Shown piece by piece: positions 1 through 37,250 of a stretch of 37,250 nt of DNA; within the stretch, counting starts at the first letter, position 1; every line of letters starts with the position of its first letter. The stretch is taken from the NCBI RefSeq assembly GCF_002751875.1, contig NZ_NMZM01000016.1, positions 1-37,250 of the forward strand. The letters are read 5' to 3'. Source of the DNA: Oceaniglobus indicus (lineage in GTDB: Bacteria > Pseudomonadota > Alphaproteobacteria > Rhodobacterales > Rhodobacteraceae). The notes under the pieces were generated by a model. It was not told the DNA's origin. It was given only the letters and a program-made list of their open reading frames with translations, and did not search any database. A program made the position numbers and the translations under genes.

Positions 1-77
1 CATCACCACCCCCGCCGACCTTGAGGGGCTGAAGATCCGCACGCCCAATTCCAGCTGGCGGGTGGCGATGTTCAAGG
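1..77. repeat. Terminal direct repeat marking circle closure (copy 1)
   Basis: These 77 bases are identical to 37174-37250. The repeat lies inside one gene (dctP), and merging the two copies restores its frame. This is the signature of a circular molecule written out linearly with an assembly overlap. It is not a biological repeat. Confidence 0.95.
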
Positions 78-523
78 AATACGGCGCCAACCCGACGCCG
101 ATGTCGTTTTCCGAGGTGTTCGTGGCGCTGCAGACCGGCGTCATCGACGGCCAGGAAAACCCGCTGACCAACATCGCGGGCGGCAAGCTGAACGAGGTGC
201 AGAAATACCTGTCGATGTCGGGCCACGTCTATTCGCCCGCCTATCCCACCGTCGGCATCACCGCGTTCGAAAAGCTGGACCCCGAGGTCCAGACCGTGCT
301 GGCCGAAACCGCCGCCGAAGTCGCCCTGTGGGCGCGCGAGCAGGGCGAGGCCCAGGACGGCACGCTTCTGAAAGAGCTGGAAGAGGGCGGCATGGAAGTG
401 AACCAGACCGACCGCGCGGCCTTTGTCGAAGCCTCCAAGCCGCTGTACGAGAAGTTCGCGACCGAGGTCGAGAACGGGCAGGCGATGATCGACCAGGCCC
501 TGTCGCTGGCCGAAGGCTCCTGA
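1..523 (+). CDS. dctP: TRAP transporter substrate-binding protein DctP (C-terminal part; gene starts at 36719 across the circle junction)
   Basis: This is the 3' part of a periplasmic DctP-family solute receptor. Bases 1-77 equal 37174-37250, so the gene runs from the ATG at 36719 through the junction to the TGA at 521-523: 978 bp, 325 residues, with the frame preserved exactly. Visible here are the conserved segment GLKIRTPNS, whose arginine normally pairs with the substrate carboxylate, and the family motif around ALQTGVIDGQENP. The protein delivers an organic acid to the DctQM membrane subunits encoded just downstream. It lies in a run that starts with a pdxA-like gene and continues into dctQM and tctCBA. 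The ligand cannot be named from sequence. The family call is very secure; the split is an artefact of where the circle was opened. Confidence 0.95.
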   Translation, partial: ITTPADLEGLKIRTPNSSWRVAMFKEYGANPTPMSFSEVFVALQTGVIDGQENPLTNIAGGKLNEVQKYLSMSGHVYSPAYPTVGITAFEKLDPEVQTVLAETAAEVALWAREQGEAQDGTLLKELEEGGMEVNQTDRAAFVEASKPLYEKFATEVENGQAMIDQALSLAEGS

Positions 524-529
524 GGGTGC

Positions 530-557
530 GGGGTGGCGCCGTCCATGGTGCCACCCC
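530..557 (+). promoter_or_regulatory. Intercistronic hairpin between dctP and dctQ
   Basis: The arms GGGGTGGCGCC (530-540) and GGTGCCACCCC (547-557) pair over 11 bp with one G-T wobble around a 6-base loop, followed by a weak T-rich stretch. The position, between the receptor gene and the membrane subunits, suits partial termination or protection of the dctP mRNA 3' end, which would give more receptor than membrane subunits. That role is inferred; the structure is seen directly. Similar hairpins follow tctC and the second dctP. Confidence 0.7.
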
Positions 558-578
558 CTTTCGTTTCAGACAGGCAAC

Positions 579-1133
579 ATGATGATTTCCAAGGTTTCCC
601 GCGCGCTCGACGTCGTTCTTCAGGTCGTGACGCTGTCGCTGATCGTCGCCCTGACCTGCGTGATCCTGGCCGGGGTCGCCTTTCGCTATTCGGGCCGGTC
701 GCTGATCTGGTATGACGAGGTGGCGGTGGTCATGCTGGCCTGGATCACCTTCCTGGGGGCCGCCCTGGCGACCCTGCGCAACGCGCACCTGGGGTTCAAC
801 GGGTTGCTGTTCGGCCTGCCGCCCGTGGGGCGCGCGGTGCTGTTCTGGCTGGGCGAGGCGATCTTCGTCGCCGTCTTCGCCATCGCCGCCTGGTCGGGCT
901 GGGCGATCCTCGAGATCTTCGGCAACGAGACGATGACGACGCTGCGCTTCGTGCCGCGCTGGTTCATCCAGGGCATCCTGCCGGTCAGTGCCGCGCTGAT
1001 GGTGCTGGGCCGGCTGCTGACATTGCCTGCCCGGCTGGGCGACGTGCGCGCCGGCCTTGACCCCGAAGCCCAGGAAATCGCGCATGAGATCGCGCGCGCC
1101 GAAGCCGAACTTGCCCGGGAGCATCGTTCATGA
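579..1133 (+). CDS. dctQ: TRAP transporter small membrane subunit DctQ
   Basis: This 184-residue protein has four hydrophobic segments, as expected of the small DctQ subunit of TRAP transporters, which docks with DctM and helps couple the periplasmic receptor to sodium-driven uptake. The segment WYDEVAVVMLAWITFLGAA matches the conserved second helix region, with an acidic E then W. The C-terminus is a hydrophilic Ala/Glu/Arg-rich tail. ATGATG at 579 offers two adjacent starts. The stop overlaps the dctM start by four bases (ATGA), so translation is probably coupled. It belongs to the dctPQM set whose receptor spans the circle junction. Confidence 0.92.
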   Translation: MMISKVSRALDVVLQVVTLSLIVALTCVILAGVAFRYSGRSLIWYDEVAVVMLAWITFLGAALATLRNAHLGFNGLLFGLPPVGRAVLFWLGEAIFVAVFAIAAWSGWAILEIFGNETMTTLRFVPRWFIQGILPVSAALMVLGRLLTLPARLGDVRAGLDPEAQEIAHEIARAEAELAREHRS

Positions 1134-2416
1134 CCGAAGGTCTCATCATCCTGTCGATGTTCCTGATGATCGCCATCGGCGTGCCGATCGCGGTGTCGAT
1201 CCTGGGCGCGGCGCTGATCGGGATGTATCTTCTCAACGGCTCGCTCGGGTTCCTGAACGCGGCGCTGTCGCTGTATGACGGCGCCACCAGCTTTCCGCTG
1301 ATCGCGATCCCGCTGTTCGTGCTGGCGGGGGCGCTGATGAACACCGGCGGCATTTCCACCCGGCTGATCACCTTCGTGTCGTCGCTGATCGGCTTCGTGC
1401 GCGGCGGCCTTGCCATGGTGAACGTCGGCGTGTCGCTGTTCTTTGCCGAAATCTCGGGCTCGGCCGTGGCCGACGTGGCCGCCACCGGGTCGATCCTGAT
1501 CCCGGCGATGAAGAAGAAGGGCTATTCGCCCCGCTTCGCCGCCGCGATCACATCGTCGTCGGCGTCGCTGGCGATCATCATTCCGCCGTCGATCCCGATG
1601 ATCCTCTATGGCGCGCTGTCGGACACGTCGATCGTGCAGCTGTTCGTCGCCGGCATCGTGCCGGGCCTTCTGGGGGCCGGGGGGCTGATGGCGCTCAGCT
1701 GGTATTTCGCGGTGAAGTACGATCTGCCGCGCGAGGAGGCGTTCGATCTGTGCCGCGTCTGGAGCACGTTCAAGGGCGCGGGCTGGGCGCTGGTGCTGCC
1801 GCTGATCATCCTGGGCGGCATCTTCGGCGGCATCGTCACCGCCACCGAGGGCGCCGGGCTGGCGGTTCTGGCGGCGCTGCTGATCGGCGGTTTCGTCTAT
1901 CGCGAGCTGGACGCGCGCAAGCTCTATTCGGCGCTGGTGGACGGGGTGAACCAGACCGCCATCGTGATGCTGCTGGTGGCGGCCTCGGCGGTGCTGGGCC
2001 TGTATCTGACCGAAACCCAGCTGCCCCAAAGGCTGGCCGAGGGGATCACCACGATCACCACCAACAAGATCGCGGTGCTGCTGATCATCAACGTCTTCCT
2101 GCTGGGCGTGGGGATGGTGCTGCACGGGGCGGCGGCGATCATCCTGACGGTGCCGGTGTTCATGCCGCTGGTGCGCGAGATCGGCATTGATCCGGTGCAT
2201 TTCGGCATCCTGCTGACGCTGAACATCGCGCTTGGCCAGCAGACCCCGCCGGTGGCCAGCGTGCTGATCACCGCCTGTTCCATCGCGAAAACCGACGTCT
2301 GGGCCACGACCCGCACCAACCTGCCGTTCATCGGCGTGCTGGTCGCGGTGCTGCTTCTGGTGACCTATGTGCCGGCCGTGCCGCTGTGGCTGGTGGGGCT
2401 GTTCTATGGATCCTGA
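1130..2416 (+). CDS. dctM: TRAP transporter large permease subunit DctM
   Basis: This 428-residue polytopic membrane protein has about a dozen hydrophobic segments and is the transport subunit of the TRAP system. Family landmarks include FPLIAIPLFVLAGALMN near residue 60, the FAEISGSAVADVAATGSIL stretch (about residue 103 onward) and SSASLAIIIPPSIPMILYG, typical of the first half of the fold. The second half repeats the pattern around GIVTATEGAG and NIALGQQTPPVASVL. The ATG overlaps the dctQ stop. The next gene, tctC, begins 199 bp downstream, so this may be the end of a transcript or the middle of a longer one. The substrate is unknown; a carboxylate is likely by family. Confidence 0.95.
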   Translation: MTEGLIILSMFLMIAIGVPIAVSILGAALIGMYLLNGSLGFLNAALSLYDGATSFPLIAIPLFVLAGALMNTGGISTRLITFVSSLIGFVRGGLAMVNVGVSLFFAEISGSAVADVAATGSILIPAMKKKGYSPRFAAAITSSSASLAIIIPPSIPMILYGALSDTSIVQLFVAGIVPGLLGAGGLMALSWYFAVKYDLPREEAFDLCRVWSTFKGAGWALVLPLIILGGIFGGIVTATEGAGLAVLAALLIGGFVYRELDARKLYSALVDGVNQTAIVMLLVAASAVLGLYLTETQLPQRLAEGITTITTNKIAVLLIINVFLLGVGMVLHGAAAIILTVPVFMPLVREIGIDPVHFGILLTLNIALGQQTPPVASVLITACSIAKTDVWATTRTNLPFIGVLVAVLLLVTYVPAVPLWLVGLFYGS

Positions 2417-2444
2417 CGGCCGCCAGGATCGCGACAGAGGTCGA

Positions 2445-2473
2445 TTGACAGTCGTTTGGCGCTGGTCAATGGT
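2445..2473 (+). promoter_or_regulatory. Possible sigma-70-type promoter between dctM and tctC
   Basis: TTGACA (2445-2450), a 17-bp spacer and AATGGT (2468-2473) resemble a promoter with a perfect -35 and a weak -10. It overlaps an inverted pair GGTCA/TGACC (about 2464-2485). The rest of the 2417-2615 gap holds GC-rich inverted repeats (GGCCGC/GCGGCC near 2509-2528) and no gene. It could give tctCBA its own transcript. This rests on spacing and motif match only. Confidence 0.35.
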
Positions 2474-2615
2474 CGGTTTCTGACCGGATCGTGAACGCCG
2501 CCGATGGCGGCCGCGCAACGGTGCGGCCCGATCCGGGAGGGTGGATCGCGGCGGCAAGACGACCCCGAGCGCCGGTTCCGGCGGTCATCATTCAAGAAGT
2601 TCTGTGGAGGAATAC

Positions 2616-3599
2616 ATGCAAAGACGACACATGATCGCACTCGGTGCACTTCTGGCATCCGCCAGCATGCTGCCCGCATTGTCCGTGGCCGCGCAAGATT
2701 ACCCCGAGCGCCCGATCCAGATGATCGTGCCATGGGGCGCCGGCGGCGGCACCGACGCGGTGGGCCGCGTCTTTGCCTCGCTGTTGCAGGAAGACCTGGG
2801 CGTGCCGGTCAACGTCGTGAACCGCACCGGCGGATCGGGCGTGGTGGGCCACAGCGCCATCGCGAACGCCGCCCCCGACGGCTATACCATCGGCATCATG
2901 ACGATCGAGATCGACATGATGCACTGGCAGGGCCTGACCGACCTGACCTATGAGGATTACGACATCCTGGCGCTGGTCAACTCGGATCCCGGCGGCCTGA
3001 TGGTCTCGGCCGACAGCGAATACCAGGACGTCGAATCGCTGCTGGCGGCGATCAAGTCGGAACCCAAGGGCACGTTCAAGGGATCGGGCACCGGACAGGG
3101 CGGCATCTGGCACCTGGGCCTGGCCGGCTGGCTGATGGCCGAGGGTCTTGACCCCGACCAGGTGACATGGGTGCCCAGCGAAGGCGCCGCCCCCGGCATC
3201 ACCGACATGGTCGCCGGTGGCGTCGACCTGGTGCCGTCGTCCCTGGCCGAGGGCCGCTCGATGATCGAGGCGGGCCGCGTGAAGGCGCTGGCGACGATGT
3301 CCGAGGAACGCCAGGAGCTGTTCCCCGACGCGCAGACCATCAAGGAAGGGACCGGCACCGATTACACCCATGCGGTGTGGCGGTCGATCGCCGCCCCCGA
3401 CGGGCTGCCCGACGACGTGAAGGCGACGCTCGAGGCCGCGATCAAGAAGGCCTATGACAGCGAGGAATACCAGAGCTTCATGAAGGACCGGGGCTTCGGC
3501 CTTCGCTGGGCCGACGCCGAAGAGGCGACCAAGGTCGTTGGCGACGACGACGCCCGGCTGGGCAAGGTGATGAAGGAAGCGGGACTCGCCGCCAACTGA
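2616..3599 (+). CDS. tctC: Tripartite tricarboxylate transporter substrate-binding protein TctC
   Basis: This 327-residue periplasmic receptor of the TctC (Bug) family has an N-terminal signal peptide (MQRRHMIALGALLASASML, cleaved near AVAAQ-type sequence at about residue 26). It then shows the family opening YPERPIQMIVPWGAGGGTDAVGR, whose AGGGTD loop contacts the ligand carboxylate. The second strongly conserved stretch is NRTGGSGVVGHSAIANAAPDGYT. The ATG at 2616 is chosen because GGAGG sits 5 bases upstream and the signal peptide begins there; an upstream in-frame start at 2541 would spoil it. It is followed by a hairpin and then tctB and tctA. The ligand is not predictable; the family binds di- and tricarboxylates, nicotinate and similar acids. 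Confidence 0.95.
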   Translation: MQRRHMIALGALLASASMLPALSVAAQDYPERPIQMIVPWGAGGGTDAVGRVFASLLQEDLGVPVNVVNRTGGSGVVGHSAIANAAPDGYTIGIMTIEIDMMHWQGLTDLTYEDYDILALVNSDPGGLMVSADSEYQDVESLLAAIKSEPKGTFKGSGTGQGGIWHLGLAGWLMAEGLDPDQVTWVPSEGAAPGITDMVAGGVDLVPSSLAEGRSMIEAGRVKALATMSEERQELFPDAQTIKEGTGTDYTHAVWRSIAAPDGLPDDVKATLEAAIKKAYDSEEYQSFMKDRGFGLRWADAEEATKVVGDDDARLGKVMKEAGLAAN

Positions 3600-3604
3600 G
3601 CCGG

Positions 3605-3632
3605 GGGGCGCCGTCCGCAAGGGCGGCGCCCC
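3605..3632 (+). promoter_or_regulatory. Intercistronic hairpin between tctC and tctB
   Basis: The arms GGGGCGCCGTCC (3605-3616) and GGGCGGCGCCCC (3621-3632) form a 12-bp stem with one wobble and a GCAA tetraloop, then TTGCATCTT. The stem is strong and the T-run poor, which favours transcript 3' protection or partial termination downstream of the receptor gene. The structure is seen; the effect on subunit ratio is inferred. Confidence 0.75.
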
Positions 3633-3663
3633 TTGCATCTTGCACACGTCAGCGGGGTCGAAA

Positions 3664-4137
3664 GTGAAGCTGAACGACATGCTCCTCGGGCTGCTGCTGG
3701 TGGCGGCGGCCATCGGCATCTGGATCTCGGCGCAGAATTTCTCGCGCCTGCCGAACCAGTCCTATGGATCCGAAACCATGCCGCTGGCGCTGTCGGGCGT
3801 GGCGCTTCTGCTGGGCCTGTTCATGATCGTGCGCAGCGTGATCGCCGGCGCGGCGATCCCCCGGGCCACGCTGCCCGCATGGGCCGAAACGCCCGGCGCG
3901 CTGGTCGCGCTGCTGGTCACGCTGGCGCTGATCGTCGGCTATATCGTGCTGGCCGGGCGGATCGGCTTCGTGCCGGTCGCCATCGCCCTGGTGCTGATCC
4001 TGATGCTGGTGATGCAGGTGCGCTGGTATCTGGCGCTGCCGCTGGCCATCGTCGCCACCATCGTGGTGCAACAGGCCTTTGCCCGTCTTCTTCTGGTGCC
4101 GCTGCCACGCAGCGGATTTCTGTCCTTTCTCTGGTAG
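3664..4137 (+). CDS. tctB: Tripartite tricarboxylate transporter small membrane subunit TctB
   Basis: This protein of about 157 residues has four predicted membrane segments and follows the TctB pattern: a first helix from LNDMLLGLLLVAAAIGIWISA, the short motif FSRLPNQSYGSETMPLAL, and a paired C-terminal helix set around LALPLAIVATIVVQQAFARLLLVPLP. No ATG fits. The GTG at 3664 is preferred because GGGG lies 6 bases upstream and the protein then starts MKLNDML; a TTG at 3640 would add eight residues. It is the small partner of TctA, and the gene lies 6 bp before tctA. Function as a transporter subunit is secure by family and context, the exact start less so. Confidence 0.9.
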   Translation: MKLNDMLLGLLLVAAAIGIWISAQNFSRLPNQSYGSETMPLALSGVALLLGLFMIVRSVIAGAAIPRATLPAWAETPGALVALLVTLALIVGYIVLAGRIGFVPVAIALVLILMLVMQVRWYLALPLAIVATIVVQQAFARLLLVPLPRSGFLSFLW

Positions 4138-4143
4138 GCGCCC

Positions 4144-5637
4144 ATGTCCGTCATGATCGAGGCGCTCGGCCTTGTCTTTCAGCCCTATGTCCTGATCGTC
4201 ATCGTCGCCTCGGCGGCGTTCGGGATGTTCGTCGGATCGATCCCCGGCCTGACCGCCACCATGGCGACCGCGCTGCTGGTGCCGATCACCTTCTTCATGG
4301 ATCCGGTGCCCGCCATCGCCGCCATCGTCACCGCCACCGGCATGGCGATCTTTGCCGGCGACATTCCCGGCGCCCTGCTCAGGATGCCGGGCACCCCGGC
4401 CAGCGCCGCCTATGTCGAGGACGCTTACGCGATGACCCGCAAGGGCCGGTCGCAGGAGGCATTGGGCGCGGCGCTGGTGTTCTCGGCCATCGGCGGCATC
4501 TTCGGCACCATCGTGCTGATGACCGCTTCGCCGGTGCTGGCCGAGGTGGCGCTGAAATTCTCGTCGTTCGAATACTTCTGGCTGGTGGTGCTGGGCCTGT
4601 CCTGCGCGATCTTCGTGTCGCCCGGCGCCGTGTCCAAGGGGCTGATCGCCCTGCTGATCGGACTGTTCGCCGCCACCGTGGGTATCGACAACCCCGCCGG
4701 CCAGCCGCGCTATACCTTCGGCAACGTCGAATTGCTGGCCGGGGTGCAGTTCATCCCGGCGATGATCGGCCTGTTCGCGGTCTCCGAAGTCCTGCGCGCC
4801 GTGGTCAACCGCGACACGCCGCGCCCGCCGATCCCGAAGAACCGCGGCGGCGGCATCTTCCGCGACCAGTGGCGCAACCTGTGCCGCTATCCGGTGCAGG
4901 TGCTGCGCGGCAGCGCCTTCGGCACCGCCATCGGCGCGCTGCCCGGCGCGGGGGCCGACATCGCGGCCTGGATCTCGTATGCGATCTCGAAGCGCTTCTC
5001 GCGCGAGAAGGAAAAGTTCGGCACCGGCCACGTCGAGGGCCTGGTCGAGGCGGGCGCGTCCAACAACGCCGCCGTCAGCGGCGCGTGGATTCCCGCCCTG
5101 GTGTTCGGCATCCCCGGCGACAGCATCACCGCCATCGTGATCGGCGTGCTCTATATCAAGGGCATCAACCCCGGTCCCACGGTGTTCATCAACGACCCGC
5201 AGCTGATCTATGCGGTGTTCGTCGTGTTCCTGCTGGCCAACATCATCATGCTGCCCCTCGGCTGGGTGGCGATCAAGGCGGCGGGCACGGTCCTGTCGGT
5301 GCCCAGCAAGGTTCTGATGCCGATCATCCTGCTGTTCTGCATCGTCGGCTCCTTCGCCATCAACAACACCCCCTTCGGCGTGGTGCTGATGCTGATCTTC
5401 GGGGTGCTGGGATTCCTGATGGATGAAAACGACATCCCCATCGCGCCCGCGATCCTGGGCCTGGTGCTGGGGCCGATGCTCGAGCAGAACTTCATCACCT
5501 CGATGATCAAGGCCGACGGCAGTTTCCTGGCCTTCTTCGAACGTCCCATCGCCGCCGGCCTGGGCCTGTTCACCATCGCCATCTGGTGCATTCCCCTGAT
5601 CGTCTGGGCCGTGACGCGGATGCGGCGCACCGCCTGA
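4144..5637 (+). CDS. tctA: Tripartite tricarboxylate transporter large permease TctA
   Basis: This 497-residue protein with about twelve membrane segments is the TctA permease. The two inverted family motifs are visible: GSIPGLTATMATALLVPITF (about residues 31-50) in the first half and GALPGAGADIAAWISYAISKRFSREKEKFGTG (about 265-295) in the second, the latter followed by the GLVEAGASNNAAVSGAWIPALVFGIPGDS stretch that TctA proteins share. It transports the acid delivered by TctC using an ion gradient. It ends the run pdxA-like - dctPQM - tctCBA. A short GC hairpin follows the stop. Confidence 0.95.
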   Translation: MSVMIEALGLVFQPYVLIVIVASAAFGMFVGSIPGLTATMATALLVPITFFMDPVPAIAAIVTATGMAIFAGDIPGALLRMPGTPASAAYVEDAYAMTRKGRSQEALGAALVFSAIGGIFGTIVLMTASPVLAEVALKFSSFEYFWLVVLGLSCAIFVSPGAVSKGLIALLIGLFAATVGIDNPAGQPRYTFGNVELLAGVQFIPAMIGLFAVSEVLRAVVNRDTPRPPIPKNRGGGIFRDQWRNLCRYPVQVLRGSAFGTAIGALPGAGADIAAWISYAISKRFSREKEKFGTGHVEGLVEAGASNNAAVSGAWIPALVFGIPGDSITAIVIGVLYIKGINPGPTVFINDPQLIYAVFVVFLLANIIMLPLGWVAIKAAGTVLSVPSKVLMPIILLFCIVGSFAINNTPFGVVLMLIFGVLGFLMDENDIPIAPAILGLVLGPMLEQNFITSMIKADGSFLAFFERPIAAGLGLFTIAIWCIPLIVWAVTRMRRTA

Positions 5638-5640
5638 TCG

Positions 5641-5655
5641 CGCCCCGACGGGGCG
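5641..5655 (+). terminator. Short GC hairpin after tctA
   Basis: CGCCCC, loop GAC, GGGGCG forms a 6-bp stem four bases after the tctA stop, with only a GTTC tail. It is a plausible weak terminator for the transporter operon before lacI-type gene 5773. The rest of 5656-5772 holds no gene and no promoter I can place with confidence. Confidence 0.45.
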
Positions 5656-5772
5656 TTCACCGGGCCGTCATGTCGCATTGGGCATAGGTTATCGGCCATC
5701 CTGCGCTATTCTTGTCGAAGGGCAGGGGCGGGCGGATGTTGCCGTTCCCCGCATCGATGAAAAGGGGCGAAG

Positions 5773-6789
5773 ATGGGCAAACGGCCGACCATCCTGACCG
5801 TTGCCGCGCGGGCGGGCGTATCGAAATCCACGGTATCGCTGGTGCTGCGCGACAGCCCGCTGGTGCATGGCGACACGGCCGAGGCGGTGCGCACCGCCAT
5901 GGCCGAGGTCGGCTATGTCTACAACCGCGCGGCGGCGACCCTGCGCGGCAGCACGGTCAACCTGGTCGGCCTGGTCATCAACGACCTGCGCAACCCGTTC
6001 TTCACCGAATTCGCCACCTCGGTGCAGATGGCCCTGGACGGCCACGGCCATGCCGCGGTCATCGCCAACACCGACGAGGATCCGGCGACCCAGCACCGCG
6101 TCGTCGGCTCGATGATCGAACACGGCGTGCGCGGCGTGATCATCTCGCCCGCCTATGGCGACACCGGCGCGACCTTCGATCGGCTGGAACTGGCCGGCAT
6201 CCCCACCCTGCAGGTGTTGCGCCGGACCGATCCGCAGCAGGGGCGCTTTCCCTTTGCCGGCTTCGACATACCCACCGGGGGCGCCCTGGCCGCGCGCCAC
6301 CTGTTCGACCAGGGCGCGCGGCGAATCGCCTTTGTCGGCGGCTTGCAGGGGCGCGAGGTCACGGCGGAACGGATGGCCGGTTACCTGTCGGTCATGGCCG
6401 AGAAGGGCATCGCGCCGACCCTGTTCACCGGCGCGTCCACCCGCGCCTTCGGCCGCGAGACGGCCGACCTGCTGTGCACCCGCCACCCCGAAATCGACGC
6501 CGCGATCTGTTTCAACGACCAGGTCGCGCTTGGCATGATGGCCGGGTTCGCGCGCCATGGCCGCGCTCTCGGCTCGGGGTTCAAGCTGGTCGGATGCGAC
6601 GACATCCGCGAATGCTCCGAGGTCTGGCCGCCGCTGTCGTCGATCAGCTGCGACATCGCCGCCTTCGGTCGCCAGAGCGCGGCACGGCTGCTCGACTGGA
6701 TGGAGAACGGCACCCGCCCGGCACCGATCCAGCGCGCCGATGTGGCCCTGGTCGCCCGCGAAAGCAGCGACGCCGGCTTCCGCGGCTGA
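5773..6789 (+). CDS. LacI/GalR-family transcriptional regulator
   Basis: This 338-residue protein is of standard LacI length. Residues 6-30 carry the helix-turn-helix (ILTVAARAGVSKSTVSLVLRD) and residues 45-60 the hinge region with RAAATLRGSTVNLVGLVI. The rest is the periplasmic-binding-like effector domain (NDLRNPFFTEFATSVQMAL; AICFNDQVALGMMAGF; VGCDDI). It lies 114 bp upstream of a catabolic operon on the same strand. The gap between them holds a perfect 12-bp CG-centred palindrome of the kind LacI proteins bind, and a near-identical site lies at 15047. It is therefore the likely local repressor of both operons. The effector is unknown. The start at 5773 has AGGGGCGAAG upstream. Confidence 0.93.
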   Translation: MGKRPTILTVAARAGVSKSTVSLVLRDSPLVHGDTAEAVRTAMAEVGYVYNRAAATLRGSTVNLVGLVINDLRNPFFTEFATSVQMALDGHGHAAVIANTDEDPATQHRVVGSMIEHGVRGVIISPAYGDTGATFDRLELAGIPTLQVLRRTDPQQGRFPFAGFDIPTGGALAARHLFDQGARRIAFVGGLQGREVTAERMAGYLSVMAEKGIAPTLFTGASTRAFGRETADLLCTRHPEIDAAICFNDQVALGMMAGFARHGRALGSGFKLVGCDDIRECSEVWPPLSSISCDIAAFGRQSAARLLDWMENGTRPAPIQRADVALVARESSDAGFRG

Positions 6790-6819
6790 GCGGTGGGGGC
6801 GCCGCCCCGGACAATGATA

Positions 6820-6831
6820 TGGAACGTTCCA
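6820..6831. promoter_or_regulatory. LacI-type operator upstream of the CoA-transferase operon
   Basis: TGGAACGTTCCA is a perfect 12-bp palindrome with the central CG step typical of LacI-family sites. It sits 31 bp after the regulator gene's stop and 72 bp before the CoA-transferase start, directly after a -10-like CAATGA. A copy with one mismatch lies at 15047-15058. Assignment to the regulator at 5773 is inference from proximity and symmetry. Confidence 0.75.
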
Positions 6832-6903
6832 AAAAACTCTGCTAGGATGGTGCGAACCATGCATCCCGGCCCCGCCGGACCGGTCAGGACAGGAAGGCAC
6901 GCG

Positions 6904-8478
6904 ATGACGGACAAGATGATCACCGCCGCAGAGGCCGCCGCACGCATCCCCGATGGCGCGACCGTCACCGTTTCGTCGTCCTCGGGGCTGGGCTGTCCCG
7001 ATGCGGTGCTGGCCGCCATCGGCGCCCGGTTCGCCGCCGAAGGCCATCCGCGCGGGTTGACCACCCTGCACCCCATCGCGGCGGGCGACATGTATGGCGT
7101 CAAGGGGATCGACCACATCGCGCGCGACGGGTTGCTGGCGCGGGTGCTGGCGGGATCGTACCCGTCGGGGCCGTCGTCCCTGCCCATGCCCGAGATCTGG
7201 CGGATGATCGAGGACAACCGCGTCGCCGCCTACAACGTGCCCTCGGGGATCCTGTTCGACATGCACCGCGATGTCGCCGCGCGCCGCCCCGGCGTGCTGA
7301 CCCGGACCGGGCTGGACACCTTCGTCGATCCGGTGCGCGAGGGGTGTGCCATGAACGCACGGGCGGCGGCGGATCCCATCGTCGCGCGGGTGGATTTCGG
7401 CGGCCGGACCTGGCTGCATTTCCCCAACATCGTGCCCGACGTGGCGATCCTGCGCGCCACCACCGCCGACACCCACGGCAACCTGACGTTCGAGCATGAG
7501 GGCGCGACCCTGGGCAACCTGGAACAGGCGATCGCGGTGCGCAATCACGGCGGCATCGTCATCGCCCAGGTCAAGCGGATGACGGCGCGCGGATCCCTGC
7601 GCCCCCATGACGTGCGGGTGCCGGGCCACCTGGTCGACGCCATCGTGGTGGCCCCCGACCAGATGCAGACCACCCAGACGCCCCACGATCCCGCCATCTC
7701 GGGCGAGATCATGCGCCCCTGGGACAGTTTCGACCTGGCCCCCCACGGCATCGAGAAGGTCATCGCCCGGCGCGCGGCCATGGAGCTGAAGCGCGGCGAC
7801 ACCGCCAACCTGGGCTTCGGCATCTCGGCCCTGATCCCGCGCGTGCTGCTTGAGGAAGGACAGGAACGCGCCGTCACCTGGGCCATCGAACAGGGCGCCG
7901 TCGGGGGGATGCCGCTGACCGGTTTCGCCTTCGGATGCGCATCCAACGCCGACGCCTTCGTCCCCGCACCCAGCCAGTTCACGTTCTTCCAGGGCGGCGG
8001 GTTCGACCGGTCGTTCCTGTCGTTCATGGAGGTGGACGTGCAGGGCAACGTCAACGTCTCGCGCCTGGCCAAGAAGCCGTGGCTGACGGCGGGCTGCGGC
8101 GGTTTCGTCGACATCACCGCCAACGCCCGGCGGATCGTGTTCTCGGGGTTCTTCGAGGCGGGGGCCGACCTGCGGCTGGACGATACCGGCATCACCGTCG
8201 CGGCCCCCGGCAAGTTCCCCAAGATGGTCGAACAGGTGGAACATGTCACGTTCTCGGGGCGGCGCGCGGTCGAGACGGGGCAGGAGGTGCTTTACGTCAC
8301 CGAACGCTGCGTGATCCGGCTGACCGCCGAGGGGCTGGTGGCGACCGAGATCATGCCGGGGATCGATCCGGCCCGCGACATCGTGAACGCATCGCAGGGC
8401 CGCGTCGCCATCGCGCCCGACGCGCGCCCGATGGACGCCGCGCTGCTGCGCGACGCGCCCATGGGGCTGGTGCCATGA
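6904..8478 (+). CDS. Acyl-CoA:carboxylate CoA-transferase (YdiF / propionate CoA-transferase family)
   Basis: This 524-residue single-chain family I CoA-transferase is of the fused alpha-beta type. The catalytic glutamate is E329 in EQGAVGGMP, matching the E-x-G-x-x-GG signature whose Glu forms the glutamyl-CoA thioester. The N-terminal half (GATVTVSSSSGLGCPDAVLAAI) and the C-terminal half (MELKRGDTANLGFGISALIP) each show the Rossmann-like CoA-transferase opening. It would activate a carboxylic acid by exchange with an acyl-CoA. The ATG at 6904 is chosen for the AGGAAGG site upstream and because the family starts there. It is first in an operon with an enoyl-CoA hydratase (ATGA overlap), an SDR, a DUF993 protein and an AroE-like enzyme. 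The acid used is not predictable. Confidence 0.92.
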   Translation: MTDKMITAAEAAARIPDGATVTVSSSSGLGCPDAVLAAIGARFAAEGHPRGLTTLHPIAAGDMYGVKGIDHIARDGLLARVLAGSYPSGPSSLPMPEIWRMIEDNRVAAYNVPSGILFDMHRDVAARRPGVLTRTGLDTFVDPVREGCAMNARAAADPIVARVDFGGRTWLHFPNIVPDVAILRATTADTHGNLTFEHEGATLGNLEQAIAVRNHGGIVIAQVKRMTARGSLRPHDVRVPGHLVDAIVVAPDQMQTTQTPHDPAISGEIMRPWDSFDLAPHGIEKVIARRAAMELKRGDTANLGFGISALIPRVLLEEGQERAVTWAIEQGAVGGMPLTGFAFGCASNADAFVPAPSQFTFFQGGGFDRSFLSFMEVDVQGNVNVSRLAKKPWLTAGCGGFVDITANARRIVFSGFFEAGADLRLDDTGITVAAPGKFPKMVEQVEHVTFSGRRAVETGQEVLYVTERCVIRLTAEGLVATEIMPGIDPARDIVNASQGRVAIAPDARPMDAALLRDAPMGLVP

Positions 8479-9242
8479 GCGCGGTGCACCTTGACCTCGA
8501 CGGGCCGCTGGCCTTCGTGACGCTGGACAATCCCGGCAAGCTGAACGCCTTCACCCCCGACATGCTGCGCCAGCTGGAGCATCATTGTGCCCAGATCGAC
8601 GCCACCACCGGGCTGCGCTGCGTGATCGTCCGCGCCGCCCCGGCCCGCGCCTTCTGTGCCGGGGCCGACATCAACGCCTGGGGCGATCTGGCGGCGGCGG
8701 AGTTCGCCCGCCACTGGGTGCGCGGCGGGCACCGGGTGTTCGACCGCCTGGCCCGGCTGCGCCTGCCCACCATTGCCGCGCTGGACGGCGGCGCCTTCGG
8801 CGGCGGTCTGGAACTGGCCGCCGCCTGCGATATCCGCGTGGCCGCGCCGAACGTGAGTTTCGCGCTGCCCGAACCCAAGGTCGGCGTGGTGCCGGGATGG
8901 TCGGGCACCCAGCGGCTGGCGCGGCTGCTGCCCGAGGCGGTGGTCAAGGAGATGGCGCTGTTCGCCCGCCCCCTCGACGCCGCGCGCGCCCATGCCCTGG
9001 GGTTCGTGGCCGAGATCGCCGGTGATCCGGCGGCCCGCGCGGTGGAGATCGCCGAAGCGATGCTGCCAACCTCGCCCCAGGCCACCGAGACGGTGAAATA
9101 CATGCTCCACGCCGCGGTGGGCGAAGACCGCGGCGCGATGATCGAAACCCTGGCCGGCGGCATGATCGCGGCCAGCGCGGACAAGGCCGAAGGCGTCGCC
9201 GCCTTCCGCGCCAAGCGCCCGCCATCCTTCCCGGAGGGCTGA
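8475..9242 (+). CDS. Enoyl-CoA hydratase/isomerase family protein
   Basis: This 255-residue crotonase-fold enzyme has the oxyanion-hole segment AFCAGADINAWG (about residues 58-69) and GGAFGGGLELAAACDIRVA (about 103-121). The glutamate in GGGLEL and the one in FALPEPKVGVVPG correspond to the two catalytic glutamates of true hydratases, so hydration of an enoyl-CoA, or a related retro-reaction, is plausible. The start at 8475 overlaps the CoA-transferase stop (ATGA), so the two are translationally coupled. It is followed 2 bp later by an SDR dehydrogenase: activation, hydration, then oxidation. The acyl chain is unknown, and other crotonase reactions cannot be excluded. Confidence 0.9.
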   Translation: MSAVHLDLDGPLAFVTLDNPGKLNAFTPDMLRQLEHHCAQIDATTGLRCVIVRAAPARAFCAGADINAWGDLAAAEFARHWVRGGHRVFDRLARLRLPTIAALDGGAFGGGLELAAACDIRVAAPNVSFALPEPKVGVVPGWSGTQRLARLLPEAVVKEMALFARPLDAARAHALGFVAEIAGDPAARAVEIAEAMLPTSPQATETVKYMLHAAVGEDRGAMIETLAGGMIAASADKAEGVAAFRAKRPPSFPEG

Positions 9243-9244
9243 AC

Positions 9245-9997
9245 ATGGGATGCATCATCGTCACCGGCGGGCAGCGCGGCATCGGTCTGGGCATCGCCCG
9301 CGTCCTGCACGGGGCGGGCCACGCCGTGGCCATCGTGTCGGAAAGCGGTGATGCCGGCGTGATCGACGCGGCGCTGGCCGAAATCGGGCCACGGGCCGCG
9401 CATTTCCGCCACGATTTGCGCGACACCGACCGGATCCCGGCGCTGCTGGACAGCATCGCGGCCCGCATGGGAGCGCCCCATGCGCTGGTGTCCAACGCCG
9501 GGGTGGGGGCGCCGCAACGGGGCGACATGCTGACCCTGGCGCCCGACGCCTTCGATCTGGTCTCTGGCATCAACCTGCGCGGGACGTTCTTCCTGGCCCA
9601 GGCGGTGGCGCGCCGTCTGGTTGCCGCCCCTGCCGATCCCTATCGGTCCATGGTCTTCGTCACCTCGGTCAGCGCGCGCATGGCGTCCGAGGAACGGGCC
9701 GAATACTGCATGTCGAAGGCGGGGGCGGCCATGATGGTGGCGCTGTTCGCGCGGCGGTTGGCGCAGGACGGCATCGGCGTCTTCGAAATCCGCCCCGGCA
9801 TCATCTCATCGCCGATGACGGCCCCGGTGCGCGAGCGTTACGACGGGCGCATCCGTGACGGCCTGGTGCCCGCCCGCCGCTGGGGCCTGCCCGAGGATGT
9901 GGCCCGGGCGGTGCTGCCCCTGATCGAGGGGCGCATGGCCTATTCCACCGGCGCCGTCATTCCCGTCGACGGTGGCCTGTCCATTCCCACCCTGTGA
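9245..9997 (+). CDS. Short-chain dehydrogenase/reductase (SDR)
   Basis: This 250-residue classical SDR has the cofactor motif TGGQRGIGLGIA at residues 7-18, SNAGVG near residue 84, the catalytic Ser in VTSVSAR (about 140) and Tyr/Lys in YCMSK (about 154-158). RPGIISSPM follows, as expected of the family. It would interconvert an alcohol and a ketone with NAD(P). It begins 2 bp after the enoyl-CoA hydratase gene and lies 10 bp before DUF993, so it probably oxidises the hydroxy product of the preceding step. The substrate is inferred from context only. Confidence 0.92.
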   Translation: MGCIIVTGGQRGIGLGIARVLHGAGHAVAIVSESGDAGVIDAALAEIGPRAAHFRHDLRDTDRIPALLDSIAARMGAPHALVSNAGVGAPQRGDMLTLAPDAFDLVSGINLRGTFFLAQAVARRLVAAPADPYRSMVFVTSVSARMASEERAEYCMSKAGAAMMVALFARRLAQDGIGVFEIRPGIISSPMTAPVRERYDGRIRDGLVPARRWGLPEDVARAVLPLIEGRMAYSTGAVIPVDGGLSIPTL

Positions 9998-10007
9998 GGT
10001 ATCGCCC

Positions 10008-11174
10008 ATGCTGTTGCCCGAATCCGACGGAACGCTGACCCGGTATCAGCCGACGGGTGATCCGCTGACCCCGCGCGCGCCGCGCCGCGCCTTCACGCGC
10101 ACCGCATTCGCCGCCGCGCACCTGGTGTCCGACCCGCTGGCCGACCACACCCCCTGGGGCGGGCGGCCCGCCATCGACTGGGACGCGACCCTGGGCGTGC
10201 GCCACGCGCTCTGGGATCAGGGGCTGCACCTGGCCGAGGCGATGGACACCGCGCAGCGCGGCATGGGCGTGGATTGGGCCACGGCGCGCGAGCTGATCGA
10301 CCGCACCATGGCCGAGGCAAAGGCGCATTCCGCGCGCCCCCGCGTCGCCTGTGGCGCGGGCACCGATCATGTCGCCCCCGACCGGCTTGGATCGGAGGCC
10401 GCGATCCTGGACGCCTATCGCCACCAGATGCAGGTGATCGAGGCGGCGGGCGGCGAGATCATCCTGATGGCGACCCGCGCCCTGCCGGCGCTGGCCGCCG
10501 ACCGCGACACCTATGCGCGGATCTATGGCACGCTGATCCGCGAGGCCGCGGCGCCGGTGATCCTGCACTGGCTTGGCCCGGCTTTCGATCCGGCGCTGGC
10601 GGGATACTGGGGCGACGCCGACATCGACACCGCCTCCGACACGCTGCTGTCGATCATCGCCGCCGATCCGGGCAAGGTGGACGGGGTCAAGATCTCGCTG
10701 CTGGACCGCGCCCACGAGGAGGCGTTCCGCCAACGCCTGCCCGCCGGGGTGAAGCTCTATACCGGGGACGATTTCAATTATGCCGAGCTGATCGCGGGCG
10801 ACGGGCTGCATCATTCCGATGCGCTGTTGGGGATCTTTGCCGCCATCGCCCCCGCCGCCGCCCAGGCGCTGGAGGCGCTGGCCGAGGGCGAGCGGGCGGC
10901 ATATGACGCGCTGCTGGCCCCCACGGTGCCGCTGAGCCGCGAGATCTTTTGCGCGCCGACCCGGTTCTACAAGGCCGGGATCGCGTTCCTGTCGTGGCTG
11001 AACGGCACCCAGGCGAATTTCACCATGCCCGCCGGGCTGCAGGCCAGCCGCGGCATCGTGCATTACGCCGAGGTGTTCCGCCTGGCCGACCGCGCCCGCC
11101 TGCTGGCCCGCCCCGACCTGGCGGAACAGCGGATGCGCGCATTGCTGACCACCCATGGCATCGATCCGCGCTGA
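10008..11174 (+). CDS. DUF993 family protein (dihydrodipicolinate synthase-like)
   Basis: This 388-residue protein resembles the DUF993 family, which is annotated as dihydrodipicolinate-synthase-like (a TIM barrel of the aldolase type) and has no settled reaction. Segments that support this include SDPLADHTPWGGRPAIDWDA early on, IYGTLIREAAAPVILHWLGPAFDPALAGYWG mid-protein, VDGVKISLLD with a lysine in the position typical of Schiff-base aldolases of this fold, and LYTGDDFNYAELI. The ATG at 10008 is used; a longer reading frame from 9972 would overlap the SDR end. It lies between the SDR and an AroE-like gene. Aldolase-type C-C cleavage is a reasonable guess and no more. Confidence 0.8.
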   Translation: MLLPESDGTLTRYQPTGDPLTPRAPRRAFTRTAFAAAHLVSDPLADHTPWGGRPAIDWDATLGVRHALWDQGLHLAEAMDTAQRGMGVDWATARELIDRTMAEAKAHSARPRVACGAGTDHVAPDRLGSEAAILDAYRHQMQVIEAAGGEIILMATRALPALAADRDTYARIYGTLIREAAAPVILHWLGPAFDPALAGYWGDADIDTASDTLLSIIAADPGKVDGVKISLLDRAHEEAFRQRLPAGVKLYTGDDFNYAELIAGDGLHHSDALLGIFAAIAPAAAQALEALAEGERAAYDALLAPTVPLSREIFCAPTRFYKAGIAFLSWLNGTQANFTMPAGLQASRGIVHYAEVFRLADRARLLARPDLAEQRMRALLTTHGIDPR

Positions 11175-11202
11175 TGCATCCGAACCGCACGGGGGCCGCG
11201 CC

Positions 11203-11289
11203 ATGACGGATACCGCCGCCGCGCCCCGTGCATGTCCGGCACGGCCCGGCCGAAGCGGCGGGGCCGGTCAGGGCGGGGTCGCGCGATGA
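11203..11289 (+). CDS. Possible 28-codon small ORF coupled to the AroE-like gene
   Basis: An ATG at 11203 opens 28 codons rich in Arg, Gly and Ala. They end in TGA at 11287-11289, overlapping the AroE-like ATG at 11286 (ATGA). It fills the otherwise empty 111-bp gap after DUF993. The composition is that of chance translation of GC-rich DNA and nothing is recognised. The overlap could give translational coupling. Weak call. Confidence 0.2.
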   Translation: MTDTAAAPRACPARPGRSGGAGQGGVAR

Positions 11290-12059
11290 CCCGGCGAGTG
11301 TTCGCCATCATCGGCCATCCCGTCGGCCAGGTCCGATCCCCCGAGGTGTTCAACGCGCTGTTCGAACGCGACGGACAGGACGCGCGGATGGTGGCGCTGG
11401 ACGTGACGCCCGAGGCCTTTGTCGGCGTTCTTGCCGGGCTGCACGGCATCGCCAATTTCGGCGGGCTGGTGGTGACGGTGCCCCACAAGATGCAGGCGGC
11501 GACCCTGGCCCATGTCCGCTCGGACCGGGTGGCGATCGTCGGCGCGGCGAACCTGTTGCGCCCGATCGAAGGGGGCTGGGCGGCGGACCTGTCCGACGGC
11601 ATCGGGTTCGTCGAAGGGTTGCGGCAGGCCGGTTACGGGGTCGCGGGCCGGGCGGTGGCGGTGGTCGGCGCGGGGGGTGCGGGCCTGGCCATCGCCCAGG
11701 CGCTGTTGGCGGGGGGCGCGCGGGTGGCGATCTCGGATCTCGACGCCCGCCGCGCCCGCGACGCCGTTCGCTGCCTGTCGGGATCGGGCGACGTGACGGC
11801 AGGCCCGCCCGATCACAGTCACGATATCGTCGTCAACGCCACGCCGGTCGGCATGGCAGGCGACCCGCGGTTGCCGTTCGATCCCGGGGGTCTGGCCCCC
11901 GGCACCCTCGTGGCCGAGGCGATCATGACCCCCGCCGTCACGCCGCTGCTGCACGAAGCGGCCCGCCGGGGGCATCCGGTGCACGAAGGCCGTCACATGC
12001 TGGACGGCCAGGTGCCCGCGATCCGGGCGTTCCTGGGGATGGCGCCGGACCGGGCCTGA
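11286..12059 (+). CDS. Shikimate dehydrogenase-like oxidoreductase (AroE family)
   Basis: This 257-residue protein has the two-domain AroE layout. The N-terminal catalytic domain shows GHPVGQVRSPEVFN, VTVPHK with the catalytic lysine at K68, GAANLL, and the catalytic aspartate D104 in LSDGIGF. The NAD(P) domain has VVGAGGAGLAIAQALL with ISDLDARRA after strand two, whose acidic residue favours NAD. The C-terminal GRHMLDGQVPAIRAFLG keeps the substrate-binding Gln. The substrate region differs from housekeeping AroE (VRSPE instead of HSxSP, ANLL instead of VNTL), which suggests a catabolic hydroxy-acid dehydrogenase rather than aromatic biosynthesis. It ends the operon and faces dctM2, with a strong hairpin between. 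Confidence 0.87.
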   Translation: MTRRVFAIIGHPVGQVRSPEVFNALFERDGQDARMVALDVTPEAFVGVLAGLHGIANFGGLVVTVPHKMQAATLAHVRSDRVAIVGAANLLRPIEGGWAADLSDGIGFVEGLRQAGYGVAGRAVAVVGAGGAGLAIAQALLAGGARVAISDLDARRARDAVRCLSGSGDVTAGPPDHSHDIVVNATPVGMAGDPRLPFDPGGLAPGTLVAEAIMTPAVTPLLHEAARRGHPVHEGRHMLDGQVPAIRAFLGMAPDRA

Positions 12060-12101
12060 GACCGCGGCGCCGCGAAAGGCGCGTGTCCCGGCCCCTGTCA
12101 C

Positions 12102-12126
12102 GCGGCCGGACCAGAGGCCCGGCCGC
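12102..12126. terminator. Convergent terminator-like hairpin between the AroE-like gene and dctM2
   Basis: GCGGCCGG (12102-12109) and CCGGCCGC (12119-12126) pair perfectly around a 9-base loop in the short gap between two convergent genes. There is no T-run on either side. It probably serves both strands. Confidence 0.55.
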
Positions 12127-12134
12127 ATGTCGCG

Positions 12135-13439
12135 TCAGTCGATGAAGGTCGGCATCATCCAGCGCGGCAGGGCCAGGATCAGGTCCGGCAGCAGGATGAT
12201 CAGCATCAGCACACCCACCATGGGCAGCAGGATCACCACCACATCGCGCAGCGCGTCGATCATCCGGATCTTGCCGATCGCCGCCGCGATCAGCAGACAC
12301 AGCCCATAGGGCGGGGTGACCAGCCCGAAGGCCAGGCTCATCACGCCGATGATCGCGAAGTGGATCGGGTGCATGCCGACGTGGACCGTCACCGGATAGA
12401 GCACGGTGCCGAGGATGATGATCGCCGGGATCGCGTCGATGAACATGCCGATCAGCAGGAAGGCCAGCGCGCTCATGATGCCGATGCCGACGATGCCGAG
12501 GCCCATCTGGTCGATCTGGTCCACCAGGGCGGCGGGGATCTTGAAATAGGCCAGGCACCAGCCGAAGGCCGACGCCGTGCCGATGCAGAACAGCGTGATC
12601 GCGGCAAAGCGCGCGCTGTCGTACAGGACCGCCGGAAGCTGGGTCGGCGCGATCGAGCGATAGACGAAGACGCCCAGGATCAGCGAATAGATCACCGCCA
12701 CCACCGACGCCTCGGTCGGGGTGAAGAAGCCGCCGACAATGCCGCCGACGATGATGATCGGCGTCATCAGCGCCAGCGAGGCCGAGGCCCCGGCGCGCAT
12801 CAGTTCCATGAAGGTCGACCGGTTGTGCACCGGATAGCCGCGCTTCTTGGCATAGAAATAGATCGTGATCATCTGCGACGCGGCGATCAGGATGCCCGGC
12901 ACGACCCCGGCCAGGAACAGCCCGCCGATCGACACCGACATCAGACCGCCCCAGACCACCATCAGGATCGACGGCGGAATGATCACCCCCATCACCGACG
13001 AACAGGCGGTGATGGCGACCGAGAAGGACGCGTCGTAGCCTTCCTTGCGCATCTGCGGGATCAGCAGCGATCCGATCCCGGCGGCATCGGCGGTGGACGA
13101 GCCGGAAATCCCCGCAAACAGCATCGACACCACGACGTTGACATGGCCCAGACCCCCGGGCAGGTGCCCGACCATGGCCCGCGCCAGCCGGATCAGCCGG
13201 TCGGTGATGCCCGACGAGTTCATCAGGTTCGCCGCCAGAAGGAAGAACGGCACCGCCAGCAGGACGAACGAGTTGTAGCTCTTGAACATCTCGCGCATCA
13301 GCAGGATCGGCGTCAGCCGGTCCTCGATGAAGAACACGGGCACCACGGCAAGTCCCAGCGCAAAGGCCACCGGCACCCGCAGGAAGATCAATACCCCGAA
13401 CGTGCCGAACAGGATGGCGGCGACTTCAGCTGGTCCCAT
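12135..13439 (-). CDS. dctM: TRAP transporter large permease DctM (second system)
   Basis: This 434-residue DctM permease has about twelve hydrophobic segments. Landmarks are FVLLAVPFFLLAANLMNSSGITDRLI, SMLFAGISGSSTADAAGIGSLLIP, CSSVMGVIIPPSILMVVWG and, in the second half, GGFFTPTEASVVAVIYSL and LAFGLVTPPYGLCL. The ATG at 13439 is preferred: it opens GPAEVAAILFG as in other DctM proteins and overlaps the end of dctQ2 by 14 bp; a start at 13466 would add nine hydrophilic residues. It is diverged from the first dctM, so this is a distinct transporter and not a recent duplicate. It is last in the operon dctP2-dctQ2-dctM2, on the strand opposite to the catabolic genes it faces. Confidence 0.94.
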   Translation of the reverse strand: MGPAEVAAILFGTFGVLIFLRVPVAFALGLAVVPVFFIEDRLTPILLMREMFKSYNSFVLLAVPFFLLAANLMNSSGITDRLIRLARAMVGHLPGGLGHVNVVVSMLFAGISGSSTADAAGIGSLLIPQMRKEGYDASFSVAITACSSVMGVIIPPSILMVVWGGLMSVSIGGLFLAGVVPGILIAASQMITIYFYAKKRGYPVHNRSTFMELMRAGASASLALMTPIIIVGGIVGGFFTPTEASVVAVIYSLILGVFVYRSIAPTQLPAVLYDSARFAAITLFCIGTASAFGWCLAYFKIPAALVDQIDQMGLGIVGIGIMSALAFLLIGMFIDAIPAIIILGTVLYPVTVHVGMHPIHFAIIGVMSLAFGLVTPPYGLCLLIAAAIGKIRMIDALRDVVVILLPMVGVLMLIILLPDLILALPRWMMPTFID

Positions 13440-13920
13440 GGGACTCTCCCGTGCGCAGTTCTGCAAGATCGTCGAGCATCCGCTCGAGGGTGAACACCAC
13501 CCATGTCACCCCGGCCATCGGCCAGCCGATATAGATGGCCAGCATCGGCAACCCCGAGATTTCCGATTGCTGGCGTGCCCCCAGCTTGCCGAAGTCCCAA
13601 CCCCACCACAGGAACGACAGCCCCATGATCAGGATCGCGACATTGACGAATTGCGCCATCGCGAATTCGACCGTCCGGTTCGAACTGTGCGGCAACACGT
13701 CGACGTCGAAATGGGTGCGGTCGCGCACGCCGATCATCGCGCCGATCAGGATCAGCCAGACGAAACAGAAGCGGGCGATTTCCTCGGTCCAGATATAACG
13801 CGGGATCAGGCCGGTATAGCGGCTGAGGATCTGCATCGTCACGGGGACCAGCAGCACCCCCATCAGAACCGTCAGCACGAGTTTCAGGAAACGATAATAA
13901 CCGTTCAGCAGGACACGCAT
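13426..13920 (-). CDS. dctQ: TRAP transporter small membrane subunit DctQ (second system)
   Basis: This protein of about 164 residues has four membrane segments. The region RYIWTEEIARFCFVWLILIGAMIGVRDRTHFDVDVLP carries the family's W-x-E-E-x-x-R pattern in helix two. Either the ATG at 13920 or a GTG two codons upstream (13926) could be the start; neither has a strong ribosome site. The 3' end overlaps dctM2 by 14 bp. It couples the receptor DctP2 to DctM2. Confidence 0.92.
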   Translation of the reverse strand: MRVLLNGYYRFLKLVLTVLMGVLLVPVTMQILSRYTGLIPRYIWTEEIARFCFVWLILIGAMIGVRDRTHFDVDVLPHSSNRTVEFAMAQFVNVAILIMGLSFLWWGWDFGKLGARQQSEISGLPMLAIYIGWPMAGVTWVVFTLERMLDDLAELRTGESHGTS

Positions 13921-13968
13921 CGCCACTCACACTTCGAGGCAGGGTGTTGCAGGGAGAAAAGGACAGGC

Positions 13969-13994
13969 GGGCGCGCGAACCATGCCGCGCGCCC
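13969..13994 (-). promoter_or_regulatory. Intercistronic hairpin between dctP2 and dctQ2
   Basis: GGGCGCGCG (13969-13977) and CGCGCGCCC (13986-13994) form a perfect 9-bp stem with an 8-base loop in the 96-bp gap after the receptor gene. Read on the minus strand it precedes GCCTGTCCTTTTCTCCC. It takes the same position as the hairpins after dctP1 and tctC, so a role in raising receptor mRNA over membrane-subunit mRNA is inferred. Confidence 0.75.
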
Positions 13995-14016
13995 TGGAAC
14001 CATCACCTTTCGGCGA

Positions 14017-14997
14017 TCATTCGACGGCGTTGATCGACTCGAGAACGTCGGTCGCGCCCAGTTCCTCGGCATAGGCACGCTTCACCGGCTCGGCCAGTTC
14101 CAGAAGCTTGTCACGCTCGGTGAACTCGTGGGTCTTCAGCAGGCCGGCGGCCTCCATCTCTTCCAGCTTCTTGCTGTCCTCGCCGCTTTCCACGTCGCGG
14201 CCCAGCTTGCCACCGGCCTTGCCGGCCTTCAGGACGCATTCCTGCTCCTCGGGGGTCAGCCGCTCGTAGGTGGCGTTCGAGAACGCGATCGGGCGCACCG
14301 TGATCGCGTGCTTGGTCAGCGCGATGTCGGGGCCGACTTCATAGAACTTCATCTGCTGGATGCCCGCCGCCTCGTTTTCGGCGGCGTCGATCACGCCGGT
14401 CTGGATGGCGTTGTAGACCTCGTCATAGGCGATGACCGACGGTGCCGCCTGGATCGCCTCGAAGATGCGGGTCTGGATCGGCGCGCCCATGACGCGCATC
14501 GGCAGGCCCTTCAGCTCCTCCATGTTCGTCACCGGCTTGTTGACGATCAGGTTGCGGGTGCCGCCCCCGGCATAGCCGATCAGGCGCACGTTGGCCTGTT
14601 CCAGCACGTCCTGGGCCAGCGGCGCCAGCGCGTCCTGCTCCATCACCGCGTTCCAGTGGTCCAGGTCGCGGAACAGGAACGGCATGTCCATCAGCGGCGC
14701 CTTCTGGCTGAAGGTCGACATGTGCGACGGGCTGACGACGGCGTAATCGACGGCGATCCCCTGGGCCATGTTCTCGAAGTAATCCTTCTCGAGACCCAGT
14801 TCCGAGTTCTTGTGCAGATCGAACGTCAGCGACCCGCCCGAGCATTCGCTTGCCACGCGTTCGAATTCGCGCAGTGCCTTGGTGAAGGCATGCTCCTCGT
14901 CGAACTGCACGGCGCCGACCAGTTCGGTCGCGTGGATCGGTGCGGCGATCAGGGCCGCAAGGCTGACACCAAGGGCCAGTCCGGCTGAATTCTTCAT
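14017..14997 (-). CDS. dctP: TRAP transporter substrate-binding protein DctP (second system)
   Basis: This 326-residue periplasmic receptor has a clear signal peptide (MKNSAGLALGVSLAALIAAPIHA, cleaved after about residue 23). The DctP signature is present: the conserved Arg in GLPMRVMGAPIQT, and VYNAIQTGVIDAAENEAAGI near residues 190-210. The ATG at 14997 is fixed by the signal peptide and a GGGGGGAAAT site upstream; longer frames lack a signal peptide. The promoter region at 15047-15090 carries a LacI-type operator matching the one before the CoA-transferase operon, so this importer probably supplies that pathway. The ligand is unknown. Confidence 0.95.
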   Translation of the reverse strand: MKNSAGLALGVSLAALIAAPIHATELVGAVQFDEEHAFTKALREFERVASECSGGSLTFDLHKNSELGLEKDYFENMAQGIAVDYAVVSPSHMSTFSQKAPLMDMPFLFRDLDHWNAVMEQDALAPLAQDVLEQANVRLIGYAGGGTRNLIVNKPVTNMEELKGLPMRVMGAPIQTRIFEAIQAAPSVIAYDEVYNAIQTGVIDAAENEAAGIQQMKFYEVGPDIALTKHAITVRPIAFSNATYERLTPEEQECVLKAGKAGGKLGRDVESGEDSKKLEEMEAAGLLKTHEFTERDKLLELAEPVKRAYAEELGATDVLESINAVE

Positions 14998-15046
14998 AAT
15001 ACATTTCCCCCCTGGGTGGCCGCGATTACCGCGCCCCCATTGCTTT

Positions 15047-15058
15047 TGGATCGTTCCA
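15047..15058. promoter_or_regulatory. Second LacI-type operator, overlapping the dctP2 start point
   Basis: TGGATCGTTCCA matches the palindrome at 6820-6831 at 11 of 12 positions. On the minus strand it reads TGGAACGATCCAAAA and lies 3 bp downstream of a -10 element, so it would cover the transcription start: a classic repression position. It lies in the divergent gap between dctP2 and the SDR gene at 15172 and may control both. Confidence 0.75.
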
Positions 15059-15061
15059 CAA

Positions 15062-15090
15062 GTATTGCACGGGTTCCGGATTCCACGCAA
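15062..15090 (-). promoter_or_regulatory. Candidate dctP2 promoter
   Basis: On the minus strand, TTGCGT (15085-15090) and CAATAC (15062-15067) are separated by 17 bp. The operator at 15047-15058 begins three bases further on. The spacing is ideal and the elements are moderate matches to sigma-70 consensus. Confidence 0.5.
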
Positions 15091-15171
15091 GGTTTGTCTT
15101 TGCGGCCAGACCCGTCAGAGACCGGCGCGGGATCGCACGACCATCGGCTCTTCATGCAACAGGATCAAACC

Positions 15172-15951
15172 ATGTCCAATTTCCCCTACACGTTGTCGGA
15201 ATTTTCCGGAAAATCCGTTCTCATCACCGGCGCATCCACCGGCATCGGCGCCGCCCTGGCACGGGCCTTTGCCGCCCAGGGCGCCAAGGTGGGCGTGCAT
15301 TACAATTCCAGCCGTGACGCCGCCGAAACCCTGGCCGGCGAGATCCGCGATGCCGGCGGCACCGTCGAGCTGATCCAGGCCGACGCCTGCGACGCCGACG
15401 CCTTCGGCCGCGCGATCGAGGATGCGGCGGGCGCCCTTGGCGGGCTGCACGGGCTGATCAATAACGCCGGCGGCATGGTGCGGCGCGTGCCCTATGCCGA
15501 AGCCACCGAGAAGGATTACGAGGAGATCATGGACCTGAACGCGCGGTCGATCATCACCGCCTCGCGCGTGGCCTTTCCGCACCTGAAAAAACAGGGCGGT
15601 TTCGTCATCAACACCACGTCGGTGGCGGCGCGCAACGGTGCCGGCGGCGGCGCGGGCATGTATGGCTCGTCCAAGGCGTTCGTGTCGAACGTGACCCGCG
15701 GCATGGCCAAGGAATGGATCGGCCACGGCATCCGCGTCAACGCGGTCGCCCCCGGCGTCATCACCACGCCGTTCCACGAGCGGTATTCGACCAGGGAACA
15801 GCTGGACGCGATGCTGGCGACGGTGCCCCAGGGCCGGCTGGGCGTGGCCGAGGATTGTGTCGGCGCCTACATGTTCCTCGCCTCGGACGCGCTGGCCGGC
15901 TACATCATCGGCCAGACCATCGAGGTGAACGGCGGCCAGTTGATGCCGTAA
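15172..15951 (+). CDS. Short-chain dehydrogenase/reductase (FabG-like SDR)
   Basis: This 259-residue classical SDR has TGASTGIGAALA (about residues 17-28), NNAGG (about 98), the catalytic Ser in INTTSVAARNG (about 148) and Tyr/Lys in MYGSSK (about 163-168), followed by NAVAPGVITTPFHERY. The HYNSSRDAAE segment after strand two lacks an acidic residue at the strand end and fits NADP use, as in FabG-type enzymes. The start at 15172 has AGGATC upstream, and the family opening FSGKSVLITG follows soon after. It is divergent from dctP2 across a LacI-type operator and is probably a pathway dehydrogenase of the same regulon. A strong hairpin ends it. Confidence 0.92.
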   Translation: MSNFPYTLSEFSGKSVLITGASTGIGAALARAFAAQGAKVGVHYNSSRDAAETLAGEIRDAGGTVELIQADACDADAFGRAIEDAAGALGGLHGLINNAGGMVRRVPYAEATEKDYEEIMDLNARSIITASRVAFPHLKKQGGFVINTTSVAARNGAGGGAGMYGSSKAFVSNVTRGMAKEWIGHGIRVNAVAPGVITTPFHERYSTREQLDAMLATVPQGRLGVAEDCVGAYMFLASDALAGYIIGQTIEVNGGQLMP

Positions 15952-15960
15952 GGCGGCCGC

Positions 15961-16003
15961 GTCGGCCCTCCCGCCTCCGTCATGCAGGGGCGGGAGGGCC
16001 GAC
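15961..16003. terminator. Strong hairpin between the SDR gene and hemN
   Basis: A perfect 15-bp stem, GTCGGCCCTCCCGCC (15961-15975) pairing with GGCGGGAGGGCCGAC (15989-16003), stands ten bases after the SDR stop and 76 bases from the convergent hemN stop. There is no T-run, but stem strength and position make a two-way terminator likely. Confidence 0.75.
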
Positions 16004-16079
16004 ACCACCGGACAACCCCATCGTGACAGCCCCCTTTCGGGCGCCTGCCGACGGCCCCGTTTCCGGCGCCGGTTCGTGC

Positions 16080-17423
16080 TCAGACGGCCATGCTGTGGCG
16101 GCCCTCGGGCGAGGCATAGGCGTCGAATTCCACCGCGATCATCCGCGCCAGGTGGCGGGCGTCGTCGCGGATCGTCAGCACGCCGTCACCGTCCAGCGTG
16201 ACCGCACCCCCCCAGGCCTGCGCCGCCCGCGCCGTCAGCGCGCGCACCGTGTCGGGATCGTCCGACATCGCCGGATCGACCCGGAAATCGCACAACAGCC
16301 GTTCGATCGCCGCACCGCGCACCCGGTCCTCGGCGGTTTCGGCATGGCCGCGCAGGGTGGCGGGGCGGCCCTTGGCCACCCGTGCCTTCCAGTCGGCGGT
16401 GCCCGAGGCGTTCTGGGCATGGCCGCCCGGCAACCGCGAGATCGCCGAGGCGCCCAGCCCGATCAGCGTCTGCGCCGCATCCGTCGTATAGCCCTGGAAA
16501 TTGCGCCGCAGGGTGCCCGCGCGGGCCGCGACGGCCATGGAATCCCCGGGGCGGGCGAAATGGTCGATGCCGATCTGCTGGTATCCCGCCGCGGTGAACC
16601 GTTCGGCCGCCAGAAGCGACAGCTCCAGCCGCGCCGCCCCGTCGGGCAGGTCGTCGGCGCGGATCATCACCTGGCGTTTCGACGCCCAGGGCACATGGGC
16701 ATAGCCATAGAGCGCCAGGCGGTCGGGGTTCAGCGACAGCGCCATGTCGATGGTGCGGTTCAGGCTGGCCCGGTCCTGTTTCGGCAGACCATACAGCAGA
16801 TCCAGGTTCACCGCCGCGATATCGCGCGCGCGCAGGCCGTCGACCGCCGCCTTCGTCTGCTCGAAGCTCTGGGGGCGGCCGATGGCGGCCTGCACCGCCG
16901 GTTCGAAATCCTGCACCCCCAGGCTGGCCCGCGTCACGCCCGAGGCGGCCAGCGCGTCCAGCCGGGGGCCGTCGATTTCCGTCGGATCGACCTCGACCGA
17001 GATCTCGGCGTCGGCGGCACGGGGGAACCGCGCCTCGAGCAGGGTGAACAGCCGCACCAGAAGGTCGGGCGGCAGGAACGTCGGCGTGCCGCCCCCGAGG
17101 TGCAGGTGCGCCACCGACACCGCACCGGGCAGCGCCGCGCGGATGATGTCGGCCTCGGCTTCCAGCGCGTCGACATAGGGCGCCAGGGGGGCCTCGCTCT
17201 GGGTGCCCTGGGTGCGGCAGGCGCAGAACCAGCACAGCCGCCGGCAGAACGGAATATGCGCATAAAGCGAGATCCGCGTGCCCGGTTCGATCCGGCTCAG
17301 CCAGCGCAACGCCGTATCGGCACCGATGTCCGGTCCGAACTGCGTCGCGGGCGGATAACTGGTATAACGGGGGGCGCGCGCCGACAGCGCCCGTTCCGTC
17401 AGCTTCGGGTCAAGGTGTATCAT
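16080..17423 (-). CDS. hemN: Oxygen-independent coproporphyrinogen III oxidase HemN
   Basis: This 447-residue radical SAM enzyme converts coproporphyrinogen III to protoporphyrinogen IX without oxygen, keeping haem synthesis going when O2 is scarce. The HemN cluster motif C-x3-C-x2-C-x-C is at residues 60-69 (CRRLCWFCAC). The HemN-type opening RYTSYPPATQF precedes it and LHLGGGTPTFL follows. NLDLLYGLPKQ and YGYAHVPWASKRQ are also typical of true HemN, as opposed to HemW. The gene is divergent from fnrL, and an FNR box lies 36 bp upstream of its start, so induction by low oxygen is expected. Haem is needed for the cbb3 oxidase encoded nearby. Confidence 0.95.
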   Translation of the reverse strand: MIHLDPKLTERALSARAPRYTSYPPATQFGPDIGADTALRWLSRIEPGTRISLYAHIPFCRRLCWFCACRTQGTQSEAPLAPYVDALEAEADIIRAALPGAVSVAHLHLGGGTPTFLPPDLLVRLFTLLEARFPRAADAEISVEVDPTEIDGPRLDALAASGVTRASLGVQDFEPAVQAAIGRPQSFEQTKAAVDGLRARDIAAVNLDLLYGLPKQDRASLNRTIDMALSLNPDRLALYGYAHVPWASKRQVMIRADDLPDGAARLELSLLAAERFTAAGYQQIGIDHFARPGDSMAVAARAGTLRRNFQGYTTDAAQTLIGLGASAISRLPGGHAQNASGTADWKARVAKGRPATLRGHAETAEDRVRGAAIERLLCDFRVDPAMSDDPDTVRALTARAAQAWGGAVTLDGDGVLTIRDDARHLARMIAVEFDAYASPEGRHSMAV

Positions 17424-17458
17424 GTTGTCACATAAGCCCGATCCCGGCGCGCCGCGCC

Positions 17459-17472
17459 TTGATTCAGGTCAA
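17459..17472. promoter_or_regulatory. FNR box in the hemN-fnrL divergent promoter
   Basis: TTGATTCAGGTCAA matches the FNR consensus TTGAT-N4-ATCAA at nine of ten positions. It lies 21 bp before fnrL and 35 bp before hemN. It probably activates hemN and may autoregulate fnrL. It is the exact reverse complement of the box at 18263. Confidence 0.88.
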
Positions 17473-17493
17473 GCGGAATGGCAGATACGCGCC

Positions 17494-18255
17494 ATGACAC
17501 ATATCGATCCCTCCCTGGCCGATCTGACCCGCGCGGGCCGCACCCTGGCCGGCCCCGGCTGTTCGCAATGCCCGATCCGCCACCGGGCGATCTGCGCCAC
17601 CTGCGAGGACAGCGAACTGGACCGCCTCGAGGGGATGAAATCCTATCATACCTGGCGCGCCGGCGAGACGATCGTCATGGAGGGCGCCGACCTGGCCTTT
17701 GTCGGATCGGTGGTCAGCGGCTGCGCGACCCTGACCCGGTCGATGGAGGATGGCCGGATGCAGATGGTCGGCCTGCTGATGCCGTCGGATTTCATCGGCC
17801 GCAACGACCGCGCCGTCGCCGCCTATGAGGTCGTCGCCGCCACCGATGTCACCTTCTGCATGTTCCGGCGCGCCGAATTCCGCCAGATGATGCGCGAGAC
17901 GCCCCACGTCATGGAACGGATGCTGGAGATGTCGCTGGACGAACTGGACGCCGCGCGCGACTGGATGATCGTTCTCGGCCGCAAGACCGCGCGCGAGAAG
18001 GTCGCGACCCTGCTGGCCAACATCCTGCGCCGGGTGTCGACCCAGGGCAGCCCGCTGCACGCGCAACTGCCGCTGACGCGGGATGCGATGGCAACCTACC
18101 TGGGGCTGACCATCGAAACGGTCAGCCGGCAGATGACCGCGCTGCGCAAGGACGGACTGATCGATCTGGACGGGCGGCGCGGGATCAGCTGCCGCGACCT
18201 GTCGGCCCTGCTGGCCGAAGCCGGCGACGACGAGGACGGTCAATCCCCGGCCTGA
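17494..18255 (+). CDS. fnrL: Crp/Fnr-family oxygen regulator FnrL
   Basis: This 253-residue FNR-type activator has cluster cysteines at residues 23, 26, 34 and 37 (CSQCPIRHRAICATC), with a further cysteine in VTFCMFRR inside the sensor barrel, as needed to hold an oxygen-labile 4Fe-4S cluster. The C-terminal helix-turn-helix contains LGLTIETVSRQMTALRKDG, whose E-x-x-S-R recognition helix is the FNR version that reads TTGAT. The ATG at 17494 is chosen because the FNR box upstream would otherwise be within the gene. It lies between hemN and ccoNOQP, each with an FNR box, so it is the local low-oxygen switch. Confidence 0.95.
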   Translation: MTHIDPSLADLTRAGRTLAGPGCSQCPIRHRAICATCEDSELDRLEGMKSYHTWRAGETIVMEGADLAFVGSVVSGCATLTRSMEDGRMQMVGLLMPSDFIGRNDRAVAAYEVVAATDVTFCMFRRAEFRQMMRETPHVMERMLEMSLDELDAARDWMIVLGRKTAREKVATLLANILRRVSTQGSPLHAQLPLTRDAMATYLGLTIETVSRQMTALRKDGLIDLDGRRGISCRDLSALLAEAGDDEDGQSPA

Positions 18256-18262
18256 CACGAAC

Positions 18263-18276
18263 TTGACCTGAATCAA
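18263..18276. promoter_or_regulatory. FNR box upstream of ccoNOQP
   Basis: TTGACCTGAATCAA is a good FNR box 65 bp before ccoN and 7 bp after the fnrL stop. Its 17-bp core (CTTGACCTGAATCAAGG) is an exact inverted copy of the site at 17459. It should drive the oxidase operon at low oxygen. Confidence 0.88.
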
Positions 18277-18341
18277 GGTGCCGGTCAGATTATTTTGACA
18301 TTGCACGCGCAAAGCCTGCCGGAAAGGGAAGCACAATTCAC

Positions 18342-19970
18342 ATGTCGTATTATCTGAGAGGCCCCTCCGGCTATGCACTGCTGGCGGCCCTGGGCCTGAT
18401 CGCGCTTGCTTCGGCGATCGCGGCCAATTTCGCCCGCGACCTTGCATACCTGGTTCACGCGCTGCTGATCATGGCCGTCGCGGCGGGCCTGTTCGTCGCG
18501 ACCATGCGCGCCATGCCGGTCGATGACGGCCCCGCCGTCGCACCGCCGCGCCCCACCGGATACATGGACGGGCCGATCCGCTATGGCGTGATCGCCACCG
18601 CGTTCTGGGGTGTCGTCGGGTTCCTGGCCGGCACCTACATCGCGTTCCAGCTGGCGTTTCCCGCGCTGAACATCGAATGGGCGCAACCCTATGCCAACTT
18701 CGGCCGCCTGCGCCCGCTGCACACCTCGGCGGTGATCTTCGCCTTCGGCGGCAACGCGCTGATCGCCACGTCGTTCTATGTCGTGCAGCGCACCAGCGCC
18801 GCGCGGCTGTGGGGCGGTCCCGCCGCATGGTTCGTCTTCTGGGGCTATCAGCTGTTCATCGTGCTGGCCGCCACCGGCTATCTGCTGGGCGCGACCCAGT
18901 CGAAGGAATACGCCGAGCCCGAATGGTATGTCGACATCTGGCTGACCATCGTCTGGCTGACCTACCTGGCCGTCTTCATGGGCACGATCATCAACCGGCG
19001 CGAACGCCACATCTATGTCGCCAACTGGTTCTACCTGGCGTTCATCGTCACCGTCGCCATGCTGCATGTGGTCAACAACCTGTCGATCCCGGTGTCGATC
19101 TTCGGCTCGAAGTCGGTCCAGGTCTTCGCGGGCGTGCAGGACGCGATGACCCAGTGGTGGTACGGCCACAACGCCGTCGGCTTCTTCCTGACCGCCGGGT
19201 TCCTGGGGATGATGTATTACTTCGTGCCGAAACAGGCTGGGCGCCCGGTCTATTCCTACAAGCTGTCGATCATCCACTTCTGGGCGCTGATCTTCCTCTA
19301 TATCTGGGCCGGGCCGCACCATCTGCACTATACCGCGCTTCCCGACTGGGCGGCGACGCTGGGCATGGTGTTCTCGATCATCCTGTGGATGCCGTCCTGG
19401 GGGGGCATGATCAACGGCCTGATGACCCTTCAGGGGGCCTGGGACAAGATCCGCACCGACCCGATCATCCGCATGTTCGTCGCCTCGCTGGCATTCTACG
19501 GGATGTCGACGTTCGAGGGGCCGATGATGTCGATCCGCGCCGTGAACTCGCTGTCGCATTACACCGACTGGACCATCGGACACGTCCATTCCGGCGCGCT
19601 TGGCTGGAACGGCATGATCACCTTCGGGGCGCTGTATTTCCTGACGCCGAAACTCTGGGGCCGCAAGCAGATGTATTCCATGTCCGCGATCAACGCCCAC
19701 TTCTGGCTCGCGACCATCGGGATCGTGCTTTACGCGTCGTCCATGTGGGTCACCGGCATCATGGAGGGCCTGATGTGGCGCGAGGTCGACGCCAACGGCT
19801 TCCTCGTCAACTCGTTCGCCGACACGGTGGATGCCAAGTTTCCGATGTACGTCGTGCGGGCCGTCGGTGGTGCGCTTTACGTGGCGGGCGGAATCATCAT
19901 GGTGTGGAACATGTGGATGACCATCCGCGATCCCCGCGCCGTCGCCGTCGTCGCAACGCCCGCGGAGTAG
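18342..19970 (+). CDS. ccoN: cbb3-type cytochrome c oxidase subunit I CcoN
   Basis: This 542-residue catalytic subunit of the high-affinity cbb3 oxidase has twelve core membrane helices. Haem and copper ligands are visible: His in [16 protein letters not shown], the Cu-B histidine in [11 protein letters not shown], the paired histidines in [13 protein letters not shown], and HVH in [13 protein letters not shown]. It reduces O2 to water and pumps protons in the cytoplasmic membrane. Two extra hydrophobic stretches at the N-terminus (residues about 10-30 and 35-55) are common in alphaproteobacterial CcoN. It starts the ccoNOQP operon behind an FNR box. Confidence 0.97.
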
Positions 19971-19977
19971 TAGTAGA

Positions 19978-20808
19978 ATGAGCAAGGACCCGAGAAGCCC
20001 GGACTATGATCCGAAGGACGACCCCAAGGTCGCGACCGCATCGGACGCGCCCGGGGAAATCCCCAACGAACTGCCGCCCGAGACGCAGACGATCACCTTT
20101 CACCAGCGGTTCGAACGCAACGCCACCCTGTTGCTGATCGGCAGCTTCGCGGTGGTGTCGGTGGGCGGCATCGTCGAGATCGCGCCACTGTTCTGGCTGG
20201 AGAACACGATCGAGAAGGTCGAGGGCATGCGCCCCTATTCGCCGCTGGAGCTGACCGGGCGCGACATCTACGTGCGCGAGGGCTGTTACCTGTGCCACAG
20301 CCAGATGATCCGCCCGATGCGCGACGAGGTCGAACGCTATGGCCATTATTCGCTGGCCGCGGAATCGATGTACGACCACCCGCACCAGTGGGGCTCCAAG
20401 CGCACCGGACCCGACCTGGCCCGGATCGGCGGCCGCTACAGCGACGAATGGCACGTCGATCACCTGATGGACCCGCAATCGGTGGTGCCCGAAAGCGTGA
20501 TGCCGAAATACGCCTTCCTGTCGGACACCCTGATCGACGGCGAACATGTCGGCGACCTGGTGGCGACGCACCGGATGGTGGGCGTGCCCTATACCGATGA
20601 CATGGTGAACGCGGCGCGGGCCGACTTCCGGGTGCAGACCGATCCGTTCGGCGATATCGACGGGTTGCTCGAACGCTATCCGGGCGCGCAGGTGCGCAAT
20701 TTCGACGGCCGCCCCGGCACTTCGGAAATGGATGCGCTGATCGCCTACCTGCAGATGCTGGGCACGCTGGTCGACTTCTCGACCTTCACCCCCGACCCGG
20801 ACCGCTAG
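19978..20808 (+). CDS. ccoO: cbb3-type cytochrome c oxidase subunit II CcoO
   Basis: This 276-residue membrane-anchored mono-haem cytochrome c has one membrane helix ([24 protein letters not shown]) and one haem c site, CYLCH, at residues 103-107. The methionine ligand probably lies in SVMPKYAFL. The subunit passes electrons from CcoP to CcoN. The N-terminus holds about 45 extra acidic and proline-rich residues before the point where CcoO proteins usually begin ([12 protein letters not shown]). No internal start codon offers a shorter version, so the extension looks real. The gene begins seven bases after ccoN. Confidence 0.96.
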
Positions 20809-20816
20809 GAGCGACG

Positions 20817-21032
20817 ATGGAGACCTATTCCTTCCTGCGCTACCTGGCCGACAGCTGGGTGCTGCTGATCCTCACCGGAATCTTCCTCGGTGTGATCGTC
20901 TGGGCGTTCCGCCCCGGCTCGCGCGCCATGCACGACGATGCGGCGGCGGTGCCGTTCCGGCATGACGATGACACTATCCCCCCCCGCCACCGCGCCACGG
21001 GCGACGTGACGAAAGGCCAACCGGATGTCTGA
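20817..21032 (+). CDS. ccoQ: cbb3-type oxidase small subunit CcoQ (FixQ)
   Basis: This 71-residue protein has one membrane helix (about residues 14-32, WVLLILTGIFLGVIVWAF) followed by a polar tail containing RPGSR, as in CcoQ/FixQ, which stabilises the oxidase complex. It sits between ccoO and ccoP and overlaps ccoP by 8 bp. GGAG lies before the start. The tail is somewhat longer than the usual 50-60 residues. Confidence 0.92.
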   Translation: METYSFLRYLADSWVLLILTGIFLGVIVWAFRPGSRAMHDDAAAVPFRHDDDTIPPRHRATGDVTKGQPDV

Positions 21033-22044
21033 CGACAAGCACAGCCACGAAAAACGCATCGATGAAGAGACAGGCACCGAAACCACAGGCCACAGCTGGG
21101 ACGGCATCGAGGAGCTGAACACGCCGCTGCCGCGCTGGTGGCTGTGGACGTTCTACGGGACCATCGTCTGGGGGGTGATCTATACCATCCTCTATCCGGC
21201 CTGGCCGCTGGTGTCGGGCACGACGCGCGGCGTTCTCGACTGGACCACCCGCGGCGAGGTGGCGGCAAAGATCGAAACCGTCCGCCTGTCCAACGCCGAG
21301 CTGACCGAGAGCCTGGTCAACATCGACCTCGGTGTGCTGGACCGCAACGAGGATCTGCACCGCTTCGCCGTCTCGGCCGGGGCGTCGGTCTTCGCCAACA
21401 ATTGTTCGCAATGCCACGGCGCGGGCGCGGCGGGCGTTCAGGCCGCCGGCTATCCCAACCTGCTGGACGACGACTGGCTCTGGGGCGGACAGATCACCGA
21501 CATCGCCATGACCGTGCGCCACGGCATCCGCAACGAAGACGACCCCGATGCCCGCTACTCCGAGATGCCGGCCTTCGGCGAGATCCTGGAAGACGCGGAA
21601 ATCGCCACGCTGGTGACCTATGTGCGCAGCCTGTCGGGGCTCGAGGAGGAAACCGCCGAGGGCGCCGAGCTGTATCTGGACAACTGCTCGGCCTGCCACG
21701 GCGAAGAGGGCCTGGGCGACCGCGAACTGGGCGCGCCGAACCTGACCGATGCGATCTGGCTCTATGGCGGCACCCCCGAGGCGGTGCGCTATACGATCGA
21801 GAACGCCCGCTTCGGCGTCATGCCGCCCTGGGGCGAACGCCTGGGCGAGGCGCAGGTGCGCGCGGTCGCGGCCTATGTCCACGGCCTGGGCGGCGGCGAG
21901 GCCGAACCGCAGGTCGAGGAAGAACCGACCGCCGACGAGATGGAAGAGGCCGCCGACGTGCCCGACGCCAGCTTCCCGGCGGACGCCGAAGAGACACCGA
22001 CCGAAGCGGGCGAAGCGCCGGTCGAACCCGTCGTGCCCGAGTAA
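21025..22044 (+). CDS. ccoP: cbb3-type cytochrome c oxidase subunit III CcoP
   Basis: This 339-residue dihaem cytochrome c of the cbb3 oxidase begins with the usual hydrophilic lead and then NTPLPRWWLWTFYGTIVWGVIY, which spans the membrane. Haem c sites are CSQCH at residues 127-131 and CSACH at 221-225. It accepts electrons from soluble or membrane cytochrome c. After the second cytochrome domain (ends near residue 288) there is an additional 50-residue tail rich in Glu, Pro and Ala, not part of the standard fold. It ends the structural operon; the assembly genes start 559 bp later, beyond a repeat array. Confidence 0.96.
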   Translation: MSDDKHSHEKRIDEETGTETTGHSWDGIEELNTPLPRWWLWTFYGTIVWGVIYTILYPAWPLVSGTTRGVLDWTTRGEVAAKIETVRLSNAELTESLVNIDLGVLDRNEDLHRFAVSAGASVFANNCSQCHGAGAAGVQAAGYPNLLDDDWLWGGQITDIAMTVRHGIRNEDDPDARYSEMPAFGEILEDAEIATLVTYVRSLSGLEEETAEGAELYLDNCSACHGEEGLGDRELGAPNLTDAIWLYGGTPEAVRYTIENARFGVMPPWGERLGEAQVRAVAAYVHGLGGGEAEPQVEEEPTADEMEEAADVPDASFPADAEETPTEAGEAPVEPVVPE

Positions 22045-22185
22045 CGGCACCCGAGCTGCGGCGATCGCGCGGCTGGTCCGTGCGACCGCCGCGTTGCCCG
22101 CCGCGCGAACCGGGAGGCGTGCGGCGGGCGATCCGTTTCCCGCCGGCCCGGGTCTCCGGGTCCGCGTTCTGCGCGTGCCGAAGGG

Positions 22186-22582
22186 GCGCATGGCCGTCGC
22201 GCAACGTCCAGGCGCGCGGTCTCGTCAGCGCGCGGCAGTCGCGCAAATGTCCAGGCGCGCGGCCATCGCGCGACAAATCTGCGCATGTCCGCCGCGCGAC
22301 CTTCACAAAGCGCGCCCCCGGACCGACATTCAGGGCTGCACGGATCCGTCGCACGGGCCCGCGCGCAAGCCACAGCACGCGACCCTTCGCGTCACCCGCA
22401 CGGCGCGCTATCCTGCGCCATAGCCACGGCGCGACCCTCGCGCCATAACACCAGCGCGCGTCTGTCGCGCGACAACACCAGCGCGCGGCCATCGCGCGAG
22501 AACACCAACGCGCGGCCATCGCGCAAAAATCACAGCGCGTGTCCCGCGCAAGAAATCACAGCGCGCGTTCCGCGCGACCCTG
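22186..22582. repeat. Tandem hairpin-repeat array between ccoP and ccoG
   Basis: This 559-bp gene-free gap holds degenerate copies of a 26-27-bp unit of the form GCGCGCGGCCATCGCGCG followed by an A/C-rich linker such as AACACCA. Four units at 22425-22532 are each exactly 27 bp and are followed by a 26-bp and a shorter one. Older, broken copies lie at about 22186-22300. Every unit can fold into a small CGCG stem. No conserved coding frame runs through it. Bases 22045-22185 are GC-rich and show nothing further. Confidence 0.85.
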
Positions 22583-22603
22583 CCCCAGAACGGATTGCGC
22601 CCG

Positions 22604-24382
22604 ATGTCCGACGCCCCCCTCTTCGCCGCCCGTGAACCCGTCTTTCCCCGCCGGGTCTCGGGGTTCTTCCGCCGCCTCAAGTGGTGGATCATGGCGATCA
22701 CGCTGGGGATCTATTACCTGGTGCCCTGGATCCGCTGGGACCGGGGCCCTGCCCTGCCCGACCAGGCGGTGCTGATCGATCTTGCGAACCGGCGGTTCTA
22801 TTTCTTCTGGATCGAGATCTGGCCCCATGAATTCTATTTCGTCGCGGGCCTGCTGATCATGGCCGGGCTGGGGCTGTTCCTGTTCACCTCGGCGCTCGGC
22901 CGGGTCTGGTGCGGCTATGCCTGTCCGCAGACGGTGTGGACCGATCTGTTCCTGCTGGTCGAACGCTGGATCGAGGGCGACCGCAACGCCCGGGTGCGAC
23001 TGTTCAAGGCCCCCTGGGGCGCGCGCAAGTGGCGCCTCAGGATCACCAAGTGGGTCGTCTGGCTGCTGATCGCGGTGGCCACCGGCGGCGCCTGGGTGTT
23101 CTATTTCGCCGACGCCCCCACCCTGTTGCGCCAGCTGGTGACCTTCGACGCCCCCATGGTCGCCTATGCCACCATCGGCATCCTGACCGCCACCACCTTC
23201 GTCTTCGGCGGCTTCATGCGCGAACAGGTCTGCATCTACATGTGCCCCTGGCCGCGCATCCAGGGCGCGATGATGGACGAGGGCACCCTGACCGTCGGCT
23301 ACCGCGACTGGCGCGGCGAGCCGCGCGGCCGCGGCAACGCGCGCCGCGCCGCCGTGGCCGCCGATGTCGGCCCGGCCTCGCCCGTCCGTTACGGCGCGGG
23401 GGCCGACAAGGACGCCGCCGCCGCGCCCGTCTCGCTGGACGTGGCGGGGGGCCGCGTGTCGCGCGAGGGCGAGACGCTGGGCGATTGCATCGACTGCATG
23501 GCCTGCGTCAACGTCTGCCCCATGGGCATCGACATCCGCGAGGGCCAGCAGATGGAATGCATCACCTGCGCGCTGTGCATCGATGCCTGCGACGAGGTGA
23601 TGGCCAAGATCGGCCGCCCGCGCGGGTTGATCGACTATCTGGCGCTGGACGACCGCCCGCCGGTCCTGCCCGGTGAACACGCCCCGGTGCGCCCGTTCGG
23701 CGTCGACGCCCCCGGCGACGACAGCGGCGCCGAAACCGGCGTGCCTGCCGCCACCGCGGCCGCGCGTGCGGATCTGACGGCCGATGCGACCGCCACCGTC
23801 CCGGACACGTCAACCGCCACCGTTCCGGACACGTCAACCGCCACCGTTCCGGTGGACGGCGCCCCCGCCCCTGCCCCGAACGCCGCCGATCGTCCCTTCG
23901 TCATGCCCCACAGCCAGGACTGGACCCCGGTGCCGCTGTGGAAGCACGTCTTCCGGCCCCGCACCATCGTCTATACCGTGATCTGGGCCGCCATCGGCTT
24001 CGGTCTGCTGTTCGCGCTGTTCATCCGCCCCGATGTCGAACTGACCGTGGCGCCGATCCGCAACCCCACCTTCGTGACGATGTCGGACGGGACGATCCGC
24101 AACACCTATGACATCCGCCTGCGCAACAAGCATGGCGAGCCGCGCGATTTCCAGTTGTCGGTCACCTCGGACGGCGCGCTGGACATCACCCTGGAAGGGC
24201 GCGACGGCACCTCGGTCAAGGTGCCCCCCGACAGCACCCTGTTGCAGCGCGTCTATGTCACCGCCCCGTCGGGCACCCCCGCGGCCGAGGCCGAGCGCAC
24301 CGAGTTCCGGTTCTGGGTCGAGGACACGGCATCGGGCGAACGGGCCTGGCGCGACACGCTGTTCAACGGCAAGGAGAGCTAG
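22604..24382 (+). CDS. ccoG: Membrane ferredoxin-like protein CcoG (RdxA/FixG), cbb3 assembly
   Basis: This 592-residue polytopic protein reduces copper for delivery to the cbb3 oxidase (known for the CcoG family). Visible are VWCGYACPQTVW near residue 105, CIYMCPWPRIQGAM, two 4Fe-4S motifs (CIDCMACVNVCP and CITCALCIDACD) and a last membrane helix (TIVYTVIWAAIGFGLLFALF) before a periplasmic beta domain. It is longer than typical CcoG. Two low-complexity inserts account for this: an Arg/Ala/Asp stretch before the first cluster and an Ala/Thr/Asp/Pro linker after the second, holding an in-frame 24-bp tandem repeat. The ATG at 22604 is preferred over a TTG three codons upstream. Confidence 0.95.
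   Translation: MSDAPLFAAREPVFPRRVSGFFRRLKWWIMAITLGIYYLVPWIRWDRGPALPDQAVLIDLANRRFYFFWIEIWPHEFYFVAGLLIMAGLGLFLFTSALGRVWCGYACPQTVWTDLFLLVERWIEGDRNARVRLFKAPWGARKWRLRITKWVVWLLIAVATGGAWVFYFADAPTLLRQLVTFDAPMVAYATIGILTATTFVFGGFMREQVCIYMCPWPRIQGAMMDEGTLTVGYRDWRGEPRGRGNARRAAVAADVGPASPVRYGAGADKDAAAAPVSLDVAGGRVSREGETLGDCIDCMACVNVCPMGIDIREGQQMECITCALCIDACDEVMAKIGRPRGLIDYLALDDRPPVLPGEHAPVRPFGVDAPGDDSGAETGVPAATAAARADLTADATATVPDTSTATVPDTSTATVPVDGAPAPAPNAADRPFVMPHSQDWTPVPLWKHVFRPRTIVYTVIWAAIGFGLLFALFIRPDVELTVAPIRNPTFVTMSDGTIRNTYDIRLRNKHGEPRDFQLSVTSDGALDITLEGRDGTSVKVPPDSTLLQRVYVTAPSGTPAAEAERTEFRFWVEDTASGERAWRDTLFNGKES
23789..23853 (+). repeat. In-frame 24-bp tandem repeat inside ccoG
   Basis: Two full copies (23789-23812, 23813-23836) and a partial third (23837-23853) encode TATVPDTS repeated. 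The first two copies differ by one base. The repeat lengthens the linker between the iron-sulphur domain and the last membrane helix and probably arose by slippage. Confidence 0.9.
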
Positions 24383-24383
24383 G

Positions 24384-24857
24384 ATGCCCACCCATGCACC
24401 CCGCAGCGCGCGGCGGATCACCGGCTGGCATGTCCTGGCCATGTTCGTCGGCGGCTTTTCGGTCATCATCGCGGTCAACCTGGCGCTGGCGTTCAACGCC
24501 ATCCGCACCTTTCCCGGGCTCGAGACCGAAAGCTCCTATGTCGCCGGTCAGACCTTCGATGCCGACCGCGCCGCACAGGACGCGCTTGGCTGGGATGTCG
24601 GCGCACGCTACGGCGACGGCCGGCTGACCTTGTCGATCACGGGTGCCGATGGCGCGCCGGTGCGCCCCGAGGTGGTCTCGGCGACCCTGGGGCGGGCCAC
24701 CAACGTCGCCTCGGATTCCACGCCGCAGTTCGCCTGGACCGGCACCGCCCTGGCCGCGCCCGCCGACCTGGCGCGCGGCAACTGGAACCTGCGCGTCGAT
24801 CTGCGCGCGTCCGACGGCACCGCGTTCCGCCGCCGCATTCCGATCCGGGTGAGATGA
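24384..24857 (+). CDS. ccoH: cbb3 oxidase assembly protein CcoH (FixH)
   Basis: This 157-residue FixH-family protein has one N-terminal membrane anchor (WHVLAMFVGGFSVIIAVNLALAF, about residues 14-36) with FNAIRTFPGLETESSYVAGQ just after it, the family signature. The remaining periplasmic beta domain ends in RRRIPIRVR. CcoH binds early cbb3 subcomplexes and is needed for their maturation. The start at 24384 follows the ccoG stop by one base with AAGGAGAG upstream. The stop overlaps the ccoI start region (ATGATGA). Confidence 0.93.
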   Translation: MPTHAPRSARRITGWHVLAMFVGGFSVIIAVNLALAFNAIRTFPGLETESSYVAGQTFDADRAAQDALGWDVGARYGDGRLTLSITGADGAPVRPEVVSATLGRATNVASDSTPQFAWTGTALAAPADLARGNWNLRVDLRASDGTAFRRRIPIRVR

Positions 24858-26965
24858 TGACCGTCGTCTGCCCCGCCTGCCCGCCGATGCCGATGGCCCA
24901 TGACACCGCCCATGATGCGGCGGGCGATGTCGTGCACCTGTCGTTGCCGGGCATCCATTGCGCCGCCTGCATCGGCGGCGTCGAGGGCACCCTGGGCGCC
25001 GTGCCGGGGGTGCGGGCCGCCCGGGTGAACCTGGGGCGGCGGCGGGTGCGGATCGTCACCGCGCCGGATCTCGGCGCGGCCCCGGCGCTGGCCGCGCTCG
25101 AGGCGGCGGGATACGAGGCGCACGAGCTGGACGACACCGTGCAGACGGGCGGCAGCGACGATATCGGCCGCACATTGCTGGCGCGCATCGCCGTGGCCGG
25201 GTTCGCGATGATGAACGTCATGGCGCTGTCGGTGGCGGTGTGGTCGGGGGCCACCGCCACCACCGAGGCGCTGTTTCACTGGATCTCCGCCGCCATCGCC
25301 CTGCCCGCCCTGGCCTTTGCCGCCGTGCCGTTCTTTTCGTCCGCCGCCGCGGCCCTGCGGGCGGGACGGGTCAACATGGATGTCCCCATCGCCCTGGCGA
25401 TCGCCCTGGCCTGCGTGACCTCCCTGCACGAGACGATCTACAGCGCCGGCGCCGACACCTGGTTCGACGCTGCGCTGTCGCTGACGTTCTTCCTGCTGGC
25501 CGGGCGGTACCTGGATCACCGCGCCCGCGCCGTCGCCCGTTCGGCCGCGGCCGAGCTGACCGCGCTCGAGGTGCCCCGCGCCACCCTGCTGGACGGCACC
25601 GCCCGGCGCACCGTGGCCGTGGCCGACATCGCCGTGGGCGACCGGATCGCGCTGAGCGTCGGCGCCCGGGTGCCGGTGGACGGCACCGCCGAAAGTGCCG
25701 CGCTGCTGGACCGTTCGGCCCTGAGCGGCGAATCCGTGCCCGTGGCCATCGCCGCCGGTGACGCGGTCTGCGCCGGCGAGGCGGTGCTGGATGCGCCCTT
25801 CGTGCTGCAGGCCACCGCCCGCGCCCAGGACAGCACCCTGCGCCGCCTCGCCGCCCTGGTCGAGATCGCGGAAACCGGGCGCCACCGCTATTCCGGGATC
25901 GCGGATCGGGCCGCGCGGCTCTATGCCCCCATCGTGCACACGCTGGCGGCGCTGACCTTCGGCGGCTGGTGGCTGGCCACGGGCGATGTGCACCGGGCCG
26001 TGGGCATCGCCACCGCCGTCCTGATCATCACCTGCCCCTGCGCCCTGGGCCTGGCCGTGCCCGCCGTCACCGCCAGCATCACGGGGCGGCTGTTCCGCAT
26101 GGGGGTGCTGCTGAAATCCGACAGCGCACTGGAACGGCTGGCCGATGTGGATTGCGTGCTGCTGGACAAGACCGGCACCCTGACCGAGGGCACGCCACGC
26201 CTGACCGGCCTGGACGATGCCGCCGCCGGTGTCGCGCTGGCGCTGGCACGGGCCTCGTCGCACCCGGTGTCGCGCGCGATCGCCGCCGCCCTGGCCGATC
26301 ACGATCCCGCCGAGGTCACGGATATCCGCGAAACAACCGGCACCGGCGTCAGCGGCCGCTGGCAGGGCGGCGCGGTGTCGCTGGGGCGCGGCGCCGACGG
26401 CACCGAACTGGTGCTGGGCCAGGCGCGGTTCCCGCTCGAGATGACCGAAAGCCTGCGCCCCGGGGCCGCCGACATGGTAGCGGCGCTGCTGCGCGACGGC
26501 TTCGAGGTGCGGATGCTGACCGGCGACCGCCCCGGCGCCGCCCAGGCGCTGGCACAGAGGCTGGGGATCGACCTGGTCCATGCCGGGATGCGCCCCGAGG
26601 ACAAGGCCGCCCTGGTGGCCGAACTGGGGGCCGAGGGACGCCATGTGCTGATGATCGGCGACGGGCTGAACGACACCGCCGCGCTGGCCTCGGCCCATGT
26701 GTCGCTGGCCCCCGCCAGCGCGCTGGACGCCGCACGGGTGGCGGCGGACGGGGTGATCCTGGCCTCGGATCTCGGCACGGTGGCGCAGACCCTGCGCACG
26801 TCGCGCCGCGCGCTGCGCCGGATCCGCCAGAACCTCGGCCTGGCCGCCGCCTACAACGCCGTGGCCATCCCCATTGCGCTGGCCGGGTTCGCCACACCGC
26901 TGGCAGCCGCGCTGGCGATGTCGCTGTCGTCGGTGACGGTCGTGGCCAACGCGGTGCGCCGATGA
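24854..26965 (+). CDS. ccoI: Copper-exporting P1B-type ATPase CcoI (FixI)
   Basis: This 703-residue P-type ATPase supplies copper for cbb3 assembly. The N-terminal heavy-metal domain has GIHCAACIGGVE (Cys 36 and 39), preceded by a CPAC pair typical of FixI-type N-termini. The membrane metal site CPC is at residues 394-396, the phosphorylation site DKTGT begins at D438, SHPVSRA marks the ATP-binding domain, and GDGLNDTAAL the hinge. Eight membrane segments fit the P1B plan. It overlaps ccoH by four bases and ccoS by four bases. The neighbours make CcoI, rather than a CopA detoxification pump, the right name. Confidence 0.95.
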   Translation: MMTVVCPACPPMPMAHDTAHDAAGDVVHLSLPGIHCAACIGGVEGTLGAVPGVRAARVNLGRRRVRIVTAPDLGAAPALAALEAAGYEAHELDDTVQTGGSDDIGRTLLARIAVAGFAMMNVMALSVAVWSGATATTEALFHWISAAIALPALAFAAVPFFSSAAAALRAGRVNMDVPIALAIALACVTSLHETIYSAGADTWFDAALSLTFFLLAGRYLDHRARAVARSAAAELTALEVPRATLLDGTARRTVAVADIAVGDRIALSVGARVPVDGTAESAALLDRSALSGESVPVAIAAGDAVCAGEAVLDAPFVLQATARAQDSTLRRLAALVEIAETGRHRYSGIADRAARLYAPIVHTLAALTFGGWWLATGDVHRAVGIATAVLIITCPCALGLAVPAVTASITGRLFRMGVLLKSDSALERLADVDCVLLDKTGTLTEGTPRLTGLDDAAAGVALALARASSHPVSRAIAAALADHDPAEVTDIRETTGTGVSGRWQGGAVSLGRGADGTELVLGQARFPLEMTESLRPGAADMVAALLRDGFEVRMLTGDRPGAAQALAQRLGIDLVHAGMRPEDKAALVAELGAEGRHVLMIGDGLNDTAALASAHVSLAPASALDAARVAADGVILASDLGTVAQTLRTSRRALRRIRQNLGLAAAYNAVAIPIALAGFATPLAAALAMSLSSVTVVANAVRR

Positions 26966-27126
26966 ACATCCTGGTCGTCCTGATCCCGGTGTCGGTGTTT
27001 TTGGGGGCGGTGGGCCTGGCCGCCTGCATCTGGACCCTGCGCCATGGTCAATACGAAGACCTGGAAGGCGATGCGGCCCGCATCCTGCTGGAGGATGACG
27101 CGCCCGAGGATGACGCCAACGCCTGA
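26962..27126 (+). CDS. ccoS: cbb3 oxidase maturation protein CcoS (FixS)
   Basis: This 54-residue protein has one membrane helix (ILVVLIPVSVFLGAVGLAACIWTL) followed by the conserved QYEDLEGDAARIL. This is the CcoS pattern; the family is required for insertion of cofactors into CcoN. The ATG overlaps the ccoI stop (ATGA). It ends the ccoGHIS assembly operon, and the plasmid origin begins about 185 bp further on. Confidence 0.93.
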   Translation: MNILVVLIPVSVFLGAVGLAACIWTLRHGQYEDLEGDAARILLEDDAPEDDANA

Positions 27127-27310
27127 ACGGCGCCGCAGAGCGGGCCTGTAGGCGCTGCCTCAACGGCCGGCCCATTTCCCCCGGCAAATGACGACAGCGG
27201 CGCCTGACGGGCTTCTCCGGGCCTCTGCGACGGCATCAGGGATGGAAGTGGGGACAGCGGGCATTGGCGTATTGCCCATGTTCCCTGCACATCCTTGCCG
27301 CCCGGCAAAG

Positions 27311-27541
27311 TTATCCACAGCCCGCTTCGGAGAGGCGGAACAGTTATAAGAATAGTTAAAGTAGTTAGACCGAATCAGAATCGGTGTTTCCTGTCGTGAA
27401 AACAGAGACTTGCGCGAGACCCCGAGTGTGTGATGCACCGTGCCCGAGTGTGTGATGCACCGTGCCTGCGATGTGTGATGCACCGTGGCTTCGCCGCCGG
27501 GCGCCGGGGCGGTGGCGGGAAAAAGTGTGTGATGCACCGTG
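27311..27541. other. Probable plasmid replication origin (oriV)
   Basis: In order, there is a perfect DnaA box TTATCCACA (27311-27319), an AT-rich patch (about 27341-27370) in an otherwise GC-rich sequence, two GAATC sites 6 bp apart (27372, 27378) that match the alphaproteobacterial CcrM target GANTC, and four iterons up to the end of repA. DnaA box, unwinding element and iterons beside the initiator gene define an iteron origin. Here the origin lies on the 3' side of repA, not before its start. The stretch 27127-27310 after ccoS holds no gene. Confidence 0.85.
27426..27541 (+). repeat. Replication iterons (four copies)
   Basis: TGTGTGATGCACCGTG occurs exactly at 27427-27442, 27449-27464, 27472-27487 and 27526-27541. 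The first two copies are part of a perfect 22-bp tandem repeat. Start-to-start spacings are 22, 23 and 54 bp, close to whole helical turns. They should be the binding sites of the RepA encoded at 27557-28381. Confidence 0.9.
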
Positions 27542-27556
27542 TCCCGAAAGACACGC

Positions 27557-28381
27557 TCAGAGCAGCAGCCGGCGCCATTCCAGCCGCAGCACCGGGCCGT
27601 TGGCGCCGGATTCCTCGGTCATCGTATAGGTCGGCAGGGCGTCGCGCTTGATCGCGATCCGAAGATCGCGCGAGAACTGGCCGAAGGGGGCCGGCGATCC
27701 GGTACGCTTGTGCAGGTCGCGAAAGGTAAAGATCCAGCCCTCGGGATTGTCGACCCCGTTGCCCGCGTGGCGGCGCGCCAGGCGATAGAGGAACCGGTCC
27801 AGCCCGCTGGTCAGCTCGAAATACCGCGGCGAGATCGCCAGCACCTCGCGCCCCTCGACCACCGCGCGGTAGATCCAGCGCGGCAGGGTCATCTGCGCGC
27901 CCAGGGGGCGGCCGTGGTCGTCCTCGTCCAGGGTGTAGTCGGCCAGCAGGTTGAACACCTCCATGCGTTCCTTGTCGCGCCGCCGGATCGTGGTTTCGAT
28001 CCGCGTGCCCTGCAGCCGGGCGATGGCGGACTTGAACTGCTGGTAGTTCTTGCCCCCCGTCGCCCGCCCCACCGCCTTGAGCAGGTCATAGGGGCGGAAG
28101 GTGATGGTGGCGCCGGGTTTCTGGCCGCGTTCCACCCCGGCGTTGATCTGCGAGATGCCCCAGAGCAGGATGTCGAAATCATAGATCGTGGCGATGCCGC
28201 CGGTCTGCTCGGAGGCGGTGATCGTGACCTTCTGGCCCGACGGCCCCGTCCAGTCCAGCCGCATCGGGCTGCGCTTGGCCAGGCTGACCATGGGGGCCGA
28301 CATCATCTCGCGGTCATCGCGCAACGGGATGTCGCCGATGATCGCGACGAACAGGTCCAGTTGTTCGCGCTGGGTGCTCAT
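27557..28381 (-). CDS. repA: Plasmid replication initiator RepA (RPA family)
   Basis: This 274-residue replication initiator resembles the RPA family (PF10134) of alphaproteobacterial plasmids. Characteristic segments are EMMSAPMVSLAKR, YDFDILLWGISQI, FRPYDLLKAVGRATGGKNYQQFKSAIARLQGTRIET and ISPRYFELTSGLDRFLYRLARRHAG, consistent with two winged-helix domains. It would bind the iterons next to its 3' end and open the origin. The ATG at 28381 overlaps the RHH gene stop (ATGA), so repA is translated as the third gene of a parA-RHH-repA operon, linking copy control and partition. Longer starts upstream run into the preceding gene. Confidence 0.9.
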   Translation of the reverse strand: MSTQREQLDLFVAIIGDIPLRDDREMMSAPMVSLAKRSPMRLDWTGPSGQKVTITASEQTGGIATIYDFDILLWGISQINAGVERGQKPGATITFRPYDLLKAVGRATGGKNYQQFKSAIARLQGTRIETTIRRRDKERMEVFNLLADYTLDEDDHGRPLGAQMTLPRWIYRAVVEGREVLAISPRYFELTSGLDRFLYRLARRHAGNGVDNPEGWIFTFRDLHKRTGSPAPFGQFSRDLRIAIKRDALPTYTMTEESGANGPVLRLEWRRLLL

Positions 28382-28635
28382 TTCGCCGGCCCGTGGCCGT
28401 CCATCAGCAGGCGCAGCATGTCGGCATAGGTGCGCCGGTCGTCGCGGCACAGCCGCTTGAACCGCTCGATGGTGTCCAGCGGCGCCTTGATGCTGATCTG
28501 GCCGTCGCGTGGCGCCTCGCGGCTGGGCCAGCGTTCGGGCTCTGGCGGGCTGGCCGGCGGCGCGGCCCGGGGCGCGGTGGTGATCGCCTTGGTCTCGAAC
28601 TGTTTCAGGCGGTTCATGTCAAGCGGTTTGGGCAT
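28378..28635 (-). CDS. Small ribbon-helix-helix partition protein (ParG/ParB-like)
   Basis: This 85-residue protein has a disordered Pro/Ala-rich N-terminal half and a C-terminal ribbon-helix-helix: strand DGQISIKAP, helix LDTIERFKRLCRDD, turn, helix TYADMLRLLMDG. This is the layout of centromere-binding partners of ParA such as ParG. Its start overlaps the parA end by 17 bp and its stop overlaps the repA start (ATGA). It is the probable ligand of the GGGTA array upstream of parA and may also repress the operon. I infer the function from fold, size and position. Confidence 0.82.
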   Translation of the reverse strand: MPKPLDMNRLKQFETKAITTAPRAAPPASPPEPERWPSREAPRDGQISIKAPLDTIERFKRLCRDDRRTYADMLRLLMDGHGPAK

Positions 28636-29296
28636 GGCGGCTTTCCTCGAGGATATCGACGATTTCAGAGACGAAGGCCTGGGCGTTGGCCACGGCCTTG
28701 TCGATCCCGTTGACGTCGGCGGGATCGAGCTGTCGCAGCCCGCCACCGGCGTTGTGCAGCGACGAGAACGCGGTGCGCCGGTGCAACTCGGTCTGCATCA
28801 CCCGCCCGGCCTTGGTCAGTTCGCGGTGGATGTGCTTTTCCAGCTTGCTTTTGACGGCGGCCGAGGTGCGCGCGAACAGGATCGCGGTGGGAATGGCGCG
28901 GCGCCGCGCCCTGCCCTCCATCTCGATTTCGGCCAGGGTTTCGATGGCAGCGTCGGCGTCCTGCTGCTCCTCGCCCGAGGGGATGACCACCAGGTCGGAT
29001 TCGGCGATGGCAAAGGACGTCAGCCGGCTGGCCGACCCCTCCAGGTCGATGACCACGAAGGTGGCGGCACGCTGTGCCTCGGCGATCTCGTCCTGGATCG
29101 TGCGCTCGCCGCCGCTGGTGACGACGCGCAGGGTGTCGGGCAGGCGCGCCAGCGTCGACCAGCGGGTCAGGCGGCGGGCCGGGTCGGCGTCGATCATGAT
29201 GACATCCGTGCCTTCGGCCAGTTCGGTGGCCAGGACGATGGCCGATGTCGTCTTGCCGGCGCCGCCCTTGGATGTGGCAAAGGAGATTGTGGGCAT
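28619..29296 (-). CDS. parA: Plasmid partition ATPase ParA
   Basis: This 225-residue ParA/MinD-type ATPase without an N-terminal DNA-binding domain belongs to the small ParA class that pairs with RHH proteins. The deviant Walker A motif KGGAGKTT is at residues 10-17, and Walker B-like VVIDLEGSA follows near residue 80. It moves plasmid copies apart on the nucleoid. The ATG at 29296 is chosen for GAGG at the right distance upstream; a GTG two codons earlier is possible. It heads the minus-strand operon parA-RHH-repA. Confidence 0.94.
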   Translation of the reverse strand: MPTISFATSKGGAGKTTSAIVLATELAEGTDVIMIDADPARRLTRWSTLARLPDTLRVVTSGGERTIQDEIAEAQRAATFVVIDLEGSASRLTSFAIAESDLVVIPSGEEQQDADAAIETLAEIEMEGRARRRAIPTAILFARTSAAVKSKLEKHIHRELTKAGRVMQTELHRRTAFSSLHNAGGGLRQLDPADVNGIDKAVANAQAFVSEIVDILEESRHAQTA

Positions 29297-29340
29297 GTCC
29301 ACCTCGGGGATAGGGAACTCTGGCCAATGGTATGCAGAAG

Positions 29341-29452
29341 TAGGGTAGCCATGGCAACCCTAGCCTAGCCTAGGGTAGGGTATCATAGGGTAGGATAGGG
29401 TAGCCAAGGATACCTCGGAGAACCCTTGGGTACCTTCGGGTATCCAAGGGTA
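29341..29452. repeat. Phased GGGTA repeat array, probable partition site (parS/parC)
   Basis: GGGTA occurs at 29343, 29373, 29378, 29388, 29398, 29428, 29438 and 29448, with a variant GGATA at 29408. Spacings are multiples of 5 or 10 bp, so sites lie on one or two faces of the helix. The flanks add CCTAGGG-type inverted copies. The array sits 45 bp upstream of parA, where RHH-type partition proteins bind arrays of short repeats. It probably works as both centromere and operator. Confidence 0.82.
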
Positions 29453-29741
29453 TCGCACGGAAAGAACGGGATTTTTCCGGGGCCGGGTCAGTGTGGCGCC
29501 GATCCGCCCCTTGTGCCGCGTCCGGCAAGGACCCCCCGGAAGGATCGGGCGTGGTCCAAGGGGGACGCGGGTGTGCCTGTAAGACAGGGCGGTGTCCGGA
29601 TCTGCGAGCCGGCGCGAAACGGCCGTCTCGGTGACGTTCACATCCTCGGCGGCGTTGGCAGGCCCGAGGTGGCGCGCAGGGCGTTCAGCGGCGCAAAGCG
29701 TCGCCTCATCCAGATGTCCCCCCGTCCGACGTGCCCACCGA
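29453..29741. other. Gene-free stretch between the partition array and the aminotransferase gene
   Basis: No supported gene is seen in these 289 bases. There is a small palindrome CCTGT/ACAGG near 29577 and an inverted pair CCTCGG (29644-29649) / CCGAGG (29664-29669) that could weakly end the minus-strand aminotransferase transcript. Nothing else stands out. Confidence 0.5.
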
Positions 29742-30956
29742 TCAGCTTTTGTAGCGCGCCACCATCTCCACGATGCGCTTGGCCGCCGCGACGGCCGCGG
29801 CGTGATCCTGCGAGAAGTTCAGCCGGATGCTGGCCCGCGTGGCGGGGGCGAACTCGGATCCCGGCGTCACCGTGACACCGGCCTGGCGGCGCAGCAGGCG
29901 CACGAAGACCTCGGGCGAGACGTCGAGCGGCGGCAGCGCCGGAAACACATAGCTGCCCGCCTGCGGAACGGCCGTGGCAAGGCCGGCCCCCCGGAACACG
30001 CCGATCAGGTCGTCGCGGATCGCCTGGTGGTCCGCGATCCGCGCCGCCATCCAGCCGTCGGGTTCGTTGAACCAGGTGTCCAGCGCCGCCTGGTTGTATC
30101 CCGCCGCGCGCAGCGACACGATGGCCTGCAACCGCTCCATCCGCTCGATCAGTTTCGCACTGCCGAACGCCGTGCCCAGCCGGAACCCGCTGAGCGATTC
30201 GGTCTTCGACGGGCCCATGATCGTGATCAGGTTTTCCGGCGCGTTCTCGTCGGCGCGCAGGTGCGTGTAGCGTTCGCCGTCATAGAGCAGCCGGGAATAG
30301 AGCTGATCGACGATCACCGTCACGCCGTGGCGCGACGCCAGCCGTGCGATGGCGGCGATGTCCTCGGGCGAATACACCAGACCCGTGGGGTTGTTCGGGG
30401 TGGAGAACACCAGAACCTCGGTGCCGTCCTTGAACGCCGCCTCGAGCCGGGCCAGGTCGGGGCCGTTTTCGCCCCGCGCGCCCAGCCAGGACAGGGCGAT
30501 CGGAACCACCTCGCCGCCGAAGAAGGCGACCAGCTTGCGGTTGGCGAAATAATCCGGCTCGACCACCGCCACCTTGGTGCCCGTGGTCACCGTCGCGCCA
30601 AGCGCCAGGAACAGCGCGCCCTGGGTGCCCGGCGTGATGATCAGCTCGTGCTCCGCCGAAACCGGACACCCGGTGAACGTGCCGAGACGCGCCGCCAGCC
30701 CCTCGCGGATCGCCGCCGCGCCGCGGTATTCGGTATAGGCCTGCCGACCCCCCGCCGCGAAGCCGGCGTTCCACGCCTCGGCCGAGCCGGGGGTGGGGGG
30801 GAAGGCATCGACATCGCCGTGCGAGAAATCGACCGGAACGCCGTTGAAAAGACCGCCCTTCATCTGCGCATCAAGATCGCCGGTGTCCTGGCGGACCTCC
30901 TGTCCGGGGGCGTTGTCGGCGGCCAGCGCGCTGAATTTCTCGTCGAGGGTGGTCAT
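29742..30956 (-). CDS. PLP-dependent aminotransferase, class I/II
   Basis: This 404-residue fold-type I aminotransferase has the PLP-binding lysine at K251 in GPSKTESLSGFRLG, NNPTG about 80 residues earlier (FSTPNNPTGLVYS), AYTEYRGAAAIREGLA near the N-terminus and the substrate-carboxylate arginine in RLNFS near the C-terminus. It exchanges an amino group between an amino acid and a 2-oxo acid. The gene starts 30 bp after the 2-hydroxyacid dehydrogenase, in one minus-strand operon divergent from a LysR regulator. The pair could link a 2-hydroxy acid, its 2-oxo acid and an amino acid. The specificity is not readable from sequence. Confidence 0.92.
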   Translation of the reverse strand: MTTLDEKFSALAADNAPGQEVRQDTGDLDAQMKGGLFNGVPVDFSHGDVDAFPPTPGSAEAWNAGFAAGGRQAYTEYRGAAAIREGLAARLGTFTGCPVSAEHELIITPGTQGALFLALGATVTTGTKVAVVEPDYFANRKLVAFFGGEVVPIALSWLGARGENGPDLARLEAAFKDGTEVLVFSTPNNPTGLVYSPEDIAAIARLASRHGVTVIVDQLYSRLLYDGERYTHLRADENAPENLITIMGPSKTESLSGFRLGTAFGSAKLIERMERLQAIVSLRAAGYNQAALDTWFNEPDGWMAARIADHQAIRDDLIGVFRGAGLATAVPQAGSYVFPALPPLDVSPEVFVRLLRRQAGVTVTPGSEFAPATRASIRLNFSQDHAAAVAAAKRIVEMVARYKS

Positions 30957-30986
30957 GTCGGGCTCCGGTTCTTGTGGGGCAGGGGG

Positions 30987-31931
30987 TCAGTATCCGGTTT
31001 CACGGGACACGGTGGCCGGCATCCGGCCGGTGGCGAAATAGGCTTCGATGTTGTCGGCCACCACCGCCGACGCGGTGCGCCGGTTCGTCGGGGCCGAGAT
31101 ATGGGGCAGGACGGTGATCTGGCGATGATCCCACAGCGGATCGTCTGCGGGCAGGGGTTCGGTCGTGAAGACATCCAGCACGGCATGATCGACATGGCGG
31201 CTTTCCAGGGCCGCCAGCAGGTCGTCGCGCACGACGATGTCGCCGCGGGCGAAATTGATCAGCGACGCGCCGGGTTTCATGGCGGCCAGGAACCGCGCGT
31301 CCAGCAGGCCGCGCGTCAGCGGGGTCGAGGGCAGCAACACCACGACGATGTCTGCCTGGGCCGCAAGCCGCGACAGCCCCTCGGCGCCGCTGAAGGTGGT
31401 GACGCCGGGCACGTCGCGGGCGGTGCGGCTCCAGCCCAGAACATCGAACCCGTTCCGCACCAGGCGTTCGGCCGATTTCTGCCCCAGGTGGCCCAGCCCC
31501 AGAACCCCGATGCGGCGTTCGGCGGCGGTGGGCAGATCGTGCTGTTGCCAGACGCGACGGGCCTGCTGGGCGCCATAGACGGGCATGGCGCGGTGCAGGA
31601 ACAGCGTCCAAGCCAGCACCGCCTCGGCCATCGTCTCGCCCAGTTGCGGATCGACAAGGCGGACGATCTGCACCGCGTCGTCGGGCATGTCGCGCAGGAT
31701 CCGTTCCACCCCGGCCCAAAGGCTCTGCACCCATTTCAGCCGGGGAAACGCGGCCAGATCCGCCGGATCGGCATTCGCCACGATGGCCACTTCCACGCGG
31801 TCACGCTCGGCCGGCGCGATTTCGGTGGCGAACCGGATGTCGAGGCCCGGCGCGGCCTGCCGCAGGGCGGCCAGCCAGGCCTGCGCCGCGGCGTCGTTCA
31901 GGCCATGCACGAAAGGTGTGATCGGTTTCAT
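30987..31931 (-). CDS. D-isomer-specific 2-hydroxyacid dehydrogenase (GhrA-like)
   Basis: This 314-residue NAD(P)-dependent dehydrogenase has the dinucleotide motif GVLGLGHLGQKSAE (about residue 141 on), the catalytic Arg in NFARGDIVV, Glu in TTEPLP and His in VLPHISA. Overall it resembles glyoxylate/hydroxypyruvate reductase A, with SRTARD after strand two, which favours NADPH. It would reduce a 2-oxo acid such as glyoxylate or hydroxypyruvate, or work in reverse. It is first in the operon with the aminotransferase and is divergent from a LysR regulator 115 bp away. Confidence 0.9.
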   Translation of the reverse strand: MKPITPFVHGLNDAAAQAWLAALRQAAPGLDIRFATEIAPAERDRVEVAIVANADPADLAAFPRLKWVQSLWAGVERILRDMPDDAVQIVRLVDPQLGETMAEAVLAWTLFLHRAMPVYGAQQARRVWQQHDLPTAAERRIGVLGLGHLGQKSAERLVRNGFDVLGWSRTARDVPGVTTFSGAEGLSRLAAQADIVVVLLPSTPLTRGLLDARFLAAMKPGASLINFARGDIVVRDDLLAALESRHVDHAVLDVFTTEPLPADDPLWDHRQITVLPHISAPTNRRTASAVVADNIEAYFATGRMPATVSRETGY

Positions 31932-32003
31932 CGGGCTCTCCCATCGCCTGCACCGACAAGGGCGCGCGCCCCGCCGTGGATGAGGACTAACAGCCGTGGA
32001 AAG

Positions 32004-32018
32004 ATATGGTTAGCATAT
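32004..32018. promoter_or_regulatory. LysR-type operator between the dehydrogenase and lysR-type genes
   Basis: ATATG (32004-32008), GTTAG and CATAT (32014-32018) form an inverted repeat that satisfies the T-N11-A LysR rule (T 32005, A 32017). It lies 28 bp before the LysR start in the divergent gap, as expected for an autoregulated LysR site. Confidence 0.6.
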
Positions 32019-32046
32019 TCCTGTAGGCTCAGAAGACAGGATTTCT

Positions 32047-32883
32047 ATGGATACCCGGTTCATCCGCACGCTGCTGGCCGTGGTCGAGACCGGATCCTTT
32101 GCCGGCGCTGCACGGCGCGAGAACCTGACCCCGGCCGCCGTGGCGCAACGCATCAGAAGCCTTGAGGCCAGACTGGGCCACCGCCTGGTCACCCGCACCG
32201 GCCAGACCGTCGCGCCGACCCGGCAATGCACGCTGATCCTGCCCCGTCTGAACGAGATCGCGAAACAGGTGGGACAGCTGGCCGGCGATCTGGACCCCAC
32301 CGGGCTGGCCGGGCCGGTCCGGCTGGGCGCGATCTCGACCGCGCTGAGCGACCGGGTGCCGGGGGTGCTGGCGCGGTTCGCCGAACAGGCCCCGGCCGCC
32401 AGCCTGACCTTCGTGCCCGGCACCTCGGGCGATCTCTATGCCCGGCTGCTGGAGGACCGGATCGACGCCGCCTTCGTGGTGCGCCCGCCCTTTGCCGTGC
32501 CCAAGTCGATGGCCTGTGTGCCGGTCGAAACCCAGGCGTTCGTGATGATCGCGCCGGCCGGTGACGACCGGTCGCTTGCGGCGATCGTGTCCGCCGAACG
32601 CGCGCTTGTCTATGACCCCGACAGCTGGGGGGGGCGGATCGCCATGCCGTGGATCCGCGCCCATGTCCCGCCGGGGCGGATCCTGTGCGAGCTGGACGCC
32701 CTCGAGGCCATCGCCATCGCGGTGGGGCGCGGCGTCGGCTATGGCATCGTGCCCGATTGGCCGGGGCTGGCGGGCCTCGCGTCGCTCCGGCGCATACCGC
32801 TGGCGCCGCCCGTGCCCACGCGCGACCTGGTGCTGCTGCATCGCCGCCTCAGCCCCGCCTGCGTCGGGCTTTTGCAATGCTGA
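32047..32883 (+). CDS. LysR-family transcriptional regulator
   Basis: This 278-residue LysR regulator has the N-terminal winged helix at about residues 1-60 (FIRTLLAVVETGSFAGAARRENLTPAAVAQRIRSLEARLGHRLVTR), a linker helix and a substrate-binding-like domain opening GPVRLGAIST and ending near GYGIVPDW. It is slightly shorter than most of the family (about 300). It is divergent from the dehydrogenase/aminotransferase operon, with a palindromic operator between them, and probably activates it in response to a related metabolite. GGATTTCT precedes the ATG. Confidence 0.92.
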   Translation: MDTRFIRTLLAVVETGSFAGAARRENLTPAAVAQRIRSLEARLGHRLVTRTGQTVAPTRQCTLILPRLNEIAKQVGQLAGDLDPTGLAGPVRLGAISTALSDRVPGVLARFAEQAPAASLTFVPGTSGDLYARLLEDRIDAAFVVRPPFAVPKSMACVPVETQAFVMIAPAGDDRSLAAIVSAERALVYDPDSWGGRIAMPWIRAHVPPGRILCELDALEAIAIAVGRGVGYGIVPDWPGLAGLASLRRIPLAPPVPTRDLVLLHRRLSPACVGLLQC

Positions 32884-32900
32884 ACGGGTGGCCGGCCCGC

Positions 32901-33015
32901 GTCACTTTTGGGCACAGGTGCAGGTGACAGGTGGATGTGACAGCTTCATTCGTCACATAAGGGTGGCGCATCGGCCCTTGTGACAGTATCACCCGGCCAG
33001 CCACCCCAATGTGAC
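32901..33015. promoter_or_regulatory. Putative res (resolution) site of the adjacent resolvase
   Basis: The 140-bp gap before the resolvase gene is full of GTGAC/GTCAC half-sites. ATGTGAC (32935-32941) and GTCACAT (32952-32958) form a perfect 7-bp inverted repeat across 24 bp. GTCAC (32901) and GTGAC (32924-32928) form a 28-bp pair, GTGA/TCAC lies at 32980-32992, and a further ATGTGAC is at 33009. Several imperfect inverted repeats of 24-28 bp just upstream of the gene match the layout of a three-subsite res. The role is inferred. Confidence 0.6.
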
Positions 33016-33025
33016 GGATTTTGCC

Positions 33026-33574
33026 ATGCCCCGGATCGGATATGCCCGCGTCAGCACGGCGGACCAGGATCTCGGGATCCAGAAGGCCAGGCTGGCCGCG
33101 GCGGGTTGCGCAATCATCCGCGCCGAGACCGGCTCGGGTGCGATGCGGACGGGACGCGGCGAATTGGCGACGGTGCTGGAGTTCCTGCGCGCGGGGGATG
33201 AATTGGTGGTGCATCGTCTCGACCGGCTGGGCCGCTCGACCCGCGACGTCCTGAACCTGGTGCACGAGCTGGACGCCCGGGGGGCGTCGCTGCGCATCCT
33301 CGAGCCCGACATCACCACGGCGGGCGACATGGGCCGCATGGTCGTCACCGTCTTGGGCATGGTGGCCGACATGGAGCTAAAGTTCATCCGCGACCGTCAG
33401 CGTGCCGGGATCGAGGCGGCGAAGGGCAGGGGGGTCTACAAGGGGCGGCGCAAGCATGTCGATGACGCCGCGATCCGGCGGCTTGTGGCCCAGGGCATCC
33501 CGAAGGCCCGGATCGCCCGCGACCTGGGCATCTCCCGCATGACGGTCTACCGCGCCCTGCGTGCGCCCGGATAA
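33026..33574 (+). CDS. Serine recombinase (resolvase/invertase family)
   Basis: This 182-residue small serine recombinase has the catalytic Ser10 in GYARVSTADQDL, the conserved arginines in HRLDRLGRSTRDVLN (about residues 66-80), the long E-helix MGRMVVTVLGMVADMELKFIRDRQRAGI and a C-terminal HTH (IPKARIARDLGISRMTVYRAL). The length is that of Tn3-type resolvases. With no transposase nearby and a res-like site in front, its likely job is resolving plasmid multimers. The ATG at 33026 is used; a GTG at 33011 lies in the last repeat half-site. Confidence 0.93.
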   Translation: MPRIGYARVSTADQDLGIQKARLAAAGCAIIRAETGSGAMRTGRGELATVLEFLRAGDELVVHRLDRLGRSTRDVLNLVHELDARGASLRILEPDITTAGDMGRMVVTVLGMVADMELKFIRDRQRAGIEAAKGRGVYKGRRKHVDDAAIRRLVAQGIPKARIARDLGISRMTVYRALRAPG

Positions 33575-33950
33575 CGCCGCGCCCCGGGCCGGTGGCGGAT
33601 GCCGGTTTCACGGGGCCCGGGCAGGGTCGGGTTGGCAGCGGCGCGCAGGGTGTGGCGATGGCATCGCGCGGGCCGGCCAGGGGGCATCGCTGCCGTGCCC
33701 CCGTCCGTGGAGCGCGTCCGCACGGGACGACCGGCCGACGGGGCCGCGCGCGCCAGGCATGGAGGGGAAACCGCATCGGCGATGCGCGGTGTTTCCCGCC
33801 CGATAGGGGTGGCCGGCCCCCGGCTTTCCCGACGGCCCGGTTTGCCCGATGCCGCGAAGGTGCGCGAACCGGACCGGTCCGCGGGGCCCGCCCCCAGCCC
33901 GTCTGGTTCGTGTGGTTTCGCTCGCACAGGGCGGCGTCGTGAGCGATCTT
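33575..33950. other. Gene-free GC-rich stretch after the resolvase
   Basis: Open frames run through this stretch in several directions but none has a recognisable domain, a ribosome site or non-random composition; the translations are Arg/Gly/Pro-rich as expected from GC-rich DNA. I see no gene here. Confidence 0.5.
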
Positions 33951-33991
33951 ATGACGCGACAATGTCGCGTCATTGTCGTGGGCCTGTCGTG
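33951..33991. promoter_or_regulatory. Perfect 23-bp palindrome plus phased direct repeats (operator of the HTH-2TM gene)
   Basis: ATGACGCGACA (33951-33961), one central A, and TGTCGCGTCAT (33963-33973) form a perfect inverted repeat with 11-bp arms. The right half-site TGTCGYG recurs at 33974 and 33985, so three direct copies are spaced exactly 11 bp. The cluster lies 55-95 bp before the HTH-2TM start. Cooperative autoregulation is the simplest reading. Confidence 0.7.
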
Positions 33992-34045
33992 GTGTCCTTT
34001 ACGGCGAGACTTTATCTTGGACGGCAAAATGAAAGGTATGCACTC

Positions 34046-34522
34046 GTGATTGTCAGAAAGCTACGTTTGGAAAGGGCTCTGTCTCAAGAACAGCTCGCGC
34101 ACATGGCCGGCATCAGCACGCGCACGTTACAGCGGATTGAGCGCGGCGCCAATGCCAGCCCAGAGACGTTGAAGTGCATCGCCTCCGTTCTCGAAACCGA
34201 TTTCGACAATCTCCAGAAGGAACAGGACGTGACAATGGAAGACCGACCCGAATTGGCCAGGCTCTCGGCCGAAGAAAAGGAAGCCATGGAGTATGTCCGT
34301 GACATCAAGGCATTCTACATGCATCTTCTTGTATTTGCCGTGGTGATCACTGGCCTCACGATCATGAACCTGCTCTTTAGACCGGGACATTTCTGGGTGC
34401 TTTGGGTCGCATTCGGTTGGGGCATTGGTCTTTTTTCCCATGGTCTCGGTGTCTTCGAGGTTTTCAACCTCTTCGGAGATGGTTGGGAAAAACGACAAAT
34501 CGAAAAACGAATGCGCCGATAG
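34046..34522 (+). CDS. HTH (XRE-type) regulator with C-terminal 2TM membrane domain
   Basis: This 158-residue protein begins with a Cro/C1-type helix-turn-helix (residues about 4-55: VRKLRLERALSQEQLAHMAGISTRTLQRIERG). A short acidic linker follows, then a 2TM domain (PF13239-like) with helices HLLVFAVVITGLTIMNLLF and FWVLWVAFGWGIGLFSHGLGVF and the closing LFGDGWEKRQIEKRM typical of that family. It is thus a membrane-tethered transcription regulator. The GTG at 34046 is the likely start: AAAGG lies 9 bases before it and the HTH begins at once. The gene is visibly less GC-rich than its neighbours, suggesting separate acquisition. The signal and targets are unknown apart from its own upstream palindrome. 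Confidence 0.85.
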   Translation: MIVRKLRLERALSQEQLAHMAGISTRTLQRIERGANASPETLKCIASVLETDFDNLQKEQDVTMEDRPELARLSAEEKEAMEYVRDIKAFYMHLLVFAVVITGLTIMNLLFRPGHFWVLWVAFGWGIGLFSHGLGVFEVFNLFGDGWEKRQIEKRMRR

Positions 34523-34769
34523 AAACAGGCATGACGCCCGCTACCAATGGCGGCCTTTCTGAAAGAGGGTCGCAAGGCGAGCGGACGAAGAGTAGAGCCG
34601 GTTCCCGGAACCATTGACGCCGAAGCTCGGAAGAAGCGACAGGTTTGGCGCAACTCTCGAGAAATTCTTCGAAAGCCGCGTTACGTCATGCCAGGGCTTC
34701 CACGGTTGCCCACGGCGATTTACGCCGGGCTTTCGCCGTCGATCTCGCGGAGAGCCACATGAACCGGAA
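34523..34769. other. Gene-free stretch after the HTH-2TM gene
   Basis: These 247 bases have the lower-GC character of the HTH-2TM gene in the first half. No frame shows a domain or ribosome site. It may be remnant DNA from the acquisition of that gene, but no insertion-sequence ends are seen. Confidence 0.4.
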
Positions 34770-34788
34770 GGGCTGGGCGGGGCAGCCC
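34770..34788. terminator. Hairpin terminator between the HTH-2TM gene and the gntR-type gene
   Basis: GGGCTG (34770-34775) pairs with CAGCCC (34783-34788), followed by CGTTTC on the plus strand. It lies four bases beyond the stop of the convergent GntR gene, so it may end transcripts from either side. Confidence 0.5.
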
Positions 34789-34792
34789 CGTT

Positions 34793-35482
34793 TCAGATGC
34801 TATTCTGGACGCGTTTCCATGTGTTGGCGAGGTGGCGTTCCATGACTTCGGCCAGTCCGGCGCTGTCGCGGGCTTTCAGGGCGGCGACCATGGCTTCGTG
34901 TTCGGCCACGGCGTCGGCCCAGTGCTGGGGGGTGCTGTTGCCGATGAAGCGGATCCGTTTCAGCCGGGCCTGGATGTTGGATTGCATCTCGATCAGGGTC
35001 GGGTTGGCGCTGAGCGCGGTCAGGCGGCTGTGGAACTCCTGGTTCAGCTTGTAATAGGGCAGGCGGTCGCGGGCGCGGTAATGGGCCAGCATCCGGTTGT
35101 GCAGATCCAGCAGGGCGTCGATGTCGGCGTCGGATGCGCGTTCGCAGGCCAGCCGGCCCACCAGCGCCTCGAGGTGGGCCAGCACCTCGAGCATCGAGCG
35201 CACCTCGGGCGGGCTGAGCTTGCGCACCCGGCTGCCGCGCGACGGGCGGATCACGATCAGCCCCTCGGCCGCCAGGGTGCGCAGGGATTCGCGGAACGGC
35301 GTGCGCGACACGCCCAGCTGGCGCACCAGGGTCGTCTCGTCGATCCGGCTGCCGGGTTCCAGCACGCCCTCGATGATCAGGTCGCGCACCCGGCTGGCCA
35401 CCTGGTCGTGCAGCGTTTCCTTGCGGATCGCCAGCGGGTGATCCGTCTGGGGCGTGCTGCGCGGGGATGGCTGGTCGGTCAT
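34793..35482 (-). CDS. GntR-family regulator, FCD subfamily
   Basis: This 229-residue regulator has an N-terminal winged helix (about residues 20-85: LHDQVASRVRDLIIEGVLEPGSRIDETTLVRQLGVSRTPFRESLRTLAAEGLI) and an all-helical FCD domain. Metal-binding histidines are visible in NQEFHSRL, AEHEAMV and MERHLAN. FCD proteins sense carboxylates. It is divergent from the pdxA-like - dctPQM - tctCBA run, and the gap holds two palindromes, so it very probably controls both directions. The name pair and ligand cannot be taken further. Confidence 0.93.
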   Translation of the reverse strand: MTDQPSPRSTPQTDHPLAIRKETLHDQVASRVRDLIIEGVLEPGSRIDETTLVRQLGVSRTPFRESLRTLAAEGLIVIRPSRGSRVRKLSPPEVRSMLEVLAHLEALVGRLACERASDADIDALLDLHNRMLAHYRARDRLPYYKLNQEFHSRLTALSANPTLIEMQSNIQARLKRIRFIGNSTPQHWADAVAEHEAMVAALKARDSAGLAEVMERHLANTWKRVQNSI

Positions 35483-35510
35483 GGGATACTCCTTGGCGGA
35501 ATAATAGCTT

Positions 35511-35528
35511 GTGATTCCGGAAAATCAC
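35511..35528. promoter_or_regulatory. Operator-like palindrome near the gntR-type gene
   Basis: GTGATTCCGGAAAATCAC has perfect 6-bp arms (GTGATT/AATCAC) around CCGGAA. It lies 29 bp before the GntR start on its own side of the divergent gap and is a candidate autoregulatory site. Confidence 0.5.
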
Positions 35529-35531
35529 GAC

Positions 35532-35562
35532 TTGAATTTTGACCACAGCATTTTGTATACAA
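35532..35562 (+). promoter_or_regulatory. pdxA-like operon promoter with overlapping GntR operator
   Basis: TTGTATACAA (35553-35562) is a perfect palindrome of the type bound by many FCD/GntR regulators. It contains a -10-like TATACA (35556-35561), and TTGAAT (35532-35537) stands 18 bp upstream as a -35. A bound regulator would block the promoter. The gene starts 43 bp further on. Confidence 0.65.
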
Positions 35563-35605
35563 TACACAACAGCGGGAATCCGTTCTCGACACGCATGGGG
35601 TTGGC

Positions 35606-36679
35606 ATGAAGATAGCGTTCGCTTTGGGAGATGCGGCAGGGGTTTCGCCGGAACTGGCCGCACGGGTCATGGCCGATCCCGCCGTCGAGGCGGGCGAGAT
35701 GATCGTCATCGGCGATGCGCGCGTGCTGGAGCTGGGCTGTGCGCAGGCCGGCGTCACGCTGGACCTGCCCCGCGTCACCGCCGACATGCTGGGCGATCTG
35801 CCGGAGGGGTCGGTCCTGCTGGACATGGGCAACTGCGATCCCGCCGACGTGCCCCTGGGCGAGGCGGGCGTGGCCGGCGGCCGCGCCTCGGTGCAGAACT
35901 TCCGCGCCGCCCTGTCGATCGCCAACGCGGGGATCGCCGACCTGGTGTTCTTCACCCCGTTCAACAAGCACGCCATGCGGCTGGCGCAGCCCGATTACGT
36001 CGACGAGATCGGCTTCATCAACGCCACCATCGCCGCCCCCCGGTCGGGGCGCGAGTTCAACGTGCTGGACGAGGTGTGGAACGCGCGTGTGACCTCGCAC
36101 ATCCCGCTGCGCGAGGTGGCCGACGCGCTGACGACCGACCGGATCTACCAGAGCCTGAAGTTCACGTCCGAGATCATGGAGGGCGCGGGGTTCGAACGCC
36201 CGCGCATCGGCGTTGCCGCGCTGAACCCCCATGCCGGCGACGGGCGCAACTTCGGCACCGAGGACGACGACATCATCGCCCCCGCCGTCGAACGCGCGCG
36301 CGCCGAACAGATGCCGGTGACCGGCCCGGTGCCGTCGGACACGGTGTTCGTGCGCGCCATCCGCGGCGAATTCGACGCGGTGCTGACCATGTTCCACGAC
36401 CAGGGCCAGATCGCGATGAAGCTTCTGGGCTTCGATCGCGGCGTCACCCTGATCGCCGGCTATCCGTTTCCCATCGTCACCCCGGCCCACGGCACCGCCT
36501 ATGACATCGCGGGACAGGGAAAGGCCGACACCGGCGCCACCTTCAACGCCGTGCATCTGGGCCGCAAGCTGGCCCGGCGCGGCGCCGGCAACGCCGATCC
36601 GGCCGATCACGACACCCTGCGCCGCGCCCTGCCGGACCTGATCGGACGGATCCGCGCCGGAACCGACGACTGGACCTGA
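35606..36679 (+). CDS. PdxA-family oxidative decarboxylating dehydrogenase (catabolic variant)
   Basis: This 357-residue member of the PdxA family (4-hydroxythreonine-4-phosphate dehydrogenase fold) keeps the metal ligands H165 (TSHIPL), H209 (LNPHAGDG) and H264 (FHDQGQ), which match H166, H211 and H266 of E. coli PdxA, and TPAHGTAYDIAGQGKAD near the end. It departs from PdxA at the substrate end: the opening reads GDAAGVSPE, not GDPAGIGPE, and the phosphate-contacting GHT-E motif is replaced by DEIGF (133-137). With a carboxylate transporter operon downstream and a GntR gene upstream, a catabolic beta-hydroxy-acid decarboxylating dehydrogenase is more likely than a vitamin B6 enzyme. The related TphB and PdxA2 enzymes show the family has such roles. 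No sugar-acid kinase is present. Confidence 0.85.
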   Translation: MKIAFALGDAAGVSPELAARVMADPAVEAGEMIVIGDARVLELGCAQAGVTLDLPRVTADMLGDLPEGSVLLDMGNCDPADVPLGEAGVAGGRASVQNFRAALSIANAGIADLVFFTPFNKHAMRLAQPDYVDEIGFINATIAAPRSGREFNVLDEVWNARVTSHIPLREVADALTTDRIYQSLKFTSEIMEGAGFERPRIGVAALNPHAGDGRNFGTEDDDIIAPAVERARAEQMPVTGPVPSDTVFVRAIRGEFDAVLTMFHDQGQIAMKLLGFDRGVTLIAGYPFPIVTPAHGTAYDIAGQGKADTGATFNAVHLGRKLARRGAGNADPADHDTLRRALPDLIGRIRAGTDDWT

Positions 36680-36718
36680 ACGAAACGTCTGACAAAAACA
36701 TCTTTGGGAGGAGATAAC

Positions 36719-37250
36719 ATGAAACTTCGTCACACCCTCGCGGCCCTCGCCGCAATCGCCGTCGCAACACCAGCGCTGGCGCAACAGGAGATCATCTTCG
36801 GCCTGTCCGCCGCCAGCGGATCGCTGCAGGAACAGACGGCCAGCGAATTCGCCCGGCGCGCCAACGAGAAGCTGGGCGACAAGGCCGTCGTCAAGGTCTT
36901 TGCCGACAGCCAGCTGGGCAAGGACAAGGACATGCTCCAGAAGATCAAGCTGGGCACCATGACCCTGACGCTGCCGTCATCGACGATGCCGGAAATCGCG
37001 CCGGAATATGCAATCTTCGATCTGCCGTTCATGATCAAGGATCGCGCCCACCTGGCCCGCATCGACGAGACGCTGTTCAAGGATGTGCTGGTCCCCGCGG
37101 CCGAGGCGCAGGGATACCGTCCGCTGGCGATCTGGGAAAACGGGTTCCGCCAGATCACCAACAACGAACGCCCCATCACCACCCCCGCCGACCTTGAGGG
37201 GCTGAAGATCCGCACGCCCAATTCCAGCTGGCGGGTGGCGATGTTCAAGG
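36719..37250 (+). CDS. dctP: TRAP transporter substrate-binding protein DctP (N-terminal part; continues at 78-523 after circularisation)
   Basis: This is the 5' part of the 325-residue receptor described at 1-523. It has a signal peptide (MKLRHTLAALAAIAVATPALA, cleaved before QQEIIF) and the DctP opening LSAASGSLQEQTASEFARRANEK. FADSQLGKDKDMLQKIKLGTM follows, which is the usual F-x-x-S-Q-L-G motif. GGGAGG stands before the ATG at 36719, 39 bp after the pdxA-like stop. The last 77 bases repeat the window start, so the gene simply runs on into the dctQM genes. Confidence 0.95.
   Translation, partial: MKLRHTLAALAAIAVATPALAQQEIIFGLSAASGSLQEQTASEFARRANEKLGDKAVVKVFADSQLGKDKDMLQKIKLGTMTLTLPSSTMPEIAPEYAIFDLPFMIKDRAHLARIDETLFKDVLVPAAEAQGYRPLAIWENGFRQITNNERPITTPADLEGLKIRTPNSSWRVAMFK
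37174..37250. repeat. Terminal direct repeat marking circle closure (copy 2)
   Basis: Identical to bases 1-77. One copy is redundant; the real circle has 37,173 bp. Confidence 0.95.

Follow-up and report, generated by a model that had tools for sequence, protein, structure and literature searches.

A 37-kb plasmid of Oceaniglobus indicus with a hemN-fnrL-ccoNOQP-ccoGHIS block from another Rhodobacteraceae lineage and a proposed displacement of the resident genes

Chromosomes are the expected home of core energy genes. Plasmid-borne sets for the cbb3 oxidase have precedents, among them an RPA plasmid of 29.5 kb, and the unusual part of the case described here is the proposed displacement of resident genes by so small a replicon. 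Sulfitobacter plasmids of 176–337 kb (e.g. NZ_CP025810, NZ_CP085168) carry ccoNOQPGHIS of the same cbb3 lineage as our block (support 100/100), but they are about 5 to 9 times larger than the plasmid studied here and, in the two regions read, show neither hemN nor fnrL in the annotation next to cco; CcoI matches at E ≤ 1e-150 occur in 7 plasmid records, every one of them from Sulfitobacter, and the accessible part of one source adds pSpoCB-1 of S. pontiacus CB-D as a further example (PMC9044938). The 29.5-kb plasmid p3 of Paracoccus sediminicola (NZ_CP115771) is likewise small and is annotated with replication initiator protein A, ribbon-helix-helix and ParA-type genes and a cbb3 set, but that set has another layout (fnr-ccoI-S-N-O-Q-P, with nirK and pseudoazurin) and no annotated hemN, ccoG or ccoH. 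Extrachromosomal hemN-fnrL-ccoNOQP-ccoGHIS is also found on Paracoccus pNSM5TCa (326 kb) and pFER4 (1.46 Mb), which are much larger, have usp between fnrL and ccoN and take a different position in the tree. The Limimaricola variabilis plasmid unnamed02 (NZ_CP139693, 254 kb) groups ccoNOQP with fnrL, hemN and a P-type ATPase gene in another order, with usp between fnrL and hemN. Two further systems show core functions on plasmids. Rhodobacteraceae photosynthesis clusters, chromosomal functional clusters carried whole on plasmids, are described in the accessible part of the source as ‘outsourced’ from the chromosome and later reintegrated (PMC6052148), whereas here the block appears foreign and the host lacks the resident set. 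The panCB core genes of Rhizobium etli, also on a plasmid and indispensable there for pantothenate synthesis, were attributed by their authors, in the part of the paper available, to intragenomic transfer and not to the xenologous displacement proposed here (PMC3082293). No small plasmid with a hemN-fnrL-cco block was found among the matches listed in the open-access literature.

The window analysed is the whole of contig NZ_NMZM01000016.1 of O. indicus (37,250 bp; C7 in the genome), which belongs to a draft assembly of 26 contigs that is 99.98% complete, with an estimated contamination of 0.06%. Its first 77 bases recur as its last 77 (37174..37250), which closes a circle of ~37,173 bp, and joining the ends across this overlap restores a single DctP frame (dctP). 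A 22-nt iteron that ends in GTGTGATGCACCGTG occurs four times at 27421..27541, the likely origin, next to repA (27557..28450, minus strand; PF10134, 1.5e-62), whose RPA-type initiator is 61% identical to a frame of the 36-kb Paracoccus marcusii plasmid pMARC5. Also on the minus strand are a frame with a small ribbon-helix-helix protein (28378..28746; RHH_10, 1.5e-5, at 25.6 bits slightly below the cut-off of 27) and a parA-like (ParA/VirC1-like) ATPase gene (28619..29302; VirC1 4.3e-19, AAA_31 2e-12), and a serine recombinase (resolvase) is encoded on the plus strand (33011..33574; PF00239, 4.7e-36). RepA, iterons, the ParA-like gene and the circle given by the overlap mark the replicon as a predicted RPA-type circular plasmid of ~37.2 kb. 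No relaxase or conjugation genes were detected among the plasmid ORFs that were profile-scanned (part of all ORFs), and an Rfam search of the window gave no match at gathering scores.

The draft state of the assembly and a circle based on a 77-bp overlap leave room for an assembly artefact or a contaminating contig, but the restored DctP frame, the replication and partition genes with their iterons and the low contamination estimate make such an error very improbable. Composition also speaks against a contaminant: the tetranucleotide profile of the plasmid is closest, among 14 groups, to that of the genome's own contigs (r 0.935). For the block alone the correlation with the host's contigs is 0.884, with congener G002 close at 0.862; the groups are unequal in size (20–195 kb), small ones get lower values, and the host-like composition of the plasmid is not decisive.

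On this replicon lies a full cbb3 operon, ccoNOQP-ccoGHIS, with every catalytic and assembly gene intact, behind hemN and fnrL. The hemN gene (16080..17423, minus strand), for the oxygen-independent coproporphyrinogen III oxidase, matches TIGR00538 at 2.1e-108, over the cut-off, and has the CxxxCxxC motif at residue 60. All remaining genes of the block are on the plus strand. The FNR-type regulator FnrL (17494..18255; 253 aa from an ATG chosen by reading) passes the equivalog threshold of NF045989 (3e-108; 360.7 bits, cut-off 300). The oxidase itself is encoded by ccoN (18342..19970; subunit I; TIGR00780, 1.7e-237), ccoO (19978..20808; TIGR00781, 1.2e-106; one CxxCH), ccoQ (20817..21032; 71 aa) and ccoP (21025..22044; TIGR00782, 1.3e-107; two CxxCH), of which ccoQ was assigned by reading alone, from its frame and its position between ccoO and ccoP. 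There follow ccoG (22604..24382; TIGR02745, 1.1e-155), ccoH (FixH; 24384..24857; PF05751, 1.5e-35), ccoI for a copper P-type ATPase (24854..26965; TIGR01511, 1.3e-128; CPC and DKTG motifs) and ccoS (26962..27126; 54 aa; TIGR00847, 4.3e-19), the starts of ccoG, ccoH and ccoS being chosen by reading.

A scan of the 37,250 bp for the FNR box pattern TTGAY-N4-RTCAA returned exactly two perfect boxes, where 0.02 were expected on average and none of 100 shuffles contained two. One, TTGATTCAGGTCAA (17459..17472, plus strand), lies in the hemN/fnrL gap, and the other, TTGACCTGAATCAA (18263..18276, plus strand), 65 bp before the ccoN ATG; both positions are predicted FnrL target promoters. The first 14-mer is identical to the FnrL site given for R. 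capsulatus dksA in the accessible part of PMC4634722. On other contigs, boxes stand at C16:76750 and C23:80227. A sigma-70 promoter and terminator scan of 17300–18400 yielded nothing. Active without oxygen, FnrL would bind the two boxes and turn on hemN, fnrL itself and cco, and the block would then be a self-regulating low-oxygen module, providing for haem synthesis in the absence of O2, for a high-affinity oxidase and for its copper and assembly factors. We abandoned the idea that FnrL is the only oxygen-sensing FNR of the host on reading a second FNR-type protein on another contig (C16:77310), which keeps the CxxC-x7-C motif and a central cysteine and probably shares that role. The earlier note on this DNA had described ten intact genes with FNR boxes on a separate small replicon beside an origin, and profile matches and motifs (reading only, for ccoQ), the box count, and the overlap with RepA, iterons and ParA-like gene bear this out.

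The same note had considered a mobile second copy, and the host search that it had proposed, run here with separate CcoN, FnrL and HemN queries and a fused HemN/CcoG/CcoH/CcoI one, argues that the block is not simply a second copy. Outside C7 there was no match for a second HemN, CcoG, CcoH or CcoI in the 26 contigs of the draft, of which a missing piece might conceal another copy of block genes. No FnrL match elsewhere in the draft exceeds 37% identity, and the best other HemN match (30%, with Radical_SAM and HemN_C domains) is read here as a HemW. Remaining P-type ATPases reach 32–39% against CcoI, with short C-terminal pieces up to 45%. The canonical CcoN type occurs on C7 only; the other ccoN, on C16 near nosRZ, is 56% identical and of a different, nos-linked cbb3 type. 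The C16 set consists of ccoS-N-O-P without ccoI, a gene present there in congeners G001, G002 and G003. Contigs other than the plasmid also encode two further haem-copper oxidases, one bd-type oxidase and HemF, and the genome retains nosZ and a NorB-type gene with norQ/norD-like neighbours. C16, C20 and C23 were taken as chromosomal from their size alone, which is an assumption.

Comparison with five congeners located the places where the matching resident genes would be expected. In G002 and G003, genes c0–c5 and the genes from smc to glycerate kinase border fnrL-usp-ccoNOQPGHIS on opposite sides, and in G004 the neighbours of this locus are seen on one side only, so that cco adjoins flank genes of this type in three of the five. 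Both flanks survive in the host on C20, c0–c5 at 115.1–121.0 kb and smc, lytic transglycosylase, cobD, cobC and glycerate kinase (names by reading) at 135.3–144.6 kb, ~14 kb apart, with a catabolic island and no fnrL-usp-cco between them. A tblastn search of the site for fnrL, usp or cco remnants found none, giving only three matches of 67–77 aa (E 0.02–0.07). The downstream flank is inverted, and the site is a rearranged one, not a clean deletion. The nor cluster on C23 is without hemN, which in G001 and G002 lies one gene from norD. G005 has no HemN match and G001 no canonical ccoN match; the cco genes of G005 belong to a third lineage, their genomic place not located. An earlier presence of the resident locus at C20, and with it the direction of loss, would follow by parsimony from the three congeners.

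Tree rows were hand-picked and comprised 23 of 80 related loci (Palleronia aestuarii included; the 80 being the best of 587 confirmed stretches), 5 plasmid regions, congeners G002–G005 and 4 further family genomes, with G089, G340, G180 and G241 added later, after a survey of 394 family genomes. The first concatenation kept 34 of 37 rows with canonical ccoN (at least 5 of 6 genes were needed; G004, L057 and L070 were out) and the second 38 of 41. From the first FnrL tree, a non-FnrL row and a set-2 row were removed by hand and a third row by the program; the later trees also omitted the HemN row of G001, which was long, and the FnrL rows of G023 and G012, which were badly extracted. In the 38-row tree of five concatenated Cco proteins, the block groups with G089, G340 and G180, which are of genera other than the host's, and with P. 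aestuarii and two Sulfitobacter plasmids (100/100). HemN groups with P. aestuarii and G340 (support 99), and FnrL with G089, P. aestuarii and G180 (support 99), G340 falling outside on a very long branch, probably through a badly extracted row. Gene order agrees: fnrL lies directly beside ccoN, without usp, in the plasmid, G089, G340, G180 and P. aestuarii alike. The trees thus place the block in a Rhodobacteraceae lineage other than that of the host's congeners, and this lineage may be wider than seen, because the 394 genomes sample a larger family evenly. The P. aestuarii block lies on a 21.5-kb contig with transposase/integrase, kinase and cold-shock genes beside it. We dropped the notion of a sister plasmid, since the contig ends have no overlap of at least 15 bp and the RepA of the window matched other contigs of that genome (34–36%).

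These trees, which the earlier note had called for, bear directly on its other suggestion, that the host's own chromosomal set was shifted to the plasmid. The empty locus in the host would fit such an intragenomic transfer, and comparable moves have been proposed, in the available parts of the sources, for Rhodobacteraceae photosynthesis clusters (PMC6052148) and rhizobial panCB (PMC3082293). Against it, constraining the block with G002 and G003 was rejected (p-AU 6.0e-7 with 38 rows, 1.7e-7 with 34), as was constraining it with G005 (p-AU 2.4e-73, 34 rows), and both the hemN-fnrL adjacency and the absent usp agree with the other lineage; in the congeners with both genes (G002, G003 and G004), hemN and fnrL are on separate contigs. 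Relocation of the host's own set is not supported and seems to us quite improbable, its best remaining form being one in which the species' ancestor already carried the foreign block on its chromosome.

We favour xenologous displacement by the plasmid, at a probability of roughly 0.78: the copy now present appears to come from another lineage, and the resident copy, whose former presence is suggested by three of five congeners, is absent. The order of gain and loss that we infer is as follows. The plasmid or its ancestor would have acquired the complete hemN-fnrL-ccoNOQP-ccoGHIS from a different Rhodobacteraceae lineage; with this block present, the host's own fnrL-usp-cco locus would have been lost, as would its hemN, a gene that congeners have near nor genes or at another place, and the ccoI of the nos-linked second cbb3 set. 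The cell would then rely on the plasmid for oxygen-free haem synthesis and all cbb3 assembly.

The block might instead belong to an ordinary accessory plasmid that adds low-oxygen fitness, with unrelated chromosomal absences and no dependence, a reading compatible with foreign origin. The two further haem-copper oxidases, the bd-type oxidase, HemF and the second FNR-type regulator of the host fit it, as do the lives of G005 without a HemN match and G001 without canonical ccoN. We nevertheless regard it as unlikely, given three separate absences that all fall in functions supplied by the plasmid, and given that the congeners with a NorB-type gene (G001, G002 and G003) have HemN, while the host keeps its NorB-type gene, the norQ/norD-like neighbours and nosZ. 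The earlier note's thought that the cell would depend on the plasmid stands in part: the sole hemN and assembly genes argue for it, but since other oxidases and HemF remain, dependence should be conditional at most, on anoxic haem synthesis and cbb3 assembly.

Beyond displacement, the 37-kb replicon could be a miniature, conditionally essential chromid with the sole hemN and the sole assembly genes for both cbb3 oxidases, that of C16 among them, a foreign plasmid having taken over the host's low-oxygen programme; we put this forward tentatively, at somewhat under even odds. Chromids combine plasmid-type replication, host-like composition and core genes kept elsewhere by relatives, and are indispensable and usually large. 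The plasmid fits on replication type, on core genes and on composition, in which G002 is nearly as close to the block; it is only 37 kb, and its indispensability is predicted from gene content.

A foreign ten-gene module is thus apparently supplied by a small plasmid in a genome that lacks the corresponding resident genes at three places, and given these absences a 37-kb element could decide whether haem and the high-affinity oxidase are made without oxygen. This would be a compact, testable case of a plasmid becoming indispensable, and plasmid loss in culture could silently strip the organism of its low-oxygen traits.

The genes hemN, fnrL, ccoNOQP and ccoGHIS, which include a complete cbb3 oxidase set with its assembly genes, are all intact at 16,080-27,126 of the window, and the earlier note's placement of this block on a small plasmid held. 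The window is one entire contig (C7, 37,250 bp) of the Oceaniglobus indicus draft genome. Its bases 1-77 are identical to the last 77, and joining the ends yields a single unbroken DctP frame that is otherwise split between them, so the contig closes as a circle of approximately 37,173 bp. Profile searches identified an RPA-type RepA (PF10134, 1.5e-62) and a ParA-like ATPase, with a frame between the two genes carrying a small ribbon-helix-helix domain that scored just under the cut-off; a 22-nt iteron in four copies adjoins repA, and a resolvase gene is also present. A possible partition site lies next to the ParA-like gene, a tract (29,340-29,450) of imperfect short repeats around TAGGGTA. 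ARAGORN and Rfam searches of the window gave no matches. The other scanned ORFs chiefly encode TRAP and tripartite tricarboxylate transporters, dehydrogenases and regulators; at 9,972-12,059 the gene for a DUF993 protein precedes a frame whose N-terminal domain is of the shikimate-dehydrogenase type, both within a catabolic run that also contains CoA-transferase, enoyl-CoA hydratase and SDR genes. Nothing among the scanned ORFs marks the plasmid as mobile. The FNR boxes claimed for the block were also recovered: the window contains exactly two copies of the consensus TTGAY-N4-RTCAA, one ahead of ccoN and one in the hemN/fnrL gap, the latter being identical in every base to the FnrL site that PMC4634722 lists for R. 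capsulatus dksA. The translation of CcoG (22,604-24,382) shows a low-complexity linker, built of TATVPDTS repeats, that joins the ferredoxin and C-terminal parts of the protein.

Judged from the draft (26 contigs, 3,667,229 bp, completeness 99.98%, contamination 0.06%), the block is not a second copy, one of two origins that had been suggested. Only two ccoN matches occur in the genome, that of the plasmid and one, 56% identical, on contig C16, where a ccoS-N-O-P set of a different cbb3 type lies near pseudoazurin, nosR and nosZ. The best match elsewhere is 37% for FnrL and, for HemN, 30% over residues 51-293, in a protein with Radical_SAM and HemN_C domains that reads as HemW. Searching the draft gave no second match to CcoG or CcoH, and CcoI met the other P-type ATPases of the genome at 32-39% (short C-terminal pieces up to 45%). 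C16 also carries a HemF gene and, at C16:77310, encodes a second FNR-type protein that keeps CxxC-x7-C and the central cysteine; other contigs encode two further haem-copper oxidases (C22 and C3) and one oxidase of bd type (C1).

The other suggested origin, a resident chromosomal set that simply moved to the plasmid, is not supported by the trees. With five concatenated Cco proteins in 38 rows, the plasmid block grouped at 100/100 with three genomes of other genera (G089, G340, G180), Palleronia aestuarii and two Sulfitobacter plasmids, in an unsettled internal order; the congeners G002 and G003 grouped with Litoreibacter. Constraining the block to join these two congeners cost 414 log-likelihood units (p-AU 6.0e-7; 1.7e-7 in an earlier 34-row version), and joining it to congener G005 gave p-AU 2.4e-73 (34 rows). 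HemN grouped with P. aestuarii and G340 (99), and FnrL with G089, P. aestuarii and G180 (99); the FnrL of G340 was placed outside, at the end of a very long branch, probably because that row was badly extracted. In G089, G340, G180 and P. aestuarii, as on the plasmid, fnrL adjoins ccoN without usp; different genes precede ccoN in the two Sulfitobacter regions. CcoI matched at E<=1e-215 in 17 of the 394 family genomes searched, and identities above 61% were confined to the window, G089, G340 and G180. The latter blocks lie on contigs of 1.40, 0.47 and 3.31 Mb, respectively, and are probably chromosomal; at least three members of the lineage thus sit on large contigs, and the lineage has reached plasmids in O. 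indicus and Sulfitobacter. In the two-contig genome G018, the ccoN match (G018:C1:1747681-1749254) is split into two overlapping pieces, the second interrupted by in-frame stops, and is possibly broken or frameshifted.

The sites where resident genes would be expected lack them in O. indicus. Canonical ccoN (82-85%) is present in four of the five congeners compared and absent from G001. In G002 and G003, fnrL-usp-ccoNOQPGHIS is flanked by a c0-c5 run and by a run read as smc...cobD-cobC-glycerate kinase, the glycerate-kinase flank being visible in G004 as well. Both runs are kept on C20 of O. indicus, at 115.1-121.0 kb (c0-c5, inverted versus G002) and 135.3-144.6 kb; the gap between them holds an island in which inspection of the translations suggests TRAP, hydantoinase-like and amidase-like genes, with no recognisable fnrL, usp or cco remnants at the site. 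Likewise missing from C20 are c26 and c27, which in congeners lie between smc and a lytic transglycosylase. The missing hemN on C23 and the missing ccoI on C16 point the same way: hemN sits one gene from norD in G001 and G002 (in G003, hemN and a NorB-type gene are on separate contigs), and the norC-B-Q-D-like cluster on C23 (Pfam: cytochrome c, COX1, CbbQ/NorQ-type AAA, VWA) is without it; the second cbb3 set of G001, G002 and G003 has ccoI ahead of ccoS-N-O-P, where the C16 set has an FtsX-like permease. Parsimony gives the C20 site its polarity, and C16, C20 and C23 are assumed to be chromosomal. NorB-type gene and HemN are both found in G001, G002 and G003; G004 (75% complete) has HemN and no NorB match. 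G005 gave no match to either, nor to a second cbb3 set, and its locus (L137) is a third cco lineage, grouped with the family genome G023 and Palleronia sediminis; cco blocks seem to have been swapped repeatedly within the genus.

The composition is consistent with a resident adapted to O. indicus or a congener; it speaks against contamination and also against the plasmid having come very recently from the block's kin. Among 14 tetranucleotide groups of unequal size (20-195 kb), the plasmid was closest to the contigs of its own genome, at r 0.935 (0.884 for the block by itself); G002 was not far off (0.873; block 0.862), and the block's kin gave 0.53-0.71. Single O. indicus pieces gave 0.76-0.94 when set against the rest of the genome. 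The plasmid has a GC content of 68.1% and the block one of 69.2%; the genome pieces compared have 65.4%.

Plasmid-borne cbb3 sets are already known. CcoN matches occurred in 393 of 72,556 plasmid records, chiefly rhizobial; two Paracoccus plasmids (326 kb and 1.46 Mb) carry the hemN-fnrL-cco block, and a 254-kb Limimaricola plasmid has hemN, fnrL and cco together but in a different order. Paracoccus sediminicola p3, a 29.5-kb plasmid with an annotated replication initiator protein A, has a set of the other cbb3 type; its fnr, ccoI-S-N-O-Q-P, nirK, NnrS/NnrU and pseudoazurin genes (L210, NZ_CP115771, 1-29546) make it a portable kit for low oxygen or denitrification. Paracoccus marcusii pKGP1 (L209, NZ_CP143308, 1-20000) has FnrL and, annotated in many short fragments, molybdopterin-type and NnrS genes, as if decaying or poorly sequenced. 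PMC6052148 and PMC3082293 describe, respectively, whole photosynthesis clusters on Rhodobacteraceae plasmids and plasmid-located core genes, panCB, in Rhizobium. What is unusual here is the probable displacement of resident genes by a foreign block carried on a plasmid this small, matched by three absences in other parts of the genome.

By homology, FnrL would, without oxygen, activate hemN, fnrL itself and cco through the two FNR boxes; PMC5398030 reports FnrL control of cbb3 and haem synthesis genes in Dinoroseobacter shibae. HemN would substitute for HemF, which needs oxygen, and CcoI would load copper. A strong reading, in which the cell depends on the plasmid, faces counter-evidence: the second FNR-type protein means that oxygen sensing need not vanish if the plasmid does, parts of the set are missing from two living congeners, and the genome is a draft with C20 polarised by parsimony. 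Aerobic growth should be independent of the plasmid, given the oxidase genes on C22, C3 and C1. In Caulobacter, cbb3 activity depends strictly on FixI/CcoI even with added copper, according to PMC12617631; if that dependence holds here, the C16-encoded CcoNOP would also depend on the plasmid's CcoI.
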